Source: Thermoleophilaceae bacterium
Lineage (GTDB): Bacteria > Actinomycetota > Thermoleophilia > Solirubrobacterales > Thermoleophilaceae
Reading direction: 5' to 3'
Assembly: GCA_040901445.1 (NCBI GenBank)
Contig: JBBDYQ010000015.1
Coordinates: 62,001-126,000, forward strand
Length of the DNA stretch: 64,000 nucleotides
Part shown: positions 1-64,000 of the stretch, one piece after another
How positions within the stretch are numbered: position 1 is the first letter of the stretch
Layout of the letters: the number at the start of each line of letters is the position of its first letter
Made by a program: the position numbers and the translations under genes
The notes under the pieces: generated by a model
What the model saw: only the letters and a program-made list of their open reading frames with translations
What the model was told of the DNA's origin: nothing
Databases searched by the model: none

Positions 1-1061
1 TCATCGGGATGGTGGCCGCCCTGCTGGAGCGGCGCGCGCTCGTGGTGCCGCCGCTGGTGGCCGGGGCGGCGAGCGCGTGGCTGGTGGCCACCGTGACGCT
101 CACGCCGGCGGGCGCCAACATCATCTCCCCGAGCGCCACCTTCCACAAGGTGCTGGACGGGAGGGCGTACGACGTGGGCCGCCTGTTCGGCAACCCCGAC
201 CTGGACACCACGACGCTCCTGGCCATCGTGACGGCTGTGGGCACGGCCGCCATCGCACTGGCCAGGCTCCGGCTGTCCCGTGGGGCGGTGGCGGCCGCGG
301 TCACCTCGCTCGTGCTCGTGTTCTGCGCGGTACAGACCGGCTACGTGATGCGCGAGGTGGCGGCCAGCCAGCAGGATCCGAGCGCCGAGTTCCTGGCAGG
401 CCGCGGCTGGATCGACCGGGCGCTCCCCGAGGACGCGCGGGCCGCGGCGATCCTGGGCGTGGTGGGCTCGCCCACCACGAGCGCCGTGTCGTGGTGGGAC
501 GCCGCATTCTGGAACGCCGATCTGGACGTGCTCGCCGCAACCGGGCGCTCGGAGAGCTACGGCCAGGCCTACTGGCGCCCGATCGAGCTCGACCCGGCCA
601 CGGGCGAGCTGAGCGGGCTCGACAGCCACGGGCACCTGGTGATGGCGGAGACCGACGTGCGCTTCGGGCTGCGGGGGGAGACGGTCGTGGCCGAGCGCGA
701 CGGGCTTCAGATCCTCCGTGCCCCCAGGCCCTACGCCGCCGGCTGGGCGCTCCTGGGCGCCACCACATCGGGAGGGGTGGGGATCGGCATCACCGCGCAT
801 GTCCGCGTGTACGGCGGCGGCGCCGAGGCGCGGCGGACGCTCACGCTGTCACTGGTGAACACCTCCACCGAACCCCTCTCCTACGAGCTCGAGACGGACG
901 ACGGCGACCGCCGCGGCAGGGTGGGCCCGTCCGAGACCGCGACCGTCCGAGTGCCGGTGCGGGTGCCCTCCCGCGGATACGCGGAGGTGGCGGCCACGGC
1001 GGGCGATCCGAGCGGGCGCGCGGCGGAGGGAACCACCCTGCTGATCCGGGACGTGCGGTGA
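1..1061 (+). CDS. C-terminal part of a polytopic GT-C-like membrane protein (5' truncated)
   Basis: The reading frame is open from the first bases of the window, and codons precede the ATG at 9, so the true start lies upstream. About 350 residues are visible. The first 120 hold roughly three hydrophobic segments. The remaining 230 are a soluble, probably extracytoplasmic domain with an FWNADLD motif and a later PYAAGW motif. The next two genes carry matching motifs (FWNERVQ/PYRARWL and FFNASF/PFRARWL), so this is a paralogue of theirs. By analogy with large membrane proteins of polysaccharide loci it could be a GT-C lipid-sugar-dependent glycosyltransferase, but the catalytic first loop is outside the window. 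Its stop overlaps the next start as GTGA. Confidence 0.7.
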   Translation, partial: IGMVAALLERRALVVPPLVAGAASAWLVATVTLTPAGANIISPSATFHKVLDGRAYDVGRLFGNPDLDTTTLLAIVTAVGTAAIALARLRLSRGAVAAAVTSLVLVFCAVQTGYVMREVAASQQDPSAEFLAGRGWIDRALPEDARAAAILGVVGSPTTSAVSWWDAAFWNADLDVLAATGRSESYGQAYWRPIELDPATGELSGLDSHGHLVMAETDVRFGLRGETVVAERDGLQILRAPRPYAAGWALLGATTSGGVGIGITAHVRVYGGGAEARRTLTLSLVNTSTEPLSYELETDDGDRRGRVGPSETATVRVPVRVPSRGYAEVAATAGDPSGRAAEGTTLLIRDVR

Positions 1062-3193
1062 GGCCCGCGGCCGTGATCGCCGCCCTCGCGCGGCGCCCGC
1101 GCGTGGTGGTGGCAGTTGCATTCGCGGTCACCGCCGGGTACCTGGCAATCCGCGCGAGCCAGGTTGACGACTACGTCTGGCTGATCGACGAGCTGCTCTA
1201 CACCAAGGTCGCGCAAGGCTTCGCGAACGGCGAGCTGCTGCGAGCCGAGGTCTACGACGTGCCCGCCGGGCTGCCCAACGCCCTCTACCCGCGGCTGCTC
1301 GCCCCGCTCCATGCGCTGCTGCCCTCCATCGACGCGTTCACCGCCACCCACGTGCTCAACGCCCTGCTGTTCGCCAGCGTGATCTTCCCCGTGTACCTGC
1401 TGGGCCGCCGGCTGGGCGCGCCGCTCGGCCTGGCGGTGCTCGGCGGGCTCGCGAGCGCCTGGGTGCCATGGGCGGTTGCCACGACCGTGGTGATGACGGA
1501 GTCGCTGGCCTACCCCGCCTTCATGTGGGCCTGCTTCGCCATCGCGGTGGCGCTGGACAGCCCGAGCCCGCGCACGCATGCGCTCGCGCTGCTGGCGATC
1601 GGCGTGGCGAGCTATGCACGGGTGCAATTCGCGTTGCTCCTGCCCATCTTCGTGGCCGCGGCCGTGCTGCAGGCGGCAGCCGCCGACGGGGCCCGGCTGC
1701 CGGACGACGCCGGGCGCGGCTTTGGAGAGCGGCTGCGCAGGCACGCCTCCCTCGGCCTGATGCTGGCGGCGATCATGGCCGTGCTCGGCATCCTGGCCGT
1801 GGCGGGAGTCAACCCGCTCGGCATCTACCAGTTCGCCGCGGACCGAATGCGCTTCCCGCCCGGATGGCTCGAGTCGTCCTCCTGGCATCTCGCCCACGTG
1901 GTCGTGGGGCTCGGGATCGTGCCCGCCCTGGCGTGGCTGGCATGGCTCAAGCGGGCGGGGACCAGCCCGCGGAGCTCCGGCGAGCTGGGCTTCGCGATCT
2001 TCAGCGGTCTCACCGTGGTGGGCCTCGCCTACCTGGCCGGCGACTTCGCCCAGAACGTGGCAGGCGGCCAGATCCAGGAGCGCTACATCTTCTACGTCGC
2101 GCCGCTGCTCATCCTCGGCACGGTGGCGCTGTTGAGCGACCTGCGGGCGCCCAGCCCGCGGCTCAGCCTGGTGGCGGCGGCGATCCCGCTGGCGGCCATC
2201 CTGTCGATCCCTGACTACAACCCCAGCGCCGGGGCGGACGGCTTCGCAATCGTGAAGGCCGCGTTCACGGGCTTCGTCCGCGTGATCGAGGGACGCACGG
2301 CCGGCCTGCGCGAGCTGGGTCCCGGCGACGGGCTCACCACGGCGGAGCTCCTGGTGCTGGTGACGATCGTGTTCGCGCTCGCGCTGCCGTTGCTGCTCAG
2401 GCTGCGCTGGCGCGCGGTCGCGGCGCCCGCGATCCTCGCAGCCGTCCTCGTCTACGGGGCCGTGCAGGAGCACTACCTGCTCAACCGCGCCATCCCGGCC
2501 ATCAACGGCACCTGGCAGGGCCTCGCCGGGGAGCAGGGCACTCCGCGTGACTGGGTGGACCAGGCGGCTCCCGGAGACGGAGAGGTGGGCATCATGCGCG
2601 GCGACCTGTCGGCGCCGGTGGGCTCGAACGGGCGGGAGGTGCTGATGCGCACCCAGTTCTGGAACGAGCGGGTGCAGGCCTCGTACGCGTCCTTCGGGCG
2701 CACCCCCTTCACCGGCTTCGACTCGATCCCGCTCGAGGTGGATTCCGGCACCGGGCGCGTGACCACGCCCACCGAGGCCGACCACATGGTGGTGTCGGCA
2801 ACCGACCCGATGTTCGCGCTGCGCGGCGAGGTTGTGGCCACCGCGCCCAACGGGCTGCAGCTGATCGCCCCCGAGCACCCGTACCGGGCCCGCTGGCTGG
2901 CGCAGGGCGGCGACGTGGCCGGCCTCACCACCGGCACGCGCCCGCGCACGGTCACGGTGTTCGAGCGCGGGGACGTGACCCTCCCGATCACCGCCCCGGC
3001 GGAGGCCGGCAGGCCCGTGCCCTACCTGGTCGAGGTGGACGGGCGCACGCTGAGCGGACGGCTGGGCCCGGGTGAGACGCGCGAGCTCGCGCTCGGGACC
3101 GCCCGCGAGATCAGCGTTCGCGCCCGCCGTTCCACCGAGCTCGCCGACGGGCGCCGCGTGGGACTGCGCGTGGGCGCTCCGCGGATCCGCTGA
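1058..3193 (+). CDS. Polytopic membrane protein, GT-C glycosyltransferase-like
   Basis: 711 residues from the GTG at 1058, which overlaps the preceding TGA. The ORF extends upstream to 77, but there it only shadows the previous gene. One N-terminal helix (residues 16-33) is followed by a loop with D44-E45 in WLIDELLYTK, an acidic pair placed like the catalytic acidic residues of GT-C enzymes. About ten more hydrophobic segments follow to about residue 480, then a C-terminal extracytoplasmic domain with FWNERVQ and PYRARWL. GT-C enzymes use polyprenyl-phosphate sugars outside the membrane; membership here is inferred from topology and the DE loop. Substrate unknown. It converges on the minus-strand paralogue with a 6-base gap. 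Confidence 0.65.
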   Translation: MRPAAVIAALARRPRVVVAVAFAVTAGYLAIRASQVDDYVWLIDELLYTKVAQGFANGELLRAEVYDVPAGLPNALYPRLLAPLHALLPSIDAFTATHVLNALLFASVIFPVYLLGRRLGAPLGLAVLGGLASAWVPWAVATTVVMTESLAYPAFMWACFAIAVALDSPSPRTHALALLAIGVASYARVQFALLLPIFVAAAVLQAAAADGARLPDDAGRGFGERLRRHASLGLMLAAIMAVLGILAVAGVNPLGIYQFAADRMRFPPGWLESSSWHLAHVVVGLGIVPALAWLAWLKRAGTSPRSSGELGFAIFSGLTVVGLAYLAGDFAQNVAGGQIQERYIFYVAPLLILGTVALLSDLRAPSPRLSLVAAAIPLAAILSIPDYNPSAGADGFAIVKAAFTGFVRVIEGRTAGLRELGPGDGLTTAELLVLVTIVFALALPLLLRLRWRAVAAPAILAAVLVYGAVQEHYLLNRAIPAINGTWQGLAGEQGTPRDWVDQAAPGDGEVGIMRGDLSAPVGSNGREVLMRTQFWNERVQASYASFGRTPFTGFDSIPLEVDSGTGRVTTPTEADHMVVSATDPMFALRGEVVATAPNGLQLIAPEHPYRARWLAQGGDVAGLTTGTRPRTVTVFERGDVTLPITAPAEAGRPVPYLVEVDGRTLSGRLGPGETRELALGTAREISVRARRSTELADGRRVGLRVGAPRIR

Positions 3194-3207
3194 CCGGCGT
3201 CAGCCGG
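3189..3207. terminator. Candidate bidirectional hairpin between convergent genes
   Basis: GCTGAC (3189-3194) and GTCAGC (3199-3204) form a perfect 6-bp inverted repeat with a CGGC loop. It covers both stop codons of the converging genes. An alternative stem pairs CCGGC (3194-3198) with GCCGG (3203-3207). There is no T tract, so terminator function is inferred from position only. Confidence 0.4.
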
Positions 3208-5263
3208 CCTCAGGACAGGGCCGCACTGCCATCACGTGAATCCGCAGGTCGCTCGACGTGCCAACCCTCACGTCGCGGTAGCCCCGGTCCACGATGTCGT
3301 CGAGAGGGACCGGCGTGATGCCGATGGTTCCCGGGTCGCGAACCGCCGTCACGCGCGTCGACCCCGTGGTGGCCGTGATTCGCGTGCCCGCGATCGTGGA
3401 CAGCCTGAGCACGAGGCAGTGGCGGCGCCCGGGGTCGAGCTCACCCCCGAACACCCGGAAGCGCGCATCCTGGGTGGGCACGACGCCGCCTTCCACGTTC
3501 ACCCCCGAGAGCTCGAGCCAGCGCGCCCGGAACGGCTGGGCCAGCGCGAAGATGCCGAGGCGCTCGGACAGGTAGTCGGTGCCCCCGATCCTGCGCGCCG
3601 CGAGCCCCACCGGGCGGTACTGCCTGAGCGCGACGATCTCGGTGGCGAGCGGGTTGGGGTTGCGCAGGATGCCCGTCCTGCGCGACACCGCTGCCCTGAT
3701 GCCGCCGTAACCAACGTAGGAGTACTGGAAGGAGGCGTTGAAGAACGCCACCTCCTGCCAGATCAGGGGGCGGGTGGGAGAGGCGTTGCCGTCCAGGTAC
3801 CGGTACGAGGCCTCCCGGCCCAGCGTCTTGTCGATGAACGCGCGCTCGTCGAACCCGCCGCCGTTGGGCTCCCCGGCGCCGGTGACGAAGCGGTGTGAGT
3901 TGTAGCCGGCCGTGACCAGGCCGAAGGCCACGATGCCGCCGAGCGTGGCCGGCACCACCCAGCGCGCCGCGCGCTGCCCCGGCCTCAGCGCCAGGGCCAC
4001 GCCCACGGCCACGGCGGCGAGCACGACCAGCGCCACCGCCTCCGCATGCTCGTCGAGCGGGCCCGGCGCGCGGGTGTTGATGTTGCCCAGCACCACCCTC
4101 CGCCAGAACGAGCGCCCGGGTGACGAGAAGTGGTCGTACGGGCCCACCTCCACGAACGTCTGGCTGGTGAGCACCAGGACGCCGGCCGCCGCGGTGAACA
4201 GCCCTACGAGCGGCAGTGGCAGCTCGCGGCGGGCCACGCCGGCCACCGCGCACAGCACCACCAGCGGCCCGGCGTAGAAGAGGTAGCGCTCCTCCTGGGT
4301 GGAGGAGACCGCGGCCGCGGAGTAGGCCACGAGCAGCGCGGTGGCCAGGGCCGCCACGACGAACGCGTGCGAACGCGGGTCGTCGCCCTTGACCAGCGTG
4401 CGCGCGATCCATGTGAGCGCGAACACGAACGTCACGATCAGAAGGCCCTGCGCAAGCATCACGCCCAGCAACTCGGCCTTGAGCCGTACCTGCAGCATCT
4501 GGGGCAACAGCGAGGCCGAGTAGTAGCCGCGGGCGGAGTCCACGCCGCCGAGGAACAGGACCCACGTGGCCGCGAACGTGAACGCCACGAGCAGGATGGT
4601 GTGCCGGCGCCACAGGCCTTTCGCGACCTCCACGAGCCGCGCGCGCACGGAAGCCCCGCCGGCGAAACGCAGCTCGTGGGCCAGGATCGTCAGAGGCAGC
4701 GCGCCGGCGATGACCACCAGGCTGGAGCGCGACAGGGCCGCCAGCGCGACCAGGCCGATGGCCAGCAGGTCGTTCACCGGACCGCCGCGCACGGCGCAGC
4801 GCCAGATGCCCCACACCGCCCACACCACCGCCGGGTAAGCCACCGGCTCGTTGAGGAACGACGTGGACAGCGCCACCCAGGGCACGGCCACGGCGGCCGC
4901 GGCGGCCGCGGCGGAGGCCACCCGCCCCAGCCCGAGCCCGCGAGCCAGGAGCCACGCCGGGATGGCCGCGGAGGCGAACGCCACCGCCGGGATCAGCTTG
5001 CCCGCCCTGAGGGCGTCGACCGGCGGGAACAGGGAGATGGCCGCCGCCTGCAGCAGCTGGTGCACGCGCTCGAACCCGAGGTAGAAGAGGCGCTCGTCGA
5101 AGAGCGCGTCGGGGAACCGCTTCACCAGCTCGCGCGCCTGCGTGACGTAGATGAACTCGTCGGGCTGGAACGTGTGCACGCGCAGCGACTGCCGTCCCAG
5201 CAGCACCGCGCCGAGGAGGAAGACCGCCGCGGGGGCGGCTGCCGTGGACAACCTGGCGCGCAT
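3200..5263 (-). CDS. Polytopic membrane protein, GT-C glycosyltransferase-like
   Basis: 687 residues from the ATG at 5263, which overlaps the TGA of the upstream glycosyltransferase (TGATG). The open frame continues to 6271 but only as a shadow of that gene. Helix 1 (about 9-23) is followed by FQPDEF with D35-E36, the same DE arrangement as the 1058 gene. Around ten hydrophobic segments follow, then a C-terminal extracytoplasmic domain of about 230 residues with FFNASF and PFRARWLEL. It closes the wzt-wzm operon, so it probably acts on the polymer or lipid-linked intermediates of that pathway. Paralogue of the two genes to its left; substrate unknown. Confidence 0.65.
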   Translation of the reverse strand: MRARLSTAAAPAAVFLLGAVLLGRQSLRVHTFQPDEFIYVTQARELVKRFPDALFDERLFYLGFERVHQLLQAAAISLFPPVDALRAGKLIPAVAFASAAIPAWLLARGLGLGRVASAAAAAAAVAVPWVALSTSFLNEPVAYPAVVWAVWGIWRCAVRGGPVNDLLAIGLVALAALSRSSLVVIAGALPLTILAHELRFAGGASVRARLVEVAKGLWRRHTILLVAFTFAATWVLFLGGVDSARGYYSASLLPQMLQVRLKAELLGVMLAQGLLIVTFVFALTWIARTLVKGDDPRSHAFVVAALATALLVAYSAAAVSSTQEERYLFYAGPLVVLCAVAGVARRELPLPLVGLFTAAAGVLVLTSQTFVEVGPYDHFSSPGRSFWRRVVLGNINTRAPGPLDEHAEAVALVVLAAVAVGVALALRPGQRAARWVVPATLGGIVAFGLVTAGYNSHRFVTGAGEPNGGGFDERAFIDKTLGREASYRYLDGNASPTRPLIWQEVAFFNASFQYSYVGYGGIRAAVSRRTGILRNPNPLATEIVALRQYRPVGLAARRIGGTDYLSERLGIFALAQPFRARWLELSGVNVEGGVVPTQDARFRVFGGELDPGRRHCLVLRLSTIAGTRITATTGSTRVTAVRDPGTIGITPVPLDDIVDRGYRDVRVGTSSDLRIHVMAVRPCPEAG

Positions 5264-7428
5264 CAGGAGCGCGGCTCGCTCAGGAACTTCCGCAGCGCCT
5301 CGTCCACCTGCCGGCCTGCTCGGTCCCAGGTGCGCGTCTCCACGAAGCCGCGCGCCCGGACCGCCATCTCGCGGCGGCCGGAGGGGTCGTCCAGCAGCGC
5401 CAGCACGGCGTCGGCCACCGACACCGGGTCGGGCGCGGCCTGCACCACGTGCTCGCCCGAGGCGCCGAGCTGGGAGGACACGTTCTCGCCCTCGAGCTCG
5501 ATCACCGGGAGGCCGCCGGCCATCATCTCCTGCGCCACAAGCGAGTGGGTGGTGAGCGAGAAGCACAGCCCCACGGTGGCGCGCTGGTAGAGCGCCGCGA
5601 GCGAGGCGGGGCTCACCACGCCCAGGTTCTCGTGCTCGAACGGCGCCGGCAGCCGCCGCTCCGAGCCGAAGGTGACCACGTGCACTTCGGGCCGGCGCTC
5701 CTTGACCACGGCCAGCGCCGCGAGCGCCAGCTCGACGGCGCGGCGCTCGGTCTCCAGCCGCGCGTACACCGCCACGGTGGCGGGCTCGCGGGTGTCCTCG
5801 CGCCCGGGGCGGTAGGTCAGGAGGTCGGTGCCGCATTCGAAGTACTCGGCCCACAGGCCGTGGCGATCGCGCAGGATTTCGGCCATCCAGGGCGTGTAGG
5901 CGATGCAGCGGTAGTCCATCCGGTAGGTCTCCTCGGCCCACAGGTACTCGGCCGAGCGCGCATGGAACTCCGGCTCCACGTCCTGAACCAGATAGGCCTT
6001 CTCGGCGCAGTGCGGCAGGTCGCGCAGCGGGTAGGCGGTCCACCAGTTGGTGGCTATGCCCACGTCGCCCCCGGTCCAGCCGTCGAGCCCGCGCACGATG
6101 GGAGCGTCCAGCGGGATGAAGTGGTCGCGCACCTCGTCGGCCAGCTCGTGGGCGGGGCGGTGGTCGCGGTGCATGGGGTCGAACACGTGCACGGAGCAGC
6201 GGTGGCCCTTCTCCTCCAGCATCCGGATGATGCGGAAGATCGTGGTGTGGCCGCCCGAGCCGCGCTTCCACGGCGGCAGGACCCAGGCCAGCTCCAGCGA
6301 GTGCTTGTCCGCCAGGTCACGCGCGGGCTCCAGGCTGAGCGGGCGGCGCGGGAAGGCGTCGCGGACGAAGCCGTAGTCCCAGCCCGGGTCGGCGGGCTCG
6401 AGCCGGCGCGCGGGCGCCGCGCCGTCGGCAAGCGGGCTGCCGGGGATGGCCACGGGCTCGAAGGAGTCGCGCCCCTCCAGCGAGAGGGCCTCCCGGGCGC
6501 GGCGCGGCAGCCGGTCGGCCCGCGTGCCGAGCACCGCGCCGGCGGTGCGCAGCGCGTGGTGGCGCACCGACACCGCCAGCGGCCCCAGCGATGCCGGCTT
6601 GGACAGCCCCTCCACCTCGCGCAGGTAGGCGCGGTCGGCCTTCACCAGGTGCCACACGTCGCGCGCGCTGCGCCGCGGCCCCACCGGCTCCACGTGGCCC
6701 AGCACCTCGCGCAGCGAGCGGTACTCGTCGAAGTAGCGGCGCATAAAGTCCCCGGGCGGATAGTCGTGCGAATGCAGCACCTCGGCCTCGGGACTGAACG
6801 CCTTGGCCCAGCCGGCCTCCACCATCTCGCGCCCCAGCAGCTGGTCCTCGGCGTAGGGCACGGGGCGATACGGGATCTCCTGCCACGCGCGGCGGGCCAC
6901 GCAGCCGTTGACGTCGGAGAAGTACTGGCGGCGCCAGGCCTCGCGCCGGTAGGCGGCCAGGTCGTGCTCGTCGGAGAGGTCCACGCGCTGAACGTCGATG
7001 CCGTCCTCGCCCCACGACCGGAAGAAGCGCCACATCTCCGCCTTGATCATGTGGCTGGCATCCGGGCGCGGGCGGTGCGGGCCAAACACCAGCGCCACAT
7101 CGCCGGCCGCTTCGAAGCCGGCCAGCAGCGCGGCCAGCCAGCGGGGGTGCGCGGGCGTGGCGTCCTGGGTGAGGAAGGCCACGTGGTCGCCGCGCGCCAG
7201 CTCCATCATCCAGTTGCGCGTTGCCCCGTGGGAGAACGACGCCCGCGGGATGGAGTGCACCACCGCGCCGTGCTCGCGTGCGATGTCGAGCGAGCCGTCG
7301 GTGGAGCCGGAGTCCACCACCAGCAACTCCAGCTCGCGGTCCAGCTCCTGCGCACGCACCATCGCCAGCACCTCGCCGAGATAGCGCTCGCCGTTGAGCA
7401 CCGGGATGGCCACGGTGACCACGCTCAT
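5263..7428 (-). CDS. Two-domain glycosyltransferase: GT2 + WsaF-like GT4
   Basis: 721 residues, ATG at 7428 overlapping the previous stop (ATGA). Residues 1-about 250 are a GT-A domain of family GT2: PVLNGERYL at 9-17, VVDSGSTDGS at 37-46 and the DXD-like QDA at 88-90, as in rhamnosyltransferases. Residues from about 375 to 715 are a GT-B domain with the GSGGHTT loop, TNWWTAYPL and YLVQDVEPEF motifs, and a late SLTTHSLVAQEMMAGGLPV segment, resembling WsaF-type rhamnosyltransferases. Two activities in one chain suggest sequential sugar additions on the ABC-exported polymer. Sugar specificity is inferred only from family resemblance. Confidence 0.85.
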   Translation of the reverse strand: MSVVTVAIPVLNGERYLGEVLAMVRAQELDRELELLVVDSGSTDGSLDIAREHGAVVHSIPRASFSHGATRNWMMELARGDHVAFLTQDATPAHPRWLAALLAGFEAAGDVALVFGPHRPRPDASHMIKAEMWRFFRSWGEDGIDVQRVDLSDEHDLAAYRREAWRRQYFSDVNGCVARRAWQEIPYRPVPYAEDQLLGREMVEAGWAKAFSPEAEVLHSHDYPPGDFMRRYFDEYRSLREVLGHVEPVGPRRSARDVWHLVKADRAYLREVEGLSKPASLGPLAVSVRHHALRTAGAVLGTRADRLPRRAREALSLEGRDSFEPVAIPGSPLADGAAPARRLEPADPGWDYGFVRDAFPRRPLSLEPARDLADKHSLELAWVLPPWKRGSGGHTTIFRIIRMLEEKGHRCSVHVFDPMHRDHRPAHELADEVRDHFIPLDAPIVRGLDGWTGGDVGIATNWWTAYPLRDLPHCAEKAYLVQDVEPEFHARSAEYLWAEETYRMDYRCIAYTPWMAEILRDRHGLWAEYFECGTDLLTYRPGREDTREPATVAVYARLETERRAVELALAALAVVKERRPEVHVVTFGSERRLPAPFEHENLGVVSPASLAALYQRATVGLCFSLTTHSLVAQEMMAGGLPVIELEGENVSSQLGASGEHVVQAAPDPVSVADAVLALLDDPSGRREMAVRARGFVETRTWDRAGRQVDEALRKFLSEPRS

Positions 7429-7649
7429 CGCGCCCGCAGCTTCCGGCGCAGCTCGGCGGCGGCCCGCAGCGGCGCGGTCATGCGCCAGGACAGGCTCGAC
7501 TCCATCTGCTCCACGCGCGCGGCCAGGTCCTCGGCCCGCTGGGCCTGCGCCAGGCGCTCCTGCAGCGGCGCCCACGCCTCCTCACGCCAGCGCTCGGCGG
7601 CCAGCGCACGCTCGCGCCAGTGCTCGAGCTCGCCGTCGCCGCCGCTCAC
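7425..7649 (-). CDS. 74-residue coiled-coil protein with orphan SLSWRMTAPLR motif
   Basis: The GTG at 7649 overlaps the Wzm stop (GTGA), and its own TGA overlaps the next ATG (ATGA), so it is coupled on both sides. The chain is almost all charged helix (residues about 6-48, rich in E, R, A, L) followed by SSLSWRMTAPLRAAAELRRK. That S-W-R-x-T-x-P-L-R motif normally sits in the linker or tail of large multidomain glycosyltransferases; here it stands alone. It could be a split-off tail that pairs with the following glycosyltransferase, or a scaffold on the Wzm/Wzt transporter. No enzyme fold is apparent. Function not known. Confidence 0.6.
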   Translation of the reverse strand: MSGGDGELEHWRERALAAERWREEAWAPLQERLAQAQRAEDLAARVEQMESSLSWRMTAPLRAAAELRRKLRAR

Positions 7650-8506
7650 AGCTCCTCCGCCACCCGCGGCGCCTCGCGCTGGAACACCCACAGCCCGAGC
7701 ATGAAGACGCCCACCACCACTGCCGCCGGGATCAGCAGGTACCCGGCGCCGCCGATTGCCTGGGCGGCCGTGGCGGCGTCGGGATCGATCACCGCGTGGC
7801 GGAACTGCTCGACGATGGAGGCCAGCGGGCTGGACATGTAGGCCGTGCGCACGCTCTCCGGAACCGTCTCGAACGAGTAGAAGATCGGCGTGCCGTAGAA
7901 CATCACCTGGAGCACGACGTCGTAGATGGGTCCCACGTCGCGGAAGCGCACGAACAGCGCCGACAGCAGCATCGCCACGCCCGTGGCGAACACCACCAGG
8001 GGGATGAGCAGGAGCGGCACCTGCAGCCACTCCACGCGCGGCTCGATGCCCGAGATCAGCACGAAGGCGAACACCGCCACGAGGTTCAGGCCCAGGTTGA
8101 ACAGCGCGGTGAGCACCACCGACAGCGGGATAACCAGGCGGGGGAAGTGCACCTTGCGCACCAGGTTCTCGCGCTCCACCACCATCTTCACCGCGCTCGA
8201 GGTGGCCTCGGCGAAGCCCGTGAAGATCACGAGCGCCGACAGCAGGTAGACCGGGTAGTGGTCGATGGGCTCCGTCCCGAACTTGACCACCTGGGTGAAG
8301 ATCACGTACAGCACGCCGAAGATCATCAGCGGGCGCGCGAGCTGCCAGAAGTACCCCAGCGCGGAGCCGAAGAAGCGCAGCCGGAACTCGGTGACGGCGA
8401 GCAGCACGGTGAGGTTGAGCAGCCGCCGCGGGTCGCCGCCCAGCGCCGAGGGCCCGGCCACGGGTCGCAGCTCGGGTGGGGCCGCGTGCGCCTGGGCCGC
8501 GCTCAT
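7646..8506 (-). CDS. wzm: ABC-2 type polysaccharide export permease (Wzm-like)
   Basis: 286 residues, ATG at 8506 overlapping the Wzt stop (ATGA). About six hydrophobic segments occur in the usual ABC-2 order. The N-terminal amphipathic stretch with TEFRLRFFGSALGYFWQLARP is the hallmark of O-antigen and teichoic acid permeases, and the ENLVRKVHFPRLVIPLS cytoplasmic loop is typical of Wzm/TagG. Length is normal for the family. It forms the membrane channel that exports undecaprenyl-linked polysaccharide made in the cytoplasm, powered by the adjacent ATPase. Flanking glycosyltransferases support export of a completed glycan rather than a drug. Confidence 0.93.
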   Translation of the reverse strand: MSAAQAHAAPPELRPVAGPSALGGDPRRLLNLTVLLAVTEFRLRFFGSALGYFWQLARPLMIFGVLYVIFTQVVKFGTEPIDHYPVYLLSALVIFTGFAEATSSAVKMVVERENLVRKVHFPRLVIPLSVVLTALFNLGLNLVAVFAFVLISGIEPRVEWLQVPLLLIPLVVFATGVAMLLSALFVRFRDVGPIYDVVLQVMFYGTPIFYSFETVPESVRTAYMSSPLASIVEQFRHAVIDPDAATAAQAIGGAGYLLIPAAVVVGVFMLGLWVFQREAPRVAEEL

Positions 8507-9762
8507 CGGTCCACCGCGGCCGCCGGCCCGCCGCGCTCCAACGCCACGTCATGGGGCAGGTCCACGAGCCCGCCGCCGGCGCGCACGCCGTGCACCACCA
8601 GCGAGCGGAACCCGGCACGACGGTCGAGCAGGTCCTGGCCGGGGCCGGGGCGCAGCAGCTGCGCCACCAGTGTGTAGCGGCCGGGAGCCAGGCTGGCGTC
8701 GAAGGCCACGCTGAACGTGCCGCGCTCACCGGGGGCGAAGGCGCCGGTGGGCACGTCCAGCCAGTTGGAGTTGGTGGCGAAGATGCGCAGGTCCTCCTCG
8801 TTCATCAACTCCACCGCCACCACAGGGTCGCGCAGCTGCGCCCGTGCCTCGAACTCCACCACAAGCCTGCACGGCTCCCCCTGGGCGATGGCGTCCACGC
8901 GCTCGCCGGCGGGCGTCTCGAACCGCGCCTCCACCAGCTCGGCCGACCCATCGCCCGGGCGCTCCTCCTCGTCGACCGGGCCCACCGCGGCGCCGCCGCG
9001 GCCGAAGTTGAGCTCGTTGTAGAGGGTGGCCACCTCCGCCGGGTCGCCGATCGACACCAGCTCGCCGCGTTCGAGCACCAGCGCGCGGTCGCAGAAGCGC
9101 TCCACCTGCGCCATCGAGTGGGTGACGAACAGGATCGTGCAGCCCTTGCGGCGCATGCGCTCGAACTCGTCGAAGCACTTCTGCTGGAACGCGGCGTCGC
9201 CCACGGCCAGCACCTCGTCGATCAGCAGCACGTCCGCCTCGATCTGCGCCATCACCGCGAAGGCCAGGCGCACGTGCATGCCCGAGGAGTAGTTCTTGAG
9301 CTTGAGGTCCACGAACTCCTCCAGCTCGGCGAAGGCGATCACCTCGTCGAAGCGCCGGCGCGCCTCCTTCGGGGTCAGCCCCAGCATCACGCCGTTGATC
9401 ACCACGTTGTCGCGGGCGGTGAGGTCGGGGTTGAAGCCCACCCCCAGCTCGATGAACGGCGACACCCGCCCGGCCACGGCGATCTCCCCGCGGTCCACGC
9501 TGTAGATGCCCGCCATGCACTTGAGCAGGGTGCTCTTGCCGCTGCCGTTGCGGCCGACGATGCCGAAGAACTCGCCCGACCGCACCTCGAACGAGACACC
9601 GTCGAGGGCCCGGAACTCCTCCGCGGAGCTCCGGCGCAAGGGGTTGACCATCCGCTCCTTGAGGGTGTGGGTGCGCTCGTGGGGCAGCCGGAATGTCTTG
9701 GACACATCCCGGCAGGCGACCGCGAGCGGCCGCGAATCGGCACTGGGCTGGGCCGCCGTCAC
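8503..9762 (-). CDS. wzt: ABC transporter ATPase with Wzt C-terminal domain
   Basis: 419 residues from the GTG at 9762. Walker A is GRNGSGKST (70-78), the signature region is YSSGMHVRL (158-166), Walker B is VLLIDEVLAVGD (178-189), and the switch His is H215. From about residue 272 there is an additional beta-rich domain (Wzt_C type), which in known Wzt proteins binds the modified end of the finished polymer before export. So this is likely a polymer-end-selective exporter, not a plain TagH-type ATPase. First gene of a five-gene coupled operon. Start confirmed by context: 29 bases separate it from the divergent gene, with a TAGCTT -10 seven bases upstream. Confidence 0.94.
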   Translation of the reverse strand: MTAAQPSADSRPLAVACRDVSKTFRLPHERTHTLKERMVNPLRRSSAEEFRALDGVSFEVRSGEFFGIVGRNGSGKSTLLKCMAGIYSVDRGEIAVAGRVSPFIELGVGFNPDLTARDNVVINGVMLGLTPKEARRRFDEVIAFAELEEFVDLKLKNYSSGMHVRLAFAVMAQIEADVLLIDEVLAVGDAAFQQKCFDEFERMRRKGCTILFVTHSMAQVERFCDRALVLERGELVSIGDPAEVATLYNELNFGRGGAAVGPVDEEERPGDGSAELVEARFETPAGERVDAIAQGEPCRLVVEFEARAQLRDPVVAVELMNEEDLRIFATNSNWLDVPTGAFAPGERGTFSVAFDASLAPGRYTLVAQLLRPGPGQDLLDRRAGFRSLVVHGVRAGGGLVDLPHDVALERGGPAAAVDR

Positions 9763-9769
9763 CGGGAAG

Positions 9770-9775
9770 AAGCTA
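9770..9775 (-). promoter_or_regulatory. Candidate -10 element TAGCTT for the wzt operon
   Basis: On the minus strand TAGCTT reads from 9775 to 9770, seven bases before the GTG at 9762, so the transcript would be leaderless or nearly so. Its TA is shared with the divergent TACCGT element. No clear -35 is seen. Confidence 0.4.
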
Positions 9776-9779
9776 CCGT
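9774..9779 (+). promoter_or_regulatory. Candidate -10 element TACCGT for the 9792 glycosyltransferase
   Basis: TACCGT lies 12 bases before the ATG at 9792. It shares the TA at 9774-9775 with the opposing TAGCTT, so the two predicted promoters overlap back to back in a 29-base intergenic region. Confidence 0.35.
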
Positions 9780-9791
9780 TCCGCCGGACCG

Positions 9792-11015
9792 ATGAAGGCC
9801 TGCTTCCTCCTACCGGACCTCCAGCTGTCCGGGGGCGTCGGCGTGGTGCTCCGGCACGCGTGGCACATGCAGCGCGCCGACCCGGAGCTCGACGTCTCGA
9901 TCCTCCTCACCAATCACGACGCTCGCCCGGCGCCCTACGGGATCCTGGCCGACCTCTCGGTCCGCCAGATCGAGGACCTCCCCGGCGACGAGCGCTTCGA
10001 CGTGGCGGTGGCCACCTGGTGGCAGACGGCCTACCGGTTGTTCGAGGTGCCCGCCGAGCGCTACGGCTACTTCGTGCAGAGCCTGGAGGACCGCTTCTAC
10101 CTGGGCGACGACCCGGTGGAGCGCGGCGCGGTAGCGCTGACCTACGACATGCCGGTGAGCTTCATCACCGAGGCCCGCTGGATCCAGGACTTCATCGCCG
10201 CTCTGCGGCCCGAGGCGGACTGCCAATACGTGCGAAACGGCATCGACAAGGACACCTATGCGCCGCTGGAGCGGGTGGAGCCCGGCGACCCGGACGCGCC
10301 CCTGCGTGTGCTCGTGGAGGGCAACCCCGAGCACTGGCTCAAGGCGGTGCCCGACGCGCTCGCCGCCCTGGAGCGCACGCGGCGGCCCATGCGCTCGACC
10401 CTTGTGAGCCCTCGGCCGCTGGACGGGCGCGACCTGGGCGTGCAGCGCGCGATCGGCCCCCTCAGCGAGCAGGAGCTGGCCGCCGAGTACGCCGACAGCG
10501 ACGTGGTGGTGAAGCTGTCGCGCGTGGAGGGCATGTTCGGCCCGCCGCTCGAGGGCTTCCACAAGGGCGCCACCTGCCTGGTGACGCCCGTCACGGGCCA
10601 CGAGGAGTACATCGTGCACGGCCACAACGGCATCGTCTGCGACTTCGACGACATCGCCGGCGCCGCCCGCTGGCTGGACCTGCTCCAGGCCGACCGCGAG
10701 CACACCGAGGAGCTGCGCCGCAACGCGCTGGAGACTGCGCGGGCCTGGCCCTCGTGGGAGGAGGCCGCGCAGGAGATGGCCGGCGCGCTGCGCGCGGTGG
10801 CCGAGGCGGAGCCCCAGGACGCGCACACCAGCGCCCGCGCCATCATGCGCCACGCCTGGAGCACGGCCGAGGCGTCGCGCGCGGAGCTGCTGCGGCGCCG
10901 CTCCCGCGCGGACTGGGTGGAGAAGGAGCTCGACGCCTTCCACGAGACGCGCGGCTACAGGATCGCCTCCTCGCTGCAGGACCTCAAGCGGCGCGTGACC
11001 CGCCGCCCGGGATGA
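9792..11015 (+). CDS. WsaF-like GT4 glycosyltransferase
   Basis: 407 residues from the ATG at 9792; the frame is open from 9693 but that part is antisense to wzt. The N-terminal GT-B half has the LSGGVGVV glycine loop and TWWQTAYRL followed by GYFVQSLEDRF, matching TNWWTAYPL/YLVQDVEPEF in the fused enzyme at 5263-7428, so the two GT-B domains are homologous. The C-terminal half carries RVEGMFGPPLEGFHKGATCLVT, a donor-binding EX7E-like segment. The last 90 residues are charged helix ending near a basic tail. Likely cytoplasmic, adding a sugar to the polymer exported by Wzm/Wzt. Head of a three-gene glycosyltransferase set. Confidence 0.85.
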   Translation: MKACFLLPDLQLSGGVGVVLRHAWHMQRADPELDVSILLTNHDARPAPYGILADLSVRQIEDLPGDERFDVAVATWWQTAYRLFEVPAERYGYFVQSLEDRFYLGDDPVERGAVALTYDMPVSFITEARWIQDFIAALRPEADCQYVRNGIDKDTYAPLERVEPGDPDAPLRVLVEGNPEHWLKAVPDALAALERTRRPMRSTLVSPRPLDGRDLGVQRAIGPLSEQELAAEYADSDVVVKLSRVEGMFGPPLEGFHKGATCLVTPVTGHEEYIVHGHNGIVCDFDDIAGAARWLDLLQADREHTEELRRNALETARAWPSWEEAAQEMAGALRAVAEAEPQDAHTSARAIMRHAWSTAEASRAELLRRRSRADWVEKELDAFHETRGYRIASSLQDLKRRVTRRPG

Positions 11016-12058
11016 GGGGCCGCCCGCAGCTCGTGGTGGAGCGGCCGCCGGCCGACCCCGCCCCGGAGGAGGTGGCGCCCGAGCGCGTGGCGGGCCCGCT
11101 GCGCTCGGCCGGCTACTCGCTGCCCGCGGCCGGCGAGCCGCTGCGGGTGGCGCTGGTGGGCCAGGACACGTACTTCCTGGCCTGCGCGCTGGAGGCGCCC
11201 TCCCGCTGGGCCGAGCCGGCGTTCGAGGAGTTCCGCTCGGGCGCCGACCCCGGCCGGCTGCTGGACCGCCTGCGCGCGGCCGACCCCCATCTGGTGGTGG
11301 TGTTCCGCCCCGAGCTGATCCCCGCCGGCCTGTTCGCGCAGCTCGGCGCGGTCACCATCGGCTGGCTCACCGAGCCGCTGCCGCGCGCCGAGGACGGCAG
11401 CGGCGCCCATCCCGACCAGCTCCGCCGGCTGGAGTACCTGGGCGCCACCGACGCCGGCAACTTCGACCGGATCGTGTCCTTCGACCCGCTGATGGTGACC
11501 GCCGCCGCGCGCCACGTGCCGGTCTGGCGCTCGGTGCCGCTGCCGGTGGCTGACTCGATCTACGTCGAGCGGATCGAGTCCGACCCCGAGTGCCGGCCGC
11601 TGTTCATAGGGCGCTCGACACCGCACCGCGAGGAGATGATCGAGCGGGCCAAGCACGTCATGGAGCTGCTGCACATCTCGCACGGCACCAAGGCGCAGGA
11701 GCTGTCGGACGCCCTGCGGCGCACCACCATCAGCGTGAACCTGCACAACGAGCCCTACCCGAGCTTCGAGAACCGCGTGTCGCTCTCGCTGGCGGCGGGC
11801 CGGCTGCTGCTGTCAGAGCCGCTGTCGCCCACCCACGGGCTCGAGCCGGGAATCGACTTCATCGAGGTCACCAACCCGTGGGAGGTGGACCAGGCCATAT
11901 GGGCGGTCAAGCAGTATCCGGAAGCGTACGAGCCCATGCGCCTGCGCGGGCGGCTCAAGGCCGAGCTGTTCCGCGCCTCGCGCGTGTACCCGCGCCTGGT
12001 GAACGCCGCCCTGCACGACCTCTCGGTGTTCGGGTCGCAGCGCAGCCCCGGGCGGTGA
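11012..12058 (+). CDS. CgeB-like glycosyltransferase, copy 1
   Basis: 348 residues, ATG at 11012 overlapping the previous TGA (ATGA). The chain has a GT-B-like plan: an N-terminal half with LRVALVGQDTYFLA and VVVFRPELIP, then LFIGRSTPHREEMIERAKH opening the C-terminal half, and VSLSLAAGRLLLSEPL followed by GLEPGIDFIEV in the donor-site region, as in CgeB/DUF3880-type transferases. The C-terminal 40 residues (RLRGRLKAELFRASRVYPR) match the next gene closely, so the two are tandem paralogues. Donor and acceptor are unknown. Cytoplasmic. Confidence 0.75.
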   Translation: MRGRPQLVVERPPADPAPEEVAPERVAGPLRSAGYSLPAAGEPLRVALVGQDTYFLACALEAPSRWAEPAFEEFRSGADPGRLLDRLRAADPHLVVVFRPELIPAGLFAQLGAVTIGWLTEPLPRAEDGSGAHPDQLRRLEYLGATDAGNFDRIVSFDPLMVTAAARHVPVWRSVPLPVADSIYVERIESDPECRPLFIGRSTPHREEMIERAKHVMELLHISHGTKAQELSDALRRTTISVNLHNEPYPSFENRVSLSLAAGRLLLSEPLSPTHGLEPGIDFIEVTNPWEVDQAIWAVKQYPEAYEPMRLRGRLKAELFRASRVYPRLVNAALHDLSVFGSQRSPGR

Positions 12059-12921
12059 ACGACGGCGTGCGCGTGGCGTTCGCCGGCGAGCGCAACCGCT
12101 TCGCTCCCCATGTGCCCGCGGACGCGGCCTTCGTGGCCACCGACGAGCACGATCCGCAGCGCCGCCTGGCCGAGGCGGGCGCCGATGCCGTCGTGTGCCT
12201 GGTGACCGACGGCTTCCCGGCCGGCGTGGTCGAGGGCCTGCGCGGCACGGTCCTGGGCTGGATACCCGACGCCATCCCCCGCCCCACCCCCGAGGATCTC
12301 CCACCCGACACCGAGGGCGCCCTCGCGCGCGTGCGCGGCCGCGACCTGAGCCGCTACGCGAGGGTGGTGGCCTGCGATCCCCTGGCGGCCGAGGCCGTGG
12401 GCGCCTGGCGCTCGGCCCCGCTGCCGGTGGCCGACCACCTGTTCGCGGACGTGCAGGCGGAGGGCGCTGCCGCCGTGCCGCTCTACCTCGGCGGCGACGT
12501 GGAGGGGGAGCGGGAGTGGATCCTCGAGTACGGGCGCTACGGCCAGGAGCTGGTGAGCCCGGGAGCCCACCCGCCGCCCGAGCTGCTCGAGCGGCTGCTG
12601 CGCGAGGCGGCGATCGGCGTCAACGTGCACGCGGTCCCATCGGAGTTGCATGAGCCCACCGTGGCGCTCCACCTGGCGGCCGGCCACCTGCTGGTGAGCG
12701 AGCGGCTGGCCCCGTCCCGCGGCCTGGTGCCCGGGCTCGACTACGTGGAGGCCGCCAACCTGGAGGAGGTTCAGCTGGCGGTGTGGGCCTTCCAGCAGTG
12801 GCCGCCGGCCTACGCTGCCACACGCCGCCGCGGGCGCCTGAAGGCGGAGCTGTTCCGGGCGTCGCGCGTCTACTCGCGCGTGATCTCCGACGCGCTGCGC
12901 GACGTGGCCGCCTTCGGCTGA
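12055..12921 (+). CDS. CgeB-like glycosyltransferase, copy 2 (shorter)
   Basis: 288 residues from the GTG at 12055 (GTGA overlap with copy 1). It lacks about 60 residues present at the N-terminus of copy 1, starting directly at the first beta strand (GVRVAFAGERNR). The segment WRSAPLPVADHLF matches WRSVPLPVADSIY of copy 1, and the tail RRGRLKAELFRASRVYSR is nearly identical. The central GxS/R region is changed to LYLGGDVEGE, so donor use may differ or activity be lost. It ends 52 bases inside the converging minus-strand gene. Confidence 0.7.
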   Translation: MNDGVRVAFAGERNRFAPHVPADAAFVATDEHDPQRRLAEAGADAVVCLVTDGFPAGVVEGLRGTVLGWIPDAIPRPTPEDLPPDTEGALARVRGRDLSRYARVVACDPLAAEAVGAWRSAPLPVADHLFADVQAEGAAAVPLYLGGDVEGEREWILEYGRYGQELVSPGAHPPPELLERLLREAAIGVNVHAVPSELHEPTVALHLAAGHLLVSERLAPSRGLVPGLDYVEAANLEEVQLAVWAFQQWPPAYAATRRRGRLKAELFRASRVYSRVISDALRDVAAFG

Positions 12922-13577
12922 GCGAAGGCGCGCCGCAGGGCCCAGAGGCTCAGCGCCGGGACGCCCAGCAGCACCAGGAACGCGAGCGCCCAGGCCAGCC
13001 AGGGGCCGGCGGGGCCGAACGCGGTGGCGTGGTCGAGGATCTCGGGCGTGCGCTCGAGGATGCTCTGGCGCTCTCCCTCGGTGAAGGTCAGGGCGAGGTC
13101 CGCCTTCACGGGCTCGCCCTCCACGGTCACGTCCATGCGCGTGACCGTGCGGGGCTCACTCGTGGCGTAGAGCGCGACGGCCCTGCGCCCGTCGTTCTCC
13201 ACGCACGCCCGGCCGATGAGCTCCTCCGCGGGGCCCTCCACCGGCACCGAGAGCGCGGCGTTGTCGGAGTAGCCGCCAGGGACCGGCACGCTCTCCCGGT
13301 AGCCGGGTCCCACGAGCAGCAGCTCGAGCGGCTGGCCTTGTGCCCCGAACGTGCCCACGCGAATGCGGGCGGCGCCTGCCTCGGGGTCGAGCAGCACCTG
13401 GCGCGCACAGGCGCGCTCTCCGCCCTCGAGCTCGATGAGGGCGGGGGTGGTGAACAGCGGCTCGGTGGCGGGCGTGGACACCACCGCGTCCCGGTCCTCG
13501 GTGAGATAGGGGACGAACAGGGCGGCGGCACCCGCCAGCAGCAGGCCGACCGCGAGCGCCAGGGCGCGTCTATGCAT
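12870..13577 (-). CDS. Membrane-anchored extracytoplasmic partner of DUF2142 protein
   Basis: 235 residues from the ATG at 13577, which overlaps the end of the DUF2142 gene by 8 bases. Topology: N-terminal helix (about 5-22), an extracytoplasmic domain of about 160 residues with two cysteines (GERACARQ, GRACVEND), a C-terminal helix (about 193-213) and a basic tail. The same plan, the same two-cysteine spacing pattern and the same LELLLVGPG/ELRDGGRVLGSG-type core recur in the gene at 60401-61042, again next to a DUF2142 gene. No known domain recognised. The 3' end overlaps the opposite-strand glycosyltransferase by 52 bases. Confidence 0.65.
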   Translation of the reverse strand: MHRRALALAVGLLLAGAAALFVPYLTEDRDAVVSTPATEPLFTTPALIELEGGERACARQVLLDPEAGAARIRVGTFGAQGQPLELLLVGPGYRESVPVPGGYSDNAALSVPVEGPAEELIGRACVENDGRRAVALYATSEPRTVTRMDVTVEGEPVKADLALTFTEGERQSILERTPEILDHATAFGPAGPWLAWALAFLVLLGVPALSLWALRRAFAQPKAATSRSASEITRE

Positions 13578-15051
13578 AGAACCGCCCGATCGAGAGGCCG
13601 AGGCCGGTGAGCTGCAGGAGCACGCCGGCCACCACCACCGCGCCCGCCGCATACGGCGCGGCCCGGCGCGGCAGTGACGAGACCACGAATGCCACGGCCA
13701 CGCCGAACAGCGCGATCAGCGGGAAGAGGTAGCGCCCAACGATGATCGGGTCGCCGGGGTTGGAGAGCAGGTTGCGGTAGGCGGCGAAGTGCAGGCCGAG
13801 CACCACGGCCGCGGCGGTGGCCGCCAGCACCACGAGCACGTCGCCGTGCGGAGCGATCTCGCGGCGCCGCCGCACGAGCGCCACCGCCAGGGCCACCAAT
13901 CCCGCCACCGACAGCCACTGCAGCACGTCGTACAGCGACTCCGGATAGAGCACCTCAAGGGAGGCGAAGACCCCGTAGAAGGTGTCCGAGAACGCCGTCT
14001 GCCAGCCGTAGTCCGGGCCGATCATGGGGTCCTGGAACGGCAGCCGCGGCAGGTAGAACTGCCACAGGTAGGACAGGAACTCACGCACCTCGAACGGATT
14101 GGCGCCGCCTCCTCCGGTGCCCAGCGGGCCGCCGTCGGCCTCACCGCCGGAGCCCGTGACCACGACCAGGTAGCCCACCGCGCCGGCGGCCACCGCGGCG
14201 AGCGCCGTGGCGGAGCCCGCCACCACGCTCCGCAGCGCCGCGCGGCGCCGCCAGGCGACGACGCCGACGGCGAGCACGGCCGGCAGCACGAAGGGCAGCC
14301 CGCGCGGATGGGTCACCAGGATGGCCGCGGTGGTCCCGCCCAGCGCGAGCGACCGCGGCAGCGACGGGCCGTGCCTGACAAAGCGGATGGCCGCGTAGAT
14401 GAAGGCGCTGCCGAACGCCGCCAGGGCCGTGTCGGGGTTCACCACGCCCCCGATGTAGGCCAGCTGGGGATGCAGCGCCACCACCGCGGCGGCCAGCGCG
14501 CGCACCCACATGGCCCCGCCGAGAAGCTCCCCGGCGATCAGCCAGGCAAGAGCGACCGTGGCCACGTGCAGGAGGATGCTCCAGAGGCGCATGGCGAACA
14601 GCCGGTCGAAGAAGTCCGCCTCGTAGGCGGCGGCGTAGGGGACCGCCTCGTAGGCGTAGTAGAGCGGCGGGTTCTGGCGCGCGGGGTTGGTTCCCGTGCC
14701 GTCCGCCCTGGCGCCCTCATCGAGGCGGCGCTCGATCAGCTCCCAGCGCTCCTCCTCGGCGTCCGACCACGCCGGGCGGGCGGCGCGGTTGCCCACCAGG
14801 GCTCCCAGGCCGGCCCACTCGGCCGCCGCCCGGACCTCCGTGGAGTAGGGCGACGTGCCGGGCTCGGTGTCCTGGGGCAGGTCGCCCGTCTCGACGATCC
14901 TCTGCGTGTAGGCGAAGTGCGCGATCTCGTCGTTGCCCTGCAGCGGCGGGATCACGGTCGCCCAGGCGAGCGAAGTGACGGCGGCCACCGCCAGCAGCGC
15001 CGCGAGCGGCGCGGGCACGCGGCGGAGCATCCGGCGGGCGCGAGCGGGCAC
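13570..15051 (-). CDS. DUF2142 family polytopic membrane protein
   Basis: 493 residues, GTG at 15051. After a first helix comes IPPLQGNDEIAHFAYTQRI and later NPARQNPPLYY, both conserved in DUF2142, and about ten further hydrophobic segments. The D-E pair in the first loop and the overall topology resemble GT-C glycosyltransferases, so transfer of a lipid-linked sugar outside the membrane is plausible but unproven. It is coupled to the small membrane-anchored protein that follows. A second DUF2142/partner pair sits at 58920-61042. It is transcribed away from the epimerase gene at 15122. Confidence 0.8.
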   Translation of the reverse strand: MPARARRMLRRVPAPLAALLAVAAVTSLAWATVIPPLQGNDEIAHFAYTQRIVETGDLPQDTEPGTSPYSTEVRAAAEWAGLGALVGNRAARPAWSDAEEERWELIERRLDEGARADGTGTNPARQNPPLYYAYEAVPYAAAYEADFFDRLFAMRLWSILLHVATVALAWLIAGELLGGAMWVRALAAAVVALHPQLAYIGGVVNPDTALAAFGSAFIYAAIRFVRHGPSLPRSLALGGTTAAILVTHPRGLPFVLPAVLAVGVVAWRRRAALRSVVAGSATALAAVAAGAVGYLVVVTGSGGEADGGPLGTGGGGANPFEVREFLSYLWQFYLPRLPFQDPMIGPDYGWQTAFSDTFYGVFASLEVLYPESLYDVLQWLSVAGLVALAVALVRRRREIAPHGDVLVVLAATAAAVVLGLHFAAYRNLLSNPGDPIIVGRYLFPLIALFGVAVAFVVSSLPRRAAPYAAGAVVVAGVLLQLTGLGLSIGRFYA

Positions 15052-15104
15052 GGCGCCCTACTTGACGAGCACGTTCATGGGCGGGCGCAGGCTAGCGGCC
15101 CGGC

Positions 15105-15110
15105 TAGACT
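15105..15110 (+). promoter_or_regulatory. Candidate -10 element TAGACT
   Basis: TAGACT lies 11 bases before the ATG at 15122 in the 70-base divergent gap. A TTGACG at 15062-15067 is too far upstream (37 bases) to be its -35. Confidence 0.4.
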
Positions 15111-15121
15111 CGCACGCCCTG

Positions 15122-16048
15122 ATGGCCCGGATGCTCGTAACAGGAGGCGCCGGCTTCATCGGCAGCCACCTGGCCAGGACGCTGCTCGACGAGGGCGCCG
15201 AGGTCGACATCGTGGACGACCTGTCCACGGGCAGCCAGGCCAACCTCCCAGACGGGGCGGAGCTGGTGCGCCTCGACCTGGGAGCCAACGGGGCCGCGGA
15301 CCGGCTGCCCGACCGCGACTATGACGCCGTCCTGCACCTCGCCGGGCAGTCCTCGGGGGAGAAGTCCTTCGACGACCCCGAGCACGACCTGGCCGCAAAC
15401 GCCCGCTCCACGCTCATGCTCGGCCTCTGGGCCAGGCGGCGCGGCGTGCCCGTGTTCCTGCACGCCAGCTCCATGGGCGTGTACGGCCGCGTGGACGATC
15501 CCCCCGCGGCCGAGGACCGGCCGCTGCGGCCGATCTCCTACTACGGCGCCTCGAAGCTGGCCGCCGAGCACGCCCTGCGGGTGATGGACGACGAGAGCTT
15601 CCGCACGGTCTCCTTCCGCATGTTCTCGGTGTACGGCCCGGGCCAGGACCTGGCCGAGCTGCGGCAGGGAATGGCGAGCATCTACCTGGCCTACCTGCTC
15701 CGGGGGGAGCAGGTGCCGGTGCGGGGCTCCCTGGACCGCGTGCGCGACCTCGTCCACGTGGACGACGTGGTGGCGGCGTGGCGCAGCGCGCTCGATTCCC
15801 AGGCGCGCGGGCCCCTCAACCTGGGGAGCGGCGTGCCGGTGCGGGTGGGCGACCTGATCGCCGATCTGGTGGCGGCCTGCGGGTTGCCCGCGGACCATCC
15901 GGTGGTGCAGGAGCCGGGCACGCCGGGGGACCAGTTCGGCCTCTGGGCGGACACCACGAGGATCCGGCGAGAGCTCGGCTGGGAGCCGCTCGTGGAGCGC
16001 CAGGAGGGCATTTCCGCGTTGGTAGCCTGGGCGCGTGCCGGGAGCTGA
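15122..16048 (+). CDS. NAD-dependent nucleotide-sugar epimerase/dehydratase (SDR)
   Basis: 308 residues from the ATG at 15122; MLVTGG at 15131 is an alternative. The Rossmann motif is GGAGFIGS (about 8-15), the active-site serine is in HASSMGVYG, and YYGASK provides the YxxxK pair. RDLVHVDDVV and a C-terminal substrate-binding part with LGWEPLVERQ are typical of UDP-glucose 4-epimerase-like extended SDRs. Substrate is not decidable from sequence. It starts a plus-strand run of sugar and transferase genes; three bases separate it from the next gene. Confidence 0.85.
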   Translation: MARMLVTGGAGFIGSHLARTLLDEGAEVDIVDDLSTGSQANLPDGAELVRLDLGANGAADRLPDRDYDAVLHLAGQSSGEKSFDDPEHDLAANARSTLMLGLWARRRGVPVFLHASSMGVYGRVDDPPAAEDRPLRPISYYGASKLAAEHALRVMDDESFRTVSFRMFSVYGPGQDLAELRQGMASIYLAYLLRGEQVPVRGSLDRVRDLVHVDDVVAAWRSALDSQARGPLNLGSGVPVRVGDLIADLVAACGLPADHPVVQEPGTPGDQFGLWADTTRIRRELGWEPLVERQEGISALVAWARAGS

Positions 16049-16051
16049 TCG

Positions 16052-16966
16052 ATGCCCCGCGTGAGCGTCATCACGCCCGCGCACAACTGCGCGGCGTTCA
16101 TTGGCGAGGCCATGCGCTCGGTGGCCGGCCAGACCTACGACGACTGGGAGATGGTGGTGGCCGACGACGCGTCCACCGACGACTCGGCCGCCATCGCCGA
16201 GGCCTTCGACCCGCGCGTGACCGTCGTGCGCAGCGAGCGCAACGTGGGTCCCGCCGCCGCCCGCAACCTCGCCCTCGAGCGAGCCGGCGGCGAGCTGGTG
16301 GCGCTGCTCGACGCCGACGACTACCTGCTGCCCGAGTTCCTGGAGCGCCAGGTGGGCGCCTACGACCGGGCCACCGCGGAGGGAGTGCGCGTGGGGTTCG
16401 TAAGCTGCAACGCGCGCATCCTCACCGACAACGGGCTGAGCGAGGTGACCTACCACGACATCCACCGCCCGCCGGGGGAGCTGACTCTCGAGCGCCTGCT
16501 CCGGCGCAACCCGGTGTTCGTGAGCTCGGTGTTCCCGCGAAGCCTGATCGACGAGGTCGGCCCGTTCGACCCCGAGATACGCGGCGCCGAGGATTTCGAC
16601 CTCTGGGTCAGGATCATGGAGCGCGGCTACCGCGGGCTCATCACCCCCGAACCGCTCGCGGTGTACCGGCGCTGGTCGGGGGCGGCCACCACCAGCCAGG
16701 CCACCGCCGCCCGCAGCGACCTGCTGGCCTACGAGAAGGCGCTCGAGCGCGGCCGGCTGGAGCCGCGCGCAACCCGCATCGCCCGCCGCCGCGCCCGCTA
16801 CAACCGAGCCGTCCAGATGCTCAGCACGGCGTCGCCGGCGCGCATCCTTTTCGGGCTGCCGCTGCTCGCGCGGGTGGCCATTGAGAACCCCGGCTACTGG
16901 CCCACCTGGGCGCGCGGGGTGGCCACGCGCGTGTTCCGCGGACGCCGGCGCGAGTACGCAAGCTAG
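16052..16966 (+). CDS. GT2 family glycosyltransferase
   Basis: 304 residues. ATG at 16052 with GGGAG at 16040-16044 as ribosome site. The GT-A fold shows VSVITPAHNCAAFI (4-17), VVADDASTDDS, the DXD motif ALLDADDYL and the acceptor-region GAEDFDLWVRI (ED loop). The C-terminal 80 residues are basic and moderately hydrophobic, suggesting membrane association. Inverting transferase acting on an undecaprenyl-linked intermediate is the likely role; sugar unknown. Confidence 0.88.
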   Translation: MPRVSVITPAHNCAAFIGEAMRSVAGQTYDDWEMVVADDASTDDSAAIAEAFDPRVTVVRSERNVGPAAARNLALERAGGELVALLDADDYLLPEFLERQVGAYDRATAEGVRVGFVSCNARILTDNGLSEVTYHDIHRPPGELTLERLLRRNPVFVSSVFPRSLIDEVGPFDPEIRGAEDFDLWVRIMERGYRGLITPEPLAVYRRWSGAATTSQATAARSDLLAYEKALERGRLEPRATRIARRRARYNRAVQMLSTASPARILFGLPLLARVAIENPGYWPTWARGVATRVFRGRRREYAS

Positions 16967-16968
16967 CC

Positions 16969-18876
16969 GTGCGCCGCGCACTGATCGTCACGCCGGGCTA
17001 CCTGCCCCGGCTGGGGGGGATGGAGCGCCAGTGCGCGCTGCTGGCGGGCGAGCTCACCCGCATGGGCTTCGCCGTGACCGTGCTCACGGAGCGGACCTAC
17101 CCCGACCTGCCGCTGAAGGAGCGCCTGGACGGCGTGGACGTCGTGCGGCTCCGCGCCGGCGAGCGGCGCGGACCGCTCACCTACGCACTGGTGGGCCTCC
17201 AGATGGCCGCGTTCCTGCTGGCCAACCGGAGGAGGTTCCAGTTCGCGGTCGTGCGCACGCTCACGTTCCCGGCTCTGGTCACCGGCCTGCTCAAGTCCCT
17301 GCACCTGCTCCCGTACCGCACGCTCGTCACCGCCGAGACGGGCGGCGTGGCGGACGACGTGATCGCGCTGCGCGGGTATCGCGGCTTCCGCGCGATGCGC
17401 AGGATCCTCTCCAGCCACGACGGCCTCAACAGCATCTGCCAGGCCAACGTCGAGCACTACCGCGAGCTGGGCTTCGACGAGTCCCGCCTCACCCGGATCC
17501 CCAACGGGGTGGACCTGCGGCCCTTCGAGTCCAGCTCGTATCCCGAGCGCATCTCGCGCCTCGCCTTCCTCGGGCGGATCACGCGCGAGAAGGGGGTCTG
17601 GGAGCTGCTCGACGCGTTCGGGGCGATCCATGAGCAGCAGCCGGAGTGCACGCTCGCGATCGCCGGGAGCGGCGACGCCGAGGACGACCTCGCTGAGGCC
17701 GTGGCCGAGCGCGGCCTGGAGGGCGCCGTGGAGCTCGTGGGACGCATCCCCTACGAGGGCCTGGCCGAGTTCTTCGACCGCAGCGACTGCCTCGTCCTCC
17801 CCTCCTACAGCGAGGGGCTGCCCATGGCGGTGCTCGAGGCGATGGCCCACAAGCGGGCCGTGGTGGCCACGGACGTCGGCGACCTGAAGCAGCTCTTCGG
17901 CGACTCCATCTTCATCTGCCGGACACAGGACGTTGACGACCTGCGCCGCGCGATGGAGGCCGCGCTGGACCCCGCCAACCTCGCGCGAGTGGACTACAGC
18001 GGTGTGGCACCCGAGCTGGCGGTGGAGCGGGTGGCGGGCGAGATGGCGGCCCGGCTGGAGCGCAGGCCCGGCTGGCAGCGGCTGTGGCGCCACAGCTACC
18101 GCCTGGGCCTGCGCTGGCTGGCCCGGGGAGCGCGCAACGGCTGGAAGGGCCGGCGTGTGGGCCTGCAGCGCCTGCTCGTGCCGCTCGACCCGTGGCGCTA
18201 CTGGGAGCTGGGCAGGGTGGCCGAGCGCCACTTCCACGGCGCCTGCCTGGACGTCTCCAGCCCCAAGCTGCTGATGAGCCTGCTGCAACACGAGAGAAGG
18301 GGCGACTGGACTGGCATCGACCTGTTCGCCGAGGAGATCGACAACTGGCGGCACGTGGACCCCGCCCTGCGCCTCGGCGTGGAGGACGCCCTGGCGCTGC
18401 CGTACGCCTCGGAGAGCTTCGACAACTGCGTGTGCATCTCGGTGATCGAGCACATCCCCGGGGACGGTGACGCCCGGGCGATGGAGGAGATGTGGCGGGT
18501 GCTCAAGCCCGGCGGCGTGCTGCACCTGACCACGAACGTGGCGCTGGAGCCGCGCGACGTGTTCAAGGACAGGCCGCTGTACGGGGACGCGGGCGAGACG
18601 GGCACCGAGAAGGTCTTCTTCGAGCGCCAGTACAGCGCCCGGACTCTGGAGGAGCGCCTGCTCGGCCTCCCGTGGGAGACCGAGGTGCGGGAGTTCGCCC
18701 GCCAGCGCGACGAGGGCATCGAGAAGCGCTTCTACGCCCGTGCCCCGTGGTCCTACCTGTACGGCGGGCTGCTGCGCCTGCGCTGCCCCGACAACTTCGA
18801 GACGGCGCCTTCGCCCGACGTGCTCGGCGCGAGCGGGCACGGCGCCGTCTACCTCGAACTGCGCAAGCCGCGCTAG
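16969..18876 (+). CDS. Fusion of GT4 glycosyltransferase and SAM methyltransferase
   Basis: 635 residues from the GTG at 16969. Residues 1-about 365 are a GT-B glycosyltransferase: YLPRLGGMERQ near the N-terminus, LGRITREKGVWELLDA in the middle, and SEGLPMAVLEAMAHKRAVV carrying the EX7E motif. After a basic linker (about 370-415, WLARGARNGWKGRR) comes a methyltransferase domain (about 420-635) with LPYASESFDNCVCISVIEHI and EEMWRVLKPGGVLHLT. The SAM glycine loop is degenerate (ACLDVSSPKLL). The fusion suggests a sugar that is transferred and then methylated, or chain capping as in WbdD-like systems. Frame is continuous, so the fusion is real in this sequence. Confidence 0.85.
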   Translation: MRRALIVTPGYLPRLGGMERQCALLAGELTRMGFAVTVLTERTYPDLPLKERLDGVDVVRLRAGERRGPLTYALVGLQMAAFLLANRRRFQFAVVRTLTFPALVTGLLKSLHLLPYRTLVTAETGGVADDVIALRGYRGFRAMRRILSSHDGLNSICQANVEHYRELGFDESRLTRIPNGVDLRPFESSSYPERISRLAFLGRITREKGVWELLDAFGAIHEQQPECTLAIAGSGDAEDDLAEAVAERGLEGAVELVGRIPYEGLAEFFDRSDCLVLPSYSEGLPMAVLEAMAHKRAVVATDVGDLKQLFGDSIFICRTQDVDDLRRAMEAALDPANLARVDYSGVAPELAVERVAGEMAARLERRPGWQRLWRHSYRLGLRWLARGARNGWKGRRVGLQRLLVPLDPWRYWELGRVAERHFHGACLDVSSPKLLMSLLQHERRGDWTGIDLFAEEIDNWRHVDPALRLGVEDALALPYASESFDNCVCISVIEHIPGDGDARAMEEMWRVLKPGGVLHLTTNVALEPRDVFKDRPLYGDAGETGTEKVFFERQYSARTLEERLLGLPWETEVREFARQRDEGIEKRFYARAPWSYLYGGLLRLRCPDNFETAPSPDVLGASGHGAVYLELRKPR

Positions 18877-18879
18877 CCT
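18874..18879 (+). promoter_or_regulatory. Candidate -10 element TAGCCT
   Basis: TAGCCT overlaps the TAG stop of the fusion gene and lies 10 bases before the ATG at 18890, suggesting an internal leaderless promoter. Confidence 0.42.
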
Positions 18880-18889
18880 GCCGCGCTGC

Positions 18890-19966
18890 ATGTCGACCAC
18901 CGAACGGTCACCCCTGCGCGTCGCCGTCTGCGGCTCCGGAATGCGGAGCCGTTCGGTGTGGCAGCGCCACCTCGCAGAGCTCGACGGCTTCGAGCTCGTG
19001 GGCGTGCAGGACCCCAGCGACGAGAGCCTCTCCAGGGCCGTGGAGGGCGGCACCGTAGATGCGGAGCGCAGCTACCGCGACCTCGGGCAGATGCTCGAGG
19101 CCACGCGACCGGACGCGCTGCTGGCCTGCCCCATCATCGAGGCCCACGTGCAGGCCGCGGAGGCGGGGCTCGAGGCCGGCTGCCACGTGCTCGTGGAGAA
19201 GCCCCTGGCCACAAGCACCGCAGATGCCGCCCGGCTCGCAGCGCAGGCCGAGTCCGCGGGACTGCAGCTCGGGGTGGTGCAGAACTGGCGCACCAAGAGC
19301 GTGGGCACGGCGCTGCACCGCGCCGTGGCCGAGGGCGCCGTGGGCGAGGTCTCGCACGTCTTCTTCCGCTACCTCCGCGACCGCGAGCTGCCGCACCTCC
19401 CGGACTACCTGTTCGAGGAGGACGACCCCATCCTCTACGCGATGTCGATCCACCACTTCGACCTCTTCCGCCACGCGCTCGGCCGGGAGTTCGTCCGTGT
19501 GAGCGGCCACGCCACCACGCCGTCCTGGAGTCGCTACCGGCACGCGTCGGTGCTCCAGCTCTGGATGGAGATGGAGGGCGGGGCCGCCGTGAGCTACGTC
19601 GCGACGTTCTCCTCGCGCAACGCGCACCTGCCGCTCGAGAGCCTCCAGGTGGAGGGTGAGCTCGGCACGCTCCACAACGAGAGCGACTACAGCGAGCCGC
19701 CGCTGCTGCTGTCGCGCCGCGGCGACGACGCGCCGGTGGACCTGACGGCCGACGCGACGGTCCGCGACCAGAAGGGCCAGTACGAGCTTGGCGACGTCGC
19801 CATACTTCAGAACTTCCGCGCCGCAGTCCTGGAGGGCGAGCCCCTCGTGGCGCCGGCGCGCGACAACCTCGGAACCCTTGCGGTCATCGACGCGGCACGA
19901 GAGTGCCTGCGCACGGGCGAGCCCGCCGCCGTCGACCGCCCCGACGCCATCATCAAGAGGAGCTGA
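18890..19966 (+). CDS. Gfo/Idh/MocA family sugar oxidoreductase
   Basis: 358 residues, ATG at 18890. The N-terminal Rossmann part begins LRVAVCGSGMRS, and HVLVEKPLATS is the conserved EKP signature. YAMSIHHFDLFRHALG supplies the active-site histidine region of the C-terminal alpha/beta domain. Such enzymes oxidise or reduce nucleotide-sugar hydroxyls in amino- and keto-sugar pathways. The next gene is a methyltransferase, so the two may make a C- or O-methylated sugar. A second member of the family is at 37200. Confidence 0.85.
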   Translation: MSTTERSPLRVAVCGSGMRSRSVWQRHLAELDGFELVGVQDPSDESLSRAVEGGTVDAERSYRDLGQMLEATRPDALLACPIIEAHVQAAEAGLEAGCHVLVEKPLATSTADAARLAAQAESAGLQLGVVQNWRTKSVGTALHRAVAEGAVGEVSHVFFRYLRDRELPHLPDYLFEEDDPILYAMSIHHFDLFRHALGREFVRVSGHATTPSWSRYRHASVLQLWMEMEGGAAVSYVATFSSRNAHLPLESLQVEGELGTLHNESDYSEPPLLLSRRGDDAPVDLTADATVRDQKGQYELGDVAILQNFRAAVLEGEPLVAPARDNLGTLAVIDAARECLRTGEPAAVDRPDAIIKRS

Positions 19967-19974
19967 CACCGACC

Positions 19975-20895
19975 ATGCCCAACTGGACCGAGACCGCCCC
20001 CGCCCTCGAGGTCGCCTGCCCGCTGGGCTGCGGCGACGGCGAGCGCCGCCAGATAGTGGACACCGTCTGGGAGGCGCCCGAGGCCGCCGTCTACCAATGC
20101 ACGAACTGCGAGGTGGTGTTCCTCCACCCGATCATGAGCGAGGAGGAGGAGCGTGGCTTCTACGAGGAGATCTTCGCCGGCTACATGAAGGAGCGCGGCT
20201 CGCCGGGCGAGACCAAGCCGGAGGAGCACTTCGAGTCGTTCCAGGGTGAGGCGCGACGCCGGCTTGCCAACCTCGAGCCGCATCTGCGCCCGGACATGGA
20301 CGTGCTCGAGGTCGGCTCGTCCACCGGCTTCCTGCTCGACGCGGTCCGGCCGCACGTGGCCTCCGTCCAGGGCGTCGAGCCCGGCGAGCTCTACCGCGAC
20401 TACGCCAACGGCCGCGACATCCCCACCGTGGCCGACCTCGCGGAGGTGGAGGACCGCCAGTTCGACCTCGTGCTCGCCTACTACGTGGTGGAGCACCTGC
20501 GCGACCCCGTGGGCGATCTCGGCCGCTGGCTGGCCATGCTGCGCCCGGGCGGCAAGCTCGCGGTGGAGGTGCCCAACGTGGACGACGCGCTGGTGCGCTA
20601 CTACCAGGTGGACGCCTTCGACCGCTTCTACTGGCAGAAGGCGCACTACTTCAACTACTCCTGGCGCACGATGGAGCTGGTCATGCGCCGGGCGGGCTTC
20701 GCCGAGGTGGAGACCATCCCCGAGCAGCGCTACGACATCTCCAACCACGTGCACTGGATGCTCACCGGCAAGCCCGGCGGCAAGGGCAAGTACGTGGACG
20801 TGTTCGACGACCGGCTCAACGCCGAGTACGCCCGCTGCCTGCGAGACCACTGGTACTGCGACACGGTGTTCGCCGTTGCCACCAAGTCAGGCTGA
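19975..20895 (+). CDS. Class I SAM methyltransferase with N-terminal zinc-ribbon-like motif
   Basis: 306 residues, ATG at 19975 with GAGGAG at 19957-19962. Residues 14-46 contain CPLGC and CTNCEVVF, a likely metal-binding site of the kind seen in sugar methyltransferases of glycan clusters. The SAM motif is VLEVGSSTGFLLD, followed by YYVVEHLRDPVGDL and MLRPGGKLAVEVPN. Cytoplasmic, probably acting on a nucleotide sugar or sugar intermediate with the oxidoreductase just upstream (8-base gap). C- versus O-methylation cannot be decided. Confidence 0.83.
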   Translation: MPNWTETAPALEVACPLGCGDGERRQIVDTVWEAPEAAVYQCTNCEVVFLHPIMSEEEERGFYEEIFAGYMKERGSPGETKPEEHFESFQGEARRRLANLEPHLRPDMDVLEVGSSTGFLLDAVRPHVASVQGVEPGELYRDYANGRDIPTVADLAEVEDRQFDLVLAYYVVEHLRDPVGDLGRWLAMLRPGGKLAVEVPNVDDALVRYYQVDAFDRFYWQKAHYFNYSWRTMELVMRRAGFAEVETIPEQRYDISNHVHWMLTGKPGGKGKYVDVFDDRLNAEYARCLRDHWYCDTVFAVATKSG

Positions 20896-20908
20896 CGCCG
20901 GGGCGACC

Positions 20909-22087
20909 GTGGCACATCACGGTCTCGACTACGACGACGTCGTCCTCGGAGCCAGCCCGCTCACACTCCTCGAGGCCGCGACGCTGGCCTCCGAGGGCCG
21001 GCGGGTGCTGGTCGCAGACCCACACGACCGGATCGGGGGGGCGTGGTCGGCCATCTCACTGCCTGGCATTCAGGCCATCGAGCGGAGCTGCCATGTGGTC
21101 CTTCCGAATCCCTGCGCCTACGAACTCCTCGCCAGTCTCGGGGTGTCCATGGAGCCGCTCGACCCCGAGGCATGCTGGGTGCTCTCAAGAGGAGTGTTCG
21201 GTCGCCGCCTTGTGCCCTACGAGCATCCTTGGCCGCGCTACACGCTCAGGCGAGCATGGACCAGCCAGCTGTCGCCCCACCTCGCACCGTATCTGGCCTG
21301 GCTCCGGGGGTCTCTCAGTCCGCGCTCGCGCTTCGCCGCATCACATCCGTTGCGGTACCCGGCCGGCGGCTCGCAGGAGATCGTGGACACCGTCGCGCAG
21401 ATCGCCCGTGCAGCGGGCGTCGAGATCCGTGAGCGGGCGCCGGCCAGCGAGGTGAACCTGGGAGCAGGCTCCCGCGGACCCGTCACGTTGGAGTTGGGTG
21501 GTCGGCCGGTGACCTCACACAGGCTTCTGATCACAAGCACCACCCCGCTGGCCGCGCTACGGGCCGGCGACGAGCCGGTGGAGGTTCCGCGCGAAGGCCG
21601 GCGCTTTGTGCAACTGCACCTGGTGTTCGGTGCGGTTGGCCAACGGCGGCTCTCATTCCTGCACTTCACAGGCTCTCCTCTCATCAAGCTCGTGACAGAC
21701 CTCACCGACACATCTGCGTTCGCCGGGTCTCCTGAGAGGCGCGTCCTCGCGGTATGGGCGCACGATCACGTGGAGACTTCCGACTCGTCACTCGACGACA
21801 TCCTCGACGAACTCCGCGCGCTGGGAATGGTCGCCCCGGACGAGCGACCGGTGGCCCATCACTGGTCCGAGTACCCGATCCCCTACAGGTCGCCGGAGAC
21901 CCTCGAGGCGCTGGAGCGTGGCCACGGCCCCGCGCTTCGCACCCTCGAGACGCGCGACTTCGGCCACTCTCTCGCCGCGAACGCCCCGCGCTGGAGTCGC
22001 GCCCTGACGCGGTTCGTGGCCGCCGGGCTCAACCGGGAACCCCGCGAGACCCACCACCGTGTCCGCGGAAGGAGAGGAGCTGCCTGA
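20909..22087 (+). CDS. FAD-dependent oxidoreductase/UGM-like flavoprotein
   Basis: 392 residues from the GTG at 20909. The N-terminal dinucleotide-binding unit is VVLGASPLTLLEAATLASEG with a degenerate glycine motif, followed by RIGGAWSAI, which is typical of amine oxidase, protoporphyrinogen oxidase and UDP-galactopyranose mutase folds. A C-terminal region, FGHSLAANAPR, lies where such enzymes have a second FAD-contact segment. In this context nucleotide-sugar oxidation or ring mutation is plausible. Base composition looks lower in GC than its left neighbours. The last 59 bases overlap the converging flippase gene. Confidence 0.65.
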   Translation: MAHHGLDYDDVVLGASPLTLLEAATLASEGRRVLVADPHDRIGGAWSAISLPGIQAIERSCHVVLPNPCAYELLASLGVSMEPLDPEACWVLSRGVFGRRLVPYEHPWPRYTLRRAWTSQLSPHLAPYLAWLRGSLSPRSRFAASHPLRYPAGGSQEIVDTVAQIARAAGVEIRERAPASEVNLGAGSRGPVTLELGGRPVTSHRLLITSTTPLAALRAGDEPVEVPREGRRFVQLHLVFGAVGQRRLSFLHFTGSPLIKLVTDLTDTSAFAGSPERRVLAVWAHDHVETSDSSLDDILDELRALGMVAPDERPVAHHWSEYPIPYRSPETLEALERGHGPALRTLETRDFGHSLAANAPRWSRALTRFVAAGLNREPRETHHRVRGRRGAA

Positions 22088-23600
22088 AGAAGGCTCGCTC
22101 AGGCTGAGAGAGGAAGAGGCGGTAGTACGTGGCCCAGTAGGCCAGAGGCGCCGCGATGCAAACCGCCACAACCCACGCGGGCGAGTCGAGGGGTCCCACA
22201 GCCTGGATCCCGACCAGCACGGCGGCGAGGCCGCCGGCGAGTGAGTATCCGGGCAGCCATGCGGAACGAGCGAGGTCGCCGACTGTGATCGGGAACGCCT
22301 CGACCACGTAGTAGAGGAACAGGGGAAGCGCCAGCGTGTACGCGACCGTCGTCCCCAGCACCACCCCCTCGAGGCCCCACAGAGGAGTAAAAAGGAGAGA
22401 CAGGACGAGGTTTAGGGCAGCCACGACCCACGCGTAGATGAGGCGCTGTCGCATACGTCCTGCTGCCCACAACATGGAGCCGGCCACGCCGGTGTTCGCG
22501 CCCAGGATCCAGGAGGCCACGAAGATCGCCATCGCTGTTGCCGCTCCGGTGTAGCGCTCCCCCAGCCAAAGCTCGAGGATGTCCGCCGAGAACACGATGA
22601 ACGTGACGATGATGGGTACCGTGGCGGCGACCACGTAACGGGTGCCCCGCAGCAGAAGCTCCCGGATCCGCGCCCGATCGTCTTCGGCGACGTAGCGGGA
22701 CGACGCCGGCAGCACCGTCACGACAAGCGTGCCCTGGAGGACGCGGATGAGCTGCTGCGGGCGTACAGCCGCCTCATAGAGGCCCACCGCGCTGGCTCCG
22801 CGGAACGCCGCCAGGATGGCCCGGTCGAGCGAGTAGATGACTATGTCGGTGACTGCGGTGAGGAGCACCGACAGCGAGAAGCCACCGAAGTGACGCGTGT
22901 AGGCCACGCTGGCCGTGGCCGGGCGAAGGCGGAAGGGCTCGCGCAGGCGGAGGAACTGCACGGCTCCGGCGAGGCCGCTGCAGACGGGAATCGATCCGCC
23001 CGCGGCGACCACGACCCACAGGGGGGCGCCCACGGCGAGCACCAGCACGGACATGACCGCCGCGAACGTCACATAACCGCCGATCTCCACCACTGCCGCG
23101 AGTCCGAACCGCTGGGTGCCGTGGAAGACGTTCTGGAAGATCGTGAGCGGCCAGCCCACGAGGGTGACCAAGGCGAGCCCAACCAGTCCGAGCCTCGCCT
23201 CGGACTCCAAGGCGGCGGGGATGTCGAATACGCCGAGAACGGCGTTCCCCACGCCTGCTATGAGCAATCCTGCGAGGCCGCCGAGCACAACGTAGGCCGC
23301 AACGGTGGTGGTGAAGGCGCGGTCACGCTCCTCCTGGGTGGTGGCGTGCGCGATCTCGCGGACGGCGGCCGCCTGGACGCTGCCCTGCACGAACAGCACG
23401 TAGCTGGCGAACGACAGCGTCAGGCCGTAGACGCCGAACTCGGCGAGTGAGTACGTGCGCCCGATGACCGTGGCCACGCCCAGCAGCGCCACGATCGACA
23501 CCACGCGGGCCGCCTGCATCGCGAGCGTCCCGCGGGCCAGCCGGTGCTCTTCGCCGCCCGGGCCGCCTGGTGGAACCGTGGTGCTCTCCTCGGCGCTCAC
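22029..23600 (-). CDS. wzx: Polysaccharide flippase of the MOP superfamily (Wzx-like)
   Basis: 523 residues from the GTG at 23600 (GTGA overlap). About twelve to fourteen hydrophobic segments span the protein with the family's early pattern of LARGTLAMQAARVVSIVALLG and YSLAEFGVYGLTLSFASYVL. It would flip undecaprenyl-diphosphate-linked repeat units across the membrane. It is the last gene of a ten-gene minus-strand operon, so it likely moves the glycan made by that operon. No clear Wzy polymerase is nearby. The 3' end overlaps the FAD gene by 59 bases. Confidence 0.87.
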   Translation of the reverse strand: MSAEESTTVPPGGPGGEEHRLARGTLAMQAARVVSIVALLGVATVIGRTYSLAEFGVYGLTLSFASYVLFVQGSVQAAAVREIAHATTQEERDRAFTTTVAAYVVLGGLAGLLIAGVGNAVLGVFDIPAALESEARLGLVGLALVTLVGWPLTIFQNVFHGTQRFGLAAVVEIGGYVTFAAVMSVLVLAVGAPLWVVVAAGGSIPVCSGLAGAVQFLRLREPFRLRPATASVAYTRHFGGFSLSVLLTAVTDIVIYSLDRAILAAFRGASAVGLYEAAVRPQQLIRVLQGTLVVTVLPASSRYVAEDDRARIRELLLRGTRYVVAATVPIIVTFIVFSADILELWLGERYTGAATAMAIFVASWILGANTGVAGSMLWAAGRMRQRLIYAWVVAALNLVLSLLFTPLWGLEGVVLGTTVAYTLALPLFLYYVVEAFPITVGDLARSAWLPGYSLAGGLAAVLVGIQAVGPLDSPAWVVAVCIAAPLAYWATYYRLFLSQPERAFFRQLLSFRGHGGGSRGVPG

Positions 23601-25459
23601 GGCTCGAGGAACGGCGCCGCGCAGCTTGCCTCCACCGGAGCGAGCGCCTCCGCCAGCGCGGCGCGCGCGCGCTCGCGCCAGCGGCGGCGATCCTCCTCGC
23701 CGAGCGCGGCCACCTGCTCTGCCGCGGCCTGCAGCTCCTCGACCGTACGGGCGCGTTGGCCGAGCTCGGGGAAGGGCTCGAGCTGGTCGAGGTCGAGGAA
23801 ACTCTCGGCCTTCACGAACACCGGCGCCACGCCGTGCGCCAGCGCTTCGTAGCAGACGACGCTGTAGGCGTAGAGCAGCACGTCGGCGGATCGGAGCAGC
23901 TCGGAGATGGGCTCCTCGCGGAAGTCTGCCGCCCGCCCCGGCGCACTCAGCCGCGACATCACCGCATGGCGGTTCACCGCCGGGTGCAGCTTGACGGTCA
24001 CCTGGAAGCCCTCGGAGCCGAAGGCGGCCACCGCCTTCTCAACCAGCTCGACGGTCTGCCCTGCATCGATGCTTCCCGCCGCCAGGATCCGTAGCGGCTC
24101 GCCGGGAGGCGCCGCATCCGGCTCGCCGGGATCCGCCCAGACGTACTCGTGGCGGAGCCCGCAGCCCACGCGGATGCGCTCCTCGGGAAAGCCCTCCCCC
24201 GCGAGGATGCGCGCGAACGCGGGTCCATTGGTCACCACGACGTCGGGCAGTGGCCGGATGCCCAGCTCGCTCTCGGCCGGATATAGCGAGAGCGCGAGGC
24301 GCGAGAAGTTCACGTTGTCGTAGCCGATCACCCGCGTGCCCGGCATGTACTCGTGCACCGCAGCCGTGACGGCCTGCTCCCAGGCGTGGCCCTCGAACGG
24401 CAGCACCACGCTCCCCGGCCGCACGCCGCCCGCGGCCAGGTTGCGGATGAGGGCCGCCTGGGCCAGCGCCCAGGCTTGCGCCCGGCGGAAGCGATCCACG
24501 TGCTCGCGGGCCAGGCCGGCCACGGGCACCCCGCCGATCTCCGCGCCTGCGGGGATCTGCGGCTGGAAGGAGCGCGCCACCGCTGCCGCGTCGCGCCAGT
24601 CGGCGTTGCCGATCCAGGTCTCGGGCAGGAACACCCGGACGCCGCCGGAGAGCAGGCTCGAGAGCGTCTCGTGCACGGGTGCGCCGGGCAGCAGCCGCGG
24701 CAGGTAGGCGACGCGCCGTCCGTGGCTCTCGAGCAGGTCCCCCAATGAGCCGAGATGAGGGTCGCGGTAGCGGCCGTCGGGGCCCACGCTGCGCCCATCG
24801 GCCCAGGTCACCAACAGCACGGCGTCGTTGCCCGCGAAGCCGCCATCGCGCCGGTCGCCCAGCGCTTGCGCCACTCGCCGGCGGTAGGCGGGGGCGTCGC
24901 GCAGCGCGGCCGCGGCTGGGCCGCGCCCGGCGCGCCGGGCGAGCGCCAGCGGCAGCCCGGCGGCCACGCGGTCCACGAGCGGCCGCAGCCGCTCCCGGTG
25001 CGAGCCGGCCGCATCGCCGGAGAGCGCACCCGCGGAGCCGCGCTGGACCGTCACGCTACGCCCAGCGGTCCCGGCCTCCTCCACCACCGCACGAGCGAGC
25101 GCCGGCGTGGAGCACACCAGCAGCGCGTCGTCGAGGCCCTCGGCCAGCAGCTCCCGGGCGCAGGCCAGCGCGCAGATGCGGCTGTAGAGCATGGTGAAGG
25201 GGTTCTTGGCGGCCAGCTCGGAGGCCCACCACTCCAGGGAGGAGTTGGCCTGGGAGAGCTCGCCGACCCAGTCGATATAGGGGCGCCGCAGCTCCTGCGA
25301 GATGCGCTCGATCCGCTCCCCGATCCGCACCGGCTCTGCATCGGCGAGCGGCCCCCGCTCCGCCTCGATCCGCCAGGCGGTGTCTTCGCCCAGGTACGCC
25401 CAGCGGCGCATCCCGCCGGCGTTGCGGACGTGGGACTGCAGCGCGACTCGTACACTCAC
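23597..25459 (-). CDS. Surface-carbohydrate biosynthesis protein, GT-B-like (unassigned)
   Basis: 620 residues from the GTG at 25459, overlapping the HAD gene stop. A first half with YSRICALACARELL and LLVTWADGRSVG is followed by a second half that looks GT-B-like: LRILAAGSIDAGQTVELVEK, FQVTVKLHPAVNRHA and YAYSVVCYEALAHGVAPV, the last resembling the donor-site end of capsule transferases. The architecture recalls surface carbohydrate biosynthesis proteins described in Leptospira glycan loci (TIGR04326-type); this assignment is from memory of motifs. Probably a cytoplasmic transferase of the unusual CMP-activated residue made by the operon. Confidence 0.6.
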   Translation of the reverse strand: MSVRVALQSHVRNAGGMRRWAYLGEDTAWRIEAERGPLADAEPVRIGERIERISQELRRPYIDWVGELSQANSSLEWWASELAAKNPFTMLYSRICALACARELLAEGLDDALLVCSTPALARAVVEEAGTAGRSVTVQRGSAGALSGDAAGSHRERLRPLVDRVAAGLPLALARRAGRGPAAAALRDAPAYRRRVAQALGDRRDGGFAGNDAVLLVTWADGRSVGPDGRYRDPHLGSLGDLLESHGRRVAYLPRLLPGAPVHETLSSLLSGGVRVFLPETWIGNADWRDAAAVARSFQPQIPAGAEIGGVPVAGLAREHVDRFRRAQAWALAQAALIRNLAAGGVRPGSVVLPFEGHAWEQAVTAAVHEYMPGTRVIGYDNVNFSRLALSLYPAESELGIRPLPDVVVTNGPAFARILAGEGFPEERIRVGCGLRHEYVWADPGEPDAAPPGEPLRILAAGSIDAGQTVELVEKAVAAFGSEGFQVTVKLHPAVNRHAVMSRLSAPGRAADFREEPISELLRSADVLLYAYSVVCYEALAHGVAPVFVKAESFLDLDQLEPFPELGQRARTVEELQAAAEQVAALGEEDRRRWRERARAALAEALAPVEASCAAPFLEP

Positions 25460-26133
25460 GCGGCGGAGCGCGAATGCAGCTCCGCGCAGATGCGCGGCCA
25501 CTCCAGCGCGAGCTCGCGCAGGTCGGCCACGACCGGTACGTCCTCGGACGCGAAGGGGTCCGGGTCACCCGGCGCTACCCGGCCCACGAACGGCACGCCG
25601 GCGCCGCGGGCTCCCTCCAGGTCGGTCATCGCGTCGCCCACGAACACCGCCTCGGACGGCTCGGCCGAGCGCTCCTCCAGGATCCGCAGGGAGATGTCGG
25701 CCTTGAGCGCCGGGGTGCCATACACGCCGCGGAAGTAGCGGGCGAGGTCGCGGTCGCGCACGATCCCGCGCAGCTCCTCCTCGGGGGTGCCGGACGCCAC
25801 ATACAGGGCGTGCGACTCGTGACGAGCCTTCAGGAACTCGCGCGCCCCCGGCACGAACGGGCAGCGCAGGATCTCCTCGAGCGCGATCCCGGAGAACTCG
25901 GTGCCCAGCCGCTCCATCTCCGCCTCGTCCAACGGCAGGTCGAGGATGTCGCGGTAGATCAGCCGGAACTTCTCGAACCGGGAGACGCCGGCCAGCTCGA
26001 GGTGGAGGTCCACGATGGCCTGCACGTGCTCGGCGTGCGACTCGAACAGCCGCGCGAACGCGCGGGTCTTGATGTCGGCGGACTCGAGGATCACGCCGTC
26101 GAAGTCGAAGATCACGATGCCCGGCCCGCTCAC
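25456..26133 (-). CDS. HAD-superfamily phosphatase
   Basis: 225 residues from the GTG at 26133 (GTGA). DFDGV carries the nucleophile D10 and acid/base D12; YVASGTPEEEL gives the motif II threonine/serine region; the lysine lies in GTPALKADI; VFVGDAMTDLEGARGAGV is motif IV. The alpha-helical cap (about 17-85) makes it subfamily I. In this operon it would remove a phosphate from a small metabolite, comparable to SerB or KdsC roles. Substrate unknown. Confidence 0.85.
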   Translation of the reverse strand: MSGPGIVIFDFDGVILESADIKTRAFARLFESHAEHVQAIVDLHLELAGVSRFEKFRLIYRDILDLPLDEAEMERLGTEFSGIALEEILRCPFVPGAREFLKARHESHALYVASGTPEEELRGIVRDRDLARYFRGVYGTPALKADISLRILEERSAEPSEAVFVGDAMTDLEGARGAGVPFVGRVAPGDPDPFASEDVPVVADLRELALEWPRICAELHSRSAA

Positions 26134-27032
26134 GACGCCGCCCTCTGCTCCAGCTCGTGGATCTCGTGCAGGCAGTCCACGAGACCCTGGCCGATGTCGG
26201 TGTAGTAGTTGCTCACGAGCTTGCGCGCCACGCGGGGCCGGAACGTGTACGGGGTGATGGCGTAGTGCGCCGAGGAGGGAAGCTCGTCCTCCGGCGCCGG
26301 AGGACGTAGGTCCAGCTCCACGTCGGCGCCCACGATCTCCCTGATGAGCTTGAGGAACTCGCCGAAGTGGAGATGGTGGTTGCCGGTGAGCACCACCTGC
26401 TCATCGATGAACTCCTCCGCCAGCACCTCCACGCTCAGCCGGGCGGCGTCCTCCACGTGGATGTACTCCCGCAGCTCCTCCCCGGTCCCGCGCGCGGTGA
26501 TGCGCCGCTCGCGCAGCGCCTGCCCGAGGTAGCGGTGAACGCTGTTGGTGTCGGTGGCGCGGCGGCCGTAAAGGGTCCCGTAACGGAGGATCGTGTAGGG
26601 CGGGACGCCGAACTCACGGCGGTACTCCTCGATGTAGAGCTCGCACGCCTGCTTGCTGACGCGGTAGAAGGAGCCAGCCTCGCTGGCCACGTAGATGCTG
26701 CTGGCGAACACGTAGCGGCCGATGTCCGCCCGCCGCGCTGCCTCCAGCACGTTGGCATTGCCCGCGACGTTGATGCGCACGGTGTCGAGGGGCTTGTTGC
26801 GCGACTCGTCGATGTCGGCGAGCCCGGCGAAGTTGTAGACGGCCTCCTGGCCGGCCACGGCCGCCGTCACGTCGTCGAGCTCGGTGATGTCGCCGGCCAC
26901 GAAGCGCTGGTCGTCGCGCAGCCAGCGCGACTCCAGCGCGTCGAAGATCGTGACGTCGTGGCCTGCCTCGGACAGGGCATCGGCCACGTGGCTTCCCACG
27001 AAGCCGGAGCCGCCGAGCACGAGCACCCTCAC
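26130..27032 (-). CDS. NAD-dependent epimerase/dehydratase (extended SDR)
   Basis: 300 residues from the GTG at 27032 (GTGA). Nucleotide motif GGSGFVGSH (7-15), active-site serines in FASSIYV, and YRVSK as YxxxK. REYIHVEDAA is the usual second signature. The chain is shorter than typical hexose epimerases (about 320-340). It sits between a SerA-like dehydrogenase and a HAD phosphatase, so it probably handles the same nucleotide-linked intermediate. Exact reaction not decidable. Confidence 0.83.
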   Translation of the reverse strand: MRVLVLGGSGFVGSHVADALSEAGHDVTIFDALESRWLRDDQRFVAGDITELDDVTAAVAGQEAVYNFAGLADIDESRNKPLDTVRINVAGNANVLEAARRADIGRYVFASSIYVASEAGSFYRVSKQACELYIEEYRREFGVPPYTILRYGTLYGRRATDTNSVHRYLGQALRERRITARGTGEELREYIHVEDAARLSVEVLAEEFIDEQVVLTGNHHLHFGEFLKLIREIVGADVELDLRPPAPEDELPSSAHYAITPYTFRPRVARKLVSNYYTDIGQGLVDCLHEIHELEQRAAS

Positions 27033-27976
27033 GCCGAGCCGCCGCCCAGGTGCTCGAGTACGTTGCGCACCGCCTCCTCCTCCATCATGGCCCGCGCCTC
27101 GCGGGCGTAGGAGCCGGCATGCGGGGTGAGCAGCACGTTGGACAGCTCGGCGAGGGGGCCCTCGTAGGGCTCGTCGGCGAACACGTCCACGTGGGCGCCG
27201 CCGATCCGGCCGGACGCGAGCGCGTCGTGCAGGGCGGACTCGTCCACGAGCCCGCCGCGCGCGGCGTTCACCAGCACCGCGCCCTCCTTCATCGTCTCCA
27301 TCAGCTCGGTGCGGCCGATGATCTGGCCGCCGCCCGACACATGCAGGGTGACCACGTCGGACTCGGCGAGCAGACGCTCCAGGGACAAGAGCGTCACGCC
27401 ATGCTCCGCGGCCCAGGAGTCTTCGGGCTGGACGTCGTGGGCCAGCAACACCGGCTCGAACGGCGCGAGCAGGGCCGCCACGCGGCGACCGATGCGGCCG
27501 AGCCCCACGATGCCCACGGTCTTGCCCCGCAGCAGCGTGCCCATGGTGCGGGTCCAGCGGCCGGCTCGCAGCTCGGCGTCCATGTGGTGGAGATGGCGCA
27601 GCACCGCGAGCATGCCGCCCAGCGCCAGCTCGGCGGCGGCGTCGGTCACGGCGTCCGGGGTGTTGCGCACGGCGATGTCCAGCCGCTCGGCGGCCGCCAG
27701 GTCCACGTTGTCGATGCCAACGCCCACCCGGGAGATCACCTTGAGCCGCCCGGCCCCCTCAAGCACCCCCGCCGTGAGCGGCTCGGTGCCGGCGATCACG
27801 CCGTCGGCGTCGCGGACGAGCTCCGCCACCTCGTCCTCCTTGAGCTTGCGCCCATGCGGGTTCTCGAGCACCTCCACGCCGGCGGCGCGCAGCGCCTCGA
27901 GCGGCTCGGGGCCGGCCGCCCCGAACGACGACACCGACAGCGCGACTCGGGGCCTACCCTCAGCGGACGAGCTCAT
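27029..27976 (-). CDS. D-2-hydroxyacid dehydrogenase (SerA-like)
   Basis: 315 residues; the ATG at 27976 overlaps the previous stop by 17 bases. NAD motif VGIVGLGRIGRRV, the substrate arginine in NAARGGLVDE, and the catalytic histidine in LTPHAGSYARE are all present. Length fits the short SerA type without an ACT regulatory domain. It would oxidise or reduce a 2-hydroxy/2-keto acid, such as a 3-carbon phospho-acid or a sugar acid. Together with a HisC-like aminotransferase and a HAD phosphatase in the same operon it mirrors the SerA-SerC-SerB logic of the phosphorylated serine route (inference). Confidence 0.85.
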   Translation of the reverse strand: MSSSAEGRPRVALSVSSFGAAGPEPLEALRAAGVEVLENPHGRKLKEDEVAELVRDADGVIAGTEPLTAGVLEGAGRLKVISRVGVGIDNVDLAAAERLDIAVRNTPDAVTDAAAELALGGMLAVLRHLHHMDAELRAGRWTRTMGTLLRGKTVGIVGLGRIGRRVAALLAPFEPVLLAHDVQPEDSWAAEHGVTLLSLERLLAESDVVTLHVSGGGQIIGRTELMETMKEGAVLVNAARGGLVDESALHDALASGRIGGAHVDVFADEPYEGPLAELSNVLLTPHAGSYAREARAMMEEEAVRNVLEHLGGGSA

Positions 27977-28733
27977 CGCCCTGCTCGAGCTCGACAGCAT
28001 CCTCCACGCCGTGCTGGCGGAGCCAGAACTCGACGGCCGGGAGCTGCCACTCGTAGTCGATGTCGCAGCCGCCCCACGACTCGATGGGCGCGATGCGCTT
28101 GCCCATCCAGCGCTGCGGCAGGATGCCGAAGCCGGGCTCAAGGCACTGCGGCCGGACTATCGACACGCCCATGTCCGCGTACCAGACGTCGCCCTGGGAA
28201 TCGCGGTCGCAGCTCAGCGTGTCGGGATCGCCGAACACGTCGAAAGGCACGAACGGCTGCAGCGTGCCGTCGTCGTCCAGCCGCCGCGCCCGCAGCGGGC
28301 TCCACATGTTGTAGCGGGAGACGGTGACCGCGGAGTCGAGCGAGGGGTCGGCGCGCAGCTTCGCGACCCCCTCGTCGATCAGCTCGCCGGTGATCGTGGC
28401 CGCATTGGCGAACAGCAGCACCAGCAGCTCGATCTCCTGGCCCTCCTCGGCGAGGCTGTCGCGGATGACCTCGTAGCCGTGGCGGTAGGCGTCCTCGCCA
28501 AGCGCGTCGTCGGTGCACAGCTCGGGCGGACGCCGGATGGCCTCGGCGCCGTAGCGGGCCCCGACCTCCATGATCAGGTCGGAGTCGCTGGAGATGTAGG
28601 TGCGCTCCACGTGGGCGCTGTCATTGGCCGCGATGAGCGGGTAGGCCATCAGCGGACGGCCCAGCACGGGCATCACGTTCTTCCCGGGCATTCCGCTCGA
28701 GCCGCCCCGGCCGAGCATGAGCGCGACGATCAC
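27960..28733 (-). CDS. NeuA/KdsB-type cytidylyltransferase
   Basis: 257 residues from the GTG at 28733 (GTGA). GRGGSSGMPGKNVMPVLGRP (8-27) is the nucleotide-binding signature of acylneuraminate cytidylyltransferases, followed by TYISSDSDLI. The usual conserved arginine/lysine of the signature is retained. It would make a CMP-activated acid sugar or phosphonate-like group. A different, SpsF-type enzyme is at 42983, so the locus has two CMP-transferases on opposite strands. Acceptor molecule unknown. Confidence 0.8.
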   Translation of the reverse strand: MIVALMLGRGGSSGMPGKNVMPVLGRPLMAYPLIAANDSAHVERTYISSDSDLIMEVGARYGAEAIRRPPELCTDDALGEDAYRHGYEVIRDSLAEEGQEIELLVLLFANAATITGELIDEGVAKLRADPSLDSAVTVSRYNMWSPLRARRLDDDGTLQPFVPFDVFGDPDTLSCDRDSQGDVWYADMGVSIVRPQCLEPGFGILPQRWMGKRIAPIESWGGCDIDYEWQLPAVEFWLRQHGVEDAVELEQGDELVR

Positions 28734-29527
28734 GCCAGTGCCTCCTCGGTCGGGATCAGGACATCGAGCTCCGGGGGACGCCGCAGATCCACGCGCTCTC
28801 GCAACGCGTCCGGCCACTCGTACGGCAAGGCGATGCAGGTGAGCGGGCGTCCGGCTGCGCCGCCCCGCTCCACCACGAAGGTTGCGAAGCAGATGTCGCC
28901 CTGCACCCCGGTAACAGTATCCGACGGGGTGCCCTCGTAGCCGTGGGCGAGGATAGCGGCGGGGCCCAGGCCCAGCAGGCTCTCGGCGAAGCGCTCCCAG
29001 GACAGGCACAGGTAGGGCACGGTGGTCCTCCCGTCCCACTCGCCGCTCAGCGCGATGCGCTGGCGGGCCTCCAGGTGACCGGCCTCGGCGGTCTGTAGCC
29101 GCACGTCGAAGAACAGCCGCCGCCGGGTGACCCTCCACATCTCCGCCAGGGCGTCCTCGAAGCGCGGCTCCCAGTGGAGCCAGCCCAGCGCCTGCACGGA
29201 GTCGAAGGCGCCGTCGGCGAACGGCAGCCCCTCGGCGCAGTCGGCCACCTCGAACTCGCATTCCGGGTGCAGGCGCCGCGCGGCCTCCACGAGCGGCTCG
29301 GAGGCGTCCACGCCCGCGTAGCTCAGCGCGGGGTTCCAATTGCGCCAGACGGCCGCGAAGCCGCCCGCCGCACAGCCCACGTCGAGCACGCTCTGCGACT
29401 CCTCGGCCAGAGCCGGCAGGAAGCGCCGCTCGGACGGATAGAGGTCCTCCGGCCGGTGCCGGTGAGCCGTGTAGTACTCCACCAGGTCGGGGTGGTCGGC
29501 CCAGGCCGCCACGTGGGCGCGGGTCAT
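28730..29527 (-). CDS. Class I SAM methyltransferase
   Basis: 265 residues, ATG at 29527 (ATGA). SAM motif VLDVGCAAGGFAAVWRN, acidic motif YAGVDASEPLV, then LPFADGAFDSVQALGWLHW and EMWRVTRRRLFFDVR. The last 50 residues contain YEWPDALRERVD and a proline-rich end. First in position of three successive methyltransferase genes. Likely O- or N-methylates a sugar or decoration made by the operon; a small soluble cytoplasmic enzyme. Confidence 0.82.
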   Translation of the reverse strand: MTRAHVAAWADHPDLVEYYTAHRHRPEDLYPSERRFLPALAEESQSVLDVGCAAGGFAAVWRNWNPALSYAGVDASEPLVEAARRLHPECEFEVADCAEGLPFADGAFDSVQALGWLHWEPRFEDALAEMWRVTRRRLFFDVRLQTAEAGHLEARQRIALSGEWDGRTTVPYLCLSWERFAESLLGLGPAAILAHGYEGTPSDTVTGVQGDICFATFVVERGGAAGRPLTCIALPYEWPDALRERVDLRRPPELDVLIPTEEALA

Positions 29528-30360
29528 CGCGGGTTCTCCGTGAGGAGCTCGAACACGGTCGCGCTGTTGAACACCGCAAGGCGGCGATCGACGCGCTGCG
29601 CAAGCCGGTAGAGGGCGGGCAGGCGGCGGTGCAGGTCGATGCGCTCGAGCTCGAGCGCGAATGCTGCGTGACGGACCCGACCGACCCGATAGCCGGTCTC
29701 CGCCGCGAGCCTGCGCACCTCGCTGCGACGGCGGCGGAAGCCGTGCTCGCGCCGAAGGACGGCGAGCCGCCGGCCGGAGAGCCGGGCCCTGACGCGCGTG
29801 GCGTGCGCGATCGCCGGCCGCATCAGCCCGTCGATCAGGCGGGTGGCCAGGTTGTCGTGGTAGCGGAGCACGAAGATCACGCGCCCTCCCGGCTCGAGCA
29901 CGCTGCGGAGGTTGAGCAGGGCCTTGCGGAGCTCGTCGTCGTCGAGCGCGAAGTCGAGGCCCGCGACGAGCACGTCGTCGAAGCGCTCCTGCAGGTCAGG
30001 CGCGAGCACGTCGAAGCGCCTCACGGTCAACTCCGGGAAGAGGCGCCCGGCATCCGCGAGTGCGTCCTCCACGATGTCGGTGGCCACGATCCGGTACCCG
30101 GCGAGCGCGAACGGCACCTCGTGCTCGCAGTACCCGGAGCCGAGCGAGAGGATCGACCGCTCCCGCGACAGCAGCTCGCCGAGCACGTCGTGGAGCTCTG
30201 CCACCCAGCGGGTCCGCGCGTGCTCGAGGAGGTCCTCCCGCGTGCGGAAGCGGCCCTCCCGGTAGCCCATCGTCTCCGCGAACTCCTCCGGGTTGCGGTC
30301 GCGCTCCGCGCGGGACGGCCCGTCCCCCGAGGCGACGACGTAGTCGTGCGCCAGTCGCAC
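29524..30360 (-). CDS. SAM-dependent methyltransferase-like protein
   Basis: 278 residues from the GTG at 30360. Motif I is ILSLGSGYCEHEVPFA, followed by IVATDIVEDAL and VLEPGGRVIFVLRYHDN. The C-terminal 90 residues are unusually arginine-rich (for example RARLSGRRLAVLRREHGFRR), which suggests membrane or polyanion contact. The stop overlaps the next gene as ATGA. Substrate unknown; context suggests glycan methylation. Confidence 0.75.
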   Translation of the reverse strand: MRLAHDYVVASGDGPSRAERDRNPEEFAETMGYREGRFRTREDLLEHARTRWVAELHDVLGELLSRERSILSLGSGYCEHEVPFALAGYRIVATDIVEDALADAGRLFPELTVRRFDVLAPDLQERFDDVLVAGLDFALDDDELRKALLNLRSVLEPGGRVIFVLRYHDNLATRLIDGLMRPAIAHATRVRARLSGRRLAVLRREHGFRRRRSEVRRLAAETGYRVGRVRHAAFALELERIDLHRRLPALYRLAQRVDRRLAVFNSATVFELLTENPR

Positions 30361-30364
30361 GGCC

Positions 30365-31204
30365 TCAGGCGCGGTGCGCCAGCTCGAAGAACTGGAAGCG
30401 GCGGAAGCCGCCGCCCACGAGATGGCGGTTGCGCGCAGCCGCGAGGAACGCGCGGTGCGCCGGCCGGGCGGGCGGCCCGAGCAGCTCGAACACGTCCTCC
30501 GAGCGGATCGCGAGCGGAGTGTGCGTGAGCAGCGCCGCGAAGTCGTCGCGGCAGAACTCGAAGCAGTGCCCGTAGCCGCGGTCGATCGAGGGGTCGCGCG
30601 GGTGCACGAACGTCTGCGGGACCCAGGGGATCGAGACGAACACGCGGCCCCCGGGACGGCACACCCGGGCGAGCTCGTCCAGCAGGCGCGGCGGGCTCTC
30701 CACGTGCTCGAGCGTCTCGAAGCAGAGCACGTAGTCGAAGCTGCCGTCGTCGAAGGGCAGCTCCTGGCCGTCGCCCAGCTTCGCCTCGATCCCGTTGGCC
30801 TCGATGTTGCGGATGGCCGCCTGGGAGAGGTTGAAACCGATGCCGGGCTGGCCGAGGTGCTTGAGCATCAGCCCGTCGGTGTCGCCCACGTCAAGGAAGG
30901 AGGCCTGGTCGAGGCGGTCGCCCACTAGGGAGCGCAGCCGGTGCACGCGCCAGGCGTGAAACAGGCGCAGCCCGCGGCGGAGGTACTCCAGGTCCACCAC
31001 CTCGTCCTCGCCGAAGTGGAGGCGGGCATGTTCGTCGGTCATGGCCTCGTACCAGGGGCGCAGCTCGGGCTGGGCCCGCAGTCGGCTCTCGATGAGCTCG
31101 CCGACGATTCGCCCGGAGCGGCGCTGCACCTCACGGCCCGCGGCGGGCGCCAGCGGCCCGGCGACCCGCCGGGCCGCCTGCCTGGCCTGCAGCGCGACAC
31201 TCAC
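30365..31204 (-). CDS. Class I SAM methyltransferase
   Basis: 279 residues from the GTG at 31204, which overlaps the aminotransferase stop; the open frame to 31687 is a shadow of that gene. Motif I FLDVGDTDGLMLKHL, then LPFDDGSFDYVLCFETLEHV and ELARVCRPGGRVFVSIPW. An N-terminal helical region (1-95) precedes the Rossmann core. Third methyltransferase in the operon. Four bases separate its end from the next GTG. Confidence 0.8.
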   Translation of the reverse strand: MSVALQARQAARRVAGPLAPAAGREVQRRSGRIVGELIESRLRAQPELRPWYEAMTDEHARLHFGEDEVVDLEYLRRGLRLFHAWRVHRLRSLVGDRLDQASFLDVGDTDGLMLKHLGQPGIGFNLSQAAIRNIEANGIEAKLGDGQELPFDDGSFDYVLCFETLEHVESPPRLLDELARVCRPGGRVFVSIPWVPQTFVHPRDPSIDRGYGHCFEFCRDDFAALLTHTPLAIRSEDVFELLGPPARPAHRAFLAAARNRHLVGGGFRRFQFFELAHRA

Positions 31205-32295
31205 CGGGCAGTTGCCTCCAGCGACTCCGCGAGCGCGTCCGAGAACCGCTCCATCAGGGCCGGCGGTCCCAGCGTCGCGCGGATGCAGTCGCGCAGGCAC
31301 GACGCCGGCGCCGGGCCCTTGACCAGGAAGCCGCGCTCGGCGAGCGCCTCTGTGAGGGTCGCAGGGTCGGCCCGGTGCCCCACGCGGATCTGCATGAAGT
31401 TGGTGGGGCTCTCGAGCGGCTGCAGGCCAAGCTCGGCGGCGCGCGCGGACACCACCGCTCGCCCCGCGTCGACCTCCGCCACGTAGTCGTCCGCCACCTC
31501 GGGGTGCGCGAGCACCACCCGCAGGGCGGCCGCCGACAGCGACGCGATGTCGTACACCGAGCGGACCTTGAACAGCGTGCGGATCACGTCGGGGTGGCCC
31601 GCGGCGAAGCCGAGCCGGAGCCCCGCCAGGCCCCACGCCTTGGAGAACGTGCGCGTGACCACGAGGTTCGGATGCTCCTCCACCCACGGCAGGACCGTGG
31701 TGCGCGAGAACGGGAAGTAGGCCTCGTCGATCACCACGAGCGCGCCCGCCGCGGCATCGATCACTGCACGCAGGGCCTCCTCGGAGAGGACCGTGCCCGT
31801 GGGCTGGTTGGGGTTGGCGATGAGCACCAGCCGCGAGCCCTCCACGGCAGCCAGGACGCGGTCGACGTCGAGCGACATGTCGGCGTTGAAGGGCACCTTC
31901 GCGGGCTCGGCCTGGAACATCGCGGCGTACACGGCGTACATCGCGTAGCTGGGGTCCAGCATCGTCACGCGGTCGCCGGGGCGGACGTACGCGAAGTGCA
32001 ATGCGCGAAATGCGGCGTCCGACCCGGAAGTCAGCAGCAGCCGTTCGCGCGCCAGTCCCGCGGCCGCTCCAAGGTCGGCGTACGCACCGTCGAGGATTGG
32101 ATACTCAGTGAGCGCCGGACCGTCGATCGCTGACCGCAGTTCGTCCAGAATTGCATCAGGGAGCGGACTGAGACGCTCATTGCGGTCGAGCGGCACGAGC
32201 CCAGAGCGCTCACCGCCCCCCTCCCGGAGTCGCTCGATCGCCGCAACGCCTGGGACGGGCACAGGAGCCTGGATGTCGGAGGAAATACTGCTCAC
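31201..32295 (-). CDS. HisC-like PLP aminotransferase
   Basis: 364 residues from the GTG at 32295. Fold type I class II motifs are intact: LIANPNQPTGT, VVIDEAYFPFS and the PLP lysine in TRTFSKAWGLAGLRLGF. LDRNERLSP corresponds to the LDANENP start of HisC. It is first in the minus-strand operon with no other histidine genes, so it likely aminates a keto acid or keto-phosphate of the glycan pathway. A possible minus-strand TTGCAC-N17-AGTATT promoter overlaps the start; if used, translation would begin at the GTG at 32262. Confidence 0.83.
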   Translation of the reverse strand: MSSISSDIQAPVPVPGVAAIERLREGGGERSGLVPLDRNERLSPLPDAILDELRSAIDGPALTEYPILDGAYADLGAAAGLARERLLLTSGSDAAFRALHFAYVRPGDRVTMLDPSYAMYAVYAAMFQAEPAKVPFNADMSLDVDRVLAAVEGSRLVLIANPNQPTGTVLSEEALRAVIDAAAGALVVIDEAYFPFSRTTVLPWVEEHPNLVVTRTFSKAWGLAGLRLGFAAGHPDVIRTLFKVRSVYDIASLSAAALRVVLAHPEVADDYVAEVDAGRAVVSARAAELGLQPLESPTNFMQIRVGHRADPATLTEALAERGFLVKGPAPASCLRDCIRATLGPPALMERFSDALAESLEATAR

Positions 32296-32365
32296 GTGGG
32301 CTGACGGTGCAACTGGGGACGGGGGCGTCGCCTAGGAGCGAACGAAGCGTCGGACAAGGCACAAC

Positions 32366-32371
32366 TACAGT
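32366..32371 (+). promoter_or_regulatory. Candidate -10 element TACAGT
   Basis: TACAGT lies 11 bases before the GTG at 32383 in the divergent gap. It argues for that GTG rather than the TTG at 32374, which would be only two bases from the element. Confidence 0.4.
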
Positions 32372-32382
32372 ACTTGGCCTCC

Positions 32383-34947
32383 GTGAGCACGAGTTCGAAC
32401 ACCGCTCTGGCAACCATCACGGGCATCGTGCGTGACCACGCGAGGGACGATGACGGATCCACGTTCCTGCGGCTGCTCCACGCCGGAAGCGACGACGAAA
32501 CGCTGTCCTACGCAGAACTCGTGGAGCATGCAGGACGTTGGTCCGCACGTTTCGCTGCGGACGGGCTGACGCCCGGTGATCGCGTGATCGTGATCCTTCG
32601 CCACTCGCTTGATCTCTACGCCGCCTACATCGGTGCTCTGCTCGGTGGACACGTGCCAGCGATGTTCTCGTTCCCCTCGCCGAAGTACAGCGAGGATCGC
32701 TACTTCGAACACGTGGGCGTCCTGATCGCCAGTTCTGGCGCCCGCGAGATCGTCACATATCCTGAACTTGCCGAGAAGCTGCCGCAACGCGAACGAACCT
32801 CGCTCGGAAACGCTCGGGTCACCACGCCCGCGCATCTACAGTCGGTCCCGGTTGCCCCCGCGCCGACCGCGGTGGATCCCGAGGCAGCGGCCTTTGTTCA
32901 GTATTCGTCGGGCACGACCGGCATCAAGAAGGGTGTGGTTGTCAGCCATCGCGCCCTGCTGTGGCAGCTGGAGGCGTATGCAGATGCGATCGGAGCCGGT
33001 CCCCGAGACCGGATCGTTTCGTGGCTGCCGCTGTACCACGACATGGGTCTGATCGCGTGTCTCTTCCTGCCCCTGGTTCGGAAGATCCCCTTGGTCGCGA
33101 TGTCACCCTTCGATTGGGTTGCACAGCCGGCCATGTGGCCTCGGGCCATCTCCGATTACGGGGGAACGCTCAGCTGGCTCCCGAACTTCGCCTACAGCTT
33201 CATGGCCGCCAACGTGCGCGACGACGAGCTGGCAGGAGTCGATTTGTCCACGCTTCGCGGAGTCGTCAACTGCTCTGAGCCCGTGATGAGGTCTAGTCAC
33301 GAGGCGTTCTTAGCCCGGTTTGGGCGTCACGGGATGACCGAGGATCGTCTCGCCGCCTCATACGCGATGGCCGAGAACACCTTCGCCGTTACCAGCGGCG
33401 GCTTCGGCGTGCAGCTGCGCGAGGGGCATACAGTGCTGAGCTCGGGCCGCCCACTCCCGGGAGTGGAGGTTCGAATCAGAGGGCTCGCTCACGGAGATGG
33501 CGACGACCGCGAGATTGGCGAAGTCGTCTTGCGGTCTCCGTGCCTCATGGACGGATACGACGGGAACCAGGAAGCCACGGCTGAAGCGTTGCGTGATGGC
33601 TGGCACCTCACAGGGGACCTCGGCTACCTCGACGGCGATGACCTGTTCGTCACGGGGCGTGTCAAGGACCTGATCATCATTGGCGGTCGCAACGTTTATC
33701 CGCAGGATGTTGAGGCGGCCGTACACAACGCGGAAGGCGTCATACCTGGACGCGCCGTCGCTTTCGGCGTTCCGGATGAGCGCCAAGGCACGGAGTCGCT
33801 GGTGGTTGTCGCCGAAACCAACGAGTCGGACACGGGTCGTCGTGAGGAGATCCGTCGCCTCATCCACGCGTCCGTGGCCGAGCTCACGGAGGTAGTGCCC
33901 GGTGACATCTTGCTCGTCGAGCCGAGAACGTTGCACAAATCCTCCTCAGGGAAACTTGCGCGCGCCGCGAACCGGGAGCTCTATCTCGGGATGAGGCAAC
34001 CGCACGCAAGCATGTCCAAACGAGCATCCCGCGGGGGGGCGACCGATCTGATCGACGCGGTGCGCGTAGCCGTCGCTCGTGTGGCCAGGGTTGCGCGCGT
34101 GAGGGACGATGAATCCCTCCTACGTTCTGGCCTAATCGATTCGTTCGGGATGGTCGAACTCTTCGCGGAGCTCGAGGCGGCTACGGGTGTCCGCCTAACC
34201 GCGGACCACCTGACCGAGCTCGAGCGCATGGACACGATCGCCGCTTTGGCGAATCTGGTGACAGACGGTGCCGTTCGCCCGGCGCCGTCCACACTCGTGC
34301 TCGACTCTCGAGACATCCCGATGGCGGTTGGCGGCCCGCAACCCGCGCGAAGGGGACAGGTTGGCTGGTGGACGCGGCTCTATCGGGCCATCCTGCGCCG
34401 ACATGGGGTCCAGTTCGGCCCCGGGCTGCGAGTGCTTGGTCCAATTCATCTTCAGCTCGAGGGGAACGGCTCACACGTTTCACTGGGCCGAAACGTGACG
34501 CTGATGCCCGGCGTGCACCTGAAGAACCGCGAGGAGGGCCGCATCGTTCTCCACGATGGCGCCAAGCTCGACAGCGTCGTCCGGCTCGTCGCTGCGAATG
34601 ACGCGACGATCGAGCTAGGCGAGAACGCCGTGTTCGGGATGGGCACCGTCGTCAACGCAGGTGCAGATGTACGGATCGGCCGGAATGCCTTCACGGCCTC
34701 GCACTGCGTGATCATCTCGTCCGAGCACGGCCTAGCATCGGGAGTCCCGATGCGTGAGCAGCCGTACACGCACTCGCCCGTCCTCATAGGAGAGGACGTT
34801 TGGCTCGGTGCAAACTGCCTTGTGTCCAAGGGGGCACGCATCGGCCACGGAGCGGTGGTGTCGGCAGGCTCCGTGGTGGCTGGCGACGTGCCCCCGGCAG
34901 CGATCGTGCAGGGACAACCGGCCCGGGTCATCAAATTCCGCCAATAG
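32383..34947 (+). CDS. Acyl-AMP ligase / acyl carrier / left-handed beta-helix acyltransferase fusion
   Basis: 854 residues from the GTG at 32383 (TTG at 32374 is an alternative). Residues about 1-545 are a fatty-acyl-AMP ligase-type adenylation domain: YSSGTTGIKKG at 174, LPLYHDMGL, YAMAENTFA, GDLGYLDGDDLFVTGR and the catalytic K524 in SSSGKLARA. Residues about 555-625 form a carrier domain with GLIDSFGMVEL; S587 is the expected phosphopantetheine site. Residues about 650-854 are hexapeptide repeats ending VSAGSVVAGDVPPAAIVQG, as in WbbJ/LacA acetyltransferases, with the catalytic His region SSEHGLASG. The chain could activate, carry and transfer one acyl group to a sugar. GC is lower than neighbouring genes (about 65% over 32401-32460). 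Confidence 0.88.
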   Translation: MSTSSNTALATITGIVRDHARDDDGSTFLRLLHAGSDDETLSYAELVEHAGRWSARFAADGLTPGDRVIVILRHSLDLYAAYIGALLGGHVPAMFSFPSPKYSEDRYFEHVGVLIASSGAREIVTYPELAEKLPQRERTSLGNARVTTPAHLQSVPVAPAPTAVDPEAAAFVQYSSGTTGIKKGVVVSHRALLWQLEAYADAIGAGPRDRIVSWLPLYHDMGLIACLFLPLVRKIPLVAMSPFDWVAQPAMWPRAISDYGGTLSWLPNFAYSFMAANVRDDELAGVDLSTLRGVVNCSEPVMRSSHEAFLARFGRHGMTEDRLAASYAMAENTFAVTSGGFGVQLREGHTVLSSGRPLPGVEVRIRGLAHGDGDDREIGEVVLRSPCLMDGYDGNQEATAEALRDGWHLTGDLGYLDGDDLFVTGRVKDLIIIGGRNVYPQDVEAAVHNAEGVIPGRAVAFGVPDERQGTESLVVVAETNESDTGRREEIRRLIHASVAELTEVVPGDILLVEPRTLHKSSSGKLARAANRELYLGMRQPHASMSKRASRGGATDLIDAVRVAVARVARVARVRDDESLLRSGLIDSFGMVELFAELEAATGVRLTADHLTELERMDTIAALANLVTDGAVRPAPSTLVLDSRDIPMAVGGPQPARRGQVGWWTRLYRAILRRHGVQFGPGLRVLGPIHLQLEGNGSHVSLGRNVTLMPGVHLKNREEGRIVLHDGAKLDSVVRLVAANDATIELGENAVFGMGTVVNAGADVRIGRNAFTASHCVIISSEHGLASGVPMREQPYTHSPVLIGEDVWLGANCLVSKGARIGHGAVVSAGSVVAGDVPPAAIVQGQPARVIKFRQ

Positions 34948-34975
34948 ACCCGGTGCGCTACCGAGCGTCCAGTCC

Positions 34976-36817
34976 ATGTGTGGAGTAGCCGGATACGTGG
35001 GCCCGGCGCCGCTCGAGGGCGGGCGCGTGGAACGCACGCTGGAGCTCATGCGCCACCGCGGCCCCCAGGGCTCGGGCCATCGCCGCTTCTCCACCCCCGA
35101 CGGCCGCACGGTGGAGCTGCTGCACACGCGGCTCGAGATCATCGACCTGTACGCCCGGTCCAACCAGCCGCTGGCCGCCGACGGGCGCTGGATCGGCTAC
35201 AACGGCGAGCTCTACAACTACGTTGAGCTGCGTCGCGACCTGGAGGGCCGCGGCGAGCCGTTTGCCACCGAGTCCGACACCGAGGTGCTGCTGCGGCTGG
35301 TGGGTCGCGACGGGCTGGACGCGCTCGATCGCTGCGAGGGCATGTGGGCATTCGCCCTCTACGACGAGGGCTCGGGCGCCCTGCACCTCTCGCGCGACCG
35401 CTTCGGCGAGAAGCCGCTCTACATCCTGCGCGACGGCGCCGGGGGCCTCTACTTCGGCTCCGAGGCCAAGTTCGTGGCCGAGCTCGCGGGACGCCGCCTG
35501 CGGCCCGACCACGAGCACCTGCACCGCTACCTGGTGAACGGCTACAAGTCGCTGTACAAGCAGCCGGCCACGTTCTTCGAGGACCTCGAGGAGCTGCCCC
35601 CCGGCCACGTGCTGAGCGTCGGGGAGGGCGGCGGCGAATCGCTGGCGCCGTACTGGCGTCCCGAGGTGGGCACGCCCGACGAGGACATGGCCTACGAGGA
35701 CGCGGTGGCCGGGGCGCGGGAACGGCTCATACGCTCTGTGGAGCTGCGCCTGCGCGCCGACGTGCCGCTCGCCTTCTGCATGAGCGGCGGAGTGGACTCG
35801 CAGTCACTCATCAGCGTCGCCAAGCGCGTGTTCGACTACGACGTGCACGGCTTCACGATCGTCAACAGCGACGAGCGCTACGAGGAGCAGGACATGGTCG
35901 ACTACGCGGTGGCGGAGCTCGGCGTGCGCCACACGGCCATCCCGGTGGACACGCGCGACTTCCTGCCGCGGCTGCGCACGCTCGTGCGCCACCACGACGC
36001 GCCCGTCTACACCATCACCTACTTCGCGCACTGGATGCTGATGCAGTCGATCGCCGAGCACGGCTATCGGATCTCGATCAGCGGCACCGCGGCGGACGAG
36101 CTCTTCACGGGCTACTACGACCACCACCTGGCCTACCTGCGCGAGGTGCACGGCGAGCCGGAGCTGCACGCCGCATCGCTGGCCGCCTGGCGCGAGCACG
36201 TGGCGCCGGTGGTGCGCAACCCGCACCTGAAGGACCCCGACCTGTTCGTGAAGGACCCCGGCTTTCGCGACCACATCTACCTGGACGCCGACGAGTTCGC
36301 CTCGCACCTGCACGTGCCGTTCAACGAGCCGTTCGAGGAGGCGCGCTTCGACGGCGCGGGACTGCTGCGCACCCGCATGCTCAACGAGCTGTTCCACGAG
36401 GCGGTGCCGGTGATCCTGCACGAGGACGACCTCAACGCCATGTACTTCTCGATCGAGAACCGCTCGCCGTTCCTGGACCGCGACCTGTTCGAGTTCTCGC
36501 TGCGCATCCCGGAGCGCCACCTGGTGCAGGACGGCCGCGCCAAGGCGGTGCTGCGCGACGCCATGGACGGCATCGTGCCGCCGCGGATCACCGAGAACCG
36601 TCGCAAGGTGGGCTTCAACGCACCCGTGCTCGACTATCTCGACGTGGGCGATCCGGAGGTCCGCGGCTGGCTGCTGGGCGACGGCGAGATCTGGGAGCAC
36701 GTGCGCCGCGACGCCATCGAGGGCATCCTCGACCTCGACTTCCTCCCGAACTCCAAGAGCAAGTTCCTCTTCAACCTCGTCAACGCAAAGCTCTTCCTGG
36801 AGGAGTTCGGGTCGTGA
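34976..36817 (+). CDS. asnB: Asparagine synthase-like glutamine amidotransferase
   Basis: 613 residues, ATG at 34976 so that Cys2 (MCGVAGYVG) is the glutaminase nucleophile. The N-terminal Ntn domain shows HRGPQGSGH, YNGELYNY and ESDTEVLL; the synthase domain has the ATP-pyrophosphatase loop SGGVDS at 270-275 and SGTAADELFTGY. Length and motifs fit AsnB, but in surface-glycan loci such proteins amidate sugar carboxylates or peptide-like decorations. Here it opens an operon with two oxidoreductase/aminotransferase genes, so amidation of an acidic sugar is the likelier role (inference). Confidence 0.85.
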   Translation: MCGVAGYVGPAPLEGGRVERTLELMRHRGPQGSGHRRFSTPDGRTVELLHTRLEIIDLYARSNQPLAADGRWIGYNGELYNYVELRRDLEGRGEPFATESDTEVLLRLVGRDGLDALDRCEGMWAFALYDEGSGALHLSRDRFGEKPLYILRDGAGGLYFGSEAKFVAELAGRRLRPDHEHLHRYLVNGYKSLYKQPATFFEDLEELPPGHVLSVGEGGGESLAPYWRPEVGTPDEDMAYEDAVAGARERLIRSVELRLRADVPLAFCMSGGVDSQSLISVAKRVFDYDVHGFTIVNSDERYEEQDMVDYAVAELGVRHTAIPVDTRDFLPRLRTLVRHHDAPVYTITYFAHWMLMQSIAEHGYRISISGTAADELFTGYYDHHLAYLREVHGEPELHAASLAAWREHVAPVVRNPHLKDPDLFVKDPGFRDHIYLDADEFASHLHVPFNEPFEEARFDGAGLLRTRMLNELFHEAVPVILHEDDLNAMYFSIENRSPFLDRDLFEFSLRIPERHLVQDGRAKAVLRDAMDGIVPPRITENRRKVGFNAPVLDYLDVGDPEVRGWLLGDGEIWEHVRRDAIEGILDLDFLPNSKSKFLFNLVNAKLFLEEFGS

Positions 36818-37203
36818 GGTTCGAGCCGGTGGAGCCGCCGCGGGAGTTCGAAGTCGGGCGCCGCGGCGGGCGGCTGCGCCACGTGGGCGACGCATGGCTG
36901 GGCCATGACGAGGTGCTGACGCTGCGCACCGAGTCGGGCACCGAGGTGGACCTCACCCGCAAGTCGTGGGGCTGGTACGGCGGCCCGTCGCTCAACGGGC
37001 GCTTGCGCGACCACCGCCTGCGCGCGGCGCTCTGCATGGGCTTGCCCCGTGAGGGCGAGCAGGCCCAGCGCATGTACCTGCTGTTCGTGGAGGAGGGCCA
37101 CGAGGCGGACTTCGAGGGCTACCTCGCCGCCGAGCACATGCAGGTGGTGGCCTGGCTGGACTCCGACGAGGCCGTGGCCGAGGCCGCGCGGCGGCTGGCG
37201 TGA
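36814..37203 (+). CDS. Small conserved-looking protein of the AsnB operon, function unknown
   Basis: 129 residues from the GTG at 36814; both junctions are GTGA overlaps (with AsnB and with the oxidoreductase), which strongly supports translation. It is soluble, with a beta-rich first part (RHVGDAWLGHDEVLTLRTES), a WGWYGGPSLNGRLRDHRL core and an acidic C-terminal helix. I do not recognise the family. Position suggests an accessory or small subunit for the amidotransferase or the sugar oxidoreductase. Confidence 0.6.
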   Translation: MRFEPVEPPREFEVGRRGGRLRHVGDAWLGHDEVLTLRTESGTEVDLTRKSWGWYGGPSLNGRLRDHRLRAALCMGLPREGEQAQRMYLLFVEEGHEADFEGYLAAEHMQVVAWLDSDEAVAEAARRLA

Positions 37204-38204
37204 CGCTGCGCGCCGGGGTTATCGGCCTGGGGGTGGGCGAGCAGCACGCGGACGCGTACGCCGCGCACCCCCAGGCCGAGGTCGCCGCGCTCTGCGACCT
37301 CGACGAGGCCAAGTTGAATGCGGTGGGCGAGCGCCACCCGGGCGCCCGGCTCACGGCCTCCGCCGAGGAGCTGCTCGCCGACGACGCGATCGACATCGTC
37401 TCCGTGGCCTCCTTCGACTCGTTCCACCACGAGCAGGTCAAGCGGGCCATCGAGAGAGGCAAGCACGTCTTCGTGGAGAAGCCACTCTGCCAGCACGAGT
37501 GGGAGGCGCGCGAGCTGGCCGAGGCGCTCCAGGCGCAGCCCGGGCTGGTGCTCTCGTCCAACCTCCTGCTGCGCGTCTCGCCGCGCTTCGAGCAGGTCAA
37601 GCGCTGGGTGGAGCAGGACCGCTTCGGCCGCATCTACTTCCTCGAGGGCGCCTACGACTACGGCCGGCTGTGGAAGCTCACGGAGGGCTGGCGGGGCGAC
37701 CTCGACCACTACTCGGTGACCCTGGGCGGCACCGTCCACGTGGTGGATCTGCTGCTGTGGCTGACAGGCGACCGCGTGAAGAGCGTCACCGCGCGCGGCA
37801 ACCGGATCGCCAGCGAAGGGACCAAGTTCCGCTTCGATGACCTCGTGGCCGCCACGCTCGAGCTGGAGAGCGGAGCCGTGGCGCAGGTCACCGCCAACTT
37901 CGGCGGCGTCCACCCCCACTACCACGAGGTGGAGGTGTGGGGCACGCAGGCGACGTTCGTCAACGGGCTCGAGAGCGGGACGCTGTGGACGGAGGGCGCG
38001 GACGGAGCGGTGCCCGAGGCGGTGGACACCCCGTATCCAGGGGTGCGCAAGGGCGACCTGGTGGCCTCGTTCGTGGACGCGGCGGCCGGCGGCGGCCCCC
38101 CGATCGTGACCGCCGCGGAGGTGTTCGAGGTGATGGCCGTGTGCTTCGCCATCGATCGCGCGGCGGCCTCGGGCGAGACCGTCGAGCCGGAGAGGTTCGG
38201 CTAA
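37200..38204 (+). CDS. Gfo/Idh/MocA family sugar oxidoreductase
   Basis: 334 residues from the GTG at 37200 (GTGA). Rossmann start AGVIGLGVGEQHADAY, signature HVFVEKPLCQHEW, and the GGTVHVVDLLLWLTG active-site helix with its histidine. In nonulosonic-acid and diamino-sugar pathways such dehydrogenases form the 3- or 4-keto substrate used by a DegT aminotransferase, which is exactly the next gene (12-base gap). Paralogue of the enzyme at 18890. Confidence 0.85.
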   Translation: MTLRAGVIGLGVGEQHADAYAAHPQAEVAALCDLDEAKLNAVGERHPGARLTASAEELLADDAIDIVSVASFDSFHHEQVKRAIERGKHVFVEKPLCQHEWEARELAEALQAQPGLVLSSNLLLRVSPRFEQVKRWVEQDRFGRIYFLEGAYDYGRLWKLTEGWRGDLDHYSVTLGGTVHVVDLLLWLTGDRVKSVTARGNRIASEGTKFRFDDLVAATLELESGAVAQVTANFGGVHPHYHEVEVWGTQATFVNGLESGTLWTEGADGAVPEAVDTPYPGVRKGDLVASFVDAAAGGGPPIVTAAEVFEVMAVCFAIDRAAASGETVEPERFG

Positions 38205-38207
38205 CGT
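38202..38207 (+). promoter_or_regulatory. Candidate -10 element TAACGT
   Basis: TAACGT overlaps the TAA stop of the oxidoreductase and lies nine bases before the ATG at 38217. Confidence 0.42.
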
Positions 38208-38216
38208 GCCGCGCGC

Positions 38217-39371
38217 ATGATCCCCTTTGGAAAGCCGATGATCGGCCAGGAGGAGCGCGACGCGGTCGCCGAGGTGCTCGCCGGCACCACGCTCACGCAC
38301 GGCCCCCGGGTGAAGGAGTTCGAGGCCGCCTTTGCGGAGTTCACGGGCGCGCCGCACGCCATCGCCACGGCCACCTGCATGGCGTCCCTGCACCTGGCCT
38401 ACCTCTACCTCGGAATCGGCGCAGGCGACCAGGTGATCGTGCCCGCCCAGACGCACGTTGCGATGGCGCACGCGGTACAGGCGGTGGGTGCCGAGCCGGT
38501 CTTCTGCGACGCCGACCCCCGCACCGGGAACGTCGATCTCGACCAGCTCGAGGGCCTGGTGACCGACCGGACCCGAGCGATCTCGGTGGTCCACTACCTC
38601 GGCCGGCCCGTGGACATGGGCCGGGTGCTCGAGATCGCCCGCCGCCACGACTGCTTTGTGGTGGAGGACTGCGCCATCGCGCTGGGCGCCACCATCGGGG
38701 GCACCCACGTGGGCCTGCACGGCGACGTGGGCTGCTTCTCCTTCTACCCCGTCAAGCACATCACGACGGGCGAGGGCGGCATGGTCATCACCACCCGCGA
38801 TGACGTGGCCGACCGCGTCTCCAAGCAGCGCGCGTTCGGCATCGACAAGAGTGTTCTGGCCGATCGCCGCCACACCGGCGCCTACGAGATCGAGCACCTC
38901 GGGTTCAACTACCGGCTTGGCGAGATCGGGGCCGCCATGGGCGTGGAGCAGATGAAGCGCCTGCCGGGCTTCCTCGAGCAGCGCGAGCGCAACTTCGAGG
39001 CGCTGGCCCAGGGTCTCGGGGAGGTGGACGAGCTGCGGGTGCTCGAGAGCGGGCATGACGACGACAGGCGCTCGAGCCATTACTGCCTGGTCGCGGAGCT
39101 CGACGAGCCACTGGCCGGACACCGCGAGCAGATCATCGAAGCGCTCAAGGCCGAGGGCATCGGGACGTCGGTCTACTATCCGAAGCCACTGCCGGAGACC
39201 CGCTTCTACGGCGAAACCTATGGCCACCAGGCGGGTTCCCATCCCGTGGCCGCACGCATCAGCTACGGCTCGATCGCCTTCCCGGTCGGGCCCCACATCG
39301 AGGAAGGTGACGTGGAGACGATCGTCGAGGGCGTCAAGCGAGTCGTGTCCAAGGTGGCCGTCCATGGTTGA
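38217..39371 (+). CDS. DegT/DnrJ/EryC1/StrS sugar aminotransferase
   Basis: 384 residues, ATG at 38217. MIPFGKPMIGQEE is the family's N-terminal start, VVEDCAIALGA carries the cofactor Asp region, and SFYPVKHITTGEGGM contains the PLP-binding lysine. FNYRLGEIGAAMGVEQ is the conserved dimer/active-site segment. The reaction is transfer of an amino group to a nucleotide keto-sugar. Closest role models are LegC/PseC/SpsC, which fits the downstream NeuB synthase and CMP-transferase. Overlaps the next gene by 8 bases. Confidence 0.9.
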   Translation: MIPFGKPMIGQEERDAVAEVLAGTTLTHGPRVKEFEAAFAEFTGAPHAIATATCMASLHLAYLYLGIGAGDQVIVPAQTHVAMAHAVQAVGAEPVFCDADPRTGNVDLDQLEGLVTDRTRAISVVHYLGRPVDMGRVLEIARRHDCFVVEDCAIALGATIGGTHVGLHGDVGCFSFYPVKHITTGEGGMVITTRDDVADRVSKQRAFGIDKSVLADRRHTGAYEIEHLGFNYRLGEIGAAMGVEQMKRLPGFLEQRERNFEALAQGLGEVDELRVLESGHDDDRRSSHYCLVAELDEPLAGHREQIIEALKAEGIGTSVYYPKPLPETRFYGETYGHQAGSHPVAARISYGSIAFPVGPHIEEGDVETIVEGVKRVVSKVAVHG

Positions 39372-40401
39372 CGTCGCCGGCAAGCGGGTCGCGCTGGTGG
39401 GCGGCGCCGGGTTCATCGGCCATCAGCTCGCCATCGCCCTCAAGGAGCAGGGCGCCGAGCCGCACGTGATCGACGGGCTGGCCGTGAACAACCTGCTCCA
39501 CTACACGGCACTGCCCCCCGGCACGCCCAACCGCGAACTCTACATCAAGATCATCGAGCAGCGGTTCGCGAAGCTGCACGCGGCCGGGGTGCCCATCCAC
39601 GTCCAGGACGCGCGCGACTACCACGCGCTCTCGCACATCCTCGACGAGATCTCGCCGCAGACGATCGTGCACCTGGCGGCCATCGCGCACGCGGGCAAGT
39701 CGAACAAGGACCCGATGAGCACGTTCGGGCATTCGCTGCGCACGCTCGAGAACGCGCTCGACTTCGCCCGCGCCGACGGCGTGGAGCACTTCGTCTTCTT
39801 CTCCTCGAGCATGGTGTACGGAAACTTCCAGACGCCCGAGGTGTCTGAGGACCATCCGCTCGATCCGATCGGCATCTACGGCGCCCTCAAGCTGTCCGGC
39901 GAGAAGATCGTCACGGCCTACAAGCAGGTCTTCGACCTCGACTACACGATCATCCGCCCGTCGGCCCTCTACGGGCCGGGCTGCGTGAGCCGCCGGGTCA
40001 GCCAGATCTTCATCGAGAGCGCTCTCGTGGGGGACAAGCTGCGCGTGGACGGAGACGGCGACGAGCGGCTGGACTTCTCCTACATCGGCGACGTCGTGGA
40101 CGGCGTCCTGCGCGCGGTGGGCCATCCAGCGGCGCGCAACGAGTGCTTCAACATCACGGCGGGCAACGCGCGCCAGCTGCGCGAGCTGATCGAGCTCGTG
40201 CGCGAGCACTTCCCCGAGGTCGAGGTCGAGTACGTGGAGCGCGACGCCCTGCGCCCCTACCGCGGCACGCTCAGCATCGAGAAGGCCCGGCGACTGATCG
40301 GCTACGACCCCCAGACCACACTCGAGGACGGCCTCGACCGCTACGTGGCGTGGTACCGCGACCTCGTCTCGGACGGGGCGCTGGCCGCGCCGCCCGCCTG
40401 A
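39364..40401 (+). CDS. NAD-dependent epimerase/dehydratase, LegB-like candidate
   Basis: 345 residues, ATG at 39364 inside the end of the aminotransferase gene. GGAGFIGHQ nucleotide loop, SSSMVYGNF active-site serine region, and IYGALK as YxxxK. An insertion after the second strand (LAVNNLLHYTALPPGTPNRE, about 35-55) is unlike plain UDP-glucose epimerase. In a nonulosonate pathway it would be the 4,6-dehydratase/epimerase producing the keto-sugar; the exact activity is inferred from context. Confidence 0.8.
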   Translation: MVDVAGKRVALVGGAGFIGHQLAIALKEQGAEPHVIDGLAVNNLLHYTALPPGTPNRELYIKIIEQRFAKLHAAGVPIHVQDARDYHALSHILDEISPQTIVHLAAIAHAGKSNKDPMSTFGHSLRTLENALDFARADGVEHFVFFSSSMVYGNFQTPEVSEDHPLDPIGIYGALKLSGEKIVTAYKQVFDLDYTIIRPSALYGPGCVSRRVSQIFIESALVGDKLRVDGDGDERLDFSYIGDVVDGVLRAVGHPAARNECFNITAGNARQLRELIELVREHFPEVEVEYVERDALRPYRGTLSIEKARRLIGYDPQTTLEDGLDRYVAWYRDLVSDGALAAPPA

Positions 40402-40411
40402 CGCCGGCCCC

Positions 40412-41137
40412 GTGGAGATGCGTGAAGACGGCTGGCTCTCGGAGCGGTTCGGCCACCCCGTCTACTCGCTGACCGGCCTCGAAGGGGGATTCGATGCCGA
40501 GGCGCTGCGCGGGCACACAACCGGACGGGACGCCGCCAGCTACCAGGCCAAGGTCGCTGCCGGGGCCTGGGCGCTCGTGCGCGATCTCGTGGCAGCCGGC
40601 TTCCGCGAGGTCTGCACGGCGGTAACGCTCGCCCGGGCTCTGGAACCGCCGCTAGATCCCCGGCGGGACGAGCCCGTCGTGCGGCCCATCGACCCGGACC
40701 GGGACTCGGGTTTGCCCGATCTGGCTGCGCGGGCCTTCCACTCGAGCCGCTTCCACCTCGACCCCTACATCCCGGGCTCGGTGGCCACGGCGATCAAGCG
40801 GGACTGGACGGCGAGCTACCTGTCCGGAACGCGCGGCGTGGGCGCCCTCGTGGCCGAAGGCGACCATGGGCCCCTCGGCTTCCTCGGCATGCTCGGCACA
40901 GGCGATGTGCGCGTGATCGACCTCATCGCGGTGGACCCCGCCGGTCAGGGGCGCGGCGCCGGGCGTGCGCTCGTCCGGCGCCTGCTCGACGAGACATGCG
41001 GGCACTCCGAGCGCGTGGAGGTGGGGACGCAGACGGCGAACGGGCGGGCCATCCGCTTTTACGAGCGACTGGGCTTCGCGACGGCGCGAACCGCCCACGA
41101 CCTCCACCTCCACACCGGTACCCCACGGTGGGGTTGA
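40412..41137 (+). CDS. GNAT-family N-acetyltransferase
   Basis: 241 residues from the GTG at 40412; the ATG at 40418 is nearly as good. The C-terminal 150 residues form the GNAT core, with IDLIAVDPAGQGRGAGRALV as the acetyl-CoA loop (Q-x-x-G-x-G/A) and RAIRFYERLGFATAR as the final motif. The N-terminal 90 residues hold a separate region like that of WecD/SpsD-type sugar acetyltransferases. It probably N-acetylates the amino-sugar made by the DegT enzyme. Stop and next start overlap as TGATG. Confidence 0.83.
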   Translation: MEMREDGWLSERFGHPVYSLTGLEGGFDAEALRGHTTGRDAASYQAKVAAGAWALVRDLVAAGFREVCTAVTLARALEPPLDPRRDEPVVRPIDPDRDSGLPDLAARAFHSSRFHLDPYIPGSVATAIKRDWTASYLSGTRGVGALVAEGDHGPLGFLGMLGTGDVRVIDLIAVDPAGQGRGAGRALVRRLLDETCGHSERVEVGTQTANGRAIRFYERLGFATARTAHDLHLHTGTPRWG

Positions 41138-42960
41138 TGAAGGTCCCGGCAGCGTCCGCGGTCGCGGCGTTCGAGGCCGCCTATGTCGAGCGAGCGCGGC
41201 GCGAGCTCGGCTCCCGCCTCGCGACCGCCGAGGCCGTCGTCCTTGACCGCCTGCCGCTCGCGGATGGCCGGCCAGCGCTTGCAGGCTGGTGGTGCCCAGA
41301 GGACGCGGGCGACGGCCTGATCGTGCTACCCAACCCGTGGGACGAGCGGGCGGCCATCGAGCCGTGCGTCGATTACGTCTCGGCGATCGTCGACCTTCTA
41401 ATCGCACACGGGGCGACGGTCATGGAGGAGGCCCACGATGCCGCGCACGCCGCGGTGTACTGGGATGTCCTGTTGCGTCCGTGGCTCACATTTATGGCCC
41501 ACGTGGGCCTCGACCGGCGGATGTTCTGCGCAGCAGTCACGGACCTGGCACCCGATCTCCCTGTTGCAATTGGGACGCCCCCGGAGGTTCCTCCAACGAT
41601 GGGGGAGGCCGTCGAACTGGTGCGGAGGGATGCGGGGAACCGCTCGATCGGGACCTACTTCGCGCAGCGTCTGGATCTCCCGGTGACGGACGCGATACAG
41701 CCTTTGCCCGCGGCTCCAACCCAACCACCTCGCTCGACGCCAGCCGGCTGGGCGCTGATCGCGCTTGAGCTCATGATCCAGGGCACAACCGCAGCTGTGG
41801 CATCAATGAAAACCGGGCGTCGCGTCGTCCTCGTCGGCGGCGGGCATCTTTCGGCCATCGACACACTACGTCTCATGCGCCGCGTGCGCGGCCTTCGAAT
41901 CATCCGCGGCCCGGGACCGCAACCCGGTCTTCGTCCGGAAAGCCCCGTTCGCGACGACATCCGTCGCCGTTTCGCAGCAATGGAGACAGACGATCCCTGC
42001 GTCGCGGACATCGCAGCTTTCGCAGCAAGAATGCTACCCCGGACGGTGCTGGAGGACTACGAGGCGGTGGTCACGGCGAGTCGGCGCCGCTACGGCGCCG
42101 CCTGCGTTGCGATCGCAGGCAACTACCGGGCCCAGGACGTCGAGGCGGAGTTCCTTGGGCGCTGCGCGGAGGCCGGCTTGCTGCGTGCCTTTGTCCAACA
42201 CGGGGGGACCTATCTCCAGGCGAAGGTGAACGCGTACGAGAGTCTCGAGATCCGTCCCTGGGCGGCTTTTATGAGCTGGGGCGGTAGGGGACGAAGCGTG
42301 CGACCGCTCCCAAGTCCGCGTCTAGCGCGTATCCGTGACAGCCACGTGGGTAGCAGAAGGATCGTCATCCTAGAGTGGCTCATGCCGCCCGATACGTACC
42401 TCTCGCGTATCGGGACTAAGCCGCTGGCAAACCAGGGCTATGCCCAACACGACCTGCTTGCCGAGTTTGTCCGCCACGCCGACGCCTTCCAAAACAACCT
42501 GTTCCTCAGGCGCTTCCCATATGTCGGGCTCGACGCTGAGCGCGACCCCGTCGTCGCCGCGCTGCCACATCGAGCACCAGCGACTCGGCGCAGCGCGACG
42601 CGGCTGATGCAGTCTGCGGGGTTGTGTGTCCTCACGTACCCGGACACCCCGTTCATCGAAGCGATGGTGATCGGAGTGCCGACCGTCGGGCTATGGGACC
42701 CGGACCTCTGGGAGTTCCGCGACGACGCCCGCGGCCCGTTCGACGCGTTGCGCGCCGCCGGGGTGCTCTTCTCCGATCCCCGCGCAGCGGCAGCACATGT
42801 TGAAGCGATTCACGAGCGGGCCTCGGACTGGTGGGCCTCGCGTGAGATCCAGGATGCCCGTCAGCTCTTCCTCGACCGCTTCGCGATCGGCGGGGATTGG
42901 CTCGCGGCCTGGACGTTCTTCCTCCGCGAGCTCCGCGATCGCCCGGCTGCGCCAAGGTGA
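41137..42960 (+). CDS. LIC12162-family putative transferase
   Basis: 607 residues, ATG at 41137. Segments match the pattern of the LIC12162 family from Leptospira glycan loci: YWDVLLRPWLTFMAH followed by GLDRRMF, FVQHGGTYLQAK, ILEWLMPPDTYLSRIGTKP, and TYPDTPFIEAMVIGVPTVGL with WWASREIQDARQLF near the end. The family is thought to transfer a sialic-acid-like or other unusual sugar. It occupies the slot where sps-type operons carry the UDP-sugar hydrolase SpsG. GC is low for the window (about 58% over 42481-42540), a sign of transfer. Assignment is from motif memory. Confidence 0.65.
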   Translation: MKVPAASAVAAFEAAYVERARRELGSRLATAEAVVLDRLPLADGRPALAGWWCPEDAGDGLIVLPNPWDERAAIEPCVDYVSAIVDLLIAHGATVMEEAHDAAHAAVYWDVLLRPWLTFMAHVGLDRRMFCAAVTDLAPDLPVAIGTPPEVPPTMGEAVELVRRDAGNRSIGTYFAQRLDLPVTDAIQPLPAAPTQPPRSTPAGWALIALELMIQGTTAAVASMKTGRRVVLVGGGHLSAIDTLRLMRRVRGLRIIRGPGPQPGLRPESPVRDDIRRRFAAMETDDPCVADIAAFAARMLPRTVLEDYEAVVTASRRRYGAACVAIAGNYRAQDVEAEFLGRCAEAGLLRAFVQHGGTYLQAKVNAYESLEIRPWAAFMSWGGRGRSVRPLPSPRLARIRDSHVGSRRIVILEWLMPPDTYLSRIGTKPLANQGYAQHDLLAEFVRHADAFQNNLFLRRFPYVGLDAERDPVVAALPHRAPATRRSATRLMQSAGLCVLTYPDTPFIEAMVIGVPTVGLWDPDLWEFRDDARGPFDALRAAGVLFSDPRAAAAHVEAIHERASDWWASREIQDARQLFLDRFAIGGDWLAAWTFFLRELRDRPAAPR

Positions 42961-42970
42961 ATCCGGCACA

Positions 42971-42976
42971 TATCCT
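42971..42976 (+). promoter_or_regulatory. Candidate -10 element TATCCT
   Basis: TATCCT lies six bases before the GTG at 42983, in the 22-base gap after the LIC12162-type gene. Confidence 0.42.
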
Positions 42977-42982
42977 TGCCGC

Positions 42983-43672
42983 GTGATCGCCACGGTGGTC
43001 CAGGCGCGGATGTCCTCCGCGCGCCTGCCGGGCAAGGTGCTGCGGCCTATCGCGGGAACCCCAGCCCTTCAGTACCTGCTCGAACGGCTCGCCCGGGCAC
43101 ACGGCCCCGACTCCACTATCGTCGCCACCTCGCAGGGCCCGGAGGACGACCCGGTGGCCGCGCTCTGCGACCGCCTGGGCGTGCCAGTGCACCGCGGGCC
43201 GCTTGAGGACGTGGCGGAGCGCTTTGCGGAGGTGGTGGAGCGCTTCGGCCTGGACGCCTTCGTGCGGGTGTCCGGCGACAGCCCGCTGCTCGACCAGCGC
43301 ATCGTGGACCGCGCCGTGGAGCTCTTCCGCTCCCGTGAGCCGGACCTGGTGACCAACGTCTTCCCCCGGTCCTTTCCTGTCGGGCAGTCGGTGGAGGTGG
43401 TCTCGGCAGCCAGCTTTGGGGCCCTCCTACCCGAGCTCGAGGACTCCGACGCGCGCGAGCACTTAACGCGGATGTTCTACTCGCGCCCGGAGAGGTTCAG
43501 CATCGAGAACTTCTCCAACGACCGCGACCTGAGCGGCGTGCGGCTGGCCATCGACGAGGAGCCCGATGCCCTCCTCGTCGAGCGCGTGGTGTCGCGCATG
43601 ACCCGCCCGCACTGGGACTACTCGCTCGACGAGCTTGTCGCGCTCGCCGATGGCCCCGCGCCCGTGGGCTAA
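42983..43672 (+). CDS. spsF: SpsF-like CMP-sugar cytidylyltransferase
   Basis: 229 residues from the GTG at 42983. VQARMSSARLPGKVLRPIAG (6-25) is the signature of SpsF/NeuA-related cytidylyltransferases, with VRVSGDSPLLDQRIVD as the metal/substrate strand. It sits directly before a NeuB synthase, the same pairing as SpsF-SpsE in Bacillus spore polysaccharide operons. Expected product is a CMP-nonulosonic acid. Note that the second CMP-transferase (27960) is in a different operon. Confidence 0.85.
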   Translation: MIATVVQARMSSARLPGKVLRPIAGTPALQYLLERLARAHGPDSTIVATSQGPEDDPVAALCDRLGVPVHRGPLEDVAERFAEVVERFGLDAFVRVSGDSPLLDQRIVDRAVELFRSREPDLVTNVFPRSFPVGQSVEVVSAASFGALLPELEDSDAREHLTRMFYSRPERFSIENFSNDRDLSGVRLAIDEEPDALLVERVVSRMTRPHWDYSLDELVALADGPAPVG

Positions 43673-43675
43673 CCT
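43670..43675 (+). promoter_or_regulatory. Candidate -10 element TAACCT
   Basis: TAACCT overlaps the TAA stop of the cytidylyltransferase and ends eight bases before the TTG at 43684. Confidence 0.42.
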
Positions 43676-43683
43676 GGCCCGCC

Positions 43684-44691
43684 TTGAAGATCGGGGACTT
43701 CGACCTGGACGAGCGGGTGCTCGTGGTAGCCGAGATCGGCAACAACCACGAGGGCGACGCCGAGACGGCGCGTGAGCTCGTCCGCGAGGCCGCCGCCGCC
43801 GGCGCGCACGCCGTCAAGTTCCAGACGTTCAAGACCGAGCTGTTCGTGAGCGCCCTCGACGCCGCCCGCTTCGCGCAGCTCAGCCGCTTCGAGCTCCCCT
43901 CTGAGGTCTTCGCGGAGCTGGCGGACCTCGCGCGCTCGCTCGGGCTGCTCTTCCTCTCCACCCCGCTCGACCTGGAGAGCGCGGGGTTCCTCGAGGGGAT
44001 CGTGGACGCCATGAAGATCGCATCCGGGGACAACGACTTCTTCCCGCTGCTGCGCAGGGTCGCGGCGGGTGACAAGCCCATCGTGATCTCCACCGGCGCC
44101 AGCGAGGAGGGACACGTGCAGGCCGCCGTGGACGCGGTCACGGAGGTGCGGGGGCCGGCTGCTCGCGACTCGGTCGCGCTACTGCACTGCGTGAGTAGCT
44201 ACCCCGCGGAGCCGCAGGACCTCAACCTTCGCGCTATCCCCTACCTCGCCGAGCGGTTCCCTTACGCCGTTGGCTATTCCGACCACTCGCTCGGGATCAC
44301 GGCCGCGCTCGCTGCTGTCGCTCTGGGCGCACGCATAGTCGAAAAGCACTTCACGTTGGAGTCGGTGAGCTCCGACTTTCGTGACCATCAGCTGTCGGCC
44401 ACCCCGTCTCAAATGCGCGAGCTCGTTGACGCCATCGAGCAAGCGCAAGGCATGCTCGGTTCCTTTGAGAAGACGATCCAGCCGACCGAAGCAGAAGCGC
44501 GAGATGGCATCCACCGCTCCATCGTCGCCGCCCGCGATCTCCAGCCGGGGCATAAGATCCGGGAAGATGACCTGACATGGGTACGGCCTGGTGGCGGCCT
44601 CGCCCCAGGCCAGGAGGCCTGCTTACTCGGGTATCGACTACGCACCCGCAAGCACTCCGGGGAGCAGCTGCTGGTGTCTGACCTTGAGTGA
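43684..44691 (+). CDS. neuB: NeuB/SpsE-type nonulosonic acid synthase
   Basis: 335 residues from the TTG at 43684. The TIM-barrel domain (about 1-265) has VVAEIGNNHEGD, AVKFQTFKTELF, MKIASGDNDFFPLL, IVISTGAS, CVSSYPAEPQDLNL and VGYSDHSLGI followed by IVEKHFTL, all conserved in NeuB enzymes that condense phosphoenolpyruvate with a hexosamine derivative. The C-terminal SAF (antifreeze-like) domain covers about 279-335 (RSIVAARDLQPGHKIR). The set of genes upstream suggests a legionaminic/pseudaminic-like product rather than sialic acid. Confidence 0.92.
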   Translation: MKIGDFDLDERVLVVAEIGNNHEGDAETARELVREAAAAGAHAVKFQTFKTELFVSALDAARFAQLSRFELPSEVFAELADLARSLGLLFLSTPLDLESAGFLEGIVDAMKIASGDNDFFPLLRRVAAGDKPIVISTGASEEGHVQAAVDAVTEVRGPAARDSVALLHCVSSYPAEPQDLNLRAIPYLAERFPYAVGYSDHSLGITAALAAVALGARIVEKHFTLESVSSDFRDHQLSATPSQMRELVDAIEQAQGMLGSFEKTIQPTEAEARDGIHRSIVAARDLQPGHKIREDDLTWVRPGGGLAPGQEACLLGYRLRTRKHSGEQLLVSDLE

Positions 44692-44767
44692 GATGCTGGG
44701 CTTGGGTGCTGCGACGCGGCTTCCTTCGATCTGGCTCGCTCCAGGACCACACGTCCTCTTTCGTCGC

Positions 44768-44786
44768 CGGCGGATAGCATCCGCCG
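44768..44786. promoter_or_regulatory. Perfect 8-bp inverted repeat containing a -10 element
   Basis: CGGCGGAT (44768-44775), AGC, ATCCGCCG (44779-44786) form a perfect palindrome with a 3-base spacer. TAGCAT (44775-44780), a candidate -10, sits at its centre and the TTG start is at 44788. It could be an operator over the promoter, or a terminator stem for the upstream gene. Confidence 0.5.
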
Positions 44787-44787
44787 C

Positions 44788-45864
44788 TTGACGATCCACG
44801 AGTCCAGCCAAGTCACCGAGAAGGAATATCTACGCGACCTCGAGGCGCTCGAGAACCTCGCCTACGAGATCCCCAATACGCACATGGGGGCGATGGCGAA
44901 GTTGACCACCCTCATTACGCTGAATATGCGCTGGGAACGTGTTGCTTTCGACCGCTCCCTCGAAGAACACCCGTGGCGTGTGGCGCAGCGCTTCATTCGT
45001 GAAGCGGCGATCCAGCTCACGGCTTGGCGAGAGACGCTCTTTATCGAAACGCCGGGCCGCAGCGTGGCCTCAGCGCCGGTCCCGATGGAGGAGGGTCATC
45101 GCGATCTCTTTCAAGCACTATGGGTGAACTTCTCGCCGGAGGAGTATCAAGGCCGGATCGAACGTTTCGTCCGCCGCCTCGACATCAATAACCTCGGTGA
45201 CGGTTTCCTCTCCGGCATGCGCTGCATTGACTTCGGATGTGGCCACGGAAACTTCGCCCACTCGTTGCTCGAGAGAGGTGCTGGCTTCGTCCTCGGCATT
45301 GACTACGGTGAGGACAGCATCCGCTACGCGACCGAAGCTCGCGACGCGCTGGGCGTCCCCGCCGAGAGGCTGGCGTTCCGCGTGGCGTCTGTCTACGAGG
45401 TCGGTGAGCCGGACGAGTCGTTCGACTTCGCGCTACAGAACGGTGTTTTCCATCATCTGGACGATGAGGATCGCGCGTACGCCGAGGTACATCGCGTCCT
45501 TAGGGCAGGCGGCTGGATGTGGGCGTACACGGATGGGGACGGCGCGGTGGCCCGAGATCTTTTCGACGCGTCCGTCCGGATTCTGCAGGACATACCGGCG
45601 GACTTCATTGTTGAGCAGTTGGACGGGCTGGGCGTAGGGACCAACAAGCGCTACCACCTAGGGGACGCGCTCAACGCAACGTACCGGCACACGACCTGGA
45701 CTGAGCTGACCGATCGCCTGTCGACGCTGGGATTCGGCAACTTTCGCCGGCTGGTTGGCGGCTTCCCCACCGATTTCGATCACGACGTGATCGAGGACGA
45801 TCCGTGGGGCCAGGAGAAGTTCGGTGAGGGAAACCTCCGCGTTCTCGCGCAGAAGGTGTCTTAG
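44788..45864 (+). CDS. Class I SAM methyltransferase
   Basis: 358 residues from the TTG at 44788; a downstream ATG at 44884 is possible but would remove a likely helical N-terminus. SAM motif CIDFGCGHGNFAHSLLERG, then LGIDYGEDSI, NGVFHHLDDEDRAYAEV and VLRAGGWMWAYTDG. The N-terminal 130 residues are helical and of unknown role. GC is clearly lower than elsewhere (about 57% over 44881-44940), suggesting acquisition. It ends the nonulosonate-like run and may methylate its product. Confidence 0.75.
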   Translation: MTIHESSQVTEKEYLRDLEALENLAYEIPNTHMGAMAKLTTLITLNMRWERVAFDRSLEEHPWRVAQRFIREAAIQLTAWRETLFIETPGRSVASAPVPMEEGHRDLFQALWVNFSPEEYQGRIERFVRRLDINNLGDGFLSGMRCIDFGCGHGNFAHSLLERGAGFVLGIDYGEDSIRYATEARDALGVPAERLAFRVASVYEVGEPDESFDFALQNGVFHHLDDEDRAYAEVHRVLRAGGWMWAYTDGDGAVARDLFDASVRILQDIPADFIVEQLDGLGVGTNKRYHLGDALNATYRHTTWTELTDRLSTLGFGNFRRLVGGFPTDFDHDVIEDDPWGQEKFGEGNLRVLAQKVS

Positions 45865-45874
45865 CTTAGACACC
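45855..45874 (+). terminator. Candidate hairpin at end of nonulosonate-like operon
   Basis: GGTGTCT (45855-45861) and AGACACC (45868-45874) form a perfect 7-bp stem. The 6-base loop contains the TAG stop of the methyltransferase. A weaker CGCCC/GGGCG stem follows at 45884-45900. No T tract. Confidence 0.4.
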
Positions 45875-45948
45875 GCGCCGGCGCGCCCCCGGAGAGGGCG
45901 ACAAGTACACGCTCTATGCGTTCCTCGCGAACCGGGCGTAGCCGACGG

Positions 45949-45954
45949 TAGGCT
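45949..45954 (+). promoter_or_regulatory. Candidate -10 element TAGGCT
   Basis: TAGGCT ends six bases before the GTG at 45961, consistent with a leaderless transcript for the phosphatase gene. Confidence 0.42.
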
Positions 45955-45960
45955 GGCCCC

Positions 45961-47829
45961 GTGCCTGGGGCCTTCGACGCGGGCAGTGGGCGGCGCCGGC
46001 TCGCGGCGCTGGTTGAGTCGGCCGACGAGGCTGTCATCCAGCTCGACCGCGATGGCCTCATCGAACGCTGGAACGCCGGCGCCCAGCACCTTTACGGCCA
46101 CGCCGAGGACGATGCGGTCGGGTGCCGCCTCACCGAGCTGCTGCATGCGCCCGAGCTGCCGGAGCCCGGCGCCGACGGGTCCCTGCGCGACTTCACGGCC
46201 GGCCACCGCCACCGCGACGGCGGCGAGCTCACCGTGGCCTGCACCGTCTGGCCGGTGAGCGACGGCGGCCGGCTCACGGGAAGCGTGGTGGTGGCGCGCC
46301 GCAACGACGAGGCCGAGGAGCTCGAGCGGCGCATGCGCGACGAGGTGCAGCAGCTGCGCGAGGCCCAGGACGTTGCACAGCTCGGCGCGTGGGCGTGGCA
46401 GCCCGGGTCGAACATCGTGACCTGGAACGACGCCCTCTACCGCATCTACGGGGTGGACCCGCAGACCTTCACGCCCAGCGTGGAGGAGTACTTGGCTCGG
46501 GTGCACGACGACGACCGCGAGCTCGTCCTCGACCAGATCACGCGGTCACTCACCACCCGCGAGCCGTTCGAGTTCGACGAGCGCATCGTGCGGCCCGGAG
46601 GCGAGGTGCGGCAGGTGCATTCGCGCGGCCGGGTGATCGCCGACGCCGACGGCGGCGCTGAACGGATGATCGGCGTCTCCGTGGACGTGACCGAGCGGGT
46701 GCAGGGACAGGCGCAGCTGCGCGACGCCATGGAGCGCCTGCAGGAGGCGCAGGAGATCGCGCGCATCGGCAGCTGGGAGTGGGACATCGCCGGGAACGAG
46801 GTCACCTGGTCGCAGGTGCTCTACGAGATCTACGGGGTGGACTCCAACTCGTTCGAGGCCAGCTACGACGCCTTCATCGGCTTCATCCATGAGGACGAGC
46901 GCGAGCACGTGGACCGCACCATCCGCGCCGCGCTGGAGAGCGGCGAGCCGTTCGCGTTCACGCACAAGCTCGAGCGCCCGGACGGCGGGCTGCGCACCCT
47001 GGACTGCCGCGGGCGCGTGTTGACCGACGACGCGGGGCGGCCGCTGCGGATGATCGGCACCGCGCTCGACGTGACCGAGCAGCGCGAGGCCGAGCAGCAG
47101 CTGGCGGAGGAGCGGCGGATCGCGGAGACCCTGCAGCGCAGCCTCCTCCCCGCCGAGCTGCCCACCGGCGGCGACGTGGTGGTGGCAGCGCGCTATCTGC
47201 CGGCCACCGCCGAGGTGGGCGGGGACTGGTACGACGCCATGCCGCTGCCGGGCGGCGGCCTCGGGCTGGTGCTGGGCGACGTGAGCGGGCACGGCATCCG
47301 TGCCGCCGCGCTCATGGCGGAGCTGCGCCACTCGCTGGCGGCCTACGTCTTCGATGGGCGCGAGCCGGCCGAGGCGGCGGACCGTCTCGACCGGCTCCTG
47401 CGCGAGCGCGGCCACCAGCACATCGCCACGCTCGTGTACGGCGTGCTGGAGCCGGGCGGGGTGTTCCGCTACGTGAGCGCGGGTCACCTGCCGCCGCTGG
47501 TCATCGATGATGGCGGCGCACGGCTCCTCGAGCCCGAGCCGGGGCCGCCCCTGGGCGTGGGCGCCGACTACACCGAGGGGAGCTGTCACGTGCCGCCCGG
47601 CGCGTTGCTGGTGCTCTACAGCGACGGCCTGGTGGAGCGCCGCGACGAGGTGCTGGACGTCGGCCTGGAGCGCCTGCGGGCGCTGGCCGCCGCCGGCCCG
47701 CGCGATCCCGAGGAGCTGTGCGACCACCTGGTGGCCGGGCTCGTGCCGGCCGAGGGCGGCGACGACGACGTGGCGGTGATGGTGGCCCGGCCGGGCGCGC
47801 CGGCTACGCCTCGTGCGAGTAGCGGGTGA
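45961..47829 (+). CDS. Three-PAS sensor with SpoIIE-type PP2C phosphatase
   Basis: 622 residues from the GTG at 45961. Three PAS domains (about 12-110, 135-240, 260-375; the last two have [12 protein letters not shown] and [12 protein letters not shown], so they are internal duplicates). [19 protein letters not shown] introduces the RsbU/SpoIIE phosphatase (about 385-615) with [20 protein letters not shown] and [10 protein letters not shown] metal-binding aspartates. Such proteins dephosphorylate anti-anti-sigma factors. No anti-sigma partner is in the window. No transmembrane segment, so it senses a cytoplasmic signal. Overlaps the converging gmd gene by 26 bases. Confidence 0.9.
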
Positions 47830-48838
47830 CCTTGCCCGCCAGCTGATCCTCGAGCGCCGAGAGGTCGGCGTCCACCATGATCCGCACCAGCTCGTCGAAG
47901 GTCACCTTGGGCGTCCAGCCCAGCTTTTCGCGGGCCTTGCTCGGGTCTCCCAGCAGCTCGTCCACCTCGGAGGGGCGGAAGTAGCGCGGGTCGATCTCCA
48001 CGTGCTGCTCCCAGTCGAGGCCGGCGTGGCCGAACGAGGCCTCCACGAACTCCTTGACCGAGTGGGTCTCGCCGGTGGCGATCACGAAGTCGTCGGGCGC
48101 GTCGTGCTGGACCATCAGCCACATGGCCTCCACGTAGTCGGGCGCGTAGCCCCAGTCGCGCTTGGCCTCGAGGTTGCCGAGGAACAGCTTGTCCTGCAGG
48201 CCGGCCTTGATGCGTGCCACCGCGCGGGTGACCTTGCGGGTGACGAAGGTCTCCCCGCGGCGCGGTGACTCGTGGTTGTGGAGGATCCCGTTGCTGGCGA
48301 ACAGGCCATAGGCCTCGCGGTAGTTCACGGCCGCCCAGTAGGCCGCCACCTTGGCCACGGCGTAGGGGCTGCGCGGGTGGAAGGGCGTGCTCTCCGACTG
48401 AGGCGGCGGGGCGGCGCCGAACATCTCGGACGACGACGCCTGGTAGAAGCGCGCGCTCTCGGCGCCGGCCTCGCGCATGGCGTCGAGCAGGCGCAGCGTG
48501 CCGGCGGCGGTCACGTCGAACGTGTACTCGGGGATGTCGAAGGACACGCGCACGTGGCTCTGCGCGCCCAGGTGGTAGATCTCGTCGGGCTGCAGCTCGT
48601 AGAGGAGCTTGGTGAGCGCAAGGGAGTCCGAGAGGTCGCCGAAGTGGGTGAACAGCCGGACCCCGGACTCGTGCGGGTCGCGGTAGAGGTGGTCGATGCG
48701 GTCGGTGTTGAAGCTCGAGGAGCGGCGCACGATGCCGTGCACCTCGTAGCCCTTGTCGAGCAGGAGCTCGGCGAGGTAGGAGCCGTCCTGGCCGGTGATG
48801 CCGGTGACCAGCGCCTTCTTGCCGTTCGCCTCGTTCAC
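47804..48838 (-). CDS. gmd: GDP-mannose 4,6-dehydratase
   Basis: 344 residues from the GTG at 48838; the frame continues to 48940 across the divergent promoter region, so a longer start is unlikely. [21 protein letters not shown] is the family's N-terminus; ASSSEMFG and SPYAVAK give the catalytic Ser/Tyr/Lys, and [15 protein letters not shown] is the GDP-mannose contact loop. It produces GDP-4-keto-6-deoxymannose, precursor of GDP-fucose, GDP-rhamnose and GDP-perosamine. Second copy at 57943. Confidence 0.93.
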
Positions 48839-48846
48839 GGGCCGGG

Positions 48847-48852
48847 AGGCTA
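48847..48852 (-). promoter_or_regulatory. Candidate -10 element TAGCCT for gmd
   Basis: On the minus strand TAGCCT reads from 48852 to 48847, eight bases before the GTG at 48838. Confidence 0.4.
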
Positions 48853-48879
48853 CCTGCGCGGCCCCCGGAGGGCTGTACG

Positions 48880-48885
48880 TATACT
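48880..48885 (+). promoter_or_regulatory. Candidate -10 element TATACT for the HTH gene
   Basis: TATACT differs from TATAAT at one base and ends nine bases before the ATG at 48895, so transcription would begin at or just before the start codon. Confidence 0.55.
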
Positions 48886-48887
48886 CG

Positions 48888-48903
48888 ACACCGTATGCGG
48901 TGT
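48888..48903. promoter_or_regulatory. Candidate operator palindrome over the HTH gene start
   Basis: ACACCG (48888-48893), TATG, CGGTGT (48898-48903): perfect 6-bp arms with the ATG of the HTH gene in the loop. Position over the predicted transcription start suits autoregulation by the encoded repressor; binding is inferred. Confidence 0.45.
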
Positions 48904-49269
48904 TCCAGACCTGAGCTTGGCGAACTCGTGCGGCTGGCACGGCTGCGGCACGGGCTCAGCCAGCGACAGCTGGCGGTACGGGTGGGCACCAGCCAGGACG
49001 CCATCAGCCGGGTCGAGCGCGGCCGCGAGTCTCCGAGCTTCGAGCGCTTCCGCGAGCTGCTGCTGGCGATGGGCGAGGAGCCGTCGCTGCGCACCGCCGC
49101 GCTCGACTGCGACCTCTCCGACGACGACCTGCGGGCCTCCCTGAGCCTCTCCCCCGCCGAGCGGCTCCGCGAGTCGGCGTCGTGGAACCTCGTGGCGACC
49201 CGGCTCGAGATCGCCGGCGCAGAGGCCCGCCGGGCCGGCCATCCCGCCACCCGCCCGTCCGGCAGATGA
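48895..49269 (+). CDS. XRE-type helix-turn-helix protein (antitoxin-like)
   Basis: 124 residues, ATG at 48895. Residues about 9-63 are an XRE helix-turn-helix: [38 protein letters not shown] and [11 protein letters not shown]. The C-terminal half ([20 protein letters not shown]) is a helical region that in similar proteins contacts a partner. Its stop overlaps the nucleotidyltransferase start as ATGA. Together they look like an antitoxin-toxin or regulator-effector pair unrelated to glycan synthesis. Confidence 0.8.
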
Positions 49270-49769
49270 ACGGCCCGGAGTCGGTCCCCGAGCGGCCGCT
49301 CGACCTCATGGGGCTGCTCGCGGTGATGGCGAGCCATCACGTGGACTACCTCGTGGTCGGAGGAGTGGCGGTGCAGGTGCACGGCCATCGGCGCACGACG
49401 AAGGACCTCGACGTCGTGCCGGCCCCGCAGACCGACAACTACGAGCGGCTGGCCGCCGCGCTCGACGAGCTGGAAGCCCACCAGCGCGGCGTGGACCCGG
49501 CGAGCGTCACCGTCTCGCCCACGGATCCCGAGCGCCTGCGCCTGGCGAGCATCGTGCCTCCGCTCACGACGATGCACGGAGAGCTGCACATCCTCAACGA
49601 GGCGAAGGGGGGAGCTCCCTGGGAGCAGATGCGGGCACGCGCGCTCGTCGTGGACCTCGACGGCGTGGAGGTGGCCATCGTGGGCCTGGACGACCTGATC
49701 CGGATGAAGCGGGCGGCGGGCAGGAAGGCGGACATCGCGGTGCTCACGCGGCTTGCGGGGATGGAGTGA
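49266..49769 (+). CDS. Nucleotidyltransferase-fold protein, toxin-like
   Basis: 167 residues, ATG at 49266 (ATGA). VVGGVAVQVHGHRRTTKDLDVV is the polymerase-beta-type nucleotidyltransferase signature (GG at about 31-32, with the D-L-D carboxylates in TKDLDVV). The remainder includes VAIVGLDDLIRMKRAAGRKAD, common in AbiEii/MNT-like proteins. Such enzymes add nucleotides to tRNA or proteins and are often toxins held in check by an HTH or HEPN partner. No HEPN partner here, so the HTH protein is the probable partner. The gap to the next gene is 7 bases. Confidence 0.75.
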   Translation: MNGPESVPERPLDLMGLLAVMASHHVDYLVVGGVAVQVHGHRRTTKDLDVVPAPQTDNYERLAAALDELEAHQRGVDPASVTVSPTDPERLRLASIVPPLTTMHGELHILNEAKGGAPWEQMRARALVVDLDGVEVAIVGLDDLIRMKRAAGRKADIAVLTRLAGME

Positions 49770-49776
49770 GCGGAAG

Positions 49777-50556
49777 CTACCTGCGCACGGCCCGCATGGC
49801 CCGGTAGGCCAGCGGGATCAGCCGGCTGACTGCGGCGTTCACGGCAACGGCCGCGCGGTGCCTGTCCCCGTGCGTGCGGGCGTTCTCGGCATGCTCGCGG
49901 AACTGGTCCTCGAAGCCGGCCATGCTCAGCGTGCCCTCGGCCATGGTGAAGCTGGCGAGGTCGGCGTCGAGCACCACCGGATCGCCCAGCTTGGCCAGCC
50001 GCAGCCAGAGGTCGTAGTCCATCGAGTAGCGGTAGCGCTCGTCGAGCGGGCCCACCTGCTTCAGCGCCTCGGCGCGGATGAAGGTGGACGGGCACTGCAC
50101 GAAGTTGTGGGTGACGAGCAGGGCGTGGGAGTAGCGGCGCAGGAAGAAGCGCTTGTAGGCGCTCACCCAGCCGCGGATCGCGTTGCCCTCGCCGTCGACG
50201 ATGCGGCAGGGCCCGGTCACCCAGGGCGCCTCTGGGTGGTCGGCGAACGCCTGCCCGGCGGCCAGCAGCGCGCCGGGCTCGTAGGCGTCGTCGGCGTTGA
50301 GCCAGCCCACCACTTCGCCCGATGCCATCCCGATCCCCTTGTTCATCGCATCCGACAGGCCACGGTCGGGCTCGGAGATGAAGCGCACGCCCTCGGCGCG
50401 CTCGAGGATCTCCACCGTGCCGTCGCTGGAGCCTCCGTCCACCACCACGTGCTCAACCTCTGGATACCCCTGGCTGCGCACGCTCTCGAGCGTTCGCTCG
50501 ATCGTGGCCGCCGCGTTCATGCAGGGCGTGACGACGGTGATCGAGGGAAGCGGCAC
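49777..50556 (-). CDS. GT2 family glycosyltransferase
   Basis: 259 residues from the GTG at 50556. ITVVTPCMNAAATIERTLES (6-25), HVVVDGGSSDGTVEIL, the DXD-like WLNADDAYEPGAL, and the acceptor motif YSMDYDLWLRLAKLG are intact. This is the single-domain WcaA/WfgS type. C-terminal basic helix without a transmembrane segment. Monocistronic, with its own predicted promoter. Confidence 0.9.
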   Translation of the reverse strand: MPLPSITVVTPCMNAAATIERTLESVRSQGYPEVEHVVVDGGSSDGTVEILERAEGVRFISEPDRGLSDAMNKGIGMASGEVVGWLNADDAYEPGALLAAGQAFADHPEAPWVTGPCRIVDGEGNAIRGWVSAYKRFFLRRYSHALLVTHNFVQCPSTFIRAEALKQVGPLDERYRYSMDYDLWLRLAKLGDPVVLDADLASFTMAEGTLSMAGFEDQFREHAENARTHGDRHRAAVAVNAAVSRLIPLAYRAMRAVRR

Positions 50557-50562
50557 GGCGGA

Positions 50563-50568
50563 AGGATA
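50563..50568 (-). promoter_or_regulatory. Candidate -10 element TATCCT for the GT2 gene
   Basis: On the minus strand TATCCT reads 50568 to 50563, six bases before the GTG at 50556. Confidence 0.42.
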
Positions 50569-50604
50569 GGTGCGGCGCGCGAGCGGCGCCGGTCGTACCC
50601 GTCC

Positions 50605-50634
50605 TTGCGACAGCGGGCATTTCTGGGTTAGGGT
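50605..50634 (+). promoter_or_regulatory. Candidate promoter TTGCGA-N18-TAGGGT
   Basis: TTGCGA (50605-50610) and TAGGGT (50629-50634) are 18 bases apart. An AAGGGGGG ribosome site follows at 50643-50650, so unlike most genes here this one would have a leader. Confidence 0.35.
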
Positions 50635-50681
50635 CGGCCTCGAAGGGGGGTTGCGCTGTTCGCCTGGTCCGTCTGTCGATT

Positions 50682-51344
50682 GTGCTCGCCGCGTTCGCGG
50701 CCGTGATGCCCTTCGCCGCGGCGCGGGGCGACGCCCCGGCGCGGTCCTCGGCCACGTGCTCGGACTACGCCAATCAGCGGGACGCGCAGCGTGCGGCCGA
50801 CACCCGCGACGCGGACGGCGACGGCATCTACTGCGAGAGCCTCCCGTGCCCCTGCCTGAAGCCCGGTCGGAGCGGCGGAGGAGGAGGGAACTCGGGGGGC
50901 AGGGAGACCGAGACGATCCTCGCCCGCATCCAGTCGGTGACCGACGGCGACACGATCCGCGTGAGGGCGTACCGGCCCCGGCGCCGCACCTACCGGGTAC
51001 GACTGATCGGGATCGACACGCCCGAGACCGGCAAGGGAGGTCGGCGAGCGGAGTGCGGCGGCGAGGAGGCCTCGCGCGCCATGCGGGCCCTGGCGCCGCG
51101 CGGGCGCCGCGTGAAGCTGCGGACCGATCCGACGCAGGACCGAACGGATCGCTTCGGCCGGCTGCTCGCGTACGTCTATGTGGGGCGCAGGCAGCTGAAC
51201 GTGACCCAGGTGTCGAAGGGCTGGTCGAAGACGTACGTCTACCGGCGCAAGCGCTTCCAGCAGTACCGGCGGTTCAAGCGAGGCGAGCTCACGGCCCGCA
51301 GACGCAACCGCGGCATCTGGGGCGAGTGCGGCGGCCGGGATTAG
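50682..51344 (+). CDS. Secreted thermonuclease-like protein with Excalibur domain
   Basis: 220 residues from the GTG at 50682. The frame is open upstream; a CTG at 50664 would add basic residues (LVRLSI) before the hydrophobic stretch and give a better signal peptide and ribosome-site distance, so the start is uncertain. After the signal (cut near ARG-DA) comes an Excalibur calcium-binding motif, DADGDGIYCES with paired cysteines, a Gly-rich linker, and a staphylococcal-nuclease domain: VTDGDTIRV, VRLIGIDTPE, then DRTDRFGRLLAYV. Ca-dependent extracellular nuclease is the expected activity. Confidence 0.85.
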   Translation: MLAAFAAVMPFAAARGDAPARSSATCSDYANQRDAQRAADTRDADGDGIYCESLPCPCLKPGRSGGGGGNSGGRETETILARIQSVTDGDTIRVRAYRPRRRTYRVRLIGIDTPETGKGGRRAECGGEEASRAMRALAPRGRRVKLRTDPTQDRTDRFGRLLAYVYVGRRQLNVTQVSKGWSKTYVYRRKRFQQYRRFKRGELTARRRNRGIWGECGGRD

Positions 51345-51351
51345 CGGGCTT

Positions 51352-51392
51352 CGTCCTGCCCAGGGCTGCGTATGGCGGCCCAGGACAGGACG
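51352..51392. terminator. Candidate long stem-loop between convergent genes
   Basis: An 18-base arm (51352-51369) pairs with 51375-51392, with two mismatches and one T-G wobble and a GTATG loop. It begins eight bases after the nuclease stop, in a 100-base convergent gap. There is no T tract. A short GACGC/GCGTC stem lies at 51432-51446. Confidence 0.5.
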
Positions 51393-51444
51393 GTGGGCCG
51401 GGATCGGCGCGCCGAGCGGGCGGTCAGGCGCGACGCTGGGGGCG

Positions 51445-51858
51445 TCACTCGCTCCACCAGCCCGGCAGCAGCTCGCCGTCGCCCTCGTGGCGCGTGCCGA
51501 AGGCGATGACGTCGAGGCCGTCGGGCCCGCCCTCGAACTGGCGGGTGACCTGCGGCGCGACACGGATGGCGTCGAGCGGCTCGAGCTCGAGGATCTCGTC
51601 GTCGAGCTTTACGCGGCCGGAGCCCGACAGCACGACGTACACCTCCTCGGCGTCCTCGTGCCGGTGGGCGAATCCCTGGCGCTTGTCGGGATTCACGCGG
51701 AGCAGGGTCACGCCGATCCCATCCACCTCCAGGTCCTTGTTGGCGAAGCGGGCCTGCTGCAACTCGCCATAGCCGAACTTCGGGGCGGAGTCCTCGACGT
51801 CGGTGAGCTTCTTGAAGGTGTAGGGGGCGGCCAACGGTCTCCTTTCGATCTCGGTCAC
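51445..51858 (-). CDS. Cupin-domain protein
   Basis: 137 residues from the GTG at 51858 (GTGA with the permease). The single cupin barrel has HRHEDAEEVYVVLSG (metal-ligand His, His, Glu) and a second part with LEPLDAIRVAPQV; the final histidine ligand seems replaced by Q/T, so metal binding may be altered. Last gene of the DUF899-DrrAB operon. Could be a sugar/small-molecule binder or dioxygenase-like enzyme; no function assigned. Confidence 0.78.
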   Translation of the reverse strand: MTEIERRPLAAPYTFKKLTDVEDSAPKFGYGELQQARFANKDLEVDGIGVTLLRVNPDKRQGFAHRHEDAEEVYVVLSGSGRVKLDDEILELEPLDAIRVAPQVTRQFEGGPDGLDVIAFGTRHEGDGELLPGWWSE

Positions 51859-52699
51859 GCCTTTCGGTACAGCCGGGTGGTGATGGGCAGGAAGATCGCC
51901 GTGAGGGCGGCGGCGATGGCGAGCGCCAGCCCGATGTCGCCGGCCGAGGCGTTGCCCTCCATCAGCCCCCGCGAGGCGTCCACGAGCTGCGTGACCGGAT
52001 TCACCTCGACGAACCACTCCAGCGCGGCCGGCAGCGTCCGGGGATCCACGAACACGTTGCTCAGGAAGGTCAGCGGGAAGATGCCCATGAAGCCGGCGTT
52101 CATCACCGCGTTGGGCGAGCGCAGCAGCAGCCCCAGCGTCGTGAAGACCCAGGACAGGCCGAAGGAGAAGACCACCACCAGCGCGAGCGCGGCCACCATG
52201 CCGTCGTAGCCGCCCGGCGGGTCGTAACCGAGGATCACGCCGAGCACGAGGATCACCGTGCCGGCGATGGCGTAGCGCACGCTGTCTCCGAGCAGGGCGC
52301 CGAGCAGCGGCGCGGGTCGCCAGATGGGCAGCGAGCGGAAGCGGTCCACCACCCCCTTGGTGAGGTCGGTGTTGAGGGCGATCCCCGAATAGACGGTGGT
52401 GAAAAGCACCGACATCACCAGGATCCCGGGCAGGATGTACTGCAGGTACTCCGCGGTGGAGCCCGAGATGGCGCCGCCGAAGAGGTAGGTGAACATCAGC
52501 GTGAACATCACCGGCGTGATGGTCACGTCCAGCAGCTGCTCGGGCACGTGCTTGACCTTCAGCATCCCGCGCCAGCCGAACGTGAGCGCGGCCGAGAGCG
52601 GGCTGGGCAGCGGCGGCCGAGGCGTGGAGGAGAGCGCCTTGCGGACGGCCTCCGCCTCGGGGACGGCGGCGGTCTGGGCTCCTGTTGTGGGGGCGGTGG

Positions 52700-52703
<4 letters not shown>
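51855..52703 (-). CDS. ABC-2 type transporter permease, DrrB-like
   Basis: 282 residues from the GTG at 52703 (GTGA). Six hydrophobic segments; [38 protein letters not shown] and [19 protein letters not shown] are typical of the daunorubicin-resistance DrrB/ABC-2 group. An Ala/Pro-rich cytoplasmic N-terminus (1-40). It would export a lipophilic small molecule with the adjacent ATPase; differs from the Wzm-type permease at 7646. Confidence 0.88.
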
Positions 52704-53694
<991 letters not shown>

Positions 53695-53695
<1 letters not shown>

Positions 53696-53826
53696 CACTT
53701 CCTCGTGGATTGTGCGCGTTCAAGTGCGCTTGAAGTCAAGGCCCGGGCGCCAGCCCAGAACGCGCCGACATAGCTTGCCAGGGCGATGAGCTCCTCGACG
53801 GGAACGGCGCCGATGTGGCCGATCAC
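53695..53826 (-). CDS. 43-residue small ORF coupled between DUF899 and DrrA genes
   Basis: GTG at 53826 overlaps the DUF899 stop (GTGA) and the TGA at 53697-53695 overlaps the ATPase ATG, so both junctions follow the coupling rule of this genome. The peptide has [20 protein letters not shown] as a central mildly hydrophobic helix and a basic end ([11 protein letters not shown]). It is below the usual 60-residue cut-off. Could be a small membrane subunit or a coupling leader; no family recognised. A TTCAAG-tgcg-CTTGAA palindrome lies inside it (53719-53734). Confidence 0.5.
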
Positions 53827-54539
53827 GATTGCACCACCGCGTCGTACTCGTCGTGACGGCGCGGCCAACCGCTCTGCGCGCCCTCGTCACGCCCCCGCGG
53901 CGCGCGGTCCAGCAGCTGCCAGGTGCCGTTGAGGACGTCGGTGCCGCGGTCGTAGCAGGAGTACGTGTGGTACACGGCGCCGTCCTCGAGCGCGAAGGCG
54001 CTCAGTCCGTGCAGCTCGTTGTGGAGCAGGTTGACCCCCGCCGCTCCGGTCGAGCCGAAGTTGAACCCGCTGCCCGTGCGGCGCTGCTCCTCGGTGAACA
54101 GGGAGAAGTCGAGGTTGAAGTCCGTGCCTCCCGACGACACCCACGGGAAGCTCCAGCCCAGGCGGCGCCTGTAGGCGTCCAGCTTCTCGAACGGCGCGCG
54201 CGACGCGGCGACGAACGTCACGTCGTGGTGCTCGACGTGCACGACGGCGCCGTCGAGGCTGTCGGCCGTGAACGAGCAGCCCGGGCAGGCGGCCTCGTCA
54301 TCGGGACCGAACATCAGGTGATAGACGAGCAGCTGCGAGCGCCCGTCGAAGAGCTCCGCCAGGGTCCTCGTCCCATCGGCGGTCTCGAAGCCGTACTCCT
54401 GCTCGACCCGCACCCACGGCAGCTCCCGCCGCCGGCAAGCGAGCTCGTCGCCGAGGTGCGTGAGCCCCTTCTCGCGCTCGAGCAGCTCGATGCGCGCGGC
54501 CAGCCACTCCTCGCGCGTCCCAACCTTGTGCCCAGTCAT
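53823..54539 (-). CDS. DUF899 thioredoxin-like protein
   Basis: 238 residues, ATG at 54539 with AAGGAG (minus strand, 54553-54548) nine bases before it. ELPWVRVEQEYGFE and LLVYHLMFGPDDEAACPGCSF (CxxC at the thioredoxin position), then FPWVSSGGTDFNLDF and YHTYSCYDRGTDVLNG are the DUF899 pattern. Family members are redox-like proteins of unknown substrate, commonly near stress and transport genes. First gene of a five-gene minus-strand operon. Confidence 0.88.
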   Translation of the reverse strand: MTGHKVGTREEWLAARIELLEREKGLTHLGDELACRRRELPWVRVEQEYGFETADGTRTLAELFDGRSQLLVYHLMFGPDDEAACPGCSFTADSLDGAVVHVEHHDVTFVAASRAPFEKLDAYRRRLGWSFPWVSSGGTDFNLDFSLFTEEQRRTGSGFNFGSTGAAGVNLLHNELHGLSAFALEDGAVYHTYSCYDRGTDVLNGTWQLLDRAPRGRDEGAQSGWPRRHDEYDAVVQS

Positions 54540-54615
54540 CGCGTCCGCTCCTTGTCTGGATCTGTGCTGCAGTGCCTTAGACCGGCCGGCGCACCGGAAC
54601 TCATCGGTCCGCAGC

Positions 54616-54621
54616 TAGCAT
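54616..54621 (+). promoter_or_regulatory. Candidate -10 element TAGCAT
   Basis: TAGCAT lies 10 bases before the GTG at 54632. The ATG at 54620 falls inside this element, which argues against that ATG as the start. Confidence 0.42.
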
Positions 54622-54631
54622 GCGGGCGAGC

Positions 54632-55597
54632 GTGTCCGCAGCTTCTCCCGATCCGTCCTTCTGGCAGGGCAAGAGCGTCGTGGTCACGGGCGGGGCCGGC
54701 TTCCTCGGCAAGGCCGTGACCGCGCGACTGGAGCGGCTCGGCGCGGACGTCAGGATCGTCCGCTCGGCGGATCATGACCTGCGCGACCCGGCCGCCACGC
54801 TCGCCGCCGTGGACGGCGCCGAGGTCGTGATCCACCTGGCCGCGAACGTGGGCGGCATCGGGTTCAACCGCCGCAACCCGGCGCCACTCGTCTACGACAA
54901 CACGATGATGACCGCGAACATCTTCGAGCAGTCGCGCCAGGCCGGCGTGCGCAAGCTCGTGTCGGCGTGCACCGTCTGCGCGTACCCCAAGTTCACGCCG
55001 GTCCCGTTCTCAGAGGACGAGCTGTGGAACGGCTATCCGGAGGAGTCCAACGCGCCCTACGGGCTGGCGAAGAAGATGATGCTCGTGATCTCCGACGCCT
55101 ACCGGCGCCAGTACGGCTTCGACTCCTGCGCGCCGATCGTGGCCAACCTCTACGGGCCCGACGACAACTTCGACCTCGAGGACTCGCACGTGATCGCCGC
55201 GATGATCCGCAAGTTCGTCGAGGCGGTGGACGCAGGCGAGCGCGAGGTCACTCTGTGGGGAACCGGCAACCCCTCGCGGGAGTTCCTCTACGTGGACGAC
55301 GCCGCGCGGGCGCTCCTGCTGGCCGCCGAGCGGCTGGACACCTCCGAGCCCGTGAACGTGGGCACCGGCCGCGAGACGAAGATCCGCGACCTGGCGCTGG
55401 CCATCGCCGGCATCGCCGGGTACGACGGCGAGCTCGTGTGGGACGCCTCGCGGCCCGACGGCCAGCCCACCCGCTACCTGGACGTGAGCCGCGCCCGCGA
55501 GCTGATGGGCTTCGAGGCCGAGGTGCCGCTCGAGGAGGGCCTGCGGCGCACCGTGGAGAGCTTCCGCGAGCAGCGCACGGCCGCCACCGCTCCTTGA
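54632..55597 (+). CDS. GDP-L-fucose synthase-like epimerase/reductase
   Basis: 321 residues from the GTG at 54632 (longer start ATG 54620 overlaps the predicted -10). GGAGFLGKAV nucleotide loop; NVGGIGFNRRNPA, CAYPKFTPVPFSEDELW, APYGLAKKM (YxxxK) and ANLYGPDDNFDLEDSHVI all match GDP-fucose synthase (WcaG/Fcl). With gmd this would convert GDP-4-keto-6-deoxymannose to GDP-fucose or a related sugar. Some members act on other nucleotide sugars, so the product is inferred. Confidence 0.83.
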   Translation: MSAASPDPSFWQGKSVVVTGGAGFLGKAVTARLERLGADVRIVRSADHDLRDPAATLAAVDGAEVVIHLAANVGGIGFNRRNPAPLVYDNTMMTANIFEQSRQAGVRKLVSACTVCAYPKFTPVPFSEDELWNGYPEESNAPYGLAKKMMLVISDAYRRQYGFDSCAPIVANLYGPDDNFDLEDSHVIAAMIRKFVEAVDAGEREVTLWGTGNPSREFLYVDDAARALLLAAERLDTSEPVNVGTGRETKIRDLALAIAGIAGYDGELVWDASRPDGQPTRYLDVSRARELMGFEAEVPLEEGLRRTVESFREQRTAATAP

Positions 55598-56763
55598 ACG
55601 TCGGCTTCAGCCTCCTGACGCTGTTCCCCGGCCGCGTCGGCGGCTCGGAGAGCTACGTGCGCGGCCTCCTGCGCCAGTACGCCGCGGGCAACGGGCCCGA
55701 GCGGGTGCAGCTCCTGGCCAACCGGCACGTGGAGGAGGCCTACGAGGAGCTGGCCACAGGCCCCGTCGAGCTCCGCCCGGTTCGCTCGTACCGGCCCGGC
55801 GACTCGCAGCTCACCCGCCTCGCCGCCATGCTGGCCGCCGGGGTGGCGCCGCGGCGCGCGGCGCGCGACGTGCCCGGGGACCTCGACGTCGTGCACTACC
55901 CCGTGACCGTGCCGATACCCGCCACCCGGCGGCCCACGGTGGTCACCCTCTTCGACGTCCAGCATCACGACCTGCCGAGCCTCTTCTCCCGCGCCGAGCG
56001 GACCTACCGCCGCCGGGCATACGACGGCGCCGCCCGGGCGGCCACGGTGGTGGTCACCACGAGCGAGCACTCGGCGCAGCGGATGGCCGAGCTCGCCGGC
56101 GTCCCCCGGGAGCGGATCGAGGTGGTGCACATGGGCATCGACCTGGACCGCTACACGCCGGAGGGCGACTCCGACGACGAGTTGATGGCCGAGCACGACG
56201 TCCCCGCCGAGTACGTGGTGTACCCGGCCAACCTGTGGCCGCACAAGAACCACGAGCGGCTGCTGGAGGCGCTGGCCGCGGCGAAGACCCCCGGGCTGTC
56301 GCTCGTGCTCACCGGACAGACCTACGGGCGCCTCGACGCGCTGCTCCAGCGCGCCCGCCGGCTCGGGATCGAGGAACGGGTGCACCACCTTGGCTTCCTC
56401 CCCGCCCCCGCGGTGCCCGCCCTCTACCGCCGCGCGCGGGCCATGGTGTTCCCCAGCCGCTACGAGGGCTTCGGCTCTCCGCCGCTCGAGGCCATGGCGT
56501 GCGGCTGCCCGGTGGCGGCCTCGCGGGGCGGCTCGCTGCCGGAGGTGTGCGGCGACGCCGCGCTGTCCTTCGACGCCGACGACACCGAGGCGATCGCCGC
56601 GGCCATCGAGCGGGTGACGGGCGACGAGGCCATGCGCAAGCGCCTGCGCACGGCGGGGATGCGGCAGGCGCAGCGCTTCGACTGGGCGCGCGCGGCGCGG
56701 CGCCACGTGGAGATCTACGAGCGGGCCGCAGCAACTTCGGGACCGGTCGGGGGCTTATCCTGA
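55594..56763 (+). CDS. GT4 family glycosyltransferase
   Basis: 389 residues from the TTG at 55594, overlapping the previous TGA (TTGA). The acceptor-side motif is RVGGSESYVRGLL; the donor side has YPANLWPHKNHERLLEAL and SRYEGFGSPPLEAMACGCPV with the EX7E pair, plus SRGGSLPEVCGDAAL. This is the mannosyltransferase-like GT4 type, retaining. Next to GDP-sugar genes, it probably uses GDP-mannose, -fucose or -rhamnose. Confidence 0.88.
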   Translation: MNVGFSLLTLFPGRVGGSESYVRGLLRQYAAGNGPERVQLLANRHVEEAYEELATGPVELRPVRSYRPGDSQLTRLAAMLAAGVAPRRAARDVPGDLDVVHYPVTVPIPATRRPTVVTLFDVQHHDLPSLFSRAERTYRRRAYDGAARAATVVVTTSEHSAQRMAELAGVPRERIEVVHMGIDLDRYTPEGDSDDELMAEHDVPAEYVVYPANLWPHKNHERLLEALAAAKTPGLSLVLTGQTYGRLDALLQRARRLGIEERVHHLGFLPAPAVPALYRRARAMVFPSRYEGFGSPPLEAMACGCPVAASRGGSLPEVCGDAALSFDADDTEAIAAAIERVTGDEAMRKRLRTAGMRQAQRFDWARAARRHVEIYERAAATSGPVGGLS

Positions 56764-56771
56764 GAGCCCGG

Positions 56772-57536
56772 ATGGAAGCCAACTCCCGCCATCTCGCGGT
56801 CGTGCCGGCGTACAACGAGGCCGCCACCATCGGAAAGGTGGTGCGCGCCCTGCACGAGCACGCCCCCGACTTCGCCGTCGTCGTCATCGACGACGGCTCC
56901 ACCGACGCCACCTGCGAGGTGGCGCTGCGGGCGGGCGCGCGCGTCATCCGCCATCCCTTCAACCTCGGTATCGGCGGCGCGGTGCAGTCCGGCTTCTCGT
57001 TCGCGCTGGAACGCGGCTACGAGTACATGGTCCAGGTGGACGGCGACGGCCAGCACGACCCGCGCGAGATCCGCACGCTCGTCGACGCCATGGCGGCGGA
57101 CCCGAGCATGGACATGGTGTGCGGCTCTCGCTTCATGTCCGACGACCACAGCTACCCGGCGCCCATCAGCCGCCGCACCGGCATCCACATCTTCGCCTTC
57201 CTGCTCTCGCGCATCATGGGCCAGCGGGTGAGCGACCCAACGTCCGGCTTCCGCCTCTACAACCGCCGCGCCATCTCGCTCTTCGCCCACGACTACCCGC
57301 ACGACTACCCGGAGGTCGAGGCGGTGCTCATGGTCCACTTCCACCGGTTGCAGATGGCCGAGGAGCCCGTCCGGATGTTCGAGCGCAGCGGCGGCAGGTC
57401 ATCCATCGCGGGGTCGGGCAAGTCCGCCTATTACATGATCAAGGTGCTGCTGGCGATCTTCGTCGGCCTCGCTCGTGAACGCCCGGTGGTGGAGCCGGGG
57501 GACGAGGCGCCGGTGGCCGCCACCCACGGGTTCTGA
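56772..57536 (+). CDS. GT2 glycosyltransferase, polyprenyl-phosphate sugar synthase type
   Basis: 254 residues, ATG at 56772. AVVPAYNEAATIGKVVRAL, VVIDDGSTDAT, NLGIGGAVQSGF and the DXD QVDGDGQHDP are those of DPM1/GtrB-like enzymes. No transmembrane pair, so the membrane anchor may be the DUF2304 protein encoded next, a pairing often seen for such synthases. Expected product is an undecaprenyl-phosphate sugar feeding GT-C or DUF2142 enzymes. Confidence 0.88.
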   Translation: MEANSRHLAVVPAYNEAATIGKVVRALHEHAPDFAVVVIDDGSTDATCEVALRAGARVIRHPFNLGIGGAVQSGFSFALERGYEYMVQVDGDGQHDPREIRTLVDAMAADPSMDMVCGSRFMSDDHSYPAPISRRTGIHIFAFLLSRIMGQRVSDPTSGFRLYNRRAISLFAHDYPHDYPEVEAVLMVHFHRLQMAEEPVRMFERSGGRSSIAGSGKSAYYMIKVLLAIFVGLARERPVVEPGDEAPVAATHGF

Positions 57537-57946
57537 TGGACGTCCGCATCCAGATCATCTCCGTCGTCCTCAGCGGGCTGCTGCTGCTCGGCCTGCTCGA
57601 GCTGGTGCGGCGCCGGCAGCTGCTCGAGCGCTACGCGCTCCTGTGGCTCCTCAGCTCGCTCGTGCTCCTCGGACTGGCGACATGGCGGGGGCTGCTCGAG
57701 GAGATCGCGTCCGCGCTGGGCATCGCCACGCCCACCAACGCGCTCTTCTTCGTGGCCTTCGCGTTCGTGCTGGTCCTGCTGCTGCACTTCTCGATCTCGG
57801 TGTCCAAGCTCGCCGACCAGTCGAAGGTGCTGGCGCAGCGGCTCGCGCTCCTGCAGGAGCTTCTGCGCGAGGCCGAGTCACGCGACGAGGCAGCCGAGAG
57901 CGACGGTACGGCGGAGCGTGAGCCGGAGCGCGCCATCCGCCCGTGA
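57536..57946 (+). CDS. DUF2304 membrane protein
   Basis: 136 residues, ATG at 57536 (TGATG). Three hydrophobic segments (about 5-22, 33-50, 68-88) with LLERYALLWLLSSLVLL as the family core, then a cytoplasmic helix and an acidic tail. DUF2304 genes regularly follow GT2 polyprenyl-phosphate synthases and may anchor them. Stop overlaps the second gmd gene as GTGA. Confidence 0.85.
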   Translation: MDVRIQIISVVLSGLLLLGLLELVRRRQLLERYALLWLLSSLVLLGLATWRGLLEEIASALGIATPTNALFFVAFAFVLVLLLHFSISVSKLADQSKVLAQRLALLQELLREAESRDEAAESDGTAEREPERAIRP

Positions 57947-58929
57947 GCGAGCGCCGGGCGCTCATCCTGGGCATCTCCGGGCAGGACGGCTCCTACCTCG
58001 CGGAGCTGCTGCTCGAGAAGGGCTACGAGGTCTGGGGCGTGGTGCGGCGCTCGCCGACCCAGCACTACGAGAACCTGGACGGCGTACGCCACCGCATCGA
58101 GCTGATGCAGGGCGACCTGCTCGACCAGATGACGATCGTCGAGGCGCTCACGTGGGCGCGGCCGCACGAGCTCTACAACCTCGCCGCGACCTCGTTTGTG
58201 CCCGCCTCCTGGCACCAACCGGTGATCACCGCGCAGTTCACCGCCGTGGGGGTCACGTCGATGCTCGAGGCCATCCGGCTGGTGGCGCCCGAGGTGCGCC
58301 TCTACCAGGCGTCCTCCAGCGAGGTCTTCGGCGCCACGACCGAGAGCCCGCAGAGCGAGACCACGCCATTCCGGCCGACGAACCCGTATGGCGCCGCCAA
58401 GCTGTACGGCCACTTCATGGTCGCCGGCTACCGCGAGCGCTACGGCATACACGCGTCCTCCGGTTTCGCGTTCAACCACGAGTCGCCGCGCCGGCCGTTG
58501 GAGTTCGTCACGCGCAAGGTCACCCGCGCCGCCGCGGCAATCAAGCTCGGAGTGGAGCAGGAGCTCGTGCTGGGCGACCTCTCCGCCACACGTGACTGGG
58601 GCTTCTCCCCCGACTACGTCGAGGCGATGTGGCGCATGCTGCAGCAGGACGACCCGGGCGACTACGTGCTCGCCACGGGCGAGAGCCGCAGCGTGCGCGA
58701 CCTGGTGACGGCGGCGTTCGCTGCCGTGGACCTCGACCCCGAGGAGCACCTGAGCGTGGACGAGTCGCTCGTGCGCCCGCCCGACGCCGTGCCGCTGGTG
58801 GGCGATCCGTCGAAGGCCGCGCGGGTGCTCGGCTGGCGGCGCTCCACCAGCTTCGAGTCGATGATCGGCGCCATGGTGGATGCCGACCTCGAGCTGCTGC
58901 GCGGCGCCGCGCCCGCTCCTCAGCCGTAG
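57943..58929 (+). CDS. gmd: GDP-mannose 4,6-dehydratase, second copy
   Basis: 328 residues from the GTG at 57943. [41 protein letters not shown] and [18 protein letters not shown] are conserved. It differs from the copy at 47804 in the loop after the first strand (RSPTQHYENLDGVRHRI) and in TSFVPASWHQP, which is closer to the dehydratase/reductase (Rmd-like) branch. Either a second GDP-deoxysugar branch or a reductase is possible. It overlaps the converging DUF2142 gene by 10 bases. Confidence 0.85.
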   Translation: MSERRALILGISGQDGSYLAELLLEKGYEVWGVVRRSPTQHYENLDGVRHRIELMQGDLLDQMTIVEALTWARPHELYNLAATSFVPASWHQPVITAQFTAVGVTSMLEAIRLVAPEVRLYQASSSEVFGATTESPQSETTPFRPTNPYGAAKLYGHFMVAGYRERYGIHASSGFAFNHESPRRPLEFVTRKVTRAAAAIKLGVEQELVLGDLSATRDWGFSPDYVEAMWRMLQQDDPGDYVLATGESRSVRDLVTAAFAAVDLDPEEHLSVDESLVRPPDAVPLVGDPSKAARVLGWRRSTSFESMIGAMVDADLELLRGAAPAPQP

Positions 58930-60404
58930 TAGCGCGCGATCGTGATGAGCTGGGCGAAGAGGCTGTGCGCCATCGCCAGCACGACGACGGCGGCGGCCGC
59001 CGCAGGACCTGCCCGGCGCCCGGCGCCGCGCACCGCGAGCGCCACGACCGCGCCGTAGAGCGGCAGCAGCGGCAGGTAGTAGCGGGCCTGCTCGAAGCCC
59101 GTGCCGCTCTCCTTCGCCGTGTAGCCGGGAAGGCCGATGACCACCGCGAGGCCGAGCACCGCAATGATGTACACCGCGAGCTCACCGGAGCGGCGGCGCA
59201 GCGCCGCGCGGGCACGCCAGAGCGCGGCGCCGACCAGGCCGAAGAGCACCGCCACGACGCCCACGGCCAACTCATACACCCAGCCGGTAAAGCCGTAGTC
59301 GTTCCAGCCGAAGCGGCCGATGAACCCCTTGAAGGAGTTCTCGTAGAGCGGGTAGTAGCCGCCGGCGAACTGGTCGTTCATGAACGGCATGCGCGGCAGG
59401 TACCACTGCCAGATGTAGGCGATCTGCTCGCGCACCGACGACTCCGCCGAGCCCACTGCGTCGCTGGTGCCGGCCGAGAACTGCGCCGTGCCCGACCACA
59501 GGGCGCGGTCCCAGATCAGCCCGTTCACGAGCACGTAGGCGAGCACCGGCACCGCCGCGACGCCCGCCGCCACGCCGATCGAGCGCAGCAGCGCCACGCG
59601 CTCCGCGGCGACGGCGCGGCGCAGCAGCACCACGGCGGCCACCGCCAGCGCCGGCGCGAACGCGAGCAGTGTGGCCTTGGACACCAGCCCCAGCCCCAGC
59701 GCGGCGCCGATGCCCGCGGCGCGGCGCGGCGTGAGGCCGCGGCGCAACGCGCGCGCCACGCCGAAGAGCAGCGCCGCCGCGGTGGCGGCCAACAGGACGT
59801 CGTTGTTCACCCCGCCCGCCATGAAGCCGAACAGCGGCTGGAACGCCACCGCGAGGCCCCCCACCGTCCACAGCAGCGGCGAGCGCGGCAGCAGTTCGCG
59901 CAGGAAGCCGAAGGTGAACAGCACGGTGACGCCTGCCAGCAGCACCGACACCAGTCGCAGGAGCGCGAAACGGTCGAGCAGGTCGCCCCAGCTTCCGGCC
60001 GCGTAGGCCACCACCCCGAGCAGGTGGTAGAGCGGCGGGTTGTTGGTGGAGTTGGACTGCCCGCCGCCGTTGGACCGCGACAACCCTGAGTCGAGCACCC
60101 GCTCCAGGTTGCGCTGCTCGAGCTCGGTCCAGATCGGCCGGTTCTCGGGCCGGGTGGAGACGTCGAACTCGTTGAGCGCGATCTCGACCTGGAACTGCGC
60201 GTCCGACGCGCCCGGCCCCGCCACGAAGCGCGGCGGCTCGCCGGTCTCGGCCAGGTGCTGGATGTAGGCGAAGTGGGCGTTCTCGTCGGGCACCTGGAAC
60301 GGCGGCACGATGAGCGACCACACGAGCGCGTTGGCCATGGCCACCAGTGCGCACCAGCGGGCGGCGACGGGGATATGGCGGAAGGTCTCCCGGATCCGGC
60401 TCAT
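58920..60404 (-). CDS. DUF2142 family polytopic membrane protein
   Basis: 494 residues; ATG at 60404 overlapping the upstream stop (ATGA). Helix 1 is followed by VPPFQVPDENAHFAYIQHL and later TNNPPLYHLLG, the two DUF2142 signatures also present at 13570. About eleven further hydrophobic segments, with YIWQWYLPRMPFMND matching YLWQFYLPRLPFQDP of the first copy. GT-C-like action on polyprenyl-phosphate sugars is inferred. Coupled with the small membrane-anchored partner upstream. Confidence 0.82.
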   Translation of the reverse strand: MSRIRETFRHIPVAARWCALVAMANALVWSLIVPPFQVPDENAHFAYIQHLAETGEPPRFVAGPGASDAQFQVEIALNEFDVSTRPENRPIWTELEQRNLERVLDSGLSRSNGGGQSNSTNNPPLYHLLGVVAYAAGSWGDLLDRFALLRLVSVLLAGVTVLFTFGFLRELLPRSPLLWTVGGLAVAFQPLFGFMAGGVNNDVLLAATAAALLFGVARALRRGLTPRRAAGIGAALGLGLVSKATLLAFAPALAVAAVVLLRRAVAAERVALLRSIGVAAGVAAVPVLAYVLVNGLIWDRALWSGTAQFSAGTSDAVGSAESSVREQIAYIWQWYLPRMPFMNDQFAGGYYPLYENSFKGFIGRFGWNDYGFTGWVYELAVGVVAVLFGLVGAALWRARAALRRRSGELAVYIIAVLGLAVVIGLPGYTAKESGTGFEQARYYLPLLPLYGAVVALAVRGAGRRAGPAAAAAVVVLAMAHSLFAQLITIARYYG

Positions 60405-61042
60405 GGACCATCCCGCCGGAGCACCAGCCGCAGCCCGGCGATCCATGTGAGCAGCACGAGCAGGACTGCGAGAAACAGCGTCCACGAGCCCAGCCAATCC
60501 GCCTTGCCGAGGCCGAAGCGGTGAAGCACCGCGGGGGCGAGGTCCAGCCAGGACTCGCTGCCGGACCTCACCCACTCCAGCCGGACCCGCGCCTCCTCCG
60601 GCCGCCCGTTCACCTGCGCCACCTGGTCGGAAGGGACGGGCTGCCCGCTCAGCGCCACCGGGCGGTCGGCGAGGTTCTCTACGCAGACCTCCTCCACCAC
60701 CCGCGTGTCCTCGATGCGGCCGATCTCCGAAACGACTCCCCCGTCGCCATAGCCTTCCGCCGCCCGGCCGCTGCCGAGCACTCGTCCGCCGTCGCGCAAC
60801 TCGACGTCGAGCGGCGGCCCCGCTCCGTGCGTCCCGGATGTGAACACCCTCAGCCGCGCGGAGTCGGCCGGCACCAGCTCCGGCCCCTGGCAGAGGGTGC
60901 TCTCCGCCGGCAGGAGGATCGGATGGAACGCGCGCAGGTCGTTGGTGCCCGCGAGGCGGGGCTCCCCGGACGGGAGCGCCAGCGCCACGCCCACGATCAG
61001 GACGGCGACAGCCGCCCCCGCGGTGACCCGGGCGAGCGTCAC
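60401..61042 (-). CDS. Membrane-anchored extracytoplasmic partner of DUF2142 protein, copy 2
   Basis: 213 residues from the GTG at 61042 (GTGA); the open frame to 61663 is a shadow. N-terminal helix (about 7-24), extracytoplasmic domain with cysteines in LCQGPEL and EVCVENLADR, C-terminal helix (about 184-206). EEVCVENLADRPVALSG aligns with GRACVENDGRRAVALYA of the protein at 12870, supporting homology despite low overall identity. Gene order relative to DUF2142 is reversed compared with the first pair. No known domain. Confidence 0.65.
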   Translation of the reverse strand: MTLARVTAGAAVAVLIVGVALALPSGEPRLAGTNDLRAFHPILLPAESTLCQGPELVPADSARLRVFTSGTHGAGPPLDVELRDGGRVLGSGRAAEGYGDGGVVSEIGRIEDTRVVEEVCVENLADRPVALSGQPVPSDQVAQVNGRPEEARVRLEWVRSGSESWLDLAPAVLHRFGLGKADWLGSWTLFLAVLLVLLTWIAGLRLVLRRDGP

Positions 61043-63444
61043 CCGCGGATCGCCTCGACCCAATCGACCGTGGCCTCGCACGCCACGCGGCCGGCGGCGG
61101 GTGGCACCCGTTCGACGTCCGCCCGCGGGTCCCCGAGCACGGGCCGCAGCACCACGGGGCCGATCAGCCGGTTGCGGCCGTGGTCGCCGGGGGCGATGCC
61201 GCCGTCGGGTCTTACGACCGCCACCGGGAGGCCGCCCTCGCCCAGGTCGGCCACACCCACGCGCTCCCATCCGCCGCGCGGGCTGAGGCGGGGCTCCACC
61301 GAACCCACCTCGCGCCCGTCCAACTCCACCGACACCGGGCGTGAGAAGGAGCCCTGCAGCCAGACCTCGTATCGGCCGGCGGCCGGCACCGTGATGCTGC
61401 CCTCGACCCGCCCGGGGCCCACCGGCCGGACCGTCAGCGCATCGACCCCGTCGACTGTCCAGCCCGCGGGCAGTGGGGCCTGGCTGGTGGCGAACACGGC
61501 CACGGGGGGAAGCGGCACGAACGCCAGCGACCCATCCGCCTCGCGAGCGCGCCCCACCAGCTCCTCGACGGCGGAGCAGTCGGGCACTCCCCGGCCGCTC
61601 ACCGGCTCCCCCACGGGCTGGTGGGCCAGCACTTCGAGCGCGGGGTCGGCGGGGCGCCGCCACACCTCGTAGGAATCCGTGGAGAACGCCAGCTCGTAGC
61701 CCGTGGGCGGCCGGCTGCCGGTGGGCGACCGGCGCAGCACGATCGTCGGGAAGCTGCGCACGTACTGCGTGTCGAGCTGGTCGAGCTCGTTGGACAACCC
61801 GAACGACGTGCCGGCGCCGCCGACGACCGTCGCGCGCGGCGGCGGCTGCCAGGACTCCGCCGAGCCGGTGGGCGCCGCATCGCGCAGGAAGAACTTGGCG
61901 AACTCCTCGAACTCCGGATAGAGCGTGGGGCCCTCTCCCTCGATCCGCTCGGCGATGTCATCGAGCTCCGCCAAGCGGTCGCGCGGGGCCAGGTCCGCCC
62001 AGCCGTAGGCCAGTACGTTGGTCCACGCCACGCCAACGACAATCGCTGCCGCCACCAGCGCGGCCTCGATTCCCCGTCGCGACCGGCGCAGGCTCTCCAC
62101 CCCCACCATCGCCCCGATCATGGCCACGGGTGAGAGGATCATGAGCGCCTTGCCGTCGGCCCATGGCGAGCCGCGGGCGATGGCGTACGCGCTGCCGATG
62201 ACCGTGGCCGCCGCCAGGGCCAGCGGACCCGCCGCGGGGCGGCGGAGCAGGAAGAGCAGGCCGAAGACCGCGGCCACGATCACCACTCCGATCAACACGT
62301 GCGTGACGGTTACGTGCTCCACCAGAGCCAGGCGATAGTCGCCGCGGGGCCAGATGCCGAACACCTGTGCCAGGCTCAGCGGCCTCAGCAGGTTGCCCAC
62401 CTCCTCCGCGCCCGTGAGGCTGACCTCCGCGGTGCGCACGAAGCTCGACACCGAGGCGAGCGTGGGGACGGCCAGCAGCGCGGTGAACACGCCGAGCGCG
62501 CCTGCGCGCAGCAGCCGCTCACGCACCGGCACGCTGCGCCGAAGGAGCAGCGCGGCGAGCGCCACCAGCGCCAGCGGGCCGATGTAGGGCGCGGCCGCCA
62601 GGTTGAGGGCGCCCAGCGCCGCTGCAGAGACAATCGCCACGGGGATCACGGCGCGCCATCCACCGGCGTCGCGGTCGAACAGGCGCACGGCCAGCGCGGC
62701 GAGCAGCGGCAGCAGCGCCACCACCACGATCTCCTTGACGCTGCCCTGCAGGTAGTAGCCGTACACGAGCCCCGGCATCGCGGCCAGCACCCCGGCGAGC
62801 GCCCGCAGCCCGTGCGGGCGGATGGTGCCGCGCAGCAGCGCGAAGACCCCGAGCGCGGCCATGGCGGCGGCGAAGGCCAGGAAGGGCTGGTAGACCCAGG
62901 CGACCCCCTGGAGCCCGAACGGGCGCACGGCGGCCAGCGCGGCGTGCGTGCCGGTGGGGTAGCCCGTGTCGATGTAGGTGTTGAGCGCGACGGAGTACGA
63001 GGACGCGGTGAGGTCCTCGCCCAGGTGCGGGCCGTGCTCTCCCACCCAGTCGCTGAGCATGAAGTGGATGGCCGAGTCGCCCAGCAGGGTGTATCCGGCG
63101 AAGGTGGCCTCGCCTGACGCCACGATCGGCGCGGCGTAGGCGGCGAACACCACCAGCGCGGCCGCGATGGCCCAGCCGCAGGGGGCGAGCGGGCGCAGGC
63201 GCGCGCGGCCCAGCCAGAGCCCCGCGAGCGCCGCCGCCACGACCACAGCGGTGGCCAGCTCGGCCAGCGGGTCGAGGAACGTGACCGTCTGGGCGAGAAC
63301 GATCAGCGCGGCGAAGCCCAGCGGCAGGATCAGCGCGCCGCTGATCCGGGTGCCGGCCAGGCGCTCCGTGAGCAGGCCCAGGCCGAGGCAGGCGGCGGCC
63401 AGCAGCAGCGGGAACAGGAGCCACGCCCCGAGCAGCTCGAGCAT
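61039..63444 (-). CDS. Large polytopic membrane protein, GT-C-like topology
   Basis: 801 residues, ATG at 63444. About twelve to fourteen hydrophobic segments fill residues 1-465; the loop with LLGDSAIHFMLSDWVGEHGP holds acidic residues placed like a GT-C active site. Residues about 480-801 are extracytoplasmic, with TVPAAGRYEVWLQGSFSRPV, a beta-sandwich-like carbohydrate-binding segment near the end. It lies 6 bases after the GT2 gene and overlaps the next gene (GTGA). Function unassigned; polymer processing or sugar transfer at the cell surface is likely. Confidence 0.6.
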   Translation of the reverse strand: MLELLGAWLLFPLLLAAACLGLGLLTERLAGTRISGALILPLGFAALIVLAQTVTFLDPLAELATAVVVAAALAGLWLGRARLRPLAPCGWAIAAALVVFAAYAAPIVASGEATFAGYTLLGDSAIHFMLSDWVGEHGPHLGEDLTASSYSVALNTYIDTGYPTGTHAALAAVRPFGLQGVAWVYQPFLAFAAAMAALGVFALLRGTIRPHGLRALAGVLAAMPGLVYGYYLQGSVKEIVVVALLPLLAALAVRLFDRDAGGWRAVIPVAIVSAAALGALNLAAAPYIGPLALVALAALLLRRSVPVRERLLRAGALGVFTALLAVPTLASVSSFVRTAEVSLTGAEEVGNLLRPLSLAQVFGIWPRGDYRLALVEHVTVTHVLIGVVIVAAVFGLLFLLRRPAAGPLALAAATVIGSAYAIARGSPWADGKALMILSPVAMIGAMVGVESLRRSRRGIEAALVAAAIVVGVAWTNVLAYGWADLAPRDRLAELDDIAERIEGEGPTLYPEFEEFAKFFLRDAAPTGSAESWQPPPRATVVGGAGTSFGLSNELDQLDTQYVRSFPTIVLRRSPTGSRPPTGYELAFSTDSYEVWRRPADPALEVLAHQPVGEPVSGRGVPDCSAVEELVGRAREADGSLAFVPLPPVAVFATSQAPLPAGWTVDGVDALTVRPVGPGRVEGSITVPAAGRYEVWLQGSFSRPVSVELDGREVGSVEPRLSPRGGWERVGVADLGEGGLPVAVVRPDGGIAPGDHGRNRLIGPVVLRPVLGDPRADVERVPPAAGRVACEATVDWVEAIRG

Positions 63445-63450
63445 GCCGGG

Positions 63451-64000
63451 CTAGTCGCGCCTGCGCAGCCCGAGGATGCTCAGGAGGAAGGAGGAGAAGA
63501 CGATCTGGATGCCCACGATGACGAGCGTGGCCGCGAGGACGGCCAGGCGCTCCTCGGACAGCGCCCCGAACCCGCGGTCGATCCAGATGCCGGCGATCAC
63601 GGCCGCGATCGCCAGGCCGGCGAGCAGCACCGCGCCCCCGAACAGCAGCCCGTGCTCCAGCCGGAAGCGGGCCCGCATGCGGTCGAACCAGGCCTCGCGC
63701 TCGCCCATGAAATAGAGGCCGTAGGCGTGCGCGCAGAGACCCAGCGCCAGCACCTGGGTGCCGACGATCATGAGCAGCGCGCCGGCGACCATGGTGTGGA
63801 TGTCCCACGCGCGACCGAGCACGTCGATCTCCGCGATCACGGTGACGGAGATGAGCGAGCCGATCAGCGCCATGGCCGCGCCCGGGATCACGAACAGGTG
63901 CGTGGGGCTGTGGACGAGCAGGAAGCGCAGGTGGCGCCAGCCGTCGCGGAAGGTGGAGAGCTTGGACTCGCCCCCGCGCGGGTGGTACTCGATGGGCACC
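63451..64000 (-). CDS. C-terminal part of a membrane-bound GT2 glycosyltransferase (5' end outside window)
   Basis: About 183 residues are visible; the gene continues past the window. YHPRGGESKLSTFRDGWRHL with HSPTHLFVIPG is the end of a GT-A domain of the polyprenyl-phosphate glucosyltransferase/DPM1 type, followed by four hydrophobic segments. These enzymes make undecaprenyl-phosphate sugars. Nearby GT-C-like and DUF2142 proteins would be its users. The visible ATG at 63999 is an internal methionine rather than the start. Confidence 0.82.
   Translation of the reverse strand, partial: VPIEYHPRGGESKLSTFRDGWRHLRFLLVHSPTHLFVIPGAAMALIGSLISVTVIAEIDVLGRAWDIHTMVAGALLMIVGTQVLALGLCAHAYGLYFMGEREAWFDRMRARFRLEHGLLFGGAVLLAGLAIAAVIAGIWIDRGFGALSEERLAVLAATLVIVGIQIVFSSFLLSILGLRRRD

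Follow-up and report, generated by a model that had tools for sequence, protein, structure and literature searches.

The gene at 32383-34947 of the window, the 64,000-nucleotide stretch of Thermoleophilaceae DNA analysed here, encodes one chain that carries a fatty acyl-AMP ligase (FAAL) part, an acyl carrier (ACP) domain and a hexapeptide (LbH) acyltransferase part, in that order. We propose, at a probability of about two in three, that this single polypeptide activates an acid, loads it onto itself and transfers it in the cytoplasm, through its LbH domain, to an acidic nonulosonic-type sugar. The FAAL part would adenylate a carboxylic acid with ATP, and the phosphopantetheine arm of Ser587, fitted by the AcpS of the genome, would accept the resulting acyl group in thioester linkage. 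Still in the cytoplasm, ahead of glycan export, the LbH domain, expected to be a trimer, would then acylate an amino or a hydroxyl group on the acidic nonulosonic-type sugar that the operon provides. The adenylation and thioester steps would follow from FAAL and ACP biochemistry, while acyl-ACP as the LbH donor, the sugar as the acceptor and the cytoplasmic location of transfer are suggested by gene association and by likeness to LpxA and LpxD. Sequence-level support for this reading comes from the architecture, the intact motifs, the gene order, the clade membership of the ligase, the occurrence of the parts in trans and the lack of a recognisable MBOAT. The features of the gene and of its operon are collected in Table 1.

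Table 1. The fusion gene, its parts and the genes downstream, in window positions.
Feature	Position	Strand	Remark
FAAL-ACP-LbH fusion, complete gene	32383-34947	+	854 aa, GTG start
Fatty acyl-AMP ligase part, residues 36-535	32488-33987	+	Pfam AMP-binding; best PDB relatives the FAALs 3PBK and 3KXW
YSSGTTG phosphate-binding motif, residues 174-180	32902-32922	+	
Shortened FAAL-specific-insertion region, residues 333-354	33379-33444	+	22 aa; by motif position
Catalytic Lys524 codon	33952-33954	+	within SSSGKLAR at 520; invariant in 17 FAALs
Acyl carrier domain, residues 559-625	34057-34257	+	Pfam PP-binding 25.4 bits, cut-off 20.8
Ser587 codon, predicted phosphopantetheine attachment site	34141-34143	+	GLIDSF; GLIDSFGMVEL at 583
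LbH (hexapeptide) acyltransferase part, residues ~660-854	34360-34944	+	Pfam Hexapep; WbbJ NCBIfam E 3.5e-20
His782 codon, invariant LbH histidine, presumed catalytic base	34726-34728	+	alignment of 17 LbH proteins
AsnB-type glutamine-hydrolysing amidotransferase	34976-36817	+	next gene, after 28-base gap
Small gene	36805-37203	+	start approximate
Gfo/Idh/MocA oxidoreductase	37200-38204	+	
DegT sugar aminotransferase	38217-39371	+	PseC-like
Sugar 4,6-dehydratase/epimerase (SDR)	39364-40401	+	
GNAT acyltransferase	40412-41137	+	WecD-like
Surface-carbohydrate transferase, putative, LIC12162 family	41137-42960	+	below family cut-off
CMP-sugar cytidylyltransferase	42983-43672	+	CTP_transf_3
NeuB-type nonulosonate synthase	43684-44691	+	
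Methyltransferase	44788-45864	+	low GC

The ligase is assigned to the FAAL clade. Its AMP-binding Pfam match (E 1.7e-53) covers residues 36-392, and the best-scoring NCBIfam models are mostly FAALs, none of them at its curated cut-off. In a fold search with the predicted ligase structure (AlphaFold), the best solved match was the Legionella FAAL 3KXW (E 7e-48). Sequence and fold place the ligase nearest FAALs and not nearest CoA ligases or amino-acid adenylation domains, the last of which are ruled out by the family, PDB and fold matches. Across 17 aligned FAALs the ATP-binding motifs vary little or not at all. For the carrier, the PP-binding match (E 1.7e-5) lies above the Pfam gathering score, and an ACP profile of the clade, which includes the window sequence, scores it at 92 bits. 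The host genome encodes one AcpS, a phosphopantetheinyl transferase, so that the DS motif, the fold and the modifying enzyme of an acyl carrier are all present. Structure prediction, one of the checks proposed by the earlier note, gave a full-length AlphaFold model with a confident FAAL part, a helical carrier in which a helix begins at Ser587, and a low-confidence LbH part. The YSSGTTG motif at 174, Lys524 and Ser587 within GLIDSFGMVEL all lie exactly where that note had put them, and the loss of Lys524 or Ser587 function in homologues, which it had named as evidence to the contrary, was not seen: Lys524 is kept in 17 of 17 FAALs, and every carrier read out among the relatives has the DS motif.

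The C-terminal part is classed as an LbH domain of the WbbJ/maltose O-acetyltransferase type, and with it the three Pfam domains that had been claimed for one protein stand in order. Both hexapeptide repeats (Hexapep E 1.7e-12, best stretch residues 800-834) and the invariant histidine were found. The closest solved relative is a maltose O-acetyltransferase (PDB, E 3.9e-32), while the LpxD-family model (E 8e-9) and the LpxA model (E 8e-8) show distant similarity. A structure model of the LbH part by itself reached pLDDT 82.8 with a doubtful topology and gave only weak Foldseek matches, none in the PDB at E<=0.001; the assignment is therefore drawn from sequence profiles and not from predicted structure.

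This affiliation also allows a different reading, in which the acid loaded by FAAL and ACP goes to a different enzyme, such as the GNAT of the operon, and the LbH domain is an ordinary acetyl-CoA-dependent O-acetyltransferase that the fusion only co-localises. WbbJ/maltose-type relatives characterised so far use acetyl-CoA, and the nearest relatives of this LbH domain are stand-alone proteins that do not adjoin FAAL or ACP genes. Against this, LbH enzymes that take acyl-ACP are known, namely LpxA and LpxD, and two related loci point the same way. In the Acidobacteriota locus L148 (7010-9631), LbH, ACP and FAAL are encoded by three genes whose ends overlap: the ACP start codon at 7729 overlaps the LbH stop, and the FAAL start at 7955 lies within the ACP gene. 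The LbH of L148 is of the CatB/Vat type, another subfamily than that of the window. In the Planctomycetota-group locus L125 (9264-12296), whose ligase is the sister of the window FAAL, a 1010-aa chain reads FAAL-ACP-SGNH (GDSL), which puts another acyl-transfer/hydrolase fold in the same place after the ACP, on an SGNH match below the Pfam gathering score. We consider co-localisation without acyl transfer unlikely. Transfer by the fused LbH domain is also favoured by what the genome offers as partners. No MBOAT was found in the window or in the whole host genome, in a genome search whose control was positive in 4 of 14 known genomes, and no second FAAL, ACP or LbH of the clade occurs elsewhere in the window, which makes the fused LbH the natural partner of the carrier.

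The phylogenetic position of the ligase bears on what the carrier feeds. In a careful tree the window FAAL is sister to that of L125 (support 100/99) and falls within a clade of 17 rows (support 100/97) that holds all the loci linked to MBOAT, SGNH or LbH genes. A quick tree of 132 FAALs sets this clade apart from all PKS/NRPS-like multidomain FAALs, a label assigned by frame length only. MBOAT genes adjoin at least 9 of the 17 clade FAALs (L009, L010, L128, L136, L146, L147, L194, L195 and L196), with L127 entered as a probable neighbour only, and none was detected beside about 118 FAALs outside the clade; flanks vary from about 1.5 to 10 kb per locus, so these counts are indicative. Fisher tests gave p 1e-10 for 10/18 against 0/118, with sequences that are related and not independent, and p 9e-4 for the long-flank set alone, with kinship ignored. 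Five of the adjacent MBOATs (L009, L010, L146, L147 and L196) end in F[IVL]YFQF, a type of terminus described as the acyl-shuttle motif of MBOAT-SGNH systems (PMC12148441), and in four of these loci (all but L147) a carrier was detected beside FAAL and MBOAT. L009 has a gene that was judged SGNH-like by eye, on a GNSH motif and with no Pfam match; MBOAT, FAAL and ACP genes follow it, next to a glycosyltransferase. L010 brings together MBOAT, FAAL, ACP, a DegT aminotransferase and an SGNH protein. Both loci include genes for glycans. These five loci appear to be Dlt-like systems with a FAAL as loader.

The clade would thus be a little-noticed FAAL branch whose relatives adjoin genes for cell-surface acylation and not antibiotic-type assembly lines. 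A broader proposal, to which we give even odds, is that this distinct branch loads acyl groups for cell-surface acylation in general, its ligase and carrier being paired with transferases that can replace one another: MBOAT with SGNH, fused SGNH, or LbH in trans or fused. In the same proposal the window protein would be the self-sufficient, cytoplasmic form, placing an unusual acid on a nonulosonic acid without recourse to CoA. Neither of two published statements fits this clade: that bacterial FAALs are "always" associated with PKS/NRPS (PMC8460268), and that, Dlt apart, no MBOAT/SGNH pathway has a carrier protein (PMC12148441, 2025). In a further locus, L126 (2163-3657, minus strand), the ACP and FAAL genes stand on either side of one for a 418-aa protein that has a weak DUF2920 match only and is possibly another acyl-transfer enzyme.

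The fusion gene is the first of a same-strand run of closely spaced or overlapping genes that extends through NeuB to a methyltransferase, a spacing that suggests a single transcript. The run probably encodes a nonulosonic-acid-type pathway: a NeuB-type synthase and a CMP-sugar transferase are recognised by Pfam, the curated NCBIfam cut-offs for NnaB and PseI are not reached, and a scan of the genes at 37-46 kb showed no recognisable PseG/NeuC-type UDP-sugar hydrolase/epimerase. The surface-glycan setting claimed by the earlier note is borne out by this sugar gene cluster and narrowed to a nonulosonic-acid-type operon. The operon also weighs on the reading of the chain as a starter module for a lipid or a polyketide/peptide product, in which the LbH domain would release the product onto a non-sugar acceptor. 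Bacterial FAALs as described stand in PKS/NRPS contexts (PMC8460268; PMC11837247), a genomic setting that is typical of them without strictly defining them. Here, however, the scanned neighbours of the fusion gene include sugar genes and no identified PKS/NRPS gene, and the clade stands apart from PKS/NRPS-fused FAALs, which makes a starter module improbable.

A further alternative arises from the FAAL-specific insertion in the N-terminal domain, a mark of FAALs that the window ligase shows only in reduced form: its insertion region, located by motif position rather than by structure, has 22 aa, whereas 16 relatives have 34-45 aa there and the sister protein L125 has 45. Its place among FAALs by phylogeny is unaffected, and we therefore call it a FAAL-clade enzyme with a reduced insertion. 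In this respect the earlier interpretation, which stood as to architecture, residues, context and GC, is refined. Discrimination against CoA may be relaxed in such an enzyme, and the ligase might mainly make acyl-CoA, used directly by the LbH domain, with the carrier secondary. However, deletion of the insertion in FAALs yields only weak CoA reactivity, and a separate pocket rejects CoA (PMC8460268), which leaves the consequences of the short insertion uncertain; the carrier motif is intact and tethered to the ligase. There is, in our view, only a slight chance that the enzyme works in this way.

The chain itself rests on a continuous frame. As the earlier note had it, 32383-34947 translates to 854 residues without a stop; an in-frame TTG lies upstream of the GTG start, at 32374. 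The coding pattern of codon-position GC continues across all three parts and their junctions, making a run-together of neighbouring genes unlikely, and the gene, with about 94 kb of contig C15 ahead of it in the assembly, is not at a contig edge. On frame, GC pattern and contig position together, run-together genes and an assembly artefact are rejected. A non-functional or artefactual fusion, through assembly error or gene decay, would accord with its being seen in one genome only, but is scarcely credible given that each of the three parts keeps its motifs intact, that the coding GC pattern runs throughout and that the gene is embedded in a long contig of a 25-contig genome rated 100% complete. 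The lower GC claimed for the gene was confirmed (0.64 against about 0.67-0.74 for most neighbours), and its GC3 is 0.75, compared with a window-ORF mean of 0.87 (SD 0.08). GC3 is equally low (0.77) in the putative transferase and the methyltransferase of the same cluster, so that low GC is not special to the fusion gene; acquisition of modules by horizontal transfer is plausible, without setting this gene apart.

A search by domain architecture, also proposed by the earlier note, covered the bacterium's own family, class and phylum together with samples of the Planctomycetota group, Acidobacteriota and the Myxococcota group. No second full-length fusion was found in 1,861 genomes, the 80 best GTDB loci and 72,556 plasmids, and an ACP-LbH query found no second ACP-LbH chain in 247 genomes of the phylum. 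The parts do co-occur in relatives, separate or differently fused, and the claim that they are usually separate proteins is supported at the level of sequence. The occurrence of the fusion in a single genome weighs against the proposed reading. In the open-licence literature, searched for ligases of the FAAL or acyl-AMP type that take part in acylating polysaccharides or nonulosonic acids, no report of the fusion was found. Neither a chain with all three parts nor a FAAL clade linked to MBOAT, SGNH and LbH genes appears to be described in that literature, in which FAAL-ACP didomains, Dlt, LpxA and separate ACP and AMP-synthetase genes in a pseudaminic-acid island are already known.

Several known systems share part of this logic. 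LpxA and LpxD are LbH acyltransferases that acylate a nucleotide sugar from ACP, but they use acyl-ACP from fatty-acid synthesis, need no ligase and are only distantly similar in sequence to the window LbH. AntD, which is the anthrose N-acyltransferase and adds 3-hydroxybutyrate, shares the hexapeptide sugar-acyltransferase fold, as do WbbJ and maltose O-acetyltransferase; these families use CoA thioesters and stand alone. In D-alanylation of teichoic acid by DltA, DltC, DltB and DltD, a dedicated carrier is charged by a ligase and supplies an acyltransferase that acts on an envelope polymer, and the clade relatives adjoin MBOAT and SGNH proteins. Dlt uses a D-Ala adenylation domain, whereas the window protein has a FAAL with an LbH domain in the same chain and is predicted to be cytoplasmic; ligase and dedicated carrier are shared, and no MBOAT partner was found in this genome. 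The didomains HapA, NocH and AmbG also join a FAAL to a carrier and load a free carboxylic acid, but they feed PKS/NRPS, while the window protein has a third, LbH domain, a sugar operon and a shortened insertion (PMC11837247). Group II of the Aeromonas flagellin glycosylation islands is a pseudaminic-acid locus with an ACP and an AMP-dependent synthetase, likened here by gene content only; its genes are separate and include luxE and luxC, for an acyl-protein synthetase and an acyl-CoA reductase (PMC7874193). The window protein would place this logic in one expressible polypeptide, and a single enzyme would suffice to ask which acids beyond acetate and D-alanine are put onto bacterial surface glycans via carriers.

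Upstream of the fusion gene, on the minus strand, lies a cluster (25456-32295) with a PGDH-like 2-hydroxyacid dehydrogenase, an SDR, a HAD phosphatase, three methyltransferases and a HisC-like aminotransferase; a second, PseF-like cytidylyltransferase frame lies in it, within 27960-29603. With several methyltransferases and a hydroxyacid-dehydrogenase-like gene close by, the substrate might, as a speculation, be a hydroxy acid that has been modified. Beyond this cluster, also on the minus strand (22029-25501), are a Wzx-type flippase and a TIGR04326-like surface carbohydrate protein, the latter a weak match below cut-off.

Follow-up and report, generated by a model that had tools for sequence, protein, structure and literature searches.

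A widespread operon predicted to make CMP-activated nonulosonate-like acids, possibly without NDP-sugars

An operon in a Thermoleophilaceae bacterium combines a NeuB-family nonulosonate synthase and an SpsF-type CMP-acid synthetase with sugar-modifying enzymes, and lacks any recognizable hydrolase. We put roughly even odds (about 0.5) on the reading that the locus is the Thermoleophilia copy of a widespread operon for a CMP-activated, N-acylated amino-nonulosonate-like acid, to which a LIC12162-type protein has been added as an acquired transferase. On the best reading, CMP-nonulosonate synthesis here follows a variant of its own, apparently undescribed, that has no NDP-sugar stage; its chemistry we infer. 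More tentatively, it may exemplify a pathway class present in at least 17 phyla, in which an oxidoreductase and an aminotransferase (Gfo and DegT) aminate a free or phosphorylated sugar, or an ulosonate, on the way to CMP-amino-nonulosonates, and neither a dehydratase nor a hydrolase takes part.

A statement cited in PMC8053191 calls nonulosonates ubiquitous in microbes. Genome-based predictions of these sugars rely on NeuB together with recognized Neu, Leg, and Pse partner genes, and follow a rule: dehydratase, aminotransferase, acyltransferase, hydrolase, synthase, and CMP-synthetase. A common module of the kind described here would break that rule.

The operon

Coordinates refer to the window, a stretch of 64,000 nucleotides from assembly GCA_040901445.1 (contig JBBDYQ010000015.1, positions 62,001 to 126,000). 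The initial annotation listed seven collinear genes at 37200-44691, and all seven are confirmed on one strand, with intergenic gaps of -8 to +22 bp. The operon begins further upstream, with AsnB and then a 129-residue orphan; a methyltransferase gene follows NeuB.

34976-36817, + strand: AsnB-type glutamine-dependent amidotransferase, core module gene (TIGR01536, 359 bits)
36814-37203, + strand: 129-aa orphan protein ("sm"), no family
37200-38204, + strand: Gfo/Idh/MocA NAD(P)-dependent oxidoreductase, EKP catalytic motif intact
38217-39371, + strand: DegT-family PLP aminotransferase, best NCBIfam model PseC, Lys180 of FYPVKH
39364-40401, + strand: extended SDR with SSSMVYG and YGALK motifs
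40412-41137, + strand: GNAT N-acyltransferase, WecD-like
41137-42960, + strand: divergent LIC12162 (TIGR04331) protein, GT-B fold at residues 200-606, accessory insertion
42983-43672, + strand: SpsF-type cytidylyltransferase (CMP-acid synthetase)
43684-44691, + strand: NeuB-family nonulosonate synthase with SAF domain, module-specific E23, R62, Y198, and F232
44788-45864, + strand: SAM methyltransferase, possible tailoring enzyme

The genome, which is 100% complete, carries one copy of this widely shared gene set. A relative of the methyltransferase (41% identical) lies directly 3' of AsnB in a LIC-bearing Humidesulfovibrio module. The orphan yields a confident structure model (pLDDT 93), and a fold search with it against the PDB returned no match below E 1.

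A module shared by many phyla

Scanning GTDB genomes with the SDR as seed identified the module, SpsF-Gfo-DegT-SDR-GNAT-NeuB-AsnB, in 80 loci. Five core genes occur together in 59 of the 80 loci, and these come from at least 17 phyla; SAR11, cyanobacteria, and one archaeal bin are represented, and Methylocystis sp. B8 and Spirulina sp. CCY15215 are culturable bearers. The orphan is present in 40 loci. An identical seven-gene order recurs in 40 loci, so the arrangement is far above chance. Conservation extends to residues: the AsnB nucleophile C2 and PP-loop S270-S275 are invariant in the module alignment, and the SDR, itself strongly conserved, carries SSS[MT]xYG in all 81 sequences.

The acyl-transfer step varies. 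Some relatives fill the GNAT slot with an ArnA/Fmt-like formyltransferase; among the swaps are a WbuX-type amidotransferase (34 loci) and, in other loci, a formyltransferase plus deacetylase. Of the 299 genomes of the class, 53 encode a NeuB-like protein, and such genes are therefore not rare there. In the open-access papers searched, this gene combination did not turn up; the searches brought up other clusters only, namely Shewanella sfm (with a TPP enzyme and ATP-grasp) and the Leg-type islands of Aeromonas and Plesiomonas.

Missing hydrolase and dehydratase

The initial annotation described a nonulosonate-like operon without a recognizable hydrolase, and this is borne out: neither PseG nor NeuC/LegG is found in the operon or, in the genome-wide search that the annotation proposed, elsewhere in this complete genome. 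For PseG the top score is 19.9 bits, and the L151 protein looks like MurG. The genome has a single Epimerase_2 protein, which scores 51 bits against NeuC (cut-off 236) and is of the non-hydrolyzing WecB type (TIGR00236, 264 bits; cut-off 210).

The pattern holds across the module. PseG and NeuC above cut-off are both missing from 34 of 50 module genomes, and no PseG-like gene lies within 10 kb in any of the 80 loci; PseG-like genes do accompany two of the class's NeuB loci outside the module. Because the Asp/Glu pair of 4,6-dehydratases is missing from the SDR in all 81 sequences, the module has neither a 4,6-dehydratase nor a hydrolase. The SDR may be an epimerase or oxidoreductase.

These features suggest a pathway in which Gfo would oxidize a hydroxyl to a ketone and DegT would transaminate that ketone. 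The GNAT would acetylate the resulting amine (formyltransferase would act instead in some sister operons), and the non-dehydrating SDR would fix the stereochemistry. NeuB would condense an aldose with phosphoenolpyruvate, SpsF would activate the acid with CTP, and AsnB may form an amide late in the sequence. Amination would take place on a sugar that is phosphorylated or carries no activating group, or else later, on the ulosonic acid that NeuB has produced. Since amination on this route involves no NDP-sugar, NDP-sugar hydrolase and 4,6-dehydratase would both be unnecessary. The initial annotation offered two options, and the one that fares better is a different CMP-acid; the other, replacement of the hydrolase by the LIC12162-type protein, is unsupported, as homologous operons lack both.

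Alternatives on NDP-sugars

A standard Sps- or Leg-type route on NDP-sugars, with the host supplying the dehydratase and hydrolase steps in trans, is somewhat unlikely. It envisages an SpsM/PglF-like dehydratase together with either a Nudix enzyme and a phosphatase or an unrecognized hydrolase. There is precedent in Bacillus subtilis, whose SpsM gene lies outside the sps operon (PMC7439481). A PF02719 protein elsewhere in the Thermoleophilaceae genome (C17:38178-39029, 375 bits) could be a UDP-GlcNAc dehydratase encoded away from the operon, so a dehydratase might be supplied in trans. About half of the hydrolase-less module genomes also carry such a protein; in 17 of the 33, however, nothing matches PF02719 at E<=1e-30. 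The lack of an above-cut-off PseG or NeuC in 34 of 50 module genomes likewise argues against trans supply, and an operon this widespread should carry its own dedicated steps. Three points weigh against a route that avoids NDP-sugars: a general pyrophosphatase plus phosphatase could stand in for the hydrolase; the PF02719 proteins are present as described; and the relatives of DegT, GNAT, and the ArnA-like formyltransferase include enzymes of NDP-4-amino sugars, DegT and GNAT themselves resembling NDP-sugar enzymes.

It is decidedly unlikely that a module protein itself hydrolyzes an NDP-sugar. Gfo would be one candidate, acting by NAD-dependent oxidation-elimination, a chemistry known for this fold from Gfo-related glycosidases (GH109/GH4-type). 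Gfo is indeed a core gene (70 of 80 loci), with EKP invariant and GG..H conserved in the module alignment, but its closest relatives are ordinary dehydrogenases, and the Gfo-type PtmF is found alongside LegG in a Leg cluster (PMC4481668), where a hydrolase is thus already present.

NeuB and the nature of its product

The initial annotation would have been contradicted by a NeuB that groups with non-sugar synthases, and no such grouping is seen: the catalytic and sugar-binding residues tested are all intact. The protein matches Nm NeuB at the PEP- and metal-binding positions E25, K53, K129, S132, S213, H215, E234, and H236, at Y186 and D247, and at the SAF-domain residue R314. The tested PEP-binding, metal-binding, and SAF-domain residues are identical here and in 69-70 of 70 module NeuBs. 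In the tree, this NeuB groups with the module NeuBs; the Neu, Pse, and Sps references (SpsE being the sole Leg-type synthase among them) fall with the NeuBs from outside the module, on the far side of a branch whose SH-aLRT is 96.

Could the NeuB/SpsF product be something other than a nonulosonate, such as an eight-carbon amino-octulosonate? The distinct NeuB clade, with its shortened loop and one-residue insertion, and the scores of SpsF against KDO cytidylyltransferase models point that way. A literature search on Kdo8N gave nothing useful. Against this unlikely outcome, 69 of 70 module NeuBs retain the SAF-domain arginine that corresponds to Nm Arg314, and the best NCBIfam model is NeuB_NnaB.

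The LIC12162-type protein

The LIC12162-type protein is probably an acquired transferase that attaches the sugar, rather than a substitute for the missing hydrolase. It matches TIGR04331 over residues 97-642 of the longer open reading frame at 197.7 bits where the curated cut-off is 225, and is therefore a divergent member; relatives adjoining NeuB score 248-508 bits. TIGR04331 was the sole NCBIfam match, the PseG and NeuC models (TIGR03590 and TIGR03568) giving none. Pfam assigns no family to the 13 members, apart from one match at E=0.048, and phmmer and profile searches found no significant sequence relative in the PDB. Residues of about 200-606 adopt a GT-B fold, with Z scores of 9-10 to SenB, MurG, and TagF. 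The LIC gene is linked to NeuB in unrelated clusters too: NeuB lies within 10 kb of it in 11 of 13 loci (about seven of nine independent), and in Desulfobacterota the gene is directly 3' of NeuB, near fliD in the case tested. Association with NeuB and SpsF suggests that the protein may be a GT-B transferase that uses the CMP-nonulosonate as donor.

The structure model is moderate (pLDDT 73), and the GT-B fold, common to NeuC and WecB, does not distinguish transferases from those enzymes; both points count against the transferase assignment.

That the protein serves as the hydrolase in this genome, as initially suggested, is very unlikely. PseG is a GT28-like protein, and the GT-B fold is common to NeuC, WecB, and MurG, with NeuC among the Foldseek matches to the model. 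However, the LIC gene is present in just three of 80 module loci and its match is missing from 298 of 299 genomes of the class, the sister operons being otherwise intact. It also coexists with hydrolases: one Nitrospira cluster (L147) holds it together with a NeuC above cut-off and a PseG-like gene, and in Herbaspirillum the family occurs alongside neuC (PMC6679464). The well-modeled GT-B half lacks a conserved catalytic-type carboxylate pattern; no carboxylate is shared by at least 11 of the 13 sequences, save a D/E mix at position 530, and His355 is present in 12. Low GC3 and atypical codon fit mark the gene as an insertion. Its distribution, its codon usage, its occurrence in company with hydrolases, and its NeuB-adjacent position in Desulfobacterota led to the rejection of a hydrolase role.

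No LIC relatives were found in viral contigs or plasmids, and a literature search on LIC12162 yielded one paper. In locus L149, a 601-residue protein upstream of SpsF, tried as a LIC candidate, is a PglK-type ABC transporter; the LIC protein there is its divergent neighbor (9160-10923).

Implications

If the proposal is true, many environmental lineages carry an unread class of surface sugars, and amino-ulosonates are reached by new chemistry. The LIC12162 family also becomes a candidate for the bacterial enzymes that transfer sialic acid-like sugars, a poorly known group. Because the module is compact and conserved, direct testing in a laboratory strain is feasible.

Comparison with known systems

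The B. subtilis sps legionaminic acid pathway (SpsM, C, D, G, E, and F; PMC7439481) shares with the module a DegT, a GNAT, an SpsE-type (NeuB) synthase, and an SpsF-type cytidylyltransferase. Sps requires the SpsG hydrolase and SpsM dehydratase, whereas the module has neither; its additional genes are Gfo, AsnB, and an SDR that is not a dehydratase, and its NeuB lies outside the SpsE branch. The CMP-legionaminate route of Campylobacter and Plesiomonas (PtmA, E, F; LegB, C, H, G, I, F; PMC4481668) has in common an oxidoreductase (PtmF), aminotransferase, acetyltransferase, NeuB, and CMP synthetase, but also includes the LegB dehydratase, the LegG hydrolase/epimerase, and the PtmE nucleotidyltransferase, all three absent from the module.

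With respect to the pseudaminate pathway (PseB, C, H, G, I, and F), DegT matches PseC best (302 bits; cut-off 423), although its best PDB match is perosamine synthase, and NeuB also matches PseI. All scores, including every NCBIfam score of NeuB, fall below the equivalog cut-offs, and PseB and PseG are lacking. The LIC protein resembles its family in near full-length alignment, the QHG motif region, and linkage to NeuB clusters; it differs in its sub-cut-off score and in its low identity (18-26%) to other members.

In kanosamine synthesis, NtdC and NtdA, a Gfo and a DegT protein, act on glucose-6-phosphate. This shows, as a precedent, that such a pair can aminate a sugar that carries no nucleotide. 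The likeness is in chemistry only: unlike the module, the kanosamine system has no ulosonate synthase.

A probable operon for a CMP-ulosonate

The genes from Gfo through NeuB, with intergenic gaps of −8 to +22 bp, very probably constitute a CMP-ulosonate operon. Its bounds in the initial annotation, the Gfo start and the NeuB stop, were exact.

Features of the operon and its flanks
32374-34947: 857-aa protein, AMP-binding domain and C-terminal hexapeptide acyltransferase; just 5′ of AsnB
36814-37203: 129-aa orphan, without any family
37200 (start): Gfo/Idh/MocA protein (Pfam and NCBIfam)
following: DegT protein; best NCBIfam model PseC, 302 bits, below its cut-off of 423
following: extended SDR (Pfam and NCBIfam)
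following: WecD-like GNAT (Pfam and NCBIfam)
41137-42960: LIC12162-type protein (LIC); TIGR04331, 197.7 bits, cut-off 225
following: SpsF-type protein (CTP_transf_3)
44691 (stop): NeuB with SAF domain; NeuB_NnaB 284 bits, above PseI at 232, both below equivalog cut-offs
47804-48940 (-): GDP-mannose 4,6-dehydratase (PF16363, 482.8 bits), opposite strand, 3 kb from the operon

AsnB and the orphan lie directly 5′ of the operon, with a 4-bp overlap, and a methyltransferase gene lies 3′. The window as a whole is a surface-polysaccharide locus: besides methyltransferases and a glycosyltransferase it encodes a Wzx-like flippase and the GDP-mannose dehydratase, which could supply other sugars of the locus. 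The 857-aa protein may activate and load an acyl group of uncommon type destined for a sugar amine. The orphan yields a confident model (pLDDT 93) with no significant PDB match.

A widespread module

Five more genomes of this class contain all or the greater part of the set, arranged SpsF-Gfo-DegT-SDR-(GNAT)-NeuB-AsnB; a sixth contig stops after NeuB-AsnB. LIC is found in none of these six. A scan of GTDB genomes seeded with the SDR alignment (A1), and so blind to neighboring genes, recovered 80 loci. With window proteins as queries, DegT was found in 76, NeuB in 71, Gfo in 70, GNAT in 66, SpsF in 65, AsnB in 64, and the orphan in 40; LIC was found in one, or in three when its relatives served as queries. 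The seven-gene order is identical in 40 loci, and 59 contain SpsF, Gfo, DegT, SDR, and NeuB together. These 59 come from 17 named phyla and from two unassigned records; some bins, the archaeal L070 above all, may be misassigned.

Several module loci have flagellin adjacent or a few kb away (L038/L122, L040/L116, L056, L072). The source genome has three flagellin-domain matches, on a contig other than the operon's (C25, 101534-103627 and 142320-142727). In the Pelagibacteraceae records L129, L115, and L132, whose genomes measure about 1 Mb, the module is present in complete or divergent form. A variant order, SpsF-DegT-SDR-NeuB-Gfo-GNAT-AsnB, occurs in L092, L117, L119, L121, and L080, whose NeuBs form a separate clade (SH-aLRT 100).

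Catalytic and sugar-binding residues, the SAF-domain arginine among them, do not vary across the module NeuBs, which are marked by E23, R62, Y198, and, as an insertion, F232 (FRDH), features mostly missing from other NeuBs. The window NeuB groups with module NeuBs of Actinomycetota, Planctomycetota, and Chloroflexota. A branch with SH-aLRT 96 splits these from other NeuBs of the class and from the Neu, Pse, and SpsE references, in a quick tree whose three references are partial sequences, with SpsE the sole Leg-type one.

Tailoring genes vary. An ArnA/Fmt-like formyltransferase occupies the GNAT slot in L036 (8421-9347) and L067 (10950-11990); elsewhere the stretch from NeuB to AsnB includes a formyltransferase together with a polysaccharide deacetylase. 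Across L036, L067, L058 (12643-14384), and L070 (12793-14414), formyltransferases that replace or supplement GNAT, accompanied by a polysaccharide deacetylase, suggest N-formyl product variants. A WbuX-type N-acetyl-sugar amidotransferase (TIGR03573, 323 bits where tested), present in 34 of 80 loci (e.g., L068, 10083-11198) and absent from the window, mostly sits just 3′ of AsnB, between AsnB and the orphan, and suggests acetamidino variants. Exchange among N-acetyl, N-formyl, and acetamidino groups is expected of an amino sugar. It supports GNAT's role without bearing on when in the pathway this enzyme works.

The missing hydrolase and the LIC12162-type protein

The absence of a hydrolase, first claimed for the operon, extends to the whole source genome (rated 100% complete): the best PseG score is 19.9 bits, for a protein that reads as MurG, and the sole Epimerase_2 protein is WecB-type (TIGR00236 264 bits, over its cut-off; NeuC 51 bits, far under). 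None of the 80 module loci has a PseG-like gene within 10 kb, whereas in the class two NeuB loci outside the module do have one.

The main rival to the overall reading is that the host supplies both dehydratase and hydrolase. Among 50 module genomes, PseG exceeds its cut-off in three and NeuC in 14; in 34 neither does, and no PseG score is above 90 bits. Of 33 hydrolase-less genomes screened for PF02719 dehydratases, 17 also lack these at E≤1e-30. Incomplete bins weaken any single absence. Spirulina sp. CCY15215, listed as an isolate, lacks hydrolase and PF02719 dehydratase alike; a hydrolase is also missing from Methylocystis sp. B8 and from Afipia birgiae. The module SDRs retain YxxxK, and at the RmlB Thr-Asp-Glu position all 81 aligned have Ser-Ser-Met (Thr in one), as do C4 epimerases. 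Gfo would oxidize a hydroxyl and DegT would add the amine, a route that in principle requires neither dehydratase nor NDP activation. NtdC and NtdA provide a precedent, in kanosamine synthesis. Absence of the NDP stage is, on balance, slightly less probable than its presence.

The proposal that LIC replaces the hydrolase fares poorly. At L147, NeuC (396.8 bits, over its cut-off) shares the same 20 kb with LIC, as does a PseG-like protein (98 bits), and LIC is rare in module loci; LIC is very probably not the hydrolase. TIGR04331 matches occur in one of 299 class genomes, in three of 396 genomes of the phylum (all under cut-off), in nine of 51 module genomes (five over), and in 11 of 198 Desulfobacterota (seven over). 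NeuB lies within 10 kb of LIC in 11 of 13 loci (seven of nine, counting five closely similar Desulfobacterota loci once), five of the 13 coming from genomes chosen for holding the module and hence a NeuB somewhere; even there, chance alone would bring the two that close in just a few percent of cases. The Humidesulfovibrio locus (L150) matches the window in having LIC directly 5′ of SpsF; a classical NeuB precedes LIC in L165-L169. At L166 (3454-10720) and its Desulfobacterota relatives L165 and L167-L169, NeuB and LIC lie close together, with fliD a near neighbor in L166: a candidate minimal flagellar glycosylation set.

In the LIC model (pLDDT 73, pTM 0.75), residues 200-606 form a GT-B half that resembles SenB, MurG, and TagF, and also WecB/NeuC. 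Only one acidic position of this half, a D/E mix at 530, is retained by 11 of the 13 members; 12 retain His355, part of a QHG motif. Together with the methyltransferase, LIC (GC3 0.77, codon fit 0.38) stands apart from the core genes (codon fit 0.52-0.79). Work cited in PMC7439481 proposes that TagB-domain proteins serve as Pse/Leg transferases in Tannerella. Taken together, NeuB linkage, coexistence with hydrolases, fold, residue pattern, codon usage, and the TagB proposal lead us to favor LIC as a CMP-nonulosonate transferase acquired by this operon copy; a transferase role is probable.

The best overall explanation, a CMP-acid operon without an NDP stage and with LIC as transferase, has a probability of about 0.5. 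Its component families are all known; the combination, and the lack of a hydrolase, are undescribed in the searchable open literature.
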